In this document: piece by piece, positions 1 to 64,000 of the stretch
Layout: every line of letters begins with the position of its first letter
Position numbering within the stretch: position 1 is the stretch's first letter
NCBI RefSeq assembly: GCF_026151205.1
Contig: NC_087076.1
Coordinates: 15,894,419 to 15,958,418 of the forward strand
Direction: 5' to 3'
Source: Bolinopsis microptera
Lineage: Eukaryota; Ctenophora; Tentaculata; Lobata; Bolinopsidae
DNA length: 64,000 nucleotides
Position numbers and translations under genes: made by a program
The notes under the pieces: model-generated
What the model saw: only the letters and a program-made list of their open reading frames with translations
Database searches by the model: none
What the model was told of the DNA's origin: nothing

Positions 1-499
1 GTACTGATACTAGTAATACACTAGGAAGTTATTGCTGTTTGTCTTTAGTTTGGTGCCTGGATGGCGGCCACTAGTGGTTATAAGGTCGTTATAAGGTTCG
101 CTGCTCTTTGATCACGGACGGCTGCATCGCTGCGATTCTGTCATAGTGATCTGTACAGGTGTTGCTCAACACCCTTTTTAAAATGTAGTTACCAATACCC
201 ATAACTGCAGTGTGACCGAGTATTTGCAACGTTTTATAATTTGACATTTTCCACGCTACTTCATTGCAACACATCTCTCAGTAAAACTTATTTTCTAGCT
301 CGATTGAACCCTCTCTGTCGTTATGGGCCTGAAACTCTGATCTTACTCGGGAGAACGAGCCACACCAACACACGTGCGAGACAAGACGAACATTGCACGT
401 GGTAGAAGTACGGTAGAAAGTGCGGACGTGCGATAAAGTGAGAGCACAACGCTTCGCGAGGGAGCTGGGTGGTTGTGCGCTGTAGTGGAGGTGGACTGC

Positions 500-2296
500 A
501 TGCGGAGTACTGCCGCCAAATATCCGGACTACAAGCTCCGACCTCTACGGGCTGATGACGTGACCCAGCTCAAATATCTCCACACTCAGGTATATTGACT
601 ATTTTTATCTGGTTGTGAATATCAGCACAATTAGCTGTGTTACTATTACAGGTCTTATTATATAGTTATTGTTTGGGTTATTAAATTTTATATTCTACTC
701 TATAGCATAGACTCGGAGTTTATATACTTTTTAATACTTTCAACACTACTATATAAAAAAATAATTTGAGGAAACGATGTAACAGAGTCGATGTATTTTA
801 AGTTTCATTACGTCTCAATATACTTAGGTTTAAACCTCATTTCTTTAATTATGGTGGTAAAAATTACTTAGTACTAATAATGAAGGTGGTGATGAGCTTA
901 CTGACGTATTTCTTGGAATAAGGCATTTTTCCTAAGGCTCGTACAGGCCGATCAACACTACTATATAAAAAAATAATTTGAGGAAACGATGTAACAGAGT
1001 CGATGTATTTTAAGTTTCATTACGTCTCAATATACTTAGGTTTAAACCTCATTTCTTTAATTATGGTGGTAAAAATTACTTAGTACTAATAATGAAGGTG
1101 GTGATGAGCTTACTGACGTATTTCTTGGAATAAGGCATTTTTCATAAGGCTCGTACAGGCCGATATGTGCTCTTTTATATTATCATCTATATAAGAGTAA
1201 CATATTAATGACATGATACATAGCAACATGTCCCATTATCTTACAGTGGTTTCCGGTGGAGTACCCGAACAGTTGGTATCATGATATTACCACTGACACG
1301 GAGAGGTACATGACACTAGCAGCCGTCCAGGAGGACACCATCATTGGACTTGTTGTCACCGAGGTAATTATCCGGTAATTACATAATTACATAATTACAT
1401 AATTGCATAATTACTTCATTACTGGAGCTATAATCTCTCCTAGCTCATCCAGGGTCTCATTTATTCGTTCTATAATTATTCAGTTCTGATGGAGTAATAA
1501 ACTACAATTTCATGGTATTCAGAATTTATCACTCCACGATCTACTATACCATAATTATCATTTTCGCTTTCTTTTCGGATGTGCACTAACTTTACAACTT
1601 TACAACAGGACATTGCTTCAAAAATCTTCATGATAGCTTACAATAGAATATCATTATGAACTTTAATAGGCTGATTATATCATACACAACCACCTTTAGT
1701 CTGGTCATTTAACATCTTCAAGGACATCTACCTGCAAATCTCATAAATGACTGGACTACTTAAATAACCTGATCCGACCCCTCTCAGTTGAGACAGAGTA
1801 AGTCTTGTTCTCCGGACGAGATAGCTCTCCTTGACAGAGCACAATTGAGGGATAGTATCCTGACTTATATCATGACACTTGGAGTCAGACAACCCTTCCG
1901 CCGTATGGGTACGTCTTCAAACACAAGGAAATATTATCTTAAGTCACGATTTTTACTTCAGCTATTGTACAGTTTATTGATAACAGATAACCTAAATCGT
2001 GACACAGTACTGCTTATAACACCCAGCAATTTGCAGGTATAGCATCTGTGTTAGTAAAAGAGATCTTGTCCCGTTTGAAAACCCTGCCAGAAGTAAAAGG
2101 AGTCTATCTGCACGTGCTAGCGTCCAACAAGCACGCTATAAAGTTCTACGAATCCCTGGGGTTTGGGTGCTGCGAGTTCATACCTCATTATTACAGCATC
2201 ATGGGACACTTTCAGAACGCCTACTGTTACATTCTCTATATGCACGACGGTCAACCTCCTCCTACCCCCATGCAGGTCAGATATTTCAGATATTGA
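500..2296 (+). CDS. NAA60: NAA60-like N-alpha-acetyltransferase (GNAT family), four exons found
   Basis: Exons read as 500-589, 1247-1363, 1788-1908 and 2037-2275, with GT..AG introns and continuous frame (189 codons). Motifs match NAA60/NatF: WFPVEYPNSWY in exon 2, LGV..PFRRMGIAS (the R-x-x-G-x-A acetyl-CoA loop) across exons 3/4, then YLHVLASNKHAIKFYESLGF and HYYSIMG in exon 4. In animals NAA60 acetylates N-termini of membrane proteins at the Golgi. After codon 189 (MQ) there is a plausible donor at 2276; reading through adds six codons to a TGA at 2294-2296. The C-terminal membrane-binding helices of vertebrate NAA60 are not visible, so either a further exon is missed or this form is short. 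The start ATG at 500 is the first in frame. Family call is firm; the 3' end is uncertain. Confidence 0.9.
741..1164. repeat. 212-bp tandem duplication inside NAA60 intron 1
   Basis: Two adjacent 212-bp units, 741-952 and 953-1164. By eye they differ at one base (cctaaggc versus cataaggc near the end). Such identity implies a very recent duplication. No coding content is seen. Confidence 0.92.
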
Positions 2297-2835
2297 ACTT
2301 GAAGTGAGTTTGTTATCCGAAACTTTTATAGTTTTACAGTCACCTCTTATCTAGTTATGGCTTATCTTGACAACTTAAGACTTCTATTCAATTTCAAAGC
2401 GGCTGGCATGGTGATAATTTAAACTCCAGAATGCATGTATATTCCCAGTTAATAATGTAAAGTGCTAAAGTTAATATAAAAATGGCCGAAAATATGTAAT
2501 CGATACGAAAGGTAGAGAGATAAAGCTGAACTCTTAATACACTGTAATATCTATATTATTACTTATAATTAAATCATTTACAAATCTTTTGAAAAACCGA
2601 AATATAGATAAAATTAATTCATAGTTCCTAGCAATTAAGTTTTAAATTTAAACCCCGATTTACTGCAAACATTTCGTTTCCCAAATTGGCGCTTAATAAA
2701 GCGAAAAGTCAAAAACTCGCGGCTCTAGCCTTTTCCCCCAAACTCTTACAAAAGACAACTAAACATATCTCAGTTTAGTTCTGAGTCATTGTAAGTTGCT
2801 GCTCTCTGTTCCTCAATTTTCTTGCAGCTTGCACC
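2297..2835. other. Short AT-rich interval between convergent genes
   Basis: Separates the NAA60-like gene (+) and the ephrin-like receptor (-), which converge here. It should hold both 3' UTRs and poly(A) signals (for example the AATAAA-like tract near 2695). I see no further exon. Confidence 0.4.
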
Positions 2836-4427
2836 TTACAGTGGTATTGGAGGGACGTGAGATGGTAAGGGAGGCAACCTTGCTTGCAGTTCAACGGTTT
2901 CAGCGTTGATATATTCAGCCTCCAACTCCACTTCCACGTTTCTACAGAGGCATTTTCTTAGCAGACATTTTCGTGCAGCAACTATTATCAGAACTAAGAA
3001 CATGCCAGCTAAAGCACATGCCACAGGCAGAATAATATTGTAACCTGAGATATTGTTCTCGTCATTCATATTGTATACCAAAAACACTCCATTTACCAGA
3101 AATGAATTAAGTTGATGCGGAAATACCACTACATACTACATACTACATAGTGGGTAAAGAATTCTATTTGATCTAGACATACCACTGGTAATACAAAGTG
3201 TCTTCTGCTCGTTTACGACTGTTCCATCTGGGCAGTCGGAGCAGATTGCCGCACCTTTTATTGAGCTAAAAGTGTTTCCTTCGCATCTAACACATTCCTG
3301 GTCCGTCATAGTGTAGTTCCTGTAGCTCCCTTCCGAACACACATCTGAAACAAAGTAATTAGATACATTGCTTAAAATATCAAATATTATAATATTCCCT
3401 CTTTAAATTTAAAAGAGCCATTGGATAATGGTAAATTGGACAATATACCAGTATAACTTGATGGGAGTTTTAGTATTCATTGCAAAAATGCAGTTATGAT
3501 AGGTACATACCACAAAGTGTGTTCTGCTCGTTTACGACTGTTCCATCCGGGCAGTCGGAGCAGATTCCAGCACCTTTTGTTGAGCTAAAGGTGTTTCCTT
3601 CGCATCTAACACATTCCTGGTCCGTCATAGTGTAGTTTCTGTAGCTCCCTTCCGAACACACATCTGAAACAAAGTGACGCTTTTAGTTGATTAAACGCTC
3701 AACTTTATATTTAAAAAAAATATCTTACAATTTCATAAAGTGATATGCAGATGTGATAAAATGGTGATAAAACATTAACCCACCTCTAATATCCACTGAT
3801 AGTGTCCAAGTAGGAATCTTGATGAACCTTACTGTACTAGTCTCCCATTCTGAGGATGAACATCTTTCATTTTGACTTGATTCAGCAAAATTCATTTCTG
3901 CCACCAATACTCCGTTACACTTGATTGCAATTCCTTTGAATCCCAGCTTAATGAATGTCCAAATCCTCACGTCATTTTGGGCGTCGGGTAGATCTTGCAG
4001 CGCAGTGTCATCTTGGCACATGTGAATGAAGAAGATAGGAGTATTACTTAATCGCACTACAACTCTTGCAAACGGTATACCGTATAAGTGCGCAACATCA
4101 AAACGTATTGAATCACCACTTCCTATCGTGGAGGTTGTCTTCACTTCAAGAGGTATATCATCCCATATATGTGGAAACCAGACGCCATTTTCTTGATTTT
4201 TCCATCCCCCCGCTGAAAAAATTAGAAATATTAAAACATGGATGTTAAAGTTAAAGAGTAAGAAAAGGATATTTAGCTACCACTAATTCCTGTCCACATT
4301 CGTTTAAAAAGTAACTTTTGCAGTGTTGAACAGAAGTATAGTGTAATAAAAAAAAAACAATTTTCAAACCGTTTCCTATTGAGTGTAGTAGTGAGACTAT
4401 GAGGGATATTGGTACCAATCGTAACAT
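2836..4427 (-). CDS. Single-pass receptor-like protein with two ephrin-receptor-like Cys modules
   Basis: Five exons on the minus strand: 4370-4427, 3784-4212, 3511-3663, 3183-3344, 2836-3128, all with GT..AG borders and compatible phase 1 joins; CDS 1,095 nt, 364 residues. Exon 1 encodes a hydrophobic signal peptide (MLRLVPISLIVSLLHSIGN). Exon 2 is an about 143-residue ectodomain I do not recognise. Exons 3 and 4 each encode one about 51-residue module with the spacing C-S-E-G-x-Y, CVRCEGNTFSS, CSDCPDG, typical of the GCC2/GCC3 (ephrin-receptor-like) family. Exon 5 gives a short stalk, a membrane helix (IILPVACALAGMFLVLIIV), basic stop-transfer residues, and a Pro-rich tail. Likely a type I plasma-membrane protein; ligand and signalling unknown. 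The first exon and its ATG are inferred from phase. Confidence 0.75.
3183..3663 (-). repeat. Tandemly duplicated, nearly identical ephrin-like exons
   Basis: Exon 3511-3663 and exon 3183-3344, plus their splice sites, are copies: both start with the same acceptor (tttgtttcag) and encode almost the same 51 residues. The second has about three extra codons before its donor. This is a recent symmetric (phase 1-1) exon duplication, which can expand or contract without breaking frame. Confidence 0.85.
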
Positions 4428-5958
4428 GGTCTCACTTCTTGAAGTCAATATTCGCTCTAGAGACAAGTTCTTAACACATTGATCTCCTGTCCATGCAGTT
4501 CAACTTCAATTTACTCCAATTTATATTTGTGAGTCATCCAAATGATGAATATTTGCAAATTGCAAGGAAAAGCAGTTAAGCAAGAAACGTATGACAACTA
4601 ACCAATCAGAGAGCTATATTCTAGTCACGTGATATAGAGAGCGTATGTTAGCACTTTCTGAGGTAAAAAGAGTCTCCGATAATGCTGATCCGGTCATATT
4701 CTATTAAAGCTACGAATCCAATTGAAACTTAATCATAAACAAGAATTTCGCCGCGGTTAAACCACCCACGATCAATTTTCCCTACGATGTACTACTACTT
4801 GTACCATCAAATCTTTTGAGTGAAAAATGTGACTGGAAAAAAGTGCAACATATTTACATACTAATTACTATGCAATGTTTTTTTTTGTAAATGAGAAGGA
4901 TTCGTGCATGGTAAAAATTTACAATTTATTTCACCAATGCAGCGCCGCGCATCAACATTTAATAAATCCAGAAAATAACTTTGCGAAGGAGGAATTTCAC
5001 TGTAATTAATTAACACATGGCTATCGTCATTCGTCGCGCGCAGCATACCATACGCTTCCTATACACTTAATTATAGGGGAGTGGTATATATTGCGAAGGA
5101 GCAGACTTTTTTCGACACCGTAGGTTCATCGGGCCACCTCATATATCCAAACCCGATTACTTATTCCCTACGATCTTTTTGCCTTCGGCAAGAGTAGGGA
5201 AACAAATTAATTGAAGTCTGACTTTCAACTGAGAGCAAAAAGATAAAGGAATGTGGAATGTGGTTATAGAGAGTCATACAGTGAATGGGAGATCATACAA
5301 TGGGAGAGCTCACATGAAGGATTGTTTCCTTAATATAAGTAAAAAATCCGTGGGTGCGGGACGCGGGTGCGTTCGTTCACGCGTAATGTCAGAAAGGGAG
5401 CGACGTAAACTAAAAGTAAAACTCAAAACCAATTATAATTTCTTTCGGAATGGGTAAAACCTGGATGTAGTCCAGTTACTAAAAATAGATCCCCCAGTCT
5501 CTTTCTCTCCTCTGATTTAACCGTTGTTTACTCTTTCACTGTACCGACACAGAATCACTGCGTATTGTGCGGGTAAAACTGGTCACGTGAGCGTTTAGGA
5601 CGTGTCTAATTGGGCCGATACCAACCCATAGGTCACGTGACTCCTAGAATCAGCTGCTGAGTATACTACCCAGAAAACCGGCTCGGTTTAGAATTAAATT
5701 AGCAAATTCGAATACTTTTCATCAAAATGGAACTATTTGAGTATTTGATCATATTATATACGTTCATCTCAAGAAATTTTGATTATTTATTGAGACTGAC
5801 TTCGAGCCTTGCATCTGTTAGAGTAGGTTCAAGTGGCCAAACTTAATTTGTGATTCCTTCCACATTCGTCTAAAGCTGTATAAACTATCCATGTCAAGTG
5901 TGAGGACTGTATATGTGCCATTAGAGATATTATTTATTTGCAGCGGTTGCAGAATGGC
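4428..5958. other. Interval without a recognised gene
   Basis: AT-rich DNA upstream of the ephrin-like receptor gene. Short open frames here have no family motif or splice context. It probably contains the receptor promoter. Several CACGTG-type motifs (near 4625, 5583, 5633) are visible but not interpretable alone. Confidence 0.4.
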
Positions 5959-5966
5959 CGCGTATG

Positions 5967-6253
5967 CAGTGGCGTAACGAAAGGCCCTGCTGACCCCGCT
6001 GTGCAGGGGGGCGCCGTCTTAGGGGGGCGCCAAATCGTCGTTTGAATGTGGGACAATTTCGAAAACTTAACTAAAGTACTAGCAAAACTGCGCGTTTTGC
6101 TCTAGATACACACTTTTTTAGAGATTTTACCGGCGTATTCTCTAAAATCACCTAATTTGTTCAATTTTAGGGAGGGGCACCAAAAGGGGAGGGGCGCCAA
6201 CAGGGGGGCGCTTTTTTCGGCAGGGGGCGCCAACAGGCAACGTTACGCCACTG
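5967..6253. mobile_element. Non-autonomous hAT MITE with 8-bp target duplication
   Basis: The element starts CAGTGGCGTAACG and ends with the reverse complement CGTTACGCCACTG. The flanks carry an identical 8-bp direct repeat, CGCGTATG, at 5959-5966 and 6254-6261. Terminal CAGTGG-like repeats and an 8-bp TSD are hAT hallmarks. The 287-bp body contains several G-runs followed by gcgcc (near 6001-6032 and 6173-6235) and no ORF. Confidence 0.93.
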
Positions 6254-6463
6254 CGCGTATGCTTTCCACATTTCTATGCAATTTTATATCCGAATTCGCG
6301 ATTTGTCGCACCTGAATTGAGCTTATGTTTCCAATCAATACAAATATTTTCCATGAAGAAACGAAACAAACGGATAAATGAAAAATTTGGTATACTGGGG
6401 TCACTATTTCATCATTTATTGCAAAATATAAAGAACATCCACAATATATGTGAGATTTATATC

Positions 6464-6745
6464 AAAGTAGCTTGTTTACCCAGCAACAAAGTAGCTTGTT
6501 TACCCAGCAACAAAGTAGTTTGTTTACCCAGCAACAAAGTAGTTTGTTTACCCAGCAACAAAGTAGTTTGTTTACCCAGCAACAAAGTAGTTTGTTTACC
6601 CAGCAACAAAGTAGCTTGTTTACCCAGCAACAAAGTAGTTTGTTAACCCAGCAACAAAGTAGTTTGTTTACCCAGCAACAAAGTAGTTTGTTTACCCAGC
6701 AACAAAGTAGTTTGTTTACCCAGCAACAAAGTAGTTTGTTTACTC
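6464..6745. repeat. 24-bp tandem satellite, about 12 units
   Basis: Head-to-tail copies of a 24-bp unit (gtagtttgtttacccagcaa plus caaa), varying mainly at one position (agctt/agttt). Because 24 is divisible by three, several frames stay open, but the predicted peptides are simple repeats. It sits just beyond the stop codon of the GPCR gene. Confidence 0.95.
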
Positions 6746-6782
6746 CCCACTCCCTGCGACTCAGCAACATAGTGTATAAATT

Positions 6783-8236
6783 CTAAAAGTACTGCAGATA
6801 AGCTTCCAGCAGCTGGAGATTAGATTTGAACTGTCTCCACTTCTGAACTACTAAAGTTAATCGTGACCACACAAAAGTTCTGAAACTGGGCACGAAGTTA
6901 TAGATGAAGAAGTTGCTCAGTGTGTTGAGATAAGCAAGTGAGACTGCCAGTCTGTAGAAGTGGAGGTGGAAGTAAATGTTTGTGACAGGAACATGGTCCT
7001 CTCCTAGCCGGTATATTGCGTAGGGCAGTCTCATTAAACTATATAAAAAATAAGAATAAAGAATAAGGAAAAGGAACAGGAATGAAGCCAATACCAGAAG
7101 TGAAACCCCACCAAAGAATAATTGATCCTTAGGTAGACCTGGTGAAATAAAGTAACTGAACTGTAAGTTTAAGAAAAGACGGAAGGAATAAAGGAGAGAG
7201 GAAATAATGTTATGTGAACATCATCAGCAGATGACTTGGCACACCGGTTTCGGGGGTTTAATACCTGTACCGGTTTAATGTGCCAAGACCCCCTAGCAAT
7301 CACTCGTCAGTGATCACCTGTTCACGTTAAATGTGATGTCAAGGATGTCGCTGACATCAAGTATACTGTATTTGTACAGAATACTAGGCCGGTCTTTCAG
7401 AAGCTTTCTGAATTTACTCTTCAGGAGTCTGTCATTATAACATCTTGAAAGAAGTGTCCTATAAAGGGTGTTGGTAGAACACAGAAAAGAATCAAGGTCA
7501 GGTATAAGATACCGTACACCACAGCAGTAAGAACAGCAGTTATTATCCCCTGGTACCTGGGGTATTGTCCTACCTTCCGGGAGAGTTTGTTAGCTTGAAT
7601 CAGGTGCAGTATCATGATCACCGTGCAGGTTACAACCACGAGGTTGGGGATTATCATAGTCAGGGTTATTTGTAGAGGCATCAGCCTGGCCCACGTGGGG
7701 GAAGTGAACAAGTAGTCGCACCCATAAGACCTGAAGTCGAACCTAACATTGTCCTTATCTACCAGCAAGAGCAAGAGTAGGAAGAAGGAAGCTGATATCC
7801 AGACAGCTGCACATGATACATGAGAATGCCACCAACTCAGAAACCTGGTTTTTAGCGGGAACTTTAGAACGAAGAGTTTGGTGGTTGTCATGGCACATAC
7901 CAGGAGTACGCTGACCGTGTGGAAGTAGTTGTAAGTGTAGCCGAGCAGGTAACACAGCCCCTTCCCAAACACCCACTTCTGGGTTATAAGGGACACTGCT
8001 CTGGGTAACACGGTTGTTACAGCTACCAGGAGGTTACATACCGCTATATTGTGGATTATCACTACGATCAGCTTGTTCAGTTTCAGTGCCTGGTACTTTA
8101 CGGAAGCTATGAGGATGGTGGTGTCTCCTAGTAGAGATGCTAGCAGGATGAAGATGTGGTATCCTATCCAGGTGTCGTGTAGTGCGGCGTTCTGGATCCC
8201 ATGTAGAGCGATGTTGGAGATGTTAGAGGGGAGCAT
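6783..8236 (-). CDS. Class A (rhodopsin-like) G-protein-coupled receptor, two exons
   Basis: Exon 1 is 7518-8236 and exon 2 is 6783-7038 in the preferred model (975 nt, 324 residues). The N-terminus MLPSNISN carries an N-glycosylation sequon. TM1 to TM5 lie in exon 1, including the Asn of TM1/2-type motifs, a Cys at the top of TM3 (GKGLCYLLGY) and a Cys in the second extracellular loop (SYGCDYLF). TM3 ends in TTTKL rather than DRY. Exon 2 begins after a pyrimidine-rich acceptor (ttttttatatag) and supplies LMRLPYAIYRL, completing TM6, and TM7 with NFFIY in place of NPxxY. An unspliced form would read past 7518 to a stop at 7421 and encode an alternative hydrophobic end (LILFCVLPTPF). Ligand unknown. 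Family call is strong; the exact splice is inferred. Confidence 0.8.
7039..7517 (-). other. GPCR intron with an imperfect inverted repeat
   Basis: Inferred intron with donor gtacgg and acceptor tatatag (minus strand). Around 7234-7290 it contains an imperfect inverted repeat (cttggcacaccggttt facing ccggtttaatgtgccaag), resembling a small hairpin element. The region next to the donor remains open for 30 codons, so retained-intron transcripts would be translated into a different C-terminus. Confidence 0.5.
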
Positions 8237-8861
8237 CTTGTTTTGTTAAGGAGATGCCTGCGTTTATAAAGGAGTTCTGTCCCACTTGTGAGAAGTGTGA
8301 ATATTGGATCTTGGTTGTCGTTGGTTGATGGTTTAGTGTAAAGATCCAAGGGAGTTTTAGAGGTCAAGCCTTGTTAACATACTGCTCTGAGATATTTGAA
8401 GTTAAGTGAGATATTCGAAGTTTAGTGGTTGAATATATTTCGTGTATCAAAAACTCGAAGAATAAATAAGTTTTTAGCAAGATAAGATTTGTACCTCAAG
8501 AAGTAGCTCAAATACTCTAAATATTATCAACATACGAGCATGGATAGGGACTGTTTGTGGATGACATTTCCAATGTCTCTTAAACGTGTTGTATCAGTTT
8601 AGTCAAAAAAATATCGACCTTTTATTGGTTAAACCGTGGAACTGGGAACCGGACCCGAGGGAGGAGGACACATAGGCGGAGAACACGAGGGCGTAGGACA
8701 CGAGGACTTTCCTAAAATGGTGGACACGAGGGCGGATTTCATTATATTCACTTTAACATATCAACAGCATGGACACGAGGCATCAAGTGATACTCGCAAT
8801 TAGGCTCTTCACTTGTCGTGGGAAAAGGTTCCATAATCCATAGTCTCACTGCAGTAAGGTA
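8237..8861. other. GPCR 5' flank with degenerate short repeats
   Basis: No gene seen. Between 8650 and 8780 the words ggacacgagg and gaggacac recur several times at irregular spacing, the remnant of a short tandem repeat. The GPCR promoter should lie in the part close to 8237. Confidence 0.35.
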
Positions 8862-8914
8862 TTTGGGCATATGTTGACTTAGGTAGAAAGGGCCTAAGTC
8901 AACATATGCCCAAA
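8862..8914. repeat. Perfect 22-bp inverted repeat with 9-bp loop
   Basis: Arms 8862-8883 and 8893-8914 are exact reverse complements (tttgggcatatgttgactta...), separated by tagaaaggg. The word gggcatatgtc recurs near 10911-10920, on the far side of the neighbouring transposon cluster, so this may mark the outer edge of a composite insertion. Confidence 0.9.
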
Positions 8915-9194
8915 CAAATTATTGGAATGTGATGTTCAAAGATATAAATTTGAAAGTTAAAAGGACCTATGTACACATAAGCCCTGTACGGGTCACGTAC
9001 TGTAGTGCGACACGTACTCTAGTGCGACAGAGAATTTTCAAGGCCGACACTGTCGCACTACAGTGCGCTACCTGGACTGTAGTGCGACACGAACTAAAGT
9101 GCGACGAAACACTTTACACATTCAATAAAAATTGGCCCAAGCATATGAACTTGTTATCCCAATTGGAGATAGGTAACACGACTCCTGTCCGACA

Positions 9195-10402
9195 GCGACA
9201 TCTGTCCGACAGCGACATCTGTCCGAATCAGGGTACCAGAAAAAAACGACATCTGTCCGAAATTGTGACCTGATTTCAATACGACACATTTCCAATTAGA
9301 GACATGATCTAAACTGTTACTTGCTAAATTGTATACGTAACATGTCCAATTTGAGATATGATCTGAGCCATAGTTTACTACCAAATCATCTACAAATCAT
9401 CTACAATCATAACGGATCCATTTGGGTGCACGAGGCTCAGGCAATTCCCGCCCGTCTCTTTTGGTTTTCTTCACGTCTGTAAGGGCTTGTTCTGCTTTAA
9501 GGCAATCAAGGAACTTCCAAATTGAGGGCTTCGAGCAGGACAGCATTGAATGGAATCCGTGATGCCAACCTTCTGCGATGTTGGATGAGCGAGGAATCCT
9601 CATCTGTGCAGCTTCGTGTTGATTCCACATGTGGGGAGCGAAGTTAGGATTGGTGGTTGATGTCCCGATCCAAGTGTTTTCGTGTCTCCAGATTCGAGGG
9701 ACGTCAGTCTCCGGTACGTAGGCAATCGCTCCGGTCATCGCGAAGAAATCCCGAACAGGAGAGTTTGGAGTCAGGTACTCCTCCCAGATGTTGGTCTGCT
9801 TAACATGCTTCAGGAGGGCTTTCTTGTAGTGGAAGTTACATCCGCTTCTGGTAGTGGAGGGCCACACGGAAGCAACTGCGTTGTGAATGGCGAGCTCGTA
9901 GTCCATGAGGATGGATTGTGGTTGGTAGCCCCCAGAAGCCCAGGTGTCTATCTCCTCGAACAGGTTGCGGTAGAGGGTCGTCGTTTTTCCAGGAAGGCGT
10001 GTCTGAAGCCATTTAGGACAGGGTTCTCCGAGCCTTGTTTGCGTCCAGGGATAAACTGAAGATTGGTTGCCATTGTGGATTGCGATAAGTGATCTCCATA
10101 CTGCTGTCCTATATGTATTCATGTCCTGTGATGTGATCGACAGCTTGTTAGGGTACGGCTAGCACGATCCTGTTCTCAACTAGTCAATCACGTATCGATG
10201 GATCAGATCTTAAGGGATCACATCAGCTTTAGAACGTCACGAGATTACCCGTGAGCTTGTGAAATACGAATGTGAACCGAAATTACAATATGATCCGAAA
10301 TTCGGACAGATGTCGCCAAAAACGACTCCTGTCCGACAGCGACATCTGTCCGAAATCCCTAATTCAGCTTTCGGACAGATGTCGCTGTCGGACAGATGTC
10401 GC
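9195..10402 (-). mobile_element. MULE-type DNA transposon with 33-bp terminal inverted repeats
   Basis: Positions 9195-9227 and 10370-10402 are exact 33-bp inverted repeats built from the word gacatctgtccg twice. They enclose a partial MULE transposase on the minus strand. Further internal copies of the same word lie at about 9247-9262 and 10302-10357, so the ends are modular. No clear 9-bp target duplication is visible. Related copies lie at 23633-23767 and 29417-29825. Confidence 0.8.
9397..10122 (-). pseudogene. MULE transposase, N-terminally truncated
   Basis: A 241-residue open frame matching the C-terminal half of MULE transposases. It contains ILMDYELAIHNAV (second catalytic Asp region), then GCNFHYKKAL (the conserved C-x-FH signature) and RSSNIAEGWHHGFHSML (third catalytic acidic residue region). 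The first catalytic Asp region and the N-terminal zinc-finger part expected in full-length proteins (usually over 400 residues) are missing, so it is probably inactive alone. It lies between the element's terminal repeats. Confidence 0.75.
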
Positions 10403-10830
10403 CCAATCTTGGAGATATACATACCTTCATACGGTGCGTGTGATAGGAATGAGGATAATATGCTGCTGACGAGTTACCCAGTGGATCACACACTGCATAC
10501 GTGGCTTGAACTGACCCGAAGGAATTATGATCAGTGGATCACTTCGAAACATGTGATATGAACCAACGAATCGTATTCGCAAGATCACTTCGCAATAAGT
10601 GACGTGAACCGACCCGACGAATCACTTAATGGTCCATAAGAAGGATAGGATGTGACCTCAACTTGGAAATAAGTCAGGATATTTTGTCGCACTAGAGTAC
10701 GCTACCTGGATCGTAGTGCGACACGTACTGTAGTGCGACAGAGGGTTTTTTTTGTCGGACTTCACACTAGAGTACGTGTCGCACTAGAGTGCGTGTCGCA
10801 CTAGAGTGCGTGTCGCACTACAGTACGATT

Positions 10831-13800
10831 ACCGCCCTGTACCAATTCTCACATGTTAGATGTTTCAATTAATTAAGAGGGGCCTATGTATCACATGTTT
10901 TTTTTAATGGGCATATGTCAAAATTAAATCAACTACCCCAATTAATTGAAAAGCTTCAGGAACATTTTCAGAGTGTCGGCCAGTCATTCTTTCCATTTAG
11001 GATACATAGAAATCAAATTCAAATGCCTATCCTAAAGTTAATTTCCATAAATAGGTTTTTATGCATTATCTCAAAACGACTTTTTTCGACATAAGCCTTT
11101 TCTATTTTAATTTATAGGTGACGATGTATGGATCAGGATATATCGCTCTCTCCGCCTCTGCAGGGAGTGGGACAGTAGGTCCAGCTTCTTAAGACAATCG
11201 CAAGAATCCAATTTTTGACACTACCGCATCTCCAACAAGTCCTATATTTAATTACGTTTGTATATTTAACTGGATAGATCAACTTTATCTAAGTTGATTG
11301 TAAATAAATTCCAAGCAGCAAATGCTGAATAGGCAAATGGGAAATCATAGGAAATCGGGCGTATCTTAGCCTTTAAATGCAATCCTATCAGCCGCTTTCG
11401 CCATATATCTCAGCAGAGTACAGACAAACAATAATTGTAAAGTCGCTTCTTTCTGGCTGTAACATTTAACGTGTCCCGAATTTTAAATTTAAAACCCGGT
11501 GGAACGCATCTTCTTGGCTATTAGCCACCTTCTTGGCACATTTACTCTTCCTTTGTTGCCGTTAACCTGGGTAGGGCCGGCGGTCGAAATGGCAGATTTA
11601 CAAAGGTATGATAATAACACCCTTTTGAAATGGGTTTTCCTGGGCAGTCAAACGATCAGCGAGGATTCAATGAATCTTTATAATATTATGTCGTAGAATG
11701 CTTTCATTGCCCTTTTATTTCTAATTTTGCCGTTCGTCTCTGCGTCAGAGCACAAAATTAGGGGATGGTACAAATCCAGCTAGTCAAGTGGTCACGTCTG
11801 CAGCCTCACTACGCTGTGCAGCATCGATAAAGACTAAAAGAACTTTCTGGAACGCCAAAAAACCACATACTGAGCTGTGATTGTCCTTTATAATGGTTTA
11901 GTGGCATTAGTCCGTACCTGATTGTAGAATACTATCGTGCATTATAACAGAGGGAGTCATGTGGTCGCGATGGCATTTAGTGATGCTTCAAACTTGTAAT
12001 CGGTTCTTTGCGTTATAATTTAATAGTTAGCATTATAAATTTATCAATCTCGTACAAAAATTCGACCGTCTCGGTCCTAACATTAATACCCGACTCTAAA
12101 ATACTAGGAATACTGAACACTAGTCTGAGAGCTTGACTATAACATAAAGTATAATAATAGTATAATAAGATAAGAGATCGTACGTGTCCTTCATCTTATA
12201 CTGATTTAGATAATAATAATAATGGTATTGGTAATATCATTAAAGAATCTATTCTATATATTATTCTATATAATAAATGTGATAACAACATATTGGCCAC
12301 GTACAAATGAGTTCTCACAAACTAAAGTAAAGTTTGTTTAGTGAAGAAGTGTCAACCTTAGCGAGATCAAAGTGTTGTCTCATTGGACCCCGGGCCTCTA
12401 AATAGATAGCGGAGGTGCTGGTGGTCTCCAAATATAAGTATCATATTAAATCTCAAACATCTTTCAATATTTCGACGTCTGTAAGATTAATTTGAGAAAC
12501 CTAGTATACTTGACCTTGTGACCTAATACATGGCCTTATAATCAATTACCTTATAGTTAGTTATGTACAATACACCTGCCTCGTCAAATTAATCTTGTGA
12601 CCGTTTGACCCCGTGGTCTAGAATATTGTTGGCTGAGGAAATGATTTACCATGCGGGATACATTGAATTTATAACAACCAAAACGACTAATTAAAACGAC
12701 GAAAACTTCTTCTATAATTGACTCTAGATATAAAGTTTCTTAAGTAGACTTGCTGTTCAAAAGCTAGTATCGAGGTCGACTAATATTTTGAAACAGATCC
12801 TATTCTGCGTTGAGATATCTGCTTCTTGAATATACTTAAAAAGTTACAAAATTGTCTTATCTCATCAACTCTCCATTTCAGGTGATAATAAGATCGCTGA
12901 GAAGTGTATTTTCGTACGTGTACACGCTCTGGATGTACGTTTATATGGCAACCAAGTCGAAACTGAGACAGCATAGGACTATAGCTGCTGGGTGATCGTG
13001 TGTATCTAGATTTAAATTATGTCAATTCAATTTTATTTTGTTCGTGTATTATGAATGATGTTCGAATTTTAAATTTTATTTTGAATATTTTGACGGATTT
13101 TTGGTTTACTGAATACTCACAGTGTCATTGAATGTTACTCGACAAACTACAGTTTCTTAATAAAGACTTAAGACATGCCCATAATATGACTATTACAATT
13201 TTAAATGGAGATTGTTAATATTTAAACTAGATTAAGTTATTCTTTTTAATTTCCTGTTCATAATTTTTGATAATAAGCCAAAATGTACTATCTCTTAACA
13301 GTAAACTTTGAACCTAATTTCTACCATCGAAATACTATTTGAGTCAAACTTGGTAAAATTTGTAACTGCTAAAGGAAGTGTGAAATGGGAATTGGGATTG
13401 TTTCTTTTGGTATTAACCAGGATATTCTACAGGAGATTCAAAGTCTCTTTCTTTCTTGAACTTTAAATTCTTGAGACCATGTCCCTTTTTATTCGTTTCT
13501 TTTTTTCCTGTATTTCGAACCAAATTCGGTGTATAAACTGTCCAATCTAAGAATCTCCAAGACTTTTACCAACAAGACCCTGAAATTGGACCAAATATTT
13601 TTCACCTTTTGATTGAGTTGATTGGATTTACGTTTAATAAGATAGGTTTGTATAACTTAGTAAGAGATATGTTGTGTTGGATGTATGGGTTTATAACCAG
13701 CTTATGTTGTGGTTTATTTATTGGTAAAATATATCCGTATCTATTTTATTTAACAAAAGCACGCTATTTATTTATACACAAAACAGATAATATCATGGCA

Positions 13801-14020
13801 TTTATAAACGCATTTCATAGCTGAAATAATTATTAGCATGTTCTCATAACACTAACAGAATAATGTAAAGTTGCCTACAATTCAACTAAAATAAAATACC
13901 CAATAAAAGAGTAATCAAGAGTAAAATGATTTACTGGAATAATATCCACATAATTATCCACGCTCCACTAGTGTGTCCAGAGTCAGTGCCCTCAACTATA
14001 TTACTAGCCCCAATCAAAAA
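10831..14020. other. AT-rich interval without a recognised gene
   Basis: More than 3 kb of AT-rich DNA. Short open frames (for example 11499-11696 and 13609-13824) have no motif. A possible small coding-looking segment follows an acceptor-like site near 11119, but it cannot be joined to anything. It is the downstream flank of the first DDAH-like gene. Confidence 0.4.
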
Positions 14021-15347
14021 CAGTATCCCTCCTTCTAAATACCAATATCGAGAACAGAGCACCTGATACTGCCACCACTTTTACGGTATCCCTCCTTCTA
14101 GATACCAATATCGAGAACAGAGCACCTGATACTGCCACCACTTTTACGGTATCCCTCCTTCTAAATACCAATATCGAGAACAGAGCACCTGATACTGCCA
14201 CCACTTTTACAGTATCCCTCCTTCTAAATACCAATATCGAGAACAGAGCACCTGATACTGCCACCACTTTTACGGTATCCCTCCTTCTAAATACCAATAT
14301 CGAGAACAGAGCACCTGATACTCTGATACTGCCACCACTTTTACAGCATCCCTCTTTCTAAATACCAATATCGAGAACAGAGCACCTGATACTGCCACCA
14401 CAAACAGTATCCCTCTTTCTAAATACCAATATCGAGAACAGAGCACCTGATACTACCACCACTTTTACAGTATCCCTCCTTCTAGATACCAATATCGAGA
14501 ACAGAGCACCTGATACTGCCACCACTTTTACAGTATCCCTCCTTCTAAATACCAATATCGAGAACAGAGCACCTGATACTGCCACCACAAACAGTATCCC
14601 TCTTTCTAAATACCAATATCGAGAACAGAGCACCTGATACTGCCACCACTTTTACAGTATCCCTCCTTCTAGATACCAATATCGAGAACAGAGCACCTGA
14701 TACTGCCACCACTTTTACAGTATCCCTCCTTCTAAATACCAATATCGAGAACAGAGCACCTGATACTGCCACCACTTTTACAGTATCCCTCCTTCTAAAT
14801 ACCAATATCGAGAACAGAGCACCTGATACTGCCACCACTTTTACAGTATCCCTCCTTCTAAATACCAATATCGAGAACAGAGCACCTGATACTGCCACCA
14901 CTTTTACAGTATCCCTCCTTCTAAATACCAATATCGAGAACAGAGCACCTGATACTGCCACCACTTTTACAGTATCCCTCCTTCTAAATACCAATATCGA
15001 GAACAGAGCACCTGATACTGCCACCACTTTTACAGTATCCCTCCTTCTAAATACCAATATCGAGAACAGAGCACCTGATACTGCCACCACTTTTACAGTA
15101 TCCCTCCTTCTAAATACCAATATCGAGAACAGAGCACCTGATACTGCCACCACTTTTACAGTATCCCTCCTTCTAAATACCAATATCGAGAACAGAGCAC
15201 CTGATACTGCCACCACTTTTACAGTATCCCTCCTTCTAAATACCAATATCGAGAACAGAGCACCTGATACTGCCACCACTTTTACAGTATCCCTCCTTCT
15301 AAATACCAATATCGAGAACAGAGCACCTGATACTGCCACCACTTTTA
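14021..15347 (-). repeat. 63-bp minisatellite (about 21 units) derived from the last exon of the DDAH-like gene
   Basis: Units of 63 bp (21 codons) repeat from about 14021 to 15347. On the minus strand each unit reads, in the gene's frame, K-S-G-G-S-I-R-C-S-V-L-D-I-G-I-stop followed by a short linker. This is exactly the C-terminus and stop of the adjacent gene, whose CDS ends inside the first unit. Most units are identical; a few have c/t changes, an 8-bp duplication (near 14320) or a short deletion (near 14400 and 14590). The array should be transcribed as a 3' UTR. Confidence 0.93.
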
Positions 15348-17766
15348 CGGAACTCCTGGTAAGGGGTGATTAGAATCTCGTAACCAAGATCTGTTAACTT
15401 CTTGTGCAGTTCCGGAGAGAATGCCATCCCAACTACATAGTGCTTGTCTCCATCTGGCAGGGGAGAGGAGATAGTCAGGATTGTCAGTAGTTACTGGTAA
15501 CTATGGTAACTATGGTAACTATGGTAACTATGGTAACTATGGTAACTATGGTAACTATGGTAACTATGGTAACTATGGTAACTATGGTAACTATGGTAAC
15601 TATGGTAACTATGGTAACTATGGTAACTATGGTAACTATGGTAACTATGGTAACTGGGTAGCTAGTTTAGTGTGTTACATGAACTAGCTGCAATTTCCGG
15701 AATTTGTTTGCGTTTTTGGCTGGCTACACGAATGAACAAGTATTAAGTTTTCAGGCAAGATGCCAGGCTAATGTAACGTTATGTGGAAGCTTTGTAGCAT
15801 GGTTATACTCATTTTAATAACAGGTTAAGTGTTGGCACATGGTATCAGAAACGACCAACAAGTACAATTAACACTGCTTAAACAGCTGATAAAGGATCTA
15901 ACCGTGGACAGGAATAGCGTTTGGTACAAAGTTGTCCACACAATCCTCTTCTGATATCTCTATAATGTTATCTGCCCCGTTCACTTCTCTGGGGAAATAA
16001 ACTTTTTATACACGTTACTGTTAGAGTGTAAGATATCGTTATAATATTGCTTCAGCCAGTCTCTTAGACAATTGCCGGGTGCAGTTAAGTGCTGTTTGCT
16101 TTAAACTCATAAAATTCAAAGATCACCCAAACGGTTCAAGATAACCACAGCTGTAACATGCTCACTTGATAAGATTGAAGGAGTGTGTATCAAATGCCGG
16201 AGGGAACACTAGAACATGGCCCTGAGACAGGCTCAACATGGCTGTATCAAGATGATAACACAACTCGGAGACTAGGTGCAGGCTGTGAAACTCCGTTCCT
16301 GTGAAGTCGATAACGTCCTTTACTAGGTCGTAGGATTCTTTATCTGATCTGATAGTTAATGTTATAGTTAGTGTATAGTTAGACCGGCAATTGTGTTCTT
16401 TTTTTGCCAATAAAATATAGATTTATAGAAGAAGGTGCTGATGCCGCCTGGTATTAACGAAAGACAATATTGGTATTGCTTGCTGTGTTTTTCGTGCTCA
16501 AACATTCAAGTCATCATTAATTGTACATTACGTGCTGCGACAGTCGATTTGGCAGGAACATAAGGTAATTCATTCATGATTATGAGAGTAAGGTTGGTAC
16601 CGTCGGCGATCAAGAGTTTCTAATTTTGGGTGTGGAGACATATTGACGATGACAATTCATATTCACACGCAAGAAAAGTCTACCTGAATCCGTATCCTAA
16701 GTAAGCATGTTTTCTGTTGTAGTTGTAAGCAAAATCACCACATCCCTCCAGGTTCAAACCATGAGGTCGAGAATCGTATACCTGCAATAATTTTAGTCTG
16801 GTCCAGGTCAGTAAGATAATTGGAACGTTCTGTGATTATTTCAATATGATTGCTGTGCTGCAAGAAGTCAAGAAGAGACTAAGGGATAACAATATTCAAT
16901 TTATTATTAATTGAATGATGTTTGATAAAAACTAATAATTTACTTTATTAATGTCAATGCGGGTCATGACTTCCCGACAGCCGACAGCGGTTTCCACCAC
17001 TTACCTCGAAGTTCCTTTCCTTAAACCACTCTATTGTGGGCTCTGACTCAGCTCTGCGTGGCGGGTTGAACATGTTTGAAATAAGAGCTTTCCCTCCCCA
17101 GACCAGAGCACAATTAGCACAGAAAACCTGGTCAACCTGACCCGGCATGTTCTTTATAACCTCCACCTAGGCAGTGCAGGGTGGCTGAGACGGCTTTGTG
17201 ACGCATTTGTTGCATCATCATACAACAAGATCATTAGTATGGAAGTAGAGGAAATATTTCTTTTAAGGTAAGTACAGGACAGAATTGAGAGGGAACAAGA
17301 CACAATTTTGTTGAAAGTTAACCGTTCTTGGAAGTTACCCAAGTGATCTGACCGTGTTTGTTTGTAGTGCCATAATGGTTAGTGAAAAAATGTTTAATGT
17401 GATTGTACCTCCACTCCGATAGACTCAAATGTTGATTTGACTCCCTCCCACTGTTTCATAGCAAGAGCCCTATCCACTGGTGAATCCATTGTCATGTACG
17501 CGTTATGCCCCTGCAAATATAAGTTCACGTGAGACGACTGACGAGCTAACCAGAAAATGTATTTCGTTGTTACTTTTCAAATATTTGGCAGAATACAATT
17601 TTGGTGAATAATTTTGCACAGTCAGTATTTATGAATATGATTAAGTATTTCAGTAAATTTGTTCTCAGGATCGATGAGATCAGACTCTCACCTGGTGTAT
17701 TACGTCAAAGGAAGTGGGTTGGCACATCATCAACCGCTTCCAAGATCTGACAGCGAGATTTGTCAT
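15299..17766 (-). CDS. DDAH-like guanidino-group hydrolase, paralogue 1 (seven exons)
   Basis: Exons (minus): 17692-17766, 17409-17510, 17005-17166, 16684-16781, 16166-16348, 15903-15988, 15299-15453. All borders are GT..AG and phases fit; the CDS is 861 nt, 286 residues, close to the usual size of dimethylargininase/arginine-deiminase-related hydrolases. Family signatures in order: MMCQPTSFDVIH, SPVDRALAMKQWEG, QVFCANCALVWGGKALIS, RRAESEPTIEWF, LEGCGDF (about residue 125), GYGFRSDKESYDLV, YHLDTAMLSLSQGHVLVFP (His178) and KSGGSIRC (Cys279). The acidic, His and Cys residues of the catalytic set are present. Such enzymes hydrolyse methylated arginines or related guanidines to citrulline products; the true substrate is unknown. 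A family FACNAV-like motif is FVPNAI here. The last exon merges into a minisatellite. Confidence 0.88.
15496..15655. repeat. 9-bp microsatellite (ggtaactat)n in intron 6
   Basis: About 17 uninterrupted copies of ggtaactat in the last intron of DDAH-like paralogue 1. The unit contains ggtaact, which resembles a 5' splice site on the plus strand and gttacc on the minus strand. The array begins about 43 bp upstream of the last exon in gene orientation. Confidence 0.95.
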
Positions 17767-20466
17767 GTCCTTAACTTCAAACTTGGATTGTAAGTGAATG
17801 ACTCATTAAAAATAAAAACAATTTAATCGAGTGAAGTTATTTTATGTGAAAATCTCAGCTAATACTAATAGAGCTTAGCGGGTATATAGCCTGCTTTAAT
17901 ATAACACGGACCTCGTTATAAGTATAACGCAGTTTTGGGTAAATTGTCCCCCTCAACTGCTTATAATACAAATAAAAAACCCGTGGTCACAGGGAGGAAT
18001 CTAATAGTATTTTTTGTTAGTAAGTTTAAATCGCGTCAAAAAATATCCTAAACAAACCGAAGATACAGCCGATTAAAATGTTGCTCGCACTAAACACAAC
18101 GTAATATCAACAAAACCGATAAAAAATGCCGTTTTAACAATCTTTGCACGTGCACGTGCGTGTAACAACCCTCGTTACCATGGTTACTACGCAAGTTCAT
18201 ATTTTTCGTTTGTTTTGCACGTGGGCGGTCGTACATACATACATACAAAAATAATTCTTTGAATTACAGTAGAGATTACAAGCGATATCAATAATGCGCC
18301 CCAATTATCAACCTCGCTCGCTATAATAACGGACCTGGCTGTGACGCGGTTTTTTGGTAAACATTATTCTGTCCCTCGCGATGTTTTACTGTACAGGTAC
18401 TAGCAGTAAATAGTACTAGTAGTACTACTAGTCCTGGTTACAGAAGTTATTTTCATAGTTTAAAATACACAGATACAAGATAAGTCCAGTTTGGGATCGT
18501 GCCCATTTAAAATTACGTTAGTAGCTTATGAGGATTTGTTAAAACTTTAAAAGCAGACGTTGTATGCGAAATATTTTAGATTCCTCCATTATAGATAATT
18601 CTCAAAATGTATTTGGGGAAGATGAATAAATGCGGATTTTTAATGGTTTTGAAGTCCTTCGAGCGTTCATTTTAATGTCCGTTCAACATTATGTCTGTTC
18701 ACATAATGTCTGTTCAAATAAGGTCCGATAAGGTAATTCGGACGGACATTAGTGTGTAAGCGCTAATATCCGACCGGAAACTTCCACAAACTGACATGAC
18801 TCAGCAAGGATCAAGTTCAACAAGCTCAAAAAGGATAGCAAACAAAGCGATTATCTTTATATACGACGAAATATGGATGGAATTTACAAATTGAGTGTAT
18901 GCAAATACGCAAAATGCATGAATAATCTGAACTTTAACAGAAATTTGAATATAAATTTGAATATATCAACTTCCAACTAACAATGTTTAAAAACAGTTAT
19001 TTAATCAAATGTTAAACAGAAAGGTTTAACTTTAGGTATGTCGCGTCGGTAAAAACGTAATAGCATATTACCTAGTATAACACACGAGATGAGAGAATCC
19101 TTACTCTATTATGAAAATACCTCTGTAATATTAGAACTTAATTTCAATGTACAATCCTGACCAAGTTTGGAAGCCCGCCGAAATTCGATCTCGGATCTTA
19201 GCGCTGGTATTTTTCTTTTAAGCCACTTGAAGTTGAATACTTTTCCGGATTCTTTGTTATTCAGAAATCTGATTCTATAAGCCTATTACTCTATCATAAA
19301 CTTATCAGGCATAAGCTAACATTTAACAATCACATTTTTGTAGAATTGTTCAGAGCCTTGATACAGCTCAGACAGTAAATATATGTGTCTAGACCACTGC
19401 TGCCCCACTTGGCGAGATGTCAGGCTTGTCTAAAAACTCCTTCAGTGTACAAAAACTGGAAATTTCATCTGTCAATAAAGTTCTTAAAGTTAAATTTAAA
19501 AATAGTAGTTCTTAACGCAGCGTCACGGCTTGTAACTGTATGTGGCAAAATAAAAAATTAATTATCTGCCTAATGATCAGGACACCCTACTAAGCTACTA
19601 GTGATAAACATTTTTGGATCGAGTAGTGATTCCAAGCAAGAGCGTATAAATAGGGCCTTTAATAGGGCCTTTAATAGGCCCCTAATAGGGCCCCTAATAG
19701 GGCCTTTAATAGGGCCCCTATATGGGACCTTCTCTCAGTATTGAATTCAGTTCTGTAATCAGATTCTAACTTCACTCATAAAATCAATCGAATAATCATC
19801 AACTATCTAAAATCTTATTTCATCTTTATCGTACGAAAAAGAAAAATACGAATTTGAATATTGAAATCTCCAGAGTTACAATAAATAAGCGGCTGAAGCC
19901 AACTTCAATGGCGAAATTGAAACAAATTCTTTTGTTTTAAATCAAAAATATTCATGATAAAATTATTAAAATCTGTCAAATTGAAATAAACATATGAAAT
20001 AATTAATAAACAATGTAACTGTTGATAATAATGCCCCTATACTAAAAATATATGCCCCTATACTGAATTTATATATCTGATATTTACTGATAATATGATA
20101 CTTAGATTCAATATAATAATAATAATAATAACTAGAAATTCATACATCGCTTTATAGCCAAAAAGAACTCAAAATCCAAAGATTCAGTTCAAGCCATCTA
20201 AAGCGACTCATGAACATGTACATAAGAACTTAGAATGTTATGAAGTATGGTTGTAGTATATAATGTATGATATTATTTATATATATGATATGTGTTCGTT
20301 ATTTTCTCTAACCAATGTTCACTAACAAGCAATGGTCTCCTGCTCTTCACTCTTCATGACATGATGAGATGTTTGGTGGTATGGTGTTAAATACTCAAAC
20401 AACTTCCCTGGATTCGTTTCATCCGTCACAAGCGTCCTTGTAAAGCTACTCCAGGTGTTTTATGAT
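17767..20466. other. Spacer between the two DDAH-like paralogues
   Basis: No exon recognised. It contains a fragment of the tccgataaggt DNA-element family (18655-18765), a short array of tagggcccctaa/tagggccttta words (19655-19725) and a segment at 20107-20240 that recurs at 31060-31200. The promoter of paralogue 1 should lie just above 17766. Confidence 0.45.
18655..18765. mobile_element. Terminal fragment of a pogo/Tigger-like associated DNA element
   Basis: Contains cttcgagcgttcattttaat, repeated gtccgttca words and gtccgataaggt, shared with 51481-51600, 52772-52900 and 55165-55252. Those copies are next to or include pogo-like transposase remnants, which suggests a common family of non-autonomous ends. 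Confidence 0.6.
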
Positions 20467-23400
20467 TTACACATCTCTTGTCTGAGCGATGTCAACCACA
20501 CAGCATCTCACTGCACCTCCACTGAGCAGAAACTGATCGTAATCTATTTGTACACATTTGTACCTGTGGCGTGAGGTTCTTTTTAGTCATTCGGGAAAAT
20601 TACAGTTATTATCATGGAATAAATTGGCGCAATCATTTCGATTTGTGGTAGTAAAAGTAAGCTACGTTTTAATTTTAACATTTTCCATCCCTATAATCGT
20701 AATTTTATATCAGATTCAGATCAAACAAAATACGTAGTTTTCACAAACCCTAGGTCTTGTAAAACATTTCCGAGTCTGTCACTGAAATGTGGAGCAACTA
20801 CAACTGCTTCCAGGTCGTTGCTGATAAAGGATACACAGTTGCAGGAAAACTGGAGACCCTCCTCCAAAGTTAGCTCGATCACTTTATCTCTACTACCTGG
20901 GTTATTGGATATAGTTATAAAAGCTATGTTTTATAGGGCTTACATAGCTGTTTCATGTCCAAATACAGCGATATGTATCAATATGTAGAAGTTGTACAGC
21001 AATACTAAGGTAATGGGACTACTGTGGACCCTCTACCGGCCAAAACTTGTTATTGTTAACAAAGCCAAAGTCAAGGTTCGGTGAACGATAGTTAAAAGCG
21101 CTTAAAGGACATAAGTTAAAGTGGTAGAGCAGCATCATGAAGTGGACATCTCGAGAAATTTTTATTAGGTACAATGCAGGGTTGCTCCTTCATAAATCGT
21201 CTTTTTCTTCGATAATAAATTGACATAAAATCTTTAAAATTATTCGAGAGGAATCTAGAATAATTTAGTTGCGGCTAACACTCGACCTCTGCCTGATACA
21301 GAGGATGTCACCATTTTACCTTCAGACAGACATCGAACGCTGTACGAAGATGACGATCAAACCTCGTTACAGCGATAAATAGATTCGAAGGTTCTGCAAT
21401 GCGGATCCGCTTCGAACTGGCCGACGGTCAAACATCCACCACTAAATAAAACGGTAAAGATACTCCAACTCGGGCTCCAATAGCTAAAAGTAAAAAGGCT
21501 TGATTGATCATGTGACTGTTAATTACCTAGAGCGTCATATACGTTCTTCAGGGATGCTTCGTCAAATGCTCCCGGGTAGAGCATAACATGTCCTAGAGAC
21601 AGTGGTGCCATGCTAACATCCAGGTGATAGAATCTCTCTGAAAATACGACGATTATTAAGTAGGTGATTCTGATAACTGATAGAATCTCTCTGAAAATAT
21701 GACCATTATTAAGGTAATTATTAATTAAGTGATACTGATAACCGATAGAATCTCTCTGAAAATATGCCGATTACTAAGGTAATGATTAATTAGGTGTTAC
21801 TGATAACCGATAGAATCTATCTGAAAATATGCCGATTACTAAGGTAATTATTAATTAGGTGTTACTGATAACCGATAGAATCTATCTGAAAATATGACGA
21901 TTATCAAGCAGAGGCAACATGCTAACATCCAGGTGATAAAATCTCTCTGAAAATACGCGGACGATTATTAATTAGGTGATTCTGATAACTGATAGAATCT
22001 CTCTGTAGATATGACCATTATTAAGGTAATTATTAATTAGGTGATACTGATAACCGATAGAATCTCTCTGTAAATATGACGATTATCAAGCAGAGGCAAT
22101 TCGAAAGTGCGGAATTGCACTATTGATCTATCACCGCACTTTTTTGCACCATCGGCTGTTGTTCGTTTTATCAGATTTGTGTACGTCAATTTGACATCGC
22201 TGTATACAGTGAGAAAATATTGACATGCCCATAACTATGGTTAGGGGCACACATCTTTTTATTAAACAAAAGATGGCGAATCTTGGCATATGAACAACTT
22301 ATCAAGCTGATCGCAACCTCAACAGATTGAAATTGAGTCACTTTATTTTAGTCACAAGGGTCCAACACATTCTGTGTCAGTGTAACTGTAAGTCGCTTAT
22401 ACACCTAAAGATTCTGTGTCGACCAACGGAACTAAAATAAAGTGACTCAATTTCAATCTGCTCATCGCCAGGGTACACACGTACTGTAGTTCGATAAACC
22501 CTAAAGTTCGACTCTGTCGAACTTTATTGCGCTACCTTGGACTGTAGTTCGACACACACTGAAGTTCGACAAAACTGTAGAACCTCATTTCGCTACCTGA
22601 ATTCTAGTTCGACACGTACTGTTTGACAAAAGAACTGCGATTGGATAAAAAGACATTCACGAAGATAAATTTAGATTAGCTTTTGTAATTTAGATTAGCT
22701 TCCGACTCAGTTCCACTTTTGTAATTTAGATTTGCTTCCAACAGAGTTTAATTGAAGAATTTTAAGTCTACATAATACTGTTTCTGGGAAAAAATTTGAA
22801 GTGATCCCGTTAAAATTATGTTGTTCGATGGATACTATTACTGTACATAATAGAATTAATTGTCAACAAGCAACTTTGCTGCACATAAAACGTTTTGGCC
22901 AGGTGCAGAATCGCAGTTCACACTATTTACAAAATATTGCAACACCTACAATCTACATGTTGCCTTTGTTATCAAGGTGATACTGAGAAAGAATCCACCT
23001 GGAAATATTATGACAATTATTCGTCACTCTCTACTAAACGTCTCTGACTCTCTATAGTAAAGTAGTAATGCTAGTAACCAACACGACTAGTACATACCGT
23101 CGTTATTGGCTATTGTAAGGACAACATTTTTTCCATCGCCTAAAAAGGCAATAGATGGTTAGAAGTGGTAGGATTTGAGAATGGGTACAGTGGGTATAGG
23201 TTTTTCGTCGTGTCACAAAGCAAAACATGCATTAACCTCCGCAAACACGTGCTCCTTTACAAATTATCACTTGATGGTCGCGCGCGCATTTTACAATGCT
23301 TTTATGTCAAGGTGTACTCTATACCAAGAATCGAGCTAATAAATCGTGTCGTCGCGCATGTATATCTCTTTTCGCTATTATACATTTTGATTCGCATTGA

Positions 23401-26400
23401 TATTTGTCGTTTAAGCTTTCGTTAACTTCATGCGATACAAACTTCTCATTTTTTTGTGGGTGCTTGGTGCAACCCGATATTAGTAATCCGTTATGCTGTT
23501 GTATAAATTATGATGTTATGACTATCATGTTGAACATGATTGCCAATAGATTGATTCATTATATTTAGACGAAATGAACGATACATTTTATTATGATTCA
23601 CATTGTATTAACTACCACAGATTTGATTGGGTGACATCTGTCCGACAGTCGAATTACCGGTTTCGGACAAGAGTCGCTGTCAGATAGGAGTCGTTTTTGG
23701 CGACATCTGTCCAACTTTCGGATCACATTTCCAATTTCGGATCACGTTCGTATTTCACAAGCTCACGGATTACACAGGATTGGATTACACAGGATTACAC
23801 AGGATTAAAATTAAATTATAGATCCATTATCATGGACCGTCATAATTGTTTACAGAAGTTAATGAAAACAATCATCTTTGCTTGAAGTCAGGGCCAGGGT
23901 TATCCTTGAGTCTTAATTATGACTAATTCGCGAGGTTCTCACCAAATTGATAGTAAAATTGTTTAAGTTTCGTGCATTTGAATTACGCTGACGCGTATCT
24001 TCGGTGAAGCTATTTCGCTCTTCGGAGCAGCGAAGGAAAAAAGTGCACACACAATTGACAGCATAGGAGCGCCTTTCTTGAAATTGAGTATACTGTGGGG
24101 TGTTTGGTTGAATATCAAGTGAGCGGTGGCAGTGAATATGGAGGCTCTGGTGATTTTGAGGAATTACAGTTGAGTAAGGAGACAAAATTTCCATGAGATG
24201 ATCTTTGAGATTTGTTTCATTGATATTGCTGGAGTCGGTGATTTCATTGCTTATTTCAATGATTGGCATTTGAGAAAGATTTTTGACTAATTTCGACCTC
24301 TGTTTTGAATACAAGTCACATATGTAAAGAACATGCGACTCGTCTTCGATGGTCTCAACGCCCATACTTGATTGGCACCAACCACATAGTCTTTGCTCAC
24401 GGGGTGTGTTGGAGTATCTGCCTCTTTCAATATGGAGATCATGTGCGCTGATTCTAAGTTTTGTGGTACTGTAACGACGAGAAAAGCCTTTGCATAAGTA
24501 TAAGTAGGGCTCTCGGTTGAAGGTGTGTTTGATTGAGTGATAGAATGAGAGTTTAGAAGAAGTAGATTTTTGATATTGCCAACATTTTTTGAATTGATTG
24601 GTTAGAGCTTCGATGATTTTAGGAATTCTATACTTTTTGCTGCATAGTGGTTTGATGGATTGACTAAAATTTGACTGATTTATGAGGGAGTCTTTTAATA
24701 ATTTGTGATCACTTACAGGGTTGGGCGCGGCTTTGTTAGCTGCATTTGTATTGAGAATTCGGTGCGCAGTTACGTGATCTAGTTTGTAAATTTCATCTAG
24801 TTCAAGGAGTGGTTTTATGTATCGATACCAAGGTAAGTTTAGTGATTTTTGTTCTTTTACGGCTGCAGTGACAAACGAATTCGACTTTGATTTTGTATTT
24901 AGCCTTTTGAAGTAATTTAACGTTAAGCGAATTGATTGATAAATCAAAGGAATTCTTCCTGTTTCTCCCCAAACACCTACATTTGATGCTTTACGATGGA
25001 CTCCCAATGCCCATTTTAGGAATGAAATATGCACTCTTTCTTGCAGAGAGGCGCTGATTTTTTTAAGTAAGTTAGTAGCGGTTGCTTCTGTCGAGTTAAT
25101 CGTTTTGCAAAGAGATTTATTGATCGTACTAGTGGGTGTCCATATCGGAGCACCATATAATAGAATGGGCTTGATGAGAGAGTCGAACAGTGTAAGGAGT
25201 GCTTTAAACTTAGTTGTAGTGAACGCTGAACTTAGTCGTACTGAACGTACGTTCCAATCATTTTGTAGTGAACGCGAACGTTTGTGAACGTTAGTGAACG
25301 TTAGTCAATATTTTGTGATGCTGTCAACGTTAGGGTGCGCTATGAACTCTCCCTGAAGTTGAGATATTTTACGTTAGGGTGCGCTATGAACTCTCTTTGA
25401 GGTTGAGATATTTAACGTTAGGGTGCGCTATGAACTCTCCCTGAAGTTGAGATATTCAACGTTAGGGTGCGCTATGAACTCTCTTTGAGGTTGAGATATT
25501 TAACGTTGGGGTGCGCTATGAACTCTCCCTGAGGTTGAGATATTTAACGTTAGGGTGCGCTATGAACTCTCCCTGAGGTTGAGATATTTAACGTTAGGGT
25601 GCGCTATGAACTCTCTTTGAGGTTGAGATATTTAACGTTAGGGTGCGCTATGAACTCTCCCTGAGGTTGAGATATTTAACGTTAGGGTGCGCTATGAACT
25701 CTCCTTGAAGTTGAGATATTTTACGTTAGGGTGCACTATGAACTCTCTTTGAGGTTGAGATATTTAACGTTAGGGTGCGCTATGAACTCTCTCTGAAGTT
25801 GAGATATTCAACGTTAGGGTGCGCTATGAACTCTCTTTGAGGTTGAGATATTTAACGTTAGGGTGCGCTATGAACTCTCCCTGAGGTTGAGATATTTAAC
25901 GTTAGGGTGCACTATGAACTCTCCTTGAGGTTGAGATATTTAACGTTAGGGTGCGCTATGAACTCTCCTTGAGGTTGAGATATTTAACGTTAGGGTGCGC
26001 TATGATTATGAACTCTCCCTGAGGTTGAAATATTTAACATTAGGGTGCGCTATGAACTCTCCTTGAAGTTGAGATATTTAACATTAGGGTGCACTATGAA
26101 CTCTCCCTGAGGTTGAAATTTTATAAGAGGTCGTACAGCATGTGTTTTTAATATGTTTTCAACATACCCAAAGTCAAATTTATGGTTGATTTCGGGGAGA
26201 ACCCCTCGCCCGGTTACACTGTTACAGGTCACTCCATTTCTTCAAACTAAGTCGCGTGCAATAAATAAAGTTACGACGGAGTTGTTTGAAACTAAATATT
26301 ATACAATTAATGGCGTAATTACATTGTGACAGATGCAACCCTCCCTTGCGGGTTATTTAAATAAAAATTTAATTCTTTCCAGAGAGCCGAAACCCATAAA

Positions 26401-29400
26401 TCTCCGACCAGTGCAAGTGGGCGGTATATAGTAAGTATATAGTAAGATAGTGCCAAAGATATTTAACAAGGGTGATTTAACGAAAAATTTGAATTCATTT
26501 GAAACGTAAGTGGTCCGTACCGCTCTTTGTAGAACGATTTTAATTACGGCAATTGTTTCATTTTAAGAAAGAGTTACAGGAGTACAGAGGAAAATTGTGC
26601 ATTTAACGATTATAATTTGAATCATTTCAATCGTGCTCACTGCTCAATGGGAATTTCAATCAATAATTTTATCTGGCTAGCAAATTAAAAGATAAAACAC
26701 TTGGCAGCACACGAATATAAAAGTAAGAGACAATGCCCATAAATCAGTTGCCAGAAAATATCGTTTTTCATCAAGTTGTGCACCAACTAATCTTTCCTCA
26801 TCCTTTGATACCATCATGGCCACCAGCCAACTCCTAACCATATCAGGTAAACGTAAATTCATTATAAAGTCAAATGTTCGCAAAAAACCAACCCAAAATT
26901 TAGATTGTATCATGAACCTTAGCTATTGCTTAATTCTGATCTTAGTTGTAGTGAACGCTGAACTTAGTCGTACAATGAGATAAAACCATGTTGTCGGAAT
27001 TAGACAGTAAATAAACAATAATGAATAAAAATAAGTCACTAGTATAGCAAATAGTAATGAAATTATTGCTCCTTAATTCGTGAATTGTTCATAAGACGCA
27101 AACTTGCGTTAACATAAATAAGGTCTCGCTGCTTGTCAACTGTGAGGCGGTTTCTTTTTTTGTTTATCACCCAGTCGTACAAGCTCCAATTCGTCTCACA
27201 GGGTGACATGAGGCTGATGTCGATTGCGACAGCGCTTTCATTGCAAAACTCTGTAGTTCGGGTACCTCGCAACCGAAGTTGCTCCACCAAGAGACTGGAT
27301 CGTCAGAATCTTGGCTAAAACTTGAGGCAGCGTCAGTACAGAATAAGCCTCTTTTTTTCTCGGTAGAACGTGTACTGCGAAATTATCTTCTTCTTTGTTG
27401 CGCCGTCACACCACGTGTCCATGACATCTAGAAACTCCTTCCAGACATCCTGATTCGTGTGCTGATCATATCCCTGATAAGCCGGGTGAGCACAAAACCC
27501 TACTGAATGTAGGGGGAATGGAGCTCGAGCCACCTTTTGTTGGCAAGACTAACCATATCACTTTTATGGTTTCTATTGCGGAAAGCAAAATTTGCTAACT
27601 TTAAGGTGAACAGATAATATTTGTAATAAATTACACCGATGAAACCAACAGGAATCTTAAGAATCAAAAAATCATCAAAAAACGAGGTCCAAGATTTTCA
27701 AAATCGAATAAAATTTTTTAAAGGCCTATCTCGAAATTCTGTCTGGCTCATCTCTTCTAAATGATCCTTAGAACATATACTGAAAGTTTCAGGGTGATTG
27801 CTCAAAAAATGTAGGAGAAAATGGATTTTTAGACTCGATTTTCAGGGCACGCGATCAAAAATCGCTCGCGCAATACAATTACCACACACGCGCTGACCTT
27901 TGACCGGCAATAATTTCGGCTAGGAACGATATTTTTCCACGGCATCAAAAGCATCTGATAGATATTACTCCCCTCTATCAGAAACAACTAACTAAAAAGT
28001 CGATTTTGAGAAAATTTCCATAAGACTCCCCTGCCCCCATAATACAGTCAAGTCGGCTATAGACAATTGTCTTACACGTTATCAATATGTCCTAGTTAAT
28101 AAAGGACGATGGGTTGAGCAAATTATTAATCATTAAGTATTTTAATTGTATTATCATAAAAAGTATATATTTTCATTACCTAAATATGCAAAAGTTAACT
28201 GGAAATTTCATTTGTCAAAAAAAGTAGAGCCATTTACTTTCCACACACTATTTTCAACTCACCCTGTATTGTCTGAAAATCTAAGCAAGACCATTATCGG
28301 CTCGAGAATTGAGCATAAATAGTCGACTTCTATCCAGAAATGGGGGTCAAACACTAAATCTTTAGCGCACTCAAACAAATTCTTGTATGCATTACTTTTA
28401 TTGCTAACAGACTCAGTAAGGGTTGGATCAATATAAGTCTTAATCAAAGTATCCTTGGAACCCTTCAGTCTCTCTAACATAATAAACTGGGTGGCAAACC
28501 GAGTTTCCCCTGGTTTTAGCAAATTGACAAGAGAATGGGTTCTTAACGTTTTTAGAATCATGTCGTGATTCTTCACATTTGTAACTATTTTGTTACAATT
28601 CGACAATGTCTCCTTGGTCCAGCTCAACTTCCCGACATCCTCGGCAAGTAGATCGAACTGGTGGGTTACACAGCATGATCGTATGATGTGTTCATAATCA
28701 GCTTCGATTAAGCGTCGTAGAGATTTATTGACATTTGGATTGTCTGTTACAACGTGGCAAATCCTGTCGGCAAGTGGCAATGGAAACGCTAGTACTTTGC
28801 CGGATAATTGGGCTATGTCCGGCATTTTAATTTCATTATAGCAATTAACGTTCCTTATGTTCCGAACGTTAAAATCTTTTAGCGAACGCGTTCACAAACT
28901 ATTTTTAGTGAACGTTCCGTACGTTCACTACAACTAAGGCTTTAAAAGATAACTTTGAACGCATGACAACCCTTTTCAGGCCAAAAAATGCACGCATTGC
29001 TTTGGTTTTAAGATTTTGTTGAGCGATCTGTACTTGACCCGATTGATGAAGTTCAAATCCAAGGTAACAATAACTGTCAACAATTTCAAGATTAGATCCG
29101 TTGAGTGTAAATTTGATGTTTTGTGTGTCCTGTTTTAACGTTTTCTTACCAAAGATGACTGCTTGAGTTTTGAGTTCATTGATTTCAATGCCCCACTCCT
29201 TACAAAAATTACCGAGAATATTAAGTTGCTTTTGAGTGGTTTCCTGGTCGAGTGAAAGGAGTATAAGGTCATCCGCCCACAGTAGGTGGCTAACAGTCAA
29301 ATTTGAAAGTACGGGGCAATTTGGAAAATCTAGGAGGCAGGACATATCACTGAGAAAAACTTTAAAAAGATCAGGTGAGAGTGGGTGACCTTGTTCTGTA

Positions 29401-32400
29401 CCTTTACGTTCACGAGTCACGTGTAATCTTGTGACGTTGCTCCTACAGTCCTAATATAATGCTGATTTGATCCATTGAGATCTGATCCATCGATACGTGA
29501 TTGACTATTTGAGGACAGGATCATGCTATAGCCGTACACTAACAAGCTGTAACAAGCTGCCAATCACATCACAGCCTACATTACACACAGGAGAGCGGTA
29601 TGGAGATCAGTTATTTATATAACATTTAAACTATTGTCCAATTTTTGACTTTAAATGAAAATAAACTATGGTAGAGTTCAGCTCAGGTCATATCTCAGTT
29701 CAGATCATGTCTCTAATTGGAAAATGGAAATGTGTCGTATTGCAATTAGATCACAATTTCGGACAGATGTCTTTTTTTTCTGGTAACATATTGAGTCGGA
29801 CAAGAGTCGCTGTCGGACAGATGTCCTTTTAACTGCATCATGCATATTGCATATCACCGCACAGGCTGCGCTACGGTTGTCCGGTCGTTTAACTTTCGAT
29901 TCAAATAATTGACAACGGCAACCCCTCCATTTTGTTCTCTGTAACGCCCCAAAGAAATTTGGTAATTTAACCAATATGAAACGATTGTTAATTGTAATTA
30001 ATTACGGGCGATGGAAATCTAGCGTCCGCTAACCGGCGCAATTCTTGTTAAAATTGTAGTTATAGCCGTCCAAAGTTGCTTATGCAAAAATAACTTTCCT
30101 AACCGTCAATCAGTCTAACTTTAAATGCGTCCTTCTTGTCCAAAGAGAAAAAGTCCAAGACAAGCTCATAAGAACTCTCGGCAGTTCTCTGTCCCCAACC
30201 AAAGAAATACCTTGACAGATCATGAGTGGGGCTAAACTCCGCGTTACCCTCGCAGAACATGTACGGTTTACCCTGTAGCAATGTTTGGTTATGTCGATAT
30301 TAGACATACAGTTTACTCGAGTTTTAACTTTTGGATGTGATATAAAATTTTTGCAACTTACTAGACATATTAAAATGGACATGGTGCGAAAGTTGGTGGT
30401 TTTTGGAAAAAATCCCCAAATACCACGATTTAATTTGGGGTACGAAATTTTTCAGTTTTCGGAAAAATCCCCATATTTTCGTTCCCAAATCATTTAGGTC
30501 ACCGGAATTATGTCGAACATGAATATTGAATATGTCTTGTGAGGTAGTTGGAATATTAATGACGAGGTTTGAATAACTCACGATCTTCTCAAGTTCCTCC
30601 ACTTCGAACCCCTGGTTTCTAAACCAGTTAGCGAAGTGCGCAGATTCTGTCCTTCGTGGCTCCACTGCCATCTTCGCTATCAGAGCTTTGTTGTTCAGCA
30701 CTATCGCTGAGTTGGCAGCAAATACCATGTCAACTTCCCCTGGATTGTTGGTAAATGAAGGAGTGCTAAAACGCGAACGTGATTGATATTTTTGTGCAAA
30801 TATATTTACCTGTCAATAATCGTGCATTTAGGTCATTTTCGTCGGAAGGAAAGTGCCCGAAGGATAGTGATGGTATTGAAATCAAAGATTCGCTTATAAT
30901 ATATACCTGGAGCTGCAGGACAGATATCTGTGTGAAGTCCAAGATTGTTAAAAGTTTCTCTAAGAGCTTGCCATTGCGACACAGCCTTTACTTTGTTAAC
31001 TGGCTTTGAACAACTACAGATATAACTGTGAACATTTATCGATAGTTACGCATGAGTAAACTAATAAATAATAATAGTAATAATAATAATTAGAAATTTA
31101 TACATCGCTTTATAGCCAAAAAGAACTCAAAACCCAAAGATTCAGTTCAAGCCATCTAAATTCTAAAGCGACTCATGAACATGTACATAAAAACTTAAAA
31201 TTTTATGAAATATAGTTTTTATGAAAAAGATATTATATGATACTTATATGAATTCTTTTTCAAAGAGAAGAGTCTTTAGTCTGAAACACTTTTTAGTCTG
31301 AAACACACATAAGTTTAAAACACTTGATTCATGATGAATTAAATTCACTGAGGTAAAGATAACATTCTGAAACAATTTAAAACATTAGTAAAAACTTAAA
31401 ATTTTATGAAATATGGTTTTTATGAAAAAGATATTATATGATACTTATATGAATTCTTTTTCAAAGAGAAGAGTCTTTAGTCTGAAACACTTTTTAGTCT
31501 GAAACACTTTTTAGTCTGAAACACACATAAGTTTGAAATACTTGATTCATGATTAATTAAATTCAGTGAGGTAAAGATAACATTCTGAAACAATTTAAAA
31601 CATTAGTAAATATTAACATAAACTGAAGTAAATGAATAAATAAGAATCATTACACTTTTTAAACAAGACAATTATATCGGTCAATGTTCTCAATTGATAG
31701 GGAAGCTGATAAGGAAATGTGGTTAATTAATGTAGTTATCCAGGTATTTTAATCTAGCTGAATATGGCGATTTTGGGTTTTTTACCGAATTTCGTATAAC
31801 ATACATACATACATGTTACATGTTACATGGTAAGGTCTCCTCCTAGTCGTCGGAGTGGCCTGCATCACACACATCGCGTTGACGGCGTAGCATATGTCTC
31901 CACTGTACTCGGTTGGTAGCCAGAGCTCCTATTGTGTTGTTGTCGATGTTTTCAACACCTGTAAACTTAGCAGCATCTTCAATCTTCATTCTTCAAGTAC
32001 GCAGGTCTTCCAGTTCTTACGGGGTCTACCCCTTGACCTCTTTCCATAATTTGGCTTCCAGTTCAACAGAAACCTCGGTAGTCTAGAGTCTGGCATTCTA
32101 ACTACATGTCCATACCAACGTAGCCTGGCAGCACTGATGAAAGTCTCGACTGACTTGATGCCAGCCCTCCTAAGAACTTCTTCGTTGGAAACATAGAAGA
32201 ACCATTTAATCCTAAGGATCCTTCTTAGGGAGGTCTGATGGAAAACCTCGAAGCGTTTCATTTGCTTTTTGGTGGTGTTCCAGACTTCAGCTCCATACAA
32301 CAAGATGGTGAGGACAGCAGCCTTAAAGATCCTGATCTTGGTTGGAGTCTTTATAGTTCTGCTATTCCAAATGTTCCAGAGCTGATGAAAGGCGCCATTA

Positions 32401-35400
32401 GCCTTCTGGATACGGACATCCAAGTCTCTGTCGATTGTCCCATCCCCACTGATTGTTGCACCCAGGTAGACAAAGTTGCTAACCTGCTCAACGGGTTCAC
32501 CCTCAACCGACAGCTCAATACAGTCATCCTTGATGAAAGGTCGCTGGGAGGCGCAATTGCTTACAGCCATGAATTGGGTCTTCTTTGCATTTATTCTGAG
32601 CCCAGCGTAGGAGCTGTAATAAACTAGTAGATCAGTTGACTCCTGTAGGCCTTCACCTGAGTTGTCCTTAATAGCCATGTCATCAGCATAATCGGTGTCC
32701 AGAATGACCTTTTCCTCAACTGTCTTCATCTCCTTCTGCAGCACTGCGCCTTGACTGATGGTGTTGTTGGTCTCAGCTAGATATGCAGAAAAGTTTAGGC
32801 AGAAATTAAAGACAGGAGGTGCTTGAATGTCACCCTGACCTGTGCCTGAGTTAACATCAAACCAGTCTGTCAGCTCTCCATTAACCCTCACTGCACTCAT
32901 AGTACCCCCAAAAAATGACTGAAATATTCTGATATATTTTTCAGACAGCCCATAGTGTCTCATACTGCACCAAATAAAGGTCCTTCTAATAGAATCGAAT
33001 GCTGCCTTGAAATCGACAAAATTAATGAAAAGAGGAATGTTAAACTCAAGACAGTTATGAATAATAGTTCGGAGAGAATAAATCTAATCAATACATGAGC
33101 GGTTCTGTCTGAATCCGCACTGATTCTCCCTGAGAAGACACTCCATACCAGCATGTAACCGCTTGAGAAGAATCATCTGAAAAAGCTTGGATGCTGTAGA
33201 CCTTAAAGTGATCCCTCTGTTGTTCCCGCAGACTGAAGTGTCCCCTGTCTTCCCAATAACAATTATCACACCCTTTAACCAATCTTGAGGAACAGTCTCT
33301 TCTTCCCACACTTTCTTGAATAGACACTCTAGTTGATCAACTAGAGCACTCGCATCATACTTCAGTTGCTCGTTAGTTATCCCGTCCGGTAATCACACTA
33401 TATAATGACAACACTATATAGTGACAAGCACTTTATAATGACAGCTGATCTTTGTCATTATATAGTCTGCAAAACGCACTATATAATGACAACACTATAT
33501 AGTGACAAGGGTCATCCCAGAGGAGGGGATCGCCAGTCGCAGTGTTGAGGTATGAAGGGGGAATTGACAGGAACTCGAGGGATGTGGGGTGGTTTGGTTG
33601 TCTGTTCGCAGCCGCTCGTGCTGTTGGTACCATCTTCGAGAGGCTGCTGGTCCGACATCCAAGGTTAGCTCTGCACTCGAAGTCCAGTCCTGAAAGAACT
33701 TCAGCAACGATCCGTTTAGTTGATGTGTCCGATGTCGCTGCACGTTCCTTTGTCATCTTCTTAGAGCGATGGACCAGGATCTCTGCTCTTTGTCAGGGAA
33801 TAACTAATCTAGTCTCTGGTGGGTGGTCCATCCGAACAAGAGAGAGAGTCTAAGTGGGGTTGGGGTGATACTGTATCAAGGTCGGCTAGGTCGACACTTG
33901 ATAATCGAGGATTCAGAAGTTCGGTAAAGTGCTCCTTCCACCTATCCATCTGCTGTTGGGGATCCGTGATCTTCCTATCGTCCTTGTCCCGGACAAAAGA
34001 TGCTTGAGGCTTCTTGTTCTTACCAGAGATCTTCTTGATCTTTGCCCATACCTCACGCTGCTGACCTTTGCTCGCTGCTTCCTCAAGATCAGTAGCTACT
34101 CTTACTGCCCAGTTATTGTCGTCTAGCTTGCTGCTTTTCTTGACTAACTTATTAAGTTTAGAATACTCTGACCTGTTAGCGTCCGAGTTTGGGTCTCTGC
34201 GCTTAAACTGTGCCCGCTGAATCAGTAGATCCTTGGTCTTCCGTGACAGGTGTTGCTTCTTTGCCTTCCGGGGTCTTTTGCCGAGTACCTCCAGTGAGAC
34301 ATCAGTGACGGTCTGACTGAGATTACACCACATATCCTCGAGGTCGACCTCACTATCCAGACTTGCGAATCGGTTTTGAAGAGCCACATTGTACTCAGTA
34401 ACCTTAGTTCTATCCCTCAGGCGCTCAATGCCAGGCACATTGTGCCTGCTGGCGTTGATCTTCGTCACTGACTGAAGTTTGATTTTTAGCAGTCCTAGCA
34501 CCAGATAATGATCGGAGCCGATATCTGCCCCGCGACATACCCTAACATCAAAAAGTGACTGACGAAGCCGCTTTCCAATGCAGATATGGTCTATCTGATT
34601 GACCGTGAGCCCGTTGGGGGACCGCCATGTTCCCTTGTGAATGTTCTTGTGCTCGAAGAGAGTTCCCCCGATGACAAGCTGGTTCGTCGCACAGAAATCC
34701 ACAAGTCTTGTCCCGTTGTCATTTGATGAGCTATGGAGTGATTCCCCACCGATGACCGCTTCACTTCCATATCTGCCTGATGTTATTTTTGCATTAGAAT
34801 CGCCGAGCAGTAACTTGATATCGTGACGAGGTAGCCCATCAAATGTGTCTGTGAGTGTCCTATAAAACTTATCTTTCTCACTCTCCTCTGCACCCTCTGT
34901 TGGAGCATAGGCCACAACGACAGAGATGTTGATTTGCTTACTATGCAGCCTAGCAGTTAAAACCCGCTCCGATGTGGGAGTGAACGATATCAGGGAGTTT
35001 CTGATTCGTTTTGAAAGACTTGAGGCCGACTCCCTGTCTCTTGATCCCGTCGACTCTACCGGAATGGATGAATAGACTGCCATTGTCCAGTAGAGTGGTG
35101 CCAGATCCAGGCATGTGAGTCCATAGTTGGCTTGTGGTGTTACCACTCCCAGGTGTTCCGACGCTACTCGGACTCGGACCAAATGCATGAGGAGCATAAT
35201 ATAATATATATTTATTATATGCTCCTCATGCATTTGGTATATATATATATATAACATGCTGGTGCGTAATTAGAATGTTTTGAACTTAAATATACCTGCT
35301 GAACTACTTTCGATGAGTATTAATGTCTGAAAAACAACAAAGGGGATATAATAGTATAGGGGGTAAATAATATTGTGAATATAATGGCAACGGTAATGCT

Positions 35401-35946
35401 TGTCAGCATTGTGATATACTAGATAAGAGTCATACTCCTACTTATAAGTCCTCAGCTGGCACATTGATGCAATTGTCCTGACATTTGAGGCAGGTTGATT
35501 CACAATTTATTCCTGCTTTTCTGCATGAACAAGCATTGCCACATCCTGACTTTAAACAGTTGCAACTAATGTTTTATATGATACTTATATGAATAATATT
35601 TCAAAGAGATGAGTCTTTAGTCTCTTTTTAAACAAGACAATATCGGTCAATGTTATCAATTGATAGGGAAGCTGATAAGGAAATGTGGTTAATTAATGTA
35701 GTTATCCAGGTATTTCAATCTAAAAAATAAGATGTTTGAACTTAAACAAACAATACCATTACCAATTACTGATAATAATAAAGTAATAATGAACACCTAA
35801 AATTCCGAATTTGATTTGAAACTTGGATAAACATACCTCATATGAGCGTTCAGATTTTTATGTATGACGTCGAAGTGTTGCGGTGGTACCATCATCACTC
35901 TTTTGTAAATTTTGCTCGCTGCCCCTGTTATCTTCTGTGTCGACAT
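20467..35946 (-). CDS. DDAH-like guanidino-group hydrolase, paralogue 2 (seven exons, transposon-filled introns)
   Basis: Exons (minus): 35837-35946, 30907-31013, 30582-30739, 30104-30272, 21527-21637, 20749-20896, 20467-20563. Every border is GT..AG, phases agree, and the CDS is exactly 900 nt (299 residues). Signatures: RVMMVPPQHFDVIH, KPVNKVKAVSQWQALRETF, VDMVFAANSAIVLNNKALIA, RRTESAHFANWF, CEGNAEF (Glu133), FFGWGQRT, RFYHLDVSMAPLSLGHVM (His186), VIELTLEEGLQFSCNCV, and LLSGGAVRCCVV (Cys288). The catalytic set is intact and no stop or frameshift interrupts it, so it looks functional despite spanning 15.5 kb. Intron 1 (4.8 kb) holds an RTE-like LINE; intron 4 (8.5 kb) holds MULE, LINE and hAT insertions. 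Substrate unknown; the fold family includes dimethylargininases and related citrulline- or arginine-modifying enzymes. Confidence 0.87.
21619..22090 (-). repeat. Array of about 64-bp units carrying the exon 5 splice acceptor
   Basis: The word gatagaatctctctgaaaat, which is the 3' splice site plus first codons of exon 5 of paralogue 2 on the minus strand, recurs about eight times (near 21627, 21680, 21745, 21808, 21872, 21936, 21990, 22055) with spacing near 54-65 bp. The unit at about 21908-21965 also repeats part of the exon coding sequence (catgctaacatccaggtga). Some copies have lost the cag (ctgtag/ctgtaa variants). Only the copy beside the exon keeps the full exon downstream. Confidence 0.85.
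22091..23632. other. Intron 4 sequence with a solo DNA-element end
   Basis: Contains a segment (22480-22625) with repeated gtagttcgacac and gttcgac words and the gctacct word, a divergent relative of the element ends at 8990-9110 and 10684-10826. Flanking words gtcactttattttag (about 22337) and ctaaaataaagtgac (about 22432) are inverted around a 90-bp stretch. Otherwise AT-rich and unremarkable. Confidence 0.5.
25317..26118. repeat. 44-bp minisatellite inside the hAT element, about 18 units
   Basis: Tandem copies of a 44-bp unit containing acgttagggtgcgctatgaa and gaggttgagatattta. Variation is limited (ccctgagg / tttgagg / ccttgaag), one unit has an internal gattat repeat near 26003, and the last units decay. 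It lies close to the left terminus of the transposon. Confidence 0.93.
26941..26973. repeat. Internal copy of the hAT left terminus
   Basis: 33 bp identical to the element's first 33 bp at 25209-25241 (cttagttgtagtgaacgctg...). The element therefore has two copies of its left end in the same orientation, 1.7 kb apart, with the minisatellite between them. Confidence 0.9.
27063..28825 (-). pseudogene. hAT-family transposase remnants
   Basis: 28259-28825 encodes about 188 residues of the hAT catalytic core, including CCVTHQFDLLAEDVGKL, GETRFATQFIMLERL and FWIEVDYLCSILEPIM. 27333-27533 continues with AHPAYQGYDQHTNQDVW. 27063-27290 encodes the C-terminal dimerisation region, LMSPCETNWSLYDWVINKKR followed by LTVDKQRDLIYVNASLRLM. 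No N-terminal BED finger is visible. The pieces could be exons, but I cannot place convincing splice sites for all of them, so I treat them as a decayed gene. Confidence 0.75.
29826..30103. other. Intron 4 sequence next to exon 4 of paralogue 2
   Basis: Contains the 5' splice donor of exon 4 (minus strand, gttagg at 30098-30103) and unremarkable sequence between the donor and the MULE end. Confidence 0.4.
31060..31620. repeat. Dispersed repeat followed by a degenerate tandem duplication
   Basis: 31080-31200 matches 20110-20230 (gaaattcatacatcgcttta... and catgaacatgtacataa). After that, a block of roughly 190 bp (about 31190-31380) repeats at about 31385-31600, with the motif tagtctgaaacacttttt present in one, then two copies. 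Part of it (atgatacttatatgaat, agagtctttagtct) reappears near 35578-35625, on the other side of the LINE. Confidence 0.75.
33393..33510. mobile_element. Small palindromic repeat inserted in the LINE
   Basis: Contains cactatataatgacaacact followed by atatagtgacaag twice (from 33394 and from 33478), with an intervening inverted form (gtcattatatagt). Such ends resemble a MITE. It separates the endonuclease and RT parts of the LINE. Confidence 0.6.
35179..35237. repeat. Inverted duplication at the 5' end of the RTE-like LINE
   Basis: The words ccaaatgcatgaggagcata and tatgctcctcatgcatttgg are exact reverse complements on either side of an AT-only centre. They lie at the 5' truncation point of the LINE, so they may have formed during insertion. 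Confidence 0.85.
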
Positions 35947-35949
35947 ATT

Positions 35950-37215
35950 CTGCAAACTAGAAATTAATAAAATTCAAAAAATTATCAAATTGCATGAAAC
36001 GCGGAGAAAAATGCTTTTCAAAAAACTTAGTGAATTTTTCCTTTCAAGAATACTTAAATCACCAATATTTGTAGTCGGAGTTCAGTAAATCTCGGCAGAT
36101 TTTGATAATCAGGAATTACTAAGTGAAAAGGTCTGAAACTGAAAAACGTTAACCATACGATATCAGAGTTTCATAACTAATTACAATACAGCCTTATCGA
36201 TTTTCACAGAAACTGCACCAATGGCAGTTGGCAGTTGGCACAGTCAAGATCGAACCGATAGCCTGCTGTACTATCATTTTATGCGGTATATGAAACGCTT
36301 TATACCGCGAGAAACCCGGTATAGAGAGGTTTTATCACGAAAACGTCTACTTGGCCTCATGGATCATTTACAGCTCGAAGAAGGCAAAAAAAGACCAGGG
36401 AAACCAAGGAACAGCAGCTAGCTGTTGATTCTATAGGAAGCAAGTACGTGTAAATACACCTTCCAACATCTACTGTGACTTGTTTTGTATTGTACTGCAT
36501 ACCGCTTCATTTGATATGCGAGATACCTCAAATCTAGATACCTCGAATCTAACTAAAATCAACAAGGGTAAGATGTGGGCAAGGGTAAGATTTATAAATT
36601 TAGGCCGTGCCGTGCACCATCGACCGTAAAACGCGCGCGCTGACCATCGAAGGTTTTTTAGCTCGTATTTCGGCCAGCAAATTATTTCGGAAACAATCAA
36701 AATTTTATAATACTTCCCATATAACAATTTTGTTAAAATTTGGTCAGCTTACGTAAACATTCATGTTTTACTGAACCTGAATTAGTTTGAGCAATTTTGA
36801 TGGTCAGAATTTGAGTTATCAACGAATTTATACCTATTTTGACATTTTAAGACCTCAGCTCTTAGTCTTATATTCAAGGCCAATCTCTCCCAACTAATTT
36901 AGGTTCGGTAGTTAAGTATGGTTGGAAGGTTCTGACAAATTTTCAGAATGATCTCATTCAACTTCAAGGAACCGAAGATATGACAGAATAATACGACAAA
37001 AATCAACAAATTTCGTCAAATTACGCAACTTTTACACCTACTTTTGCTCCAAAAGCCACGCACCATCAAATATGGTACCTAGGCGAAACTCACTGATCAT
37101 TCCAAAAAGGTGTAGCAAATAATTTGGTACTGTGAAAATTCTCACAGTCTCTAGAAAACAATGGTACAAAAGTTTTGAAAAGTCGAGCAAGTTTATTAGT
37201 TTATTTTGATCGTGC
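35950..37215. other. Upstream flank of DDAH-like paralogue 2
   Basis: No gene recognised. An open frame at 36221-36421 with a basic end (KKRPGKPRNSS) has no identifiable family. The promoter of paralogue 2 should lie just above 35946. Confidence 0.4.
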
Positions 37216-38305
37216 AGAGGGAGAGGGAGAGGGAGAGGGAGAGGGAGAGGGAGAGGGAGAGGGAGAGGGAGAGGGAGAGGGAGAGGGAGAGGGAGAGGGA
37301 GAGGGAGAGGGAGAGGGAGAGGGAGAGGGAGAGGGAGAGGGAGAGGGAGAGGGAGAGGGAGAGGGAGAGGGAGAGGGAGAGGGAGAGGGAGAGGGAGAGG
37401 GAGAGGGAGAGGGAGAGGGAGAGGGAGAGGGAGAGGGAGAGGGAGAGGGAGAGGGAGAGGGAGAGGGAGAGGGAGAGGGAGAGGGAGAGGGAGAGGGAGA
37501 GGGAGAGGGAGAGGGAGAGGGAGAGGGAGAGGGAGAGGGAGAGGGAGAGGGAGAGGGAGAGGGAGAGGGAGAGGGAGAGGGAGAGGGAGAGGGAGAGGGA
37601 GAGGGAGAGGGAGAGGGAGAGGGAGAGGGAGAGGGAGAGGGAGAGGGAGAGGGAGAGGGAGAGGGAGAGGGAGAGGGAGAGGGAGAGGGAGAGGGAGAGG
37701 GAGAGGGAGAGGGAGAGGGAGAGGGAGAGGGAGAGGGAGAGGGAGAGGGAGAGGGAGAGGGAGAGGGAGAGGGAGAGGGAGAGGGAGAGGGAGAGGGAGA
37801 GGGAGAGGGAGAGGGAGAGGGAGAGGGAGAGGGAGAGGGAGAGGGAGAGGGAGAGGGAGAGGGAGAGGGAGAGGGAGAGGGAGAGGGAGAGGGAGAGGGA
37901 GAGGGAGAGGGAGAGGGAGAGGGAGAGGGAGAGGGAGAGGGAGAGGGAGAGGGAGAGGGAGAGGGAGAGGGAGAGGGAGAGGGAGAGGGAGAGGGAGAGG
38001 GAGAGGGAGAGGGAGAGGGAGAGGGAGAGGGAGAGGGAGAGGGAGAGGGAGAGGGAGAGGGAGAGGGAGAGGGAGAGGGAGAGGGAGAGGGAGAGGGAGA
38101 GGGAGAGGGAGAGGGAGAGGGAGAGGGAGAGGGAGAGGGAGAGGGAGAGGGAGAGGGAGAGGGAGAGGGAGAGGGAGAGGGAGAGGGAGAGGGAGAGGGA
38201 GAGGGAGAGGGAGAGGGAGAGGGAGAGGGAGAGGGAGAGGGAGAGGGAGAGGGAGAGGGAGAGGGAGAGGGAGAGGGAGAGGGAGAGGGAGAGGAGAGAG
38301 GGAGA
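37216..38305. repeat. 1.09-kb pure polypurine array of gggaga hexamers
   Basis: About 180 copies of the 6-bp unit with almost no variation; the plus strand is only purines from 37216 to 38305. Open frames on both strands (Glu-Gly, Arg-Glu, Ser-Leu, Ser-Pro, Leu-Pro repeats) are products of the hexamer and not genes. Pure polypurine mirror repeats can form triplex DNA. Confidence 0.97.
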
Positions 38306-39700
38306 CATGGAGACATGGAGACATGGAGACATGGAGACATGGAGACATGGAGACATGGAGACATGGAGACATGGAGACATGGAGACATGGAGACATGGAG
38401 ACATGGAGACATGGAGACATGGAGACATGGAGACATGGAGACATGGAGACATGGAGACATGGAGACATGGAGACATGGAGACATGGAGACATGGAGACAT
38501 GGAGACATGGAGACATGGAGACATGGAGACATGGAGACATGGAGACATGGAGACATGGAGACATGGAGACATGGAGACATGGAGACATGGAGACATGGAG
38601 ACATGGAGACATGGAGACATGGAGACTGGAGACTGGAGACAGGGAGACAGGGAGACCGGGAGACCGGGAGACCGGGAGACAGGGAGACAGGGAGACAGGG
38701 AGACAGGGAGACAGGAGGAAGGGAGACAGGGAGACAGGGAGACAGGGAGACAGGGAGACCGCCCGCAAATGCAAAATCTAATTCCATTCTAATGTGTGGT
38801 GTGTACGAATATTTTGTACCATATAATCGTTTCGAAACATGACAGGGAGACAGGGAGACAGGGAGACAGGGAGACAGGGAGACAGGGAGACAGGGAGACA
38901 GGGAGACCGCCCGCAAATGCAAAATCTAATTCCATTCTAATGTGTGGTGTGTACGAATATTTTGTACCATATAATCGTTTCGAACATGACAGGGAGACAG
39001 GGAGACAGGGAGACAGGGAGACAGGGAGACAGGGAGACAGGGAGACAGGGAGACAGGGAGACAGGGAGACAGGGAGACAGGGAGACAGGGAGACATGGAG
39101 ACATGGAGACATGGAGACATGGAGACATGGAGACATGGAGACATGGAGACATGGAGACATGGAGACATGGAGACATGGAGACATGGAGACATGGAGACAT
39201 GGAGACATGGAGACATGGAGACATGGAGACATGGAGACATGGAGACATGGAGACAGGGAGACAGGGAGAGATGGAGACAGGGAGACTGGAGACAGGGAGA
39301 CAGGGAGACAGGGAGACAGGGAGACAGGGAGACAGGGAGACAGGGAGACAGGGAGACAGGGAGACAGGGAGACAGGGAGACAGGGAGACAGGGAGACCGC
39401 CCGCAAATGCAAAATCTAATTCCATTCTAATGTGTGGTGTGTACGAATATTTTGTACCATATAATCGTTTCGAAACATGACAGGGAGACAGGGAGACAGG
39501 GAGACAGGGAGACAGGGAGACAGGGAGACAGGGAGACAGGGAGACAGGGAGACAGGGAGACAGGGAGACAGGGAGACAGGGAGACAGGGAGACAGGGAGA
39601 CAGGGAGACAGGGAGACAGGGAGACATGGAGACAGGGAGACATGGAGACAGGGAGACATGGAGACAGGGAGACAGGGAGACAGGGAGACAGGGAGACGTA
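38300..39700. repeat. 8-bp arrays (ggagacat and ggagacag) interrupted by an 85-bp unit
   Basis: About 40 copies of ggagacat (to about 38625), then ggagacag with variants, then further blocks of each in alternation up to 39697. Three copies of an about 80-bp unit, starting ccgcccgcaaatgcaaaatc and ending gtttcgaaacatgac, sit at about 38758-38842, 38906-38989 and 39397-39481. The 8-bp unit appears to have arisen from gggaga-like sequence by addition of ca or tg bases. Confidence 0.93.
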
Positions 39701-40055
39701 GGGAATAGGGGAAACATTGCGAAAAGTTTCAACTTTGAAGTCAGAAATAAAACTAGTGGGGTTGATTTCTCGGGACTGTATTCAGTTAACAGGAAAATGT
39801 AATATTATAAAGTATTAATATAAGAATGCTACCAGAACCGGAGTCCGGACAAGTTTTAGCATCGTATAATCACGCAGGGTGGCACTGCAACTGCCACTGG
39901 CACGACAAAGCACAGCTGATATGAAATCTGACGAATTATCTTAAATTACATACTCTAATATTTATTTTACATATTATTCTGTATATTAATACCTGAGTTC
40001 ACCAAAAGTTCATTACCATAAATTCCGATTGCCCTCGAGTGATTAGTGGACGTCT

Positions 40056-40131
40056 TACGATTATATGGTACAAAATATTCGTACACGCCACACATTAGAA
40101 TGGAATTAGATTTTGCATTTGCGGGCGGTCA
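40056..40131. repeat. Inverted copy of the 80-bp satellite interruption unit
   Basis: This is the reverse complement of the units at 38758, 38906 and 39397 (cgattatatggtacaaaata ... gcatttgcgggcggtc). It sits about 600 bp from the last direct copy. Together they look like terminal inverted repeats, so the satellite blocks may have grown inside one end of a DNA element (about 39396-40131). Confidence 0.8.
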
Positions 40132-41340
40132 TTCAAATTAATATCATTTCCTTTTGTTTGGGAAAGAGAAACGCTGGCAGCGGTCCACTCTACCAAATTA
40201 TGGGTTTTGGTCAAATTTAATATCGATAAAATACCTAAATCACAAATGGTATTACTATTAGTATTAGTATAAGTTGGTTGTCAAAAGTTAGCCGTCTCCT
40301 TTAGGTGTGCAGACTCGAGTGTGCTAAATCACTCTTATCTACACTCGATCTTCTAAAAGGGCCCAAGACAGTTGAAATTAATTTAAATCAATGTATTTTC
40401 GGACGCTGATTCCGAATCACCTTACATGACTCCGGGTTAAAATGCTCCCCTGGCGAGATATCGGCAAAAACTGTCTCGATCAGTAATAGAAGGAAAATTA
40501 ATTGAAGTGCAAAACACAACAGCAATGCTCATGCTGCGCTTGCGTCACTTTGGCAAGATCTTAGCAGAGCTATCTCGAGCTGGAAAGGGTTGGCATCGTC
40601 AATCAACAATCAAATATTAATTGGTCAAATAAATGAAACGAAATTTGATGTTCGATCAAGAAACAATAAAATAGGAAATATGAAACCACTAATAGATTTA
40701 GAAAAGCCTAGCAGCACCCTACGAGCGACGGGCCTTTATTAACCAAAATTTGCCCCCCAATTCGGAGGAAGTGATTGATGATCCAATCATGATAACCATA
40801 TCCGGAATTCACCAACAACATACAAGGTTTACATATGAAATCTTAAATGATAGTTCTGCAAAAAGATTAAGGGGTTGGTGATCCAGTTATGGCCTCCATA
40901 AGCTCACGAGCGAGAAGTTCCTAATAAAGACAAACAATATTATCGTATCAGGAAATGATAAGATTTCATCAAGAAAATGGATAAAAGTATTTTTGTAAAT
41001 GACTAGAACTTTAACCAACATTCTTAGTTATTATGAAACAGCATACAAGGTTTACTTACGAAATCGTTATATTATTAATGATAGTTCTGATAAAAGAACA
41101 ACAAAGATTTCTTTGAAGTTGCTTTGCATTGCACTTTCGTACAAACTTCATAACACCAACAGCAATTGGCACATTTATTTTGATATTATTACAACACTTA
41201 AATTGAATCCCTTAATCAATAATAAGATACAATATTACAACCGTGTATGGAAGATACAATATTCAAATGGCTGGCCCAATTGAGGTAAAATGTAAGCAAG
41301 TTTTAAGAAAATCGCGTGTTTTTACAAATACTATTCATCA
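40132..41340. other. Interval with dispersed repeats
   Basis: 40133-40240 matches one arm of the foldback element at 49903-50019 (aatatcatttccttttgttt, ctggcagcggt, atgggttttggtcaaat). 40310-40495 matches 60768-60900 (gtgctaaatcactc, ttttcggacgct, ggttaaaatgctcccctggc). No gene recognised; the open frame at 40999-41283 has no motif. Confidence 0.6.
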
Positions 41341-41342
41341 AT

Positions 41343-41370
41343 AGTAGTAGTAGTAGTAGTAGTAGTAGTA
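41343..41370. repeat. (tag)n microsatellite
   Basis: Nine to ten uninterrupted trinucleotide units (agtagtagt...), just upstream of the 16-bp satellite. Confidence 0.95.
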
Positions 41371-41439
41371 CTCATAGTAAAGTTAATGTGGCAAACATTA
41401 CTGTGCCTGTGTAATGTGTACAGTATGAGTGCAAGTGTT

Positions 41440-41957
41440 ATAATCAATTAACTGTACACTAAATTAACTGTACACTAAATTAACTGTACACTCAATTAAC
41501 TGTACACTCAATTAACTGTACACTCAATTAACTGTACACTAAATTAACTGCACACTAAATTAACTGTACACTCAATTAACTGTACACTCAATTAACTGTA
41601 CACTCAATTAACTTTACGCTCAATTAACTGTACACTCAATTAACTGTACACTCAATTAACTGTACACTCAATTAATAGTACACTCAATTAACTGTACACT
41701 CAATTAACTGTACACTCAATTAACTGTACACTCAATTAACTGTACACTCAATTAACTGTACACTCAATTAACTGTACACTCAATTAACAGTACACTCAAT
41801 TAACTGTACACTCAATTAACTGTACACTCAATTACCTGTGCACTCAATTAACTGTACACTCAATTAACTGTACACTCAATTAACTGTACACTCAATTAAC
41901 TGTACACTCAATTAACTGTACACTCAATTAACTGTACACTCAATTAACTGTACACTC
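41440..41957. repeat. 16-bp satellite, about 32 units
   Basis: Tandem caattaactgtacact units, with early variants aaattaactg and scattered point changes (tttacgct, agtacact). It ends in tgtacactctctgac. Confidence 0.96.
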
Positions 41958-42087
41958 TCTGACAACACTAAATAGTATTGGATCCAACCTTGACCGAATT
42001 TTAAAATATTGTTTATCAATTATCATGGTCATGAGTACTACAAAAAAGATTCCATCTCCAATTGATGAGCAAAACTTTTAGAGCAAA

Positions 42088-43211
42088 TGTAAGCAGTCAT
42101 CACTTGCTTCAGATTCGTAGATCATTTGTAGTAATTTAGGTTACGAACAACAAAAACGAAAGTAATAATGATGGTAAAAAGGGTAAGAAACAAAATGATT
42201 AGCAATTCAATAACTTACAAAATACACTTCCTAATTACTCTGACTTATACCGCCCTACATCTAAGTTGTAAAACACACGCCCTTACTCTACGTTCACCTA
42301 TCACGGTTAACCATCGTTAACCGTCTCTAACGGAGTCTTACCCTTAAACTACACTTACATACCACTTTCAGTCCTCGCTGACTGTCCTTATATCAGGCCC
42401 AAATCCACTATAGTTCATTCTCGCTCTACCTGAGCCCGATTGTTGTTGACACGAACCTACTCGTGTTGGATTAACCCACGTGTTAACCCTGGCTACAACA
42501 CAGCCTATTCCTGCTCTCCTGAGTTAACCAATGTTGACTCTCACTACGCTTAAGCCAGACTGCTCATGTACTCCGCACAGTTCCACTAACTACAGTCCAC
42601 AATAATGCTCTCTCCAGGACCCCATCGTAACAGGTCCTGGCTCCAAAGTAACCTACATCAATGGCCCTCGATTCGGGCAAACTCCATCTCCTTTCTAACC
42701 TTTTCACCGGACCTTATATAATGTCCTGTCCGTGGTTTTTCACCCGACCTCTCTAACCAGACTCACGTGCCCCTGCTCACACCTTTGGCAGCTGGTCTTA
42801 TCTCCCACTAAAGCTTCATTGTCCCGAGTCCACTGTCCAGGTGTTACGACTATTCATCTTTTTACCAAAGCTTCCTGTCTGATGACCTCTGAATCCATAG
42901 TTTGTTAGAACTCACATCTTCTAGGAGCTATCTTTGACTCTCTATCTACACAAAGGCTTTACGTCTGAGGTTTCCTAAATTCATTGTCTCTCCTCTAGAG
43001 GGTGATATATTTCTCGCCTGCCCAGGTGAGGTCCAACCCACAATCTCCATTGTATTCTCTTTCTCTAACTTTCCCTAACCACAGACCAGAACTGGATGTT
43101 CCACTTCCACTGCCTTATTACACAATACTGCCTTATTACACAATACTGCCTTATTACACAATACTATCTAAAATCTATCAAATAATCTAGATCAAATAAT
43201 CACGGCTTACA
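42088..43211 (-). repeat. 3' LTR (element on minus strand)
   Basis: 1,124 bp, TGTAAGC...GCTTACA. By eye it differs from the other LTR at only a few positions (for example cataccac/cataacac, tctccttt/tctccctt, caataactt/caattactt), so insertion was recent. Confidence 0.92.
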
Positions 43212-43560
43212 CAACTTTACAAAATATGATCTTTTTTAGAACTTTACTATAATATGTAGTATAATAATTTAATAGAACATCTCGTACTACAGACTATATT
43301 CCATATCAGCTTCTATTCGCTCAATATTCACAGCTTACACAACTTTACAAAATCTGATCTTTTTTAGAACTTTACTATAATAGTATAATAATTTAATAGA
43401 AAATCTCGTACTACAGACTCTATTCCATGCTTGCTCCTAATCACTAAATATTCACGGCTTACACAACTTTACAAAATCTGAGCTTTTTTATAACTTTACT
43501 ATGATAGTGCATATAATAACTTTATAGAAAATCTCGTACTACAGACTATCGTTCCAAGAC
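43198..43560. repeat. Three about 120-bp repeats containing the LTR edge
   Basis: The LTR end cacggcttaca plus adjacent internal sequence (caactttacaaaat ... ctcgtactacagact) is present three times, starting near 43201, 43329 and 43454. In element orientation this is the region just upstream of the 3' LTR, where the polypurine tract should be. Confidence 0.8.
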
Positions 43561-44334
43561 TATCTTCAACTCAGTCATTACTCTGTCCCAGAACCAAATA
43601 AAATTGTTCCTTTTTGAACACCATGACGGGTCATCTATTCACTGTTCATCTTCATATTATGTTCTATTGTCTATATAAGTATAATGCTTGACTTACTTCA
43701 CTCCGTCTTAATTATGTCTGACTCTGTACAACATGGCGAAATCAGTTCTTCTGACGATCCCCCTGCTCCTCCTCCTCGTGTCACTTTGTACTTTATGTCG
43801 GGTACTTTTCCCCACTCCACTTGTTGCCCCGACAGCTCCGACTCCGACTCCAAGTCCTCCTATCCAAAATGATATGGTGAGCAGCTCCTCTCCGGATGAT
43901 TAGATTCGCTTCCTATGTATTGATCAGCTTTTCTCCACCGCCCCTGGGGGATGATAATCCCCCATAGTTATTCAATCCAGTCTAAGTTTACTTTATAAAT
44001 TCATTACTCTTCCACATCTATCAAATCTTTTCGTTTTTAGGTTGGAAGAATAGCGTAAAACCATTTGGATTCAACTGCTCCTACTAGAATGTATTTACAA
44101 CCTGGTAAGTCTCCAAGTCTCCGAGTCTCCTCCAAACATCGTTCCATTGTTTCTTTTACTGTGTATCTCTCTTGTTCCACTGGTGTTCCTCTTAATTATC
44201 AACCTCTCTGCGTCTCTCTCTTCTTCTCACACCATGTCTCCGTCTTCCACTCGTTTTCCAACATTTTGGACAGTCCCCTGTATTATCGTACTGTTCTTCC
44301 CTCCAGCTTTCCATATCTGTGTCTTCTTCTAATG

Positions 44335-45115
44335 TTTCACGTGTCTCCTTCTAATGTTTCACGTGTCTCTTCCCAATGTCTCCATGTGTCTACATCCAAT
44401 GTCTACATGTGTCTTCTTCCAATGTGTTCACAATTCACATGTCTCCTTCACAGGTTTCCTCCCAATGTTTTCATATGTCTCTTTCCAATGCCATGTGTCT
44501 TCTTCCAATTTCTCCATGTGTCTTCTTCCAATGTGTTCACGTGTCTCCTTCCAATGTCTCCATGTGTCTTTTTCCAATGTCTTCATGTGTCTTTTTCCAA
44601 TATGTTCACGTGTCTCCTTCACAGGTCTCCACGTGTCTCCTCCCAATGTTTTCATATGTCTCTTCCCAATGCCATGTGTCTTCTTCCAATGTCTCCATGT
44701 GTCTTCTTCCAATGTGCTCACGTGTCTCCTTCACAGGTCTCCATGTGTCTTCTTCCAATGTGCTTACGTGTCTCCTTCACAGGTCTCCATGTGTCTTCTT
44801 CGTGACCTCCAATTCATCTGTCATCCAATCAGTCTCCGATCCATGTTTCTATGTGACCTCCAATCCATGTGTCCTCCAATCTGTCTCCGATCCATGCTTC
44901 TATGTGACCTCCAATTCATCTGTCATCAAATCAGTCTCCGATCCACGTTTCTATGTGACCTCCAATTCATGTGTCCTCCAATCTGTCTCCGATCCACGCT
45001 TCTATGTGACCTCCAATTCATCTGTCATCCAATCAGTCTCCGATCCATGTTTCTATGTGACCTTCAATTCATGTGTCCTCCAATATGTCTCCGATCCATG
45101 CTTCTGGTCACCACT
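44335..45115. repeat. Degenerate tandem repeats of tccaatgtctccatgtgtct type
   Basis: Units of about 24-30 bp (cttccaatg, catgtgtct, ttcacaggtctcc) to about 44800, then about 60-bp units (tatgtgacctccaattcatc, gtctccgatccatg). All three forward frames are open for long stretches because of the repeats. The peptide has no family features, so I do not call a gene. Confidence 0.85.
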
Positions 45116-45334
45116 CACCATGCTTCTTGTCGCCACTCACCATGTTCCTATATTATTTCCACTATTTACCACTAGTATTGCCACTGCAATATCTCCAAGT
45201 GGATTGACGTGTCTCCTTCCAATATCAGTACTCACCAAGGTCCAACAGCACCTTTATAATTACCACTAGTATCGCCACCGCAATATCTCCTAGTGCCTCG
45301 ATGTGTCTATTTCTAATACCACTCTCACCCGTCA

Positions 45335-46155
45335 CCAATCACCATGCTCCAATAGTATTTCCACTATTTATCACCTCTTACCATGCTCCAATAGTAATTC
45401 CACTACTTATTACCCCTCACCATGCTCCAATAGTAATTCCACTATTTATCACCTCTCACCATGCTCCAATAGTAATTCCACTATTGTCACCTCTCGCCAT
45501 GCTCCAATAGTAATTCCACTATTGTCACCTCTCACCATGCTCCAATAGCAAATCCACTATTGTCACCTGTCACCATGCTCCAATAGTAATTCCACTATTT
45601 ATCACCTCTCACCATGCTCCAATAGTAATTCCACTATTTATCCTCTCTCACCATGCTCTAATAGTAATTCCACTATTTTCCTATCTCACCATGCTCCAAT
45701 AGTATTTTACTAGTCACTGCTAGTATCACCACCTCCAATAGTAATTCCACTAGTCACCACTAGTACCACCACCTCCAATAGTAATTCCACTAGTCACCAC
45801 TAGTACCACCACCTCCAATAGTAATTCCACTAGTCACCACTAGTACCACCACCTCCAATAGTAATTCCACTAGTCACCACTAGTACCACCACCTCCAATA
45901 GTAATTCCACTAGTCACCACTAGTACCACCACCTCCAATAGTAATTCCACTAGTCACCAGTAGTACCACCACCTCCAATAGTAATTCCACTAGTCACCAC
46001 TAGTACCACCACCTCCAATAGTAATTCCACTAGTCACCACTAGTACCACCACCTCCAATAGTAAATCCACTATTGTCACCTGTCACCACCTCCAATAGTA
46101 ATTCCACTAGTCACCACTAGTACCACCACCTCCAATAGTAATTCTACTAGTATTG
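45335..46155. repeat. Two related tandem arrays in the LTR element interior
   Basis: 45340-45700: about 37-bp units with caccatgctccaatagtaat and tccactatt. 45715-46150: about 40-bp units with tagtaattccactagtcacc and actagtaccaccacc, nine or more copies and one variant unit near 46060. They share the word caatagtaattccacta, so the second probably derived from the first. Confidence 0.9.
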
Positions 46156-47435
46156 CCACCACCATGTCTCCGAGTGGATCCATATATGTAAAACAAACAA
46201 AACAAGCAAACGACCGAACAACCGCTACTTCGTTTATTAGAGGAAACTGAATACTTTATAAAACTCGCAAACTATAACTGAACATTTAACGATAGCCACT
46301 CTATATGAAACTTAGATCATGGCTCAGCCCCAGGTGCTCTTTCATAATAAACACACGGCTCAGACGTAACACGATATTATACTTCAACTAATATAAATGT
46401 TTCAAGTGCACACCAATACAACCATAGCTTTCTATCCTGCACTTCACTCACTCAATACAATACGCACCTGTCCGTTACATTTCTCAGCCCTGTATTTCTC
46501 GGCTTTTACTCTCATTATTAAACCAGTGTCTCACACAGTCACTCCTTGACTTTAATTACAAAACTGCTTTCGTATCATCATATTCAAATATTCGACCTGC
46601 TAATTTATCACAGTCTTCACATAAAAAGCAGTATTATAACTATAACTAGTTTCTTTCATCCTAGAAAATACCATACCCTGGCACCCCCCAAAACATAAAA
46701 CGCACTCAAAACGTACCACGTTTTAAAACTAATACACCGCGTAAATTCACTAGTGACGTCACATCTCTCCGAATAACCTCCCTCTCCCTTTCCAATGCTA
46801 GCCTCACCCGGGTCTCTTTTATATAAATTTCATCTCTCTCCCCATACCTCTCTCGCCCACTCCAAACTCCCCCTCTCCAAACTCCCCCTCTCGCTATCTT
46901 CCATAATATAAACATTCGTAGCGCTAAAAAAAGAGAACAATTAGTCTGACACACAACAGAACGATTCAGCAGGCAGCCACTCCCACTGAGGCCCTGGTGG
47001 CTGAAAGTATGTCAAGTCTGCCGTCTTAAAACTTAAAATAAGAAACAGTAAACCATGAACTGCTCACGTACCCCCCTCGATAATAATCATAACACTCTCT
47101 CGATAAAATCTCTCAACGGACTGATATTTATTCCTCAAAATATCTCCTCAGCCCCTCCTAACCTGTGCCCCCCGGTATCTAACCTCCCTTCCCCTCCATG
47201 ATGAAAGAAACCCAAAAATATCATTTAAACTTCACACTTAACCGTGCCTTCATTTACTGCTCTTGCACTGCACTAATCTGACAACGGTACCTGGCAACAC
47301 TGTTACAACATAACGTAACTATACTCCTCACACCTGTCAATTCACTCTTGAATAATAAATAATCTCCTCCCTACCTTAATTAAACTACAAACAATCTATC
47401 CTATAATAAAATAGGATCCTACCGTTCGCGCCATT

Positions 47436-48559
47436 TGTAAGCAGTCATCACTTGCTTCAGATTCGTAGATCATTTGTAGTAATTTAGGTTACGAACAACA
47501 AAAACGAAAGTAATAATGATGGTAAAAAGGGTAAGAAACAAAATGATTAACAATTCAATTACTTACAAAATACACTTCCTAATTACTCTGACTTATACCG
47601 CCCTACATCTAAGTTGTAAAACACACGCCCTTACTCTACGTTCACCTATCACGGTTAACCATCGTTAACCGTCTCTAACGGAGTCTTACCCTTAAACTAC
47701 ACTTACATAACACTTTCAGTCCTCGCTGACTGTCCTTATATCAGGCCCAAATCCACTATAGTTCATTCTCGCTCTACCTGAGCCCGATTGTTGTTGACAC
47801 GAACCTACTCGTGTTGGATTAACCCACGTGTTAACCCTGGCTACAACACAGCCTATTCCTGCTCTCCTGAGTTAACCAATGTTGACTCTCACTACGCTTA
47901 AGCCAGACTGCTCATGTACTCCGCACAGTTCCACTAACTACAGTCCACAATAATGCTCTCTCCAGGACCCCATCGTAACAGGTCCTGGCTCCAAAGTAAC
48001 CTACATCAATGGCCCTCGATTCGGGCAAACTCCATCTCCCTTCTAACCTTTTCACCGGACCTTATATAATGTCCTGTCCGTGGTTTTTCACCCGACCTCT
48101 CTAACCAGACTCACGTGCCCCTGCTCACACCTTTGGCAGCTGGTCTTATCTCCCACTAAAGCTTCATTGTCCCGAGTCCACTGTCCAGGTGTTACGACTA
48201 TTCATCTTTTTACCAAAGCTTCCTGTCTGATGACCTCTGAATCCATAGTTTGTTAGAACTCACATCTTCTAGGAGCTATCTTTGACTCTCTATCTACACA
48301 AAGGCTTTACGTCTGAGGTTTCCTAAATTCATTGTCTCTCCTCTAGAGGGTGATATATTTCTCGCCTGCCCAGGTGAGGTCCAACCCACAATCTCCATTG
48401 TATTCTCTTTCTCTAACTTTCCCTAACCACAGACCAGAACTGGATGTTCCACTTCCACTGCCTTATTACACAATACTGCCTTATTACACAATACTGCCTT
48501 ATTACACAATACTATCTAAAATCTATCAAATAATCTAGATCAAATAATCACGGCTTACA
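47436..48559 (-). repeat. 5' LTR (element on minus strand)
   Basis: Same length and ends as the left LTR. The primer-binding-site candidate abuts it on the internal side (47418-47433, minus strand). Confidence 0.92.
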
Positions 48560-48563
48560 CAAA

Positions 48564-49757
48564 TTTGCAAAGTTTGATATTTTAAATCGTGATTCGAGTA
48601 TGTGTACGAAAGTAGCTGAAATATCGATTATTTTTCTACGCTGAATGAAATACGTGGGGCAAGCTGCTCGTCTTCTTACAAGATATAGTATAAGCACTAT
48701 TAAAGTAAAGAACAGCTACGAGAGTGGAGTGTGGGCACTGCTCGGCTAATTGTAGATTAATTGATCCGGGCATTTCCCCCTACTAGATCCAAGTTATACT
48801 GGCCTTCATATCTGTTAAGTTATGCGGAGTAATCTATATTTGGCATGTATTGTAAGATGGTTTACGTTGGTAGGAAAGCTTTCGGACAGTGATGAGTATA
48901 ATAGATTACTATTTATGTTACTACTTTACTATAAGTAGGAACTAAATATGTATAAATAAAATAATTCCTTTCTGGCAGGCCAGGAGGGTACGACCCCTAA
49001 TAAGTATCCGCCTGCGCAGTAATATAATTAAAAATTCATAATTTTAATATAACTATAGAATTAATGCTGTTTTGAGGTCGAATTTATTCCAAAAAAGGCA
49101 ATTAAACAAAGCTAGTTTTTTCACTTACCTTCGAATTTTACGTGACTTTGGTTTTTTCTTTTTACGACGTTCTAGCAAAGTGAAATTGAAACAGTTGTAC
49201 CGAAACCATTAAAGCCCAATCTTAAACCTAAGCTCAATAATCACATCCACAGGTGATAACAAACTTTTTACATGCTCATCTTAAATTTCGGCAATGAGCT
49301 GCTAGGCAGCCCAAAACATGTGTCGGCATGTTACAACAACATAAAATAAGACCAGTACCACTATTGTACATTGTAGAAATAGGAAAATATGACGCTGTAC
49401 TTAGCGTCAAGCACAAAGTACGATCAGTATCAAAAATAAAGCGAGCTGTTGTACAAAGACTACCAGATACGATAGCAGCTGATAGTGTACAATATGTAGA
49501 TGTAATGATAAATATAATGACAGCAACTTGTCTACAGTGTCATTGTACAGTTTCACTTATAAAGTAATACCCGTTAATTTATGGCATTGTGCCTGAATTA
49601 GCTCTTGTGCGCATTGTTCTAAATTTAAGCCATTCTTAGCCATTGATTATTTATATTGCAATTGTAAGTCAGTGATTATTTTTTTCTGCCCATTAATTAG
49701 TATAATTTGAATCTATTAAGTTATAACTTAAATTACAAAAATCAAAATCGGATATGA
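48564..49757. other. Interval without a recognised gene
   Basis: AT-rich flank of the LTR element. The open frame at 49328-49567 has no motif that I recognise. Confidence 0.35.
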
Positions 49758-50019
49758 ATATTTGACCAAAACCCATAATCATGGGTAGAGTGTACCGCTG
49801 CCAGTGTCTCTTTTTTCCAAACAAAAGGAAATGATATTAATTTGAGGAACCTTCCGCTAATGCAAATTGATACCGAGAATGAAATCGGTCGCTCGCTGCA
49901 AAGGTATCAATTTGCATTAGCGGAAGGTTCCTCAAATTAATATCATTTCCTTTTGTTTGGAAAAGAGAGACACTGGCAGCGGTACACTCTACCCATGATT
50001 ATGGGTTTTGGTCAAATAT
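49758..50019. mobile_element. Foldback element with 117-bp arms
   Basis: Arms 49758-49874 and 49903-50019 are reverse complements with about one mismatch, separated by a 28-bp loop. One arm recurs at 40133-40240 and, more divergently, near 52508-52610 and 53703-53800. No ORF. It could form a long hairpin when single stranded or transcribed. Confidence 0.93.
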
Positions 50020-50216
50020 CATCTCTTTTTGATTATAATGTCAGGATAATTTACACAATCGAAACTTCATTAACAAGGAGGTAATTCCGACGATTTCGAA
50101 ATTCTGCCTTTGAAAACGTTTCCTTGTGTTTAGTTAGGTATATCTGTCGATAACCGACTGAATATGGCACTTTTTACTCATTCAAGTTGGCATTAAATCA
50201 ACTTAATAACACCAGA

Positions 50217-50268
50217 ATGTGTGTGTGTCTGTGTGTCTGTGTGTCTGTGTGTCTGTGTGTCTGTGTGT
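50217..50268. repeat. (tgtgtgtc)n microsatellite
   Basis: Short gtgtgtgtct / gtgtgtctgt array of about 50 bp. Confidence 0.9.
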
Positions 50269-50269
50269 A

Positions 50270-51480
50270 ATTTCCGAACAGTTATACAAAAAAAACGGTA
50301 ATAGTTACGGGACTGGTTTTTTCGGTATAGTGCCGACAAAACTCTGATGAAGCCCATAAGAAAATTTTATAAAAATCGGCCGGTGGTATGTGGTTTAATT
50401 GATGATTTTGTTCCAGAAATGTGACATAAATGGATGGGAGAGAGAACGAGGAGGATAACATGTACCGTAATTAGTTTAGCCCCACGTAATATCAGAGCTC
50501 ACTCTTGCGGCCGCTTTGTTTTAACTGTAGGGTGATTTCATACTTTCATAAGACAGCATTATGCGTGATATCAAATATATAATGCGGTTGTCGGTTGTAT
50601 ACTTTTACATTGCAACTGTGACAGTAAATTCCCGGCCGAAGGCACGGGTTACACTAGTTCATATATAATGCCATTTAAATATCGTGGAAAGCAGAATATA
50701 TTCGAAATCACGAATGAGCAAAATTCTCACCTTTCGCACGTGCAAACTTTGAGCGGACGTTGCGTGCGCATACAATATTGAATCACCGTAAATTTTTGCA
50801 TAGTGGTATTTAATATATAGTTTGATAAGCATGCAAAGTTTCAGAAGATTTCAAAAAGAACTTGGATCACAACGGGACTCCAAAGTTGATAAAAATCGTG
50901 AAAATCAAAATTTTTAGTGATTTTAGCTATTTTAAATAAATTTGGGCGTGTCCCCACGTGTGCAACTTTTCAATTTTTAACTTTAAAACTAGCCTATAAC
51001 ACAATTTAGACCTTTAAGAAGTAAAATTGAGCTCCACAACCCAACAGATAGCCCAACACCAGAGAATACTAATTCACAACTTTTGTGTTTTTATAAAATT
51101 ATTCTTCAAAAAAGCACTAACTTCAATAGCAAATATCTTTATGAAGGAGCAAGGTAGGAAACTATTCCGGTAGATTTTCGGAATGCTTGAACAATTATCT
51201 AGGGTGAAAATGTCCTCAGATTTTGAATAAAATTACTCCTTAATGGTGTAAAATCGATTTGAAAAGTTGTTACTTTGTCAAAAATCAAGTTTTTAAAACA
51301 CTTAATTTGATGACGTCATCAAGTGATGATGATGACGTTAAATTATTTTTCAATACAATGTAAACTAAAGCTTAAACAATTATCTTTAAAACCTGAGGTT
51401 CGAGATGACTGTATCGTTTATACTTTCGAATCTACGGACACTTAAATGTAGGCTACAATTGACTGCAAAAAGCGTCTATA
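50270..51480. other. Interval without a recognised gene
   Basis: AT-rich; contains phrases such as gcaaagtttcagaagatttc that resemble words near 55380 (gcaaagtttcagatctctaa), suggesting related non-coding repeats. No ORF of note. Confidence 0.35.
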
Positions 51481-53966
51481 CCTTATCGGACCTTATTTGG
51501 ACGGACATTACTTGAACGCTGGAGGCCCTAGCGTTCATTTTAATGTCCGTTCAAATAAAGTCCGTTCAATTAATGTCCGTCCAAGTTAAAGTCCGTTGAA
51601 ATTTTTTCAAAAATTTGTCCATTTCGAACTTTTTGTCCAGAATATGACAACTATGAGAACTTTATTGTGCCGTAAGTTAACGACGGAAAGGGTCTCCTTG
51701 GTCTGCTGGAGGCATTAACGGGTGATACTCGTAAAATATCTGTTCCATATATTGGACCGTCGACGAGTCCAACTCGGCGCGCGTCCTGGTAGGTTGTAAA
51801 CCTACAACTGGAGGCACAGAAAACTCTACTAGTATATGATGTTTTCAAGGGTCACTTGGCGGAAAAAGTCAATAATATAATAAGTGACGTTCAGGAAAAT
51901 TTGATGGACGAAGAAAATTGAAAATTGAAAATAAGACACAAGTCCGGAAATGAGCTGGCGTTGGGATCGAATGATAAATTAGCTTAGCCGACTGAATGAT
52001 TCAATGAATCAATAAATATTTTAAGACTGTATAATTGGTGTGGAACAGCCCTTAAACATTTTGAAATTTCTGGAGGATTTCTGAAATTTCTGGAAATGAT
52101 CTTACTTTACCTCACGTTTGCACCCGACACTAAGTGGACCGACAACGGTATGGGGGTCACGACATGATGGTATAGGGGTCACGACAATGGTATGGGGGTC
52201 AAGACTTCATATACAAATCTTAATCAGGTAACCGGAAGTTAACCCAGTAGAGGAATCTATGAATCTTTCCTAGCCGTTAAGTAAACATCTACGGTAAGGT
52301 AATGCTTCCCTTGACGATAACCTAGCCTGCAGACATACTATGTTTCTAAGATAAACATATATCTCTGCGGCTATTTCTATCCTCAGGATACCAGATAATG
52401 TGAAAAAACAGAACAGTTTAACTTTATATTGGTCGTTAGCTTTTCTTATTCTGATTCATTCACGACCGATTTCATTCTCGGCAACATTTCGCGTTTAGTA
52501 CAGAAACGGTAATTTAAATTGATATCATTTCTTTTTATTTGGAAAAAGGAAACTTTTGTTACGTTCCATGCACTTTATATTATTACCCAATTTTAGGTTT
52601 TGGAATAATAATGGAATTGAACATGAAATAATTTAAGTTTAACTACAAGTACATGTATATTGTATAGTGTCAGTGACAAATAAAAGTGTCAATGCAATGC
52701 AAACATTTATATGTGCCATTAATTTACGGGAAGGCCGCCAAAATTTTTGTCGAAATAATTTTTGGGAACTACCTTATCGGACCTTATTTGGACGGACATT
52801 ACTTGAACGCTGGAGGCCCTAGCGTTCATTTTAATGTCCGTTCAAATAAAGTCCGTTCAATTAATGTCCGTCCAAGTTAAAGTCCGTTGAAATTTTTTCA
52901 AAAATTTGTCCATTTCGAACTTTTTGTCCAGAATATGACAACTATGAGAACTTTATTGTGCCGTAAGTTAACGAAGGAAATGTTCTCCTTGTTCTGCTGG
53001 AGGCACAGAAAACTCTATTAGTATATGATGTTTCCAAGGGTCACTTGGCGGAAAAAGTCAATAATAATATATGATAAGTGACGTTCAGGAAAATTTGATG
53101 GACGAAGAAAATTGAAAATTGAAAATAAGACACAAGTCCAGAAATGAGCTGGCGGTGGGATCGAATGATAAATTAGCTTAGCCGACTGAATGATTCAATG
53201 AAACAAGAAATATTTTAAGACTGTATAATTGGTGTGGAACAGCCCTTAAACATTCTGCAATTTATGGAGGATTTCTGGAATTTCTGGAAATGATCTTACT
53301 TTACCTCACGTTTGCACCCCGACACTAAGTGGACCGACAATGGTATGGGGGTCACGACATGATGGTATGAGGGTCACGACAATGGTATGGGGGTCACGAC
53401 TTCATACAAATCTTAATCAGGTAACCGGAAGTTAACCCAGTAGAGGAATCTATGAATCTTTCCTAGCCGTTAAGTAAACATCTACGGTAAGGTAATGCTT
53501 CCCTTGACGATAACCCAGCCTGTGGACATACTATGTTTCTAAGATAAACATATATCTCTGCGGCTATTTCTATCCTCAGGATGCCAGATAATGTGAGAAA
53601 AAAAAACACTTCAGTTTATATTGGTCGTTCGCTTTTCTTATTCTGATTCATTCACGGGCGATTTCATTCTCGGCAACATTTCGCGTTTAGTACAGAAACG
53701 GTAATTTAATTTGATATCATTTCCTTTTATTTGGAAAAAGGAAACTTTTGTTACGTTCCATGCACTTTATATTATTACCCAATTTTGGGTTTTGGTTGAA
53801 AACTATTTCCAATGGATTTGAACATGAAATAATTTAAGTTTAACTACATGTATATTGTATAGTGTCAGTGACAAATAAAAGTGTCAATGCAATGCAAACA
53901 TTTATATGTGCCATTAATTTACGAGAGGGCCACCAAAATGTTTGTCGAAATAATTTTTGGGAACTA
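51481..53966. repeat. Tandem duplication (about 1.2-1.3 kb unit) of a Tigger-related segment
   Basis: Copy 1 is 51481-52771 and copy 2 is 52772-53966. Both begin ccttatcggaccttatttgg and end tttttgggaacta. Copy 1 carries an extra segment of about 98 bp (about 51712-51810) lying between two ctggaggca words, absent from copy 2. Each copy holds a short piece of pogo-like transposase coding sequence (VYDVFKGHLAEK at about 51832 and 53022), the tccgttcaa terminal words, and a divergent foldback-arm relative. Confidence 0.88.
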
Positions 53967-54604
53967 AGAGTAAAATAAGAAACTTTCTAATAGTAATTGT
54001 GGTACGAGAGAGCATATTATTATAAACAAATTAATTCTATCAAAATTCTTGTTACTGGGCGGCGCTCGGCCTATCAATTGTTATTCCAATATATATTCAA
54101 CCTGTTTATGAACAGAGAGGTCCCCAGGTAAAATTCGTGGGGAGTTATAATTAAATTTCTCAATCGTTATGTGGTAGTTGGTATGGTACCCTGATAATGA
54201 CTTGTAATTTATACTTATACTTAAACCCATGTCTATACTGGAGCTACGCGTTTCCAAGAAAGCTTGATTACTTGATTCAATCATTATTCAATTCCCCGTA
54301 AAACAAAAATAATTCCTCCTTTCCCACCTCTAGATACCTCGCAATGTTCACATGTAATAGCAGATAATTCAGGGGTGTAGGAATGATTTTCTGTGCGCCA
54401 CAGTCAGAATTTCAAAGGTTTTATAAATTTCAATACTATAGTAGTAGTATCGTGCAGTTAAAGTTTGCCGAAGGCAAACATTTTTGAACATTTTGCTCGT
54501 GCAAAACGCCTGGAAGCAATTTGGCAATACTAATAGAGACATTTTTGAACTATGCTTACACTGTACACCATTAAAATATTCTCTACAAATAATATAACAC
54601 TAGT

Positions 54605-54911
54605 TCTACTAGTATATGATGTTTTCAAGGGTCACTTGGCGGAAAAGTCACCGAAATTATGGCACTCAACAACATAGTTCATGAGTTAGTCCCCGCCAAC
54701 ATGACAAACTTGTTCCAGCCTCTAGATATTACGGTAAATCGTGTTGCCAAGGACATTGTCCGACGTTGTTATAGTTCATATAACTCAGGGGAGGTAATGA
54801 AACAGTGCTAGGAAAGCCCCACGTGATGTTAAGGTAAACCTAAAGTTGTCTAAGATAAAACCACTTCACGCCGAATGGCTTGTAAAAGTTAACACTGAAA
54901 TGCAGGACCGG
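54605..54911 (+). pseudogene. pogo/Tigger-like (DDE_1) transposase remnant
   Basis: Reads LLVYDVFKGHLAEK, then after a one-frame slip HELVPANMTNLFQPLDITVN with RVAKDIVRRCY, then a stop, and further on LKLSKIKPLHAEWLVK. These match the order of the C-terminal catalytic region of pogo/Tigger/jerky-type DDE transposases (PANMT-x-LFQPLD-x-TVN, KPLHA-x-WL). With one frameshift and several stops it is dead. Confidence 0.8.
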
Positions 54912-55164
54912 GGGGCGGGGTAGTTTGATAAAAAAGGTTTCCATAAAGCTAGAAACCACATATGCTTTAAGCATGGACTATTCTATGCACGAAAACCCAT
55001 TTGATGAAGATGATATGTGATATTAGACACTGATCATGTACACATATTTTAACATTTTTAATGCTTAACGACTGCTTTTCTTACTTACTGTATTAAAAAT
55101 GGATTGAAAATCATTTGCTGAAATTAAAAAAACGTCAAAAAATTGAAAAAAATTCGGATTTTTT

Positions 55165-55252
55165 TTGAATGCCTTCGAGCGTTCATATTAATGTCCGTTC
55201 ATAATTATGTCCGTTCATGTAATGTCCGTCCAAATTAGGTCCGATAAGGTAC
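55165..55252. mobile_element. Terminal fragment of the tccgataaggt element family
   Basis: gccttcgagcgttcatatta ... gtccgttca ... gtccgataaggtac; related to 18655-18765 and to the start of the duplicated unit at 51481. Its position 3' of the Tigger-like remnant suggests it is the far end of that element. Confidence 0.65.
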
Positions 55253-55429
55253 ATATTATTATTATTATATATCTTCACAACAATCTGTTGTAAAACAGGG
55301 GTTCCAGAAAACCCACTTCACGATACTCCTGAAACATGAATTTTTTTTTACAGTCGATTTGGACAAGGTCTAGACGCCCTGCAAAGTTTCAGATCTCTAA
55401 CTCAATTTTAACATGGTTTTTAAGGCACC

Positions 55430-55700
55430 TGAATATGGCGATTTTGGGTTTTTTACCTAATTTCGTATAACATGCTGGCGCGTATTTTGCGCAAATTTCT
55501 TAAAAACCTCCATATAACTATTTCTTATTCCTGTCATCTTTAACATTGAATTAGAATGTTTTGAACTTAAATGTACCTGCTGAACTACTTTCGATGAGTC
55601 TTAATGCCTGGAAATCAATAAAGGGGATATAATAGTATAGGGGGTAAATAGTATTGTGAATATAAGGGCGACGGTAATGCTTGCCAGCATTGTGATAAAC
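55430..55700. repeat. Uninterrupted copy of the repeat that received the RTE-like LINE
   Basis: Contains tttcgtataacatgctggcg at about 55461-55480, where the LINE-bearing copy is split after tataacat. It acts as a pre-insertion reference for the event at 31803-35249. Confidence 0.88.
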
Positions 55701-56152
55701 AATTAAAAGTGGTGCTTTGACACAACGTGACATAAAACGTGATATGATTAATTACGAAATTAATAAAGTTAAATGCCAAAGAAAATAATGAACTTTTCAT
55801 GATAAACTGTATATTCAGAGGCCGGTTTGATAGTTGCAAAGTATTGTCAGTTGCATCGCTCCCACTAAATTGCTCGCCTAGATTTTGAAACAAATCTTGT
55901 GAATCGCATCATTGCTTTGTGCTTGGGTGACTTTAGTGAGATCTTGAGCTGATCAAAATAAATTTTAGAGTTTGAATTTAGAAAGGCTCGTCATCAGTCA
56001 TTGATTAACTTAGGAGATAAATCTTTAATTAACGTATTGTTTTTTTTTCACATCAGCTAACACCCTGTGGATTTAATAGGTATTGCTAATTACTGCTAAT
56101 TACTGCTAATTACTAACACACTAACACACTTACACATACCACTCTCTCCCAG

Positions 56153-56325
56153 GTAAAACTATAAACTTTATCCGTGTAGTGTGCCGGGACCACTCTCCCA
56201 TCAATTTTCCCTTCTCCACGGTTGCTACAACTAACCAGGGCCTCAACGATATCATCGGACCTGACCTTAACGGCCACGTCTCCGAGGTAAGCATCGGACC
56301 TGACCTTAACGACCACGTCTCCGAG
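56153..56325 (+). other. Putative coding exon with a duplicated 5' splice site
   Basis: After an acceptor (cactctctcccag, ending 56152) an open frame encodes about 45 residues (INFIRVVCRDHSPINFPFST and onward) up to a consensus donor gag|gtaagc at 56287. A 39-bp segment including that donor is repeated in tandem, giving a second identical donor at 56326; the extra 13 codons stay in frame. I do not recognise the protein. It precedes the MFS-like exons by about 40 bp, but I cannot join them. An opposite-strand open frame overlaps and lacks splice support. Confidence 0.35.
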
Positions 56326-56363
56326 GTAAGCTTTCATCGGACCTGACCTATACCTCAAACAAA

Positions 56364-56759
56364 ATGACAAACTCTGACGCCCTACATGGAAAAGATGATA
56401 CGGAGAAAGCTTCTTTGATTGAACGGAAGCTGTCTTGGACGCGAAAGGATAAGTTTTTAGTATGTGTTTGTTGTTTTGATGAGTCTCGGACATGGAGTGG
56501 AAACTAATTTTCCCGGAGTGATAAATCAACAAATATCTTGAAATCGTGTGACATGAAATTGTCGCCGTGGCAGAATGGAACATTGGATTGTAAACTTTAC
56601 TTCACACTAGCAGTGACTCTTGTTATTTCCGGACCACTTTCAGACTGGTTTGGAAAAAGAGAGTTGATCCTGTTCTCCCTTTATATAAGCATTCCGAGTA
56701 CAGTGGTCTGTGCTATGGTTGCTGAATATTACACGATCATTCGTTCCAGAGCCCTCAAC
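56364..56759 (+). pseudogene. MFS transporter fragment (5' part)
   Basis: 56364-56459 starts ATG and encodes a 32-residue cytosolic-looking N-terminus (MTNSDALHGKDD...) up to donor gtatgt. 56573-56759 then encodes a membrane segment and the Major Facilitator signature GPLSDWFGKRE, followed by a further helix and TIIRSRALNG, ending at donor gtaaat. This resembles the loop 2-3 and TM4 motifs of the SLC22/SV2 group. TM1 is not clear, and no downstream exon is visible before the opposite-strand BTB-like gene at 57753. Either it is a truncated copy or missing exons lie in diverged sequence. Confidence 0.55.
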
Positions 56760-57087
56760 GGTAAATTTTTATGACTCAGCTTTTCGACTTTTAATGTCTC
56801 GTTTATAGTGACATAAGATGATCGTATTTTATTCGTTATTTAGGATATAGATTTTTAGAAGAAGGATATATTTTGATCGAATCGTAGAATATTATTTGTA
56901 GACCATCGTCAGCGTGCTAGGTTTCCACCTTTGGTAGATTGGTATTAAAATTCAAACAAAAACTACTTGTTTTCAAATCTATATTTGCGCTAATCTTGGC
57001 GTTTGACTCCTTATATTCAGTTTCACTATATTTGTATATTAACTGGGATACATTCTTAGGATATCTTAATCCTGTTTTAAAACAGTA

Positions 57088-57406
57088 AGTACAAGATCCA
57101 TCAACTTTTTAAGATTCAAATTTCATAACCCGAAAGCAAAACCTAAAATCTTCTTGTATTTTAATTTTAATTAAAAGCAATCTTTACTTAATCTTTTTGA
57201 TCATTTGGCTTAACATTTATTTGAATCAAACAACCGATAACCATTGAGTACAAGATCTATCAACTTTTTAAGATTCAAATTTCATAACCCGAAAGCAAAA
57301 CCTAAAATCTTCTTGTATTTTAATTTTAATTAAAAGCAATCTTTACTTAATCTTTTTGATCATTTGGCTTAACATTTATTTGAATCAAACAACCGATAAC
57401 CATTGA
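57088..57406. repeat. About 159-bp tandem duplication
   Basis: Units 57088-57246 and 57247-57405 are nearly identical (agtacaagatc...aaccgataaccattg), with one c/t difference visible near the start. It lies between the MFS fragment and the BTB-like gene. Confidence 0.9.
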
Positions 57407-57752
57407 GTCAAACGATGAAACTTTCGTGCGATAAAACAAAATTGGCAATTACATTAAATCAAAGTTCATAAATACGGTGGTAAAGTTTCTTTTAGACAGT
57501 TTTAGCCATTTAGACTCAAAGTACATGCTATATATAGTCACTGCAGTAATAGTCTTGAGTTCTTATAGCACAGTAATTTATCTTAACAAGATGATAGCGA
57601 AAATAAATTCCTACAATTACGACAATTCAGATGCAATTTGACTTAAAAGCACACACCACTTGACTCACTATGAAATTGATAATTCAAATCATTAAATTTA
57701 AACTTCTACCGTCACATTGTCAACATTCTAATATCTACTTACTATTAATCAA

Positions 57753-59897
57753 TCACACGGTATCCTTTGGCTCCTGAGCTGGTGTCACTGCTTCTGGCTC
57801 CTGGGGTGGTATCACTGCTTCTGGCTCCTGGGGTGGTGTCACTGCTTCTGGCTCCGGATGTACCTCGTCTATATCCTGGAGTGCCACAGCTTGTGAAGCA
57901 CGCCTCACGATGTTGCACACGATGTTCTTTGCCGCAACTTCAACCTCTTCGGCTTGCACGTGGGCTGCCATGTTATCATATTTAGTTTTAACCAAACAGT
58001 TAGCAATATTGTAAACCACGAACTGGTTAAACCACGTACTGCTCTCAGTTGACGACAGATCAGATACCTTGTAATTCTCGCCACGATTCAAAAGAGAAGT
58101 GATCACCTCACTTAATGTAACCGGCACCATTGCAGTGAAACCTTCACCGGGGGTGTCTAACTTTTCTACCTCCAACTTGGTGTACAGTAAGCTCATATCA
58201 GCAGCCGATATCAGGTCATGAGTGTGCAGAACTAACGGAGGCTCAGGTTCGCCCTCAGTAGGTTCTGCAGCCTCGATACACAGCAGGTTCTCAGTATTAC
58301 TTTTATTTGGCTTACCACCTAGCGCCGCCTTCCAGCTTCCAACAGTCTCACTCATCTTGCGGAGAATGTCGTTATCAGACGACGGGATTTCCTCCTCCAC
58401 GGCTGGGACCTCAACCAATACTGCCTCCTCTTCTTGGTTACATATGTATGCATCACTCCGGATAAACTTAATTGTCACTTCCACTTTTTCAATGTCTGCA
58501 GGCTGATCTTCAGCATCATGTACAATCGCAAATTCAACTTTAGCTCCAATCTCAGATTCGACTTTAGATTCGACTTTAGATTCGACCTCAGATTCAATCT
58601 TAGTTTCAACTTTCGTAAGAAGGAAGCCACAGTTAGTCCCTTTCCAAGCACAAGACTCCCTATTCACACCTGGATGGGCGAACAAGAAATGGGAGACACC
58701 TCTGCTTTCACCACCGCAACCAACCTCAACGTTATCGTATTCAGAAGATAGGATCTCGCTGTACTCAATCAGATTCAGTAATCTGATGTAGCTTTCCAGT
58801 AGACCGTCCCCCATGTCCACGTTTATATTCTTCAGGAGGTTTATGGATGAGCGAATGTACGGCCTGTGAGCTCGATTAAGATTCTTTTTACAGCATATTT
58901 CTTCCAGTTCCTTGCAAATGTCTTCGATCCCATCGAGCTGCTGTATGTCACCCTCGAATCCGAGCAGCATGTGAAGAATATAGTCCACCAAAGTGTTTAC
59001 ACTCTTTATTTCAGTATCTCCAGCTACTTGTGTGATGGGTACAGGACCACTCTCTGGGAAGAACCTGTTTTGCATCCACTTGTAGTCAAATACCGCATTC
59101 TCTTGGGAAATATCTTTTGAGATCGCTAAACTAGATGAATCTCTTACGACGTCGAAAACCAGCTTCATGTCTTCGGGCGGCATGCTGAGAAACCTAGATG
59201 CCAAAACATCAACCATCTTGTTATAGTCCACACGACAAAGGATCTTGCAGAGTGTCATGTTAAGATTCTCCAACAAAATTCTCGACTTTTCTGTCAGCTG
59301 TTTGTTACCCTCGACATCTACAAGAAGTGCTTTCATCAGAAAGCCTAGGGTAGAGATCGCAGCAGATCTTAGAATCACGTTTATTTCAAGAGGCGTCAAA
59401 TCTCTTTTGACAAATTCTTCGACGAACTTTAGATGGCCGCTTCCATTCAATTCTTTAGCTGTTTTGACAAACAAGTCAACAAAAACCATGTAAGGATCCC
59501 CCCACTTTGTCACCATAAACTTGCATTCCTCCCATATTTTCTCCATTTCCTTATACTCCCATTCTCCATTCAGGCATCTTTGTTCCTGGTTACGTATCTT
59601 TGTAGCAAAGTGCTTGTGGCATTCTTTTGTCAACCACTGGACAAGAAATTGCACAGAGAGTCTAAGAAGGTCAAGGAAATGTAGATCATTGATGGTGTCA
59701 ATGGATTTGCTCTCAAGCAAGGTCAGAAAAAGAATCACTGTTTCGGGTTCAAAGTCTGTCATGTCGACATCTTGTTTCCCCTGTTTGGAGATGAGGTCGT
59801 CCAGCACAGAACTGTCAGACACCAAGACATCACTATTCACTGCGTAGCACCCGCCGGCCCGGACCTTAACCAAGATTGGCTTGGTCAGAACGGCCAT
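57753..59897 (-). CDS. BTB/POZ-like protein with acidic, repeat-rich C-terminus, single exon
   Basis: A 714-residue uninterrupted frame from the ATG at 59895-59897 (context cacaggATGG). Residues about 1-100 fit a BTB fold pattern: LVKVRAGGCYAVNSDVLVSD, VLDDLISKQGKQDVDMTDFE, PETVILFLTLLESKSIDTIN, then a helix-rich part with LTKECHKHF. The middle (about 110-400) is helical with many Leu and charged residues, of unknown family. The C-terminal 250 residues include repeats of VESKVES and a run of PPQEPEAV units before the stop. No signal peptide or membrane helix. BTB proteins often act as cullin-3 adaptors or scaffolds, but the sequence does not show which. An upstream in-frame TTG extension is not needed. 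Confidence 0.7.
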   Translation of the reverse strand: MAVLTKPILVKVRAGGCYAVNSDVLVSDSSVLDDLISKQGKQDVDMTDFEPETVILFLTLLESKSIDTINDLHFLDLLRLSVQFLVQWLTKECHKHFATKIRNQEQRCLNGEWEYKEMEKIWEECKFMVTKWGDPYMVFVDLFVKTAKELNGSGHLKFVEEFVKRDLTPLEINVILRSAAISTLGFLMKALLVDVEGNKQLTEKSRILLENLNMTLCKILCRVDYNKMVDVLASRFLSMPPEDMKLVFDVVRDSSSLAISKDISQENAVFDYKWMQNRFFPESGPVPITQVAGDTEIKSVNTLVDYILHMLLGFEGDIQQLDGIEDICKELEEICCKKNLNRAHRPYIRSSINLLKNINVDMGDGLLESYIRLLNLIEYSEILSSEYDNVEVGCGGESRGVSHFLFAHPGVNRESCAWKGTNCGFLLTKVETKIESEVESKVESKVESEIGAKVEFAIVHDAEDQPADIEKVEVTIKFIRSDAYICNQEEEAVLVEVPAVEEEIPSSDNDILRKMSETVGSWKAALGGKPNKSNTENLLCIEAAEPTEGEPEPPLVLHTHDLISAADMSLLYTKLEVEKLDTPGEGFTAMVPVTLSEVITSLLNRGENYKVSDLSSTESSTWFNQFVVYNIANCLVKTKYDNMAAHVQAEEVEVAAKNIVCNIVRRASQAVALQDIDEVHPEPEAVTPPQEPEAVIPPQEPEAVTPAQEPKDTV

Positions 59898-60098
59898 CCT
59901 GTGGGTATCGGTTAATCTTAGGCAAAACAAGATGGAGGTCTAAAATTATGTAAATTTGTGTAAATTGACTAAAAATATCGTTGGAATAAAATGTTTCATA
60001 GAACCCAAAAAGCAATGAAACTGATACTAAAAAGCCCTCATAAAGTGTCAACAAGCACAAAACATGTATTGAAATCACAGAACAGAAAATCATAATAC

Positions 60099-60121
60099 CA
60101 CAGAGAGAGAGAGAGAGAGAG
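60099..60121. repeat. (ga)n microsatellite in the BTB-like gene promoter region
   Basis: About 11 units of ga, roughly 200 bp upstream of the BTB-like start codon. GA tracts are common in animal promoters, but no function can be shown here. Confidence 0.85.
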
Positions 60122-62183
60122 ACGGAGAATCAAATCCGATCTGCAGATTTTTCTGGTGGGACTGCAGTCTGAGCAGGCGGTGTGCAGTTCCGTGTGGTCT
60201 CTAGTCCTACATCTTTAGCGTGGAATTCTAATGATTAACGGATAGTTAGGAAAGCAGAGAAATCATTAACCACACGGAAGACAAGGTATTGATGGTATTG
60301 TTCTCTCAAATATTAACTCCACTCTAAAGCAGCTCAAGTACCTACACACATTTTTGTAAAGCAGGATTAGTAAGACGCTCGGGATTTGTCACACGTCATT
60401 AGTAGATCATGGTTCCGGAGAGTGAATATTTCCTAATAATACGTCACAATTCATTATCTTTTCGTTAGGTTATGCAATTATGTTTGAATGAGAAACGTAG
60501 TATCAACAGCCGAGCAAGATGGACCTTTACTGGAACTTTAAACGTTTTTATCATCTTCAATTTCTACTCTTTTACTCAGACACTTCATGAGTAATGATTA
60601 GATGAGAAACTCAGTGTATTCTTAACAAGGCGTATTCTTGGCTCACAGCCAACTTCTCCATTTCGCCCGGGCCAAGTCCGTTGCAAGGAAGAATTGGAAG
60701 ATCAATCAGTCTTTCTTGTTGAAATTTAGTTTTATACTTTACCCGAATATTCATTACGAGCGTGCTAAATCACTCTACACTCGATCTTCGAGATTTCTCT
60801 AAACCAACTAGGATAGATGAATTTTCGGACGCTAATTCCGAATCACCCCCCATGACATAGGGTTAAAATGCTCCCCTGGCGACATATCGGCGAAAAACTG
60901 TCTTGATCACGTGATATGACCGTATCAGGAAGTTGGTCTAATTTCTCGTTAGGGTTAAAGTTTCAGCATAATATGCTTTTGTCAGGGATTGGGTTAGGGT
61001 TGGGATCAGATTAGAGGGTTAGGGTTTCGAATAGTCGTTCAGGCCCAGCTAAAGAACGGGTTGAAAAATTGTAGACTCTTAAGCCTTAATTGGACATAAC
61101 TCACTAGCTGAAAAAGCTCTGATACGTCCGACTAGAACCTGTAAGACTGGCCTCCAGCTCACCATTTTTGAGATTTAAGCAAATCGAGGATGTTCAAAGG
61201 GTGCAAGATGTTCAGCTCGACAAAATACCGGTGGAAATTATTTCGTAGGCCCTAAAATGACTCTTGCAGATTCGGTCTTAACTCACTATAGGCATAGCTG
61301 TTCAGTTAGTTCTTCGTCAATATGTACAACCAATTACGAATACATTTACAATCAAAGGAGGTTACGGCTAAATCCAGAGGGCCGACAAGCTAGTTTTTGC
61401 GTATTACTATTACAATAAGCGCATGACAATTTAGACATGTGAACTGACGTCTGATTATTCTAATTCATTCATTTATTATTCATATGAAAACTCGTTTTAT
61501 ACCTTGAATTCGAATTTAGTCATTGACTGACAAGAAACTGGACCTAAGATTAAAAATTCTTCACCGGTATTAAACATAATTGCGGTACGTACTTTTAGGA
61601 AAGGTTGCATGTACCGTACGTTTTATAAGCCGGGTACCGTACTTACTTCTTATCATGATGATTAATCACTCTACACTGTAGAGTGATTAATCATCATCCT
61701 ATTTATTACAGATCTTCTAATCACCTTGAGACTACCTTAGCGGATCAAGCGAATTTATTATTGTGCATGGCATGCTTTTCATTTGTATTTTTATGCGGCA
61801 TGGCGTCTGAACCGCCATTGATTATTTGGAAAATATTTAAACTTCTGCACACGATGTGGTAACTTTTTACGTGAAACTATTCAACTTTCGTTATGGAACT
61901 AGTATGCACTTCAGTGCAGTACTTGTTATTGATGCCAAGGTGATAAAAACAGATTTAAATAAAATCGAGTCATCAACTTTAAGTATCATACATAATGTAC
62001 TGCAATTGCAAAGTTAATAAAGTAATATTTCATAGCACGCAAGAAAAAATTGTGATACCATCTATTTTCAAGTCTTTCATTGATGGCTGCTACTCTAATA
62101 ATGATAGCATCAGAATAACGTCCTAATCAAAGAATAAGCGCTTCAACTAACTTTCGAGAGAAGATCTTTTAGCTTACAATATT
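60122..62183. other. Intergenic region between BTB-like and glypican genes
   Basis: No gene recognised. 60768-60905 is a dispersed repeat shared with 40310-40495. A few ggttaggg/gggttaggg words occur at 60950-61030. A perfect palindrome lies at 61655-61697. The 3' UTR of the glypican should occupy the right end. Confidence 0.5.
61655..61697. repeat. Perfect 43-bp palindrome
   Basis: Arms atgatgattaatcactctac+a and its reverse complement (21 bp each) around a single central base at 61676. It contains two gattaatc words. It could be a cruciform or a MITE terminus; nothing else supports a function. Confidence 0.9.
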
Positions 62184-63486
62184 TTAAATTTCTGCAATAT
62201 TTGAGATCATGATGGATGCCAACAATACCACAAAATATACACCCCTATACACACAGGTGTTTTGAGCAGCGCCGTTCTTGTTGAAGCCATGCCCCTTCGT
62301 ACTACTGACTGCCATCAACAACTCCCCGTCTCTAGCCATCTGGCTCATCCGTAACGCGTTCTCCAGAGTAGTCTTAGCTTCCAGTATGTACGGGGAAGGT
62401 TCTCTCTGGTATGGCAGCTGTGGGTTCATCATCTGGCCAGGCTCTGTAAATGGCCTCACAAACCCTGAATCGTAGCTAACACCTGCTCGTGAACCAGTCC
62501 AGCAGCTGGTGGTCGAGTCTTTGGAGAGAGAGCAGGGAAGCTCATCAGGGCTGGAGAGTATCCCGGAGAGACCCTTGTTAACTGAGTACATTCTAGGGTG
62601 CTTGTTCAGATAGTTCCCACTGTCTTTGTAGCCTCCGGAGAACGGGTTCCTCCGCACGCAATCAATAGTGTCTGTTGTCATGACTTGTTTTATGAAGAAG
62701 ATTATCTTAGAGAGATCTCCATACCTAGATATCATCATAAACTTAAGCTCCAAATGCTGCCTGTCCATAACCTTTAGCAGCTCTTCATAAAGAGCAATGA
62801 TACTGGTGACATCAGCAAAACAGCCCCTAACAGTGTTCATACAAGTACTGTGACAGGTCCTAGCAGCGGCTGTTTCATCGTTACAAACCGGGCACATTAC
62901 ATTCCCCAGCTCCCGATCTACTGGGATCCCATTCTGTATCACCTTCTCGTAGCACTGGTTTGTTATGTTGTGGAACCTCACCGCTTGCAGAGACTCGTAT
63001 ATAGCATCCAGGTTGGATTGGAGTGCGTAGAAATTGTTTGTTATGTTTTTGACGTGGGGAAGTGATCTATCTGCGATTTTCTGAATTTGTTCATCGTCCA
63101 GACAGTTCCCAGGGTCGTCCACGACCAGTCTGATTATTCCATACAGTACATCAGTGTAGGAAATCTCAGTCATCTTCTTGTCAGAGTACATAAACTCACT
63201 CACCTTTGGTATAAAGAAGAGCGGCATCATGGTGTGATTCTCGAACATCACCAGATACTGGTCTAGGTTAGAGTAAACCAGGTCAGGGAATCCCCAGGCA
63301 TTTTTAATCATGGCCTGTTCAGGTGGCAGAGGAGCAGCAGGAAACCTCGCCCGGACAGAGGGAGGGCCAGAACACGTGGTGCTGAACAGAGTAGGAGGCA
63401 AAGGGGTAGGCTTGCTGGGCTCGGTAGCAGGTGTTAGCAGAGTGGAGAGGAGGAGAGATGTAGAGAAGGAAAAGGAGGAGGATCAT
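62184..63486 (-). CDS. Glypican-like GPI-anchored proteoglycan core protein, N-terminal frame break
   Basis: Two overlapping minus-strand frames form one gene. From the ATG at 63484-63486 the first frame gives a signal peptide (MILLLFLLYISPPLHSA), then NTCYRAQQAYPF and LCPGEVSCCSSAT, the expected glypican N-terminus with its CC pair, and then TGA (63319-63321). One base further the second frame continues with the next glypican residues (EQAMIKNAWGF ... LDQYLVMF) to 62184. Later hallmarks: CHSTCMNTVRGCFADV (the glypican C-x3-C-x-N-x-x-x-GC signature), SCWTGSRAGVSY, and a C-terminal hydrophobic tail (YFVVLLASIMISN) suited to GPI addition. About 433 residues in all, shorter than the usual 550 or so, and without introns. 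Glypicans carry heparan sulfate and modulate Wnt, BMP and FGF signals. The frame break may be an assembly error, a mutation or recoding. Confidence 0.8.
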
Positions 63487-64000
63487 TGTTAAATGTCCTG
63501 TAAGTGTAAACGGCTAAATTCTGGTGTTATCTACATTTCAACCAGTTCTCATCAACCCTAATCTGAAAATATGATTGTGAACGTTTATCAATTATTTTAA
63601 AGTTGTGATTGTGAACGTACCACTAGAAAAATCGGGACTATCAACTAGACAACAGATATCACAGAGCAGTCGTGAAGTAGCAAGTTCACAGGTCCAAGTG
63701 TAATTAACAGCACGTCCCCGGCACACTTCTCTAATTAGCACCGGTGACTGTGTGAACCGGGGCTGACCAGTGACCGACTCAGTTACTTTCTAACACTTCT
63801 CGACTGTCCTCCCGTGGTCCGGCATCGGTCGTGTGGAATCAATATTGACCATTGAATTTTAGTTTGAGTTGGAGTGATACAAAAATGGGTTTTTTCAAGG
63901 AAACTATGTTGCTGTGTTGCATTGATTTTAAAATAGCGCTGTGAACTTTCAAACAAAAATTAAAGACAATTAAACTTTAGAGAATGACGTGCAGTAGTAA
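63487..64000. other. Glypican 5' flank
   Basis: No coding feature seen up to the window end. The word tgattgtgaacgt occurs twice (near 63572 and 63606). The promoter and 5' UTR of the glypican-like gene should lie here. Confidence 0.4.

Follow-up and report, generated by a model that had tools for sequence, protein, structure and literature searches.

The end of the last coding exon of a DDAH-like gene of Bolinopsis microptera, stop codon included, forms the first unit of a 63-bp minisatellite with 21 units. We consider it very probable that this array began as a duplication of the exon end, that it grew mainly on the side of the gene, and that its later units are a nearly neutral part of what is probably the 3′ untranslated region (UTR). 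By its appearance it is a passive minisatellite such as are already known, and no new device, and it does not alter what is known of the enzyme itself. Its value lies in a known birthplace: protein homology fixes the ancestral sequence, so that the direction and order of growth become readable. A second array spans a splice site of the paralogue next to it, and the pair could serve to test whether exon edges seed arrays in array-rich genomes. The window, that is the whole stretch analysed, is 64,000 nucleotides long (15.89–15.96 Mb of contig 5; the assembly has 264.7 Mb in 232 contigs).

Structure and position of the array

The array occupies positions 14020..15346 and reads on the minus strand, with unit 1 on the gene side (15346–15284) and unit 21 at the far end (14082–14020). 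The corresponding TRF row (14020–15348, period 63, 21.0 copies, 96% matches, score 2453) is far above chance, and this row and the cutting into units both confirm the 63-bp array of about 21 units in the original prediction, which had given no orientation. The extent proposed there, 14021..15453, holds for the array part, while 15347–15453 turned out to be non-repeated sequence from further upstream in that exon. Unit length is 63 bp in 18 of 21 units, 61 bp in units 12 and 15, and 71 bp in unit 17, which carries an 8-bp duplication.

Each 63-bp unit comprises 16 codons including the stop and 15 nt of 3′ UTR, and is translated as K-S-G-G-S-I-R-C-S-V-L-D-I-G-I-stop before the final 15 nt. SGGSIRC and TAG had both been ascribed to every unit. 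This is correct for the stop, whose context GGTAT[T/C]TAG occurs 21 times across the 21 units, and the R-C-S-V-L codons (AGGTGCTCTGTTCTC) are likewise present in all of them. SGGSIRC is intact in only 18 units, the exceptions being units 13 and 16 (CGGSIRC) and unit 17 with its duplication. Minisatellites or VNTRs are head-to-tail arrays of ∼10–100 bp units at a single locus, and 21 units of 61–71 bp at one locus have this layout; with 20 units beyond the stop of unit 1, the array is also a candidate 3′ UTR VNTR. Satellite DNA occurs at many loci or reaches very great length, and the single 1.3-kb locus found here does neither. The earlier description of the catalytic motif as having become a satellite was an overstatement: the DNA, and probably the RNA, is repeated, but the gene model has only unit 1 translated.

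The host gene

Gene 1 is modelled at 17766–15299 on the minus strand with seven exons, GT-AG introns and a product of 273 aa, whose sole stop is terminal. The exons, all on the minus strand, lie at 17692..17766 (exon 1, with a proposed ATG at 17766 as the putative start codon), 17409..17510 (exon 2), 17005..17127 (exon 3), 16684..16781 (exon 4), 16166..16348 (exon 5, which carries YHLD), 15903..15988 (exon 6) and 15299..15453 (exon 7, the last coding exon up to the stop, with the acceptor CCTGCCAG directly before ATGG). The TAG stop codon at 15299..15301 (minus strand) lies within unit 1. The last intron contains 17.9 perfect copies of the 9-bp unit TGGTAACTA (15495..15655), ∼40 nt before exon 7; with the 63-bp array at its other end, exon 7 is flanked by arrays on both sides.

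Matches to Pfam, NCBIfam and PDB entries agree in supporting the DDAH-like identity. The protein matches PF19420 (DDAH_eukar) over residues 60–271 (E 4e-17, 62.8 bits, cut-off 23), the NCBIfam arginine dihydrolase profile (3.7e-41, 141.1 bits, below the equivalog cut-off of 450) and NF045659, the profile for DDAH of the Mtb type (1.9e-39, 135.5 bits, below the equivalog cut-off of 300). It therefore belongs over most of its length to the DDAH/arginine dihydrolase (guanidine-modifying) superfamily, and a substrate cannot be assigned because the scores fall under both equivalog cut-offs. The PDB matches are to cyanobacterial Sll1336 and Alr4995 (8e-34 to 1e-29; ArgZ structures, residues 11–270), which we take to be arginine dihydrolases. 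YHLDT and SIRC of gene 1 align with YHLDT and AAKC of Sll1336. The aligned His of YHLDT and the last Cys are presumably the catalytic residues, and by this alignment both appear to be in place in the gene 1 protein.

The match to the Mtb-type DDAH profile stops at residue 271 of 273, two residues short of the stop, and the TAG of unit 1 is therefore the native end of the gene. The earlier statement that the gene ends properly in the first unit thus stands.

Origin of the array from the terminal exon

Unit 1 is the terminal part of exon 7. When the assembly was searched with exon 7, all 18 matches fell at this locus, being the exon itself and array units, and only one was full. A 280-base query of array DNA, searched with very common words skipped, gave seven matches, all within the array, so that no copy of the repeat was found elsewhere in the 264.7-Mb assembly. 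The coding part of the unit corresponds to the conserved C-terminal active-site segment of the family, as seen in the ArgZ structures, and of the paralogue described below. Because this segment is conserved in the homologues and the paralogue, the exon is regarded as ancestral. The single full exon match, the confinement of the repeat and the conserved motif bear out the proposal that the array was copied from the last coding exon; judged from these comparisons, it was born locally from the end of exon 7, and the exon came first. The opposite order, in which an older or foreign array supplied the end of the gene, is scarcely credible. The identity of unit 1 with other units is the sole point in its favour, whereas the unit encodes the conserved active site of the family, and the genome holds no further copy that our searches found.

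The founding event of this local birth would have been a single duplication of 48 nt with the stop and 15 nt of 3′ UTR from the terminal exon. We infer that the probable mechanism was slippage or end joining between two short, imperfectly matching tetramers, CCGT ahead of the unit and CTGT at the unit end. CCGT closes the flank that precedes unit 1, CTGT closes the last unit, and CCGT is retained at junctions 17–18, 19–20 and 20–21, which would be expected if CCGT and CTGT were joined in the first duplication. What counts against this birth model is that the border repeat matches at only three of four bases, below the short flanking repeats of 5–10 bp in the slippage model of minisatellite birth, as given in a review (PMC6947457). 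Units 13 and 16 start with GTTTGTGG in place of AAAAGTGG; the distal flank of the array is CTGTTTTTG, and a second joining to this flank is a possible source of the two deviating starts.

Growth and variation of the units

The same 63 bp are found in 12 of the 21 units, and units 1–10, on the gene side, are all identical. All nine variant units (11–17, 19 and 20) lie within units 11–21. If nine variants were placed at random, the chance that none lies outside the last 11 units would be p = 1.9e-4 with the 21 units treated as independent, and p = 1.5e-3 with units 11–13 and 14–16 collapsed as one three-unit block duplication; both values are optimistic, since one change is common to units 11, 14 and 20 even after collapsing. 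This one-sided homogeneity suggests that units were added or homogenised on the gene side. Slippage, unequal exchange or conversion, chiefly on that side, would have expanded the array to 21 units. The ten identical units could alternatively reflect one recent block amplification or an error of copy number in the assembly. We consider it very improbable that the copy number as a whole is an artefact expanded from a short duplication. The ten identical units would fit such an error, but the variant units differ from one another and follow a definite order, and the assembly has 232 contigs per 265 Mb, with the window 15.9 Mb into contig 5, which suggests a long-read origin.

Apart from the 8-bp duplication and the complex change with which units 13 and 16 begin, we counted five types of point change, of which two fall in the 48 coding nt, both of them synonymous, and three in the 15 UTR nt (Fisher p = 0.083). 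If CCGT represents the ancestral junction, it no longer counts as a change, and the numbers become two and two (p = 0.24). A random coding transition is synonymous in one third of cases, which gives p = 0.11 for two out of two. The bias towards synonymous and UTR changes is suggestive only. It would agree with a more specific scheme, which we hold tentatively and think rather improbable: growth on the gene side combined with selection on unit 1 alone, so that the 16 enzyme codons, kept by purifying selection, would keep feeding new copies and the distal units would be fossil gene ends. It could be extended to exon edges seeding arrays in this genome, as the exon-edge minisatellites of the two neighbouring paralogues hint. 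Slight support for such a fossil series comes from the two synonymous coding changes and the three of five types in the UTR part.

Transcript and reading frames

On the minus strand, the first AATAAA cluster past the stop lies at 13713..13772 (first bases 13772, 13750, 13722 and 13718), which by match to the consensus only are putative poly(A) signals. There is no AATAAA or ATTAAA on this strand from the stop down to 13772; weaker hexamers start at 14002, 13935, 13806 and 13776. Because the first AATAAA is at 13772, the transcript would most simply end past the array, its 3′ UTR then measuring ∼1.5 kb or more, and the positions of the hexamers make it likely that the array is within the 3′ UTR of the mature mRNA. 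With the stop inside unit 1, the array would leave the protein unchanged, and the later units, probably 3′ UTR, would be close to neutral.

The original prediction had also noted that the unit length is a multiple of three, so that a mutated first stop would only lead to the stop of the next unit. Read-through of the first stop does reach the next TAG after 20 residues plus the one inserted at the stop. There is nothing special in this distance: from random points on the strand the median distance to the next stop is 12 codons (mean 37, with 32% beyond 20), the high mean probably reflecting open stretches within genes and arrays, and a shift by one base gives a frame that stays open over 274 codons. 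The three-fold unit length therefore provides no clear protection. That selection holds a 21-codon unit with its stop as a back-up stop system has next to no probability. All 21 units keep an intact TAG, as such a system would have it, but the frame is broken by the two 61-bp units and the 71-bp unit, the long open shifted frame would make such frameshifts worse, and random points on the strand meet a stop at the shorter median given above. Intact stops are explained more simply by the little time there has been for loss.

Folding of the repeated RNA and DNA

A functional role of the array as a 3′ UTR element, with hairpins at the unit junctions (GATACTGT/GCAGTATC) regulating the mRNA, is unlikely. 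The predicted folding energy of a two-unit stretch is −37.3 kcal/mol (z −3.1 relative to shuffled sequences, of which 1 in 200 is as good), and a fold of the native whole array alone has regular junction hairpins. Under a fairer control, in which shuffled units were repeated four times, the coding strand reached only z −1.5, with 17 of 200 controls folding as well, so that most of the structure follows from repetition. Rfam had no match at gathering score in 13500–23000. The repeated-shuffle control covered 13 unit/strand cases; the other strand gave z −2.6 (5 of 200), and two other arrays came close to these values, a 16-bp array on its minus strand (z −2.1, 8 of 200) and a 40-bp array on its plus strand (z −1.9, 11 of 200). 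As DNA, the single unit folds with z −1.5 and −1.8, and the 40-bp unit of another array with −3.7 (9 sequences). Given the weak result of the repeated-shuffle control and the similar values of other arrays, we dropped hairpins as a special feature of this array.

The tandem paralogue and its array

Gene 2 is a tandem paralogue modelled at 35946–20467 on the minus strand, with seven exons and 308 aa (splice sites and start being putative) and a protein 34% identical to that of gene 1. Its exons, on the minus strand, are at 35946–35837, 31025–30907, 30739–30582, 30272–30104, 21637–21527, 20896–20734 and, with the stop, 20563–20467. An array of ∼65-bp units (pieces of 53–65 bp) at 21652..22090, minus strand, lies in intron 4 and adjoins the acceptor of exon 5. 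The 3′ splice site and exon 5 start, CAG followed by A[G/T]AGATT, is found in eight copies including the real one, and the seven upstream copies are possible decoy acceptors. Here too, protein homology (LIDERFYHLD in Alr4995) establishes the exon 5 start as ancestral. Both matches of an assembly search with this array were at this locus, and it is independent of the gene 1 array. Intron 1 of gene 2 has a reverse transcriptase match and a weak endonuclease match below the cut-off (31986–32963 and 33809–35257, minus strand), probably from a LINE-like element.

A genome search with the gene 1 protein gave 13 matches, all in the window: seven of seven gene 1 exons, three of seven gene 2 exons and three array units. 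It revealed no third DDAH-like gene, although a diverged copy could escape, as four gene 2 exons were missed. PF19420, run on the whole genome, found one exon below its cut-off (18 bits, E 0.17), although the spliced gene 1 protein is well above it; since the search proceeds exon by exon, it tests poorly for further paralogues.

Comparison with known minisatellites

The 40-bp VNTR of human SLC6A3 (DAT1) resembles the gene 1 array as a minisatellite in the 3′ UTR of a coding gene that leaves the protein unaltered. Its unit reportedly has neither a stop codon nor catalytic codons, whereas each unit here consists of 16 codons and 15 nt of UTR. The human CBS 31-bp VNTR, c.1444_1467+7, has by its name 24 exonic and 7 intronic bases; it resembles our arrays (PMC2630376) in a unit spanning an exon edge, a copy number of 16–21 and single substitutions between units. 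It crosses a donor site, whereas the gene 1 array crosses a stop codon and the gene 2 array an acceptor. Variability at one array end is described as common in a further paper (PMC3356730), in which D1S80 mutants instead lie near the array centre. Human minisatellites of the MS32 type, with one more active end, are similar to the gene 1 array on this point; there the one-sidedness comes from germline mutants, and here it is deduced from one assembly. A narrow search of the open-access literature turned up no tandem unit that includes a stop codon or a splice acceptor, and no relevant report of DDAH duplication in invertebrates.

Genomic context

Thirteen array stretches, hand-picked from 68 TRF rows, make up 8.7 kb or 13.6% of the window. 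The exons of the two DDAH-like genes take up 2.7%, to which other genes add further, and at these proportions some contact between arrays and exons is unsurprising. Two exon-edge arrays in one gene pair are at most mildly notable, and our best reading is that both are neutral minisatellites of an array-rich region that started on exon edges by chance.

Among other features of the window, a 6-bp AGAGGG array (37216–39697, 181.5 copies, 99%) adjoins an 8-bp GGAGACAT array. A rhodopsin-like GPCR open frame is present at 7421–8236 on the minus strand (7tm_1, 5.9e-13). Matches to a MULE transposase (9397–10122, minus strand) and to DUF659 (28259–28825, minus strand) are probable remnants of DNA transposons. 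Of five candidate stretches searched for prokaryotic relatives, one locus (L018) gave a match, confined to residues 36–69. A 725-aa open frame at 57753–59930 (minus strand), for which Pfam gave nothing at E 0.001, contains repeats of 27 bp and of 12/24/36 bp, whose periods are multiples of three.
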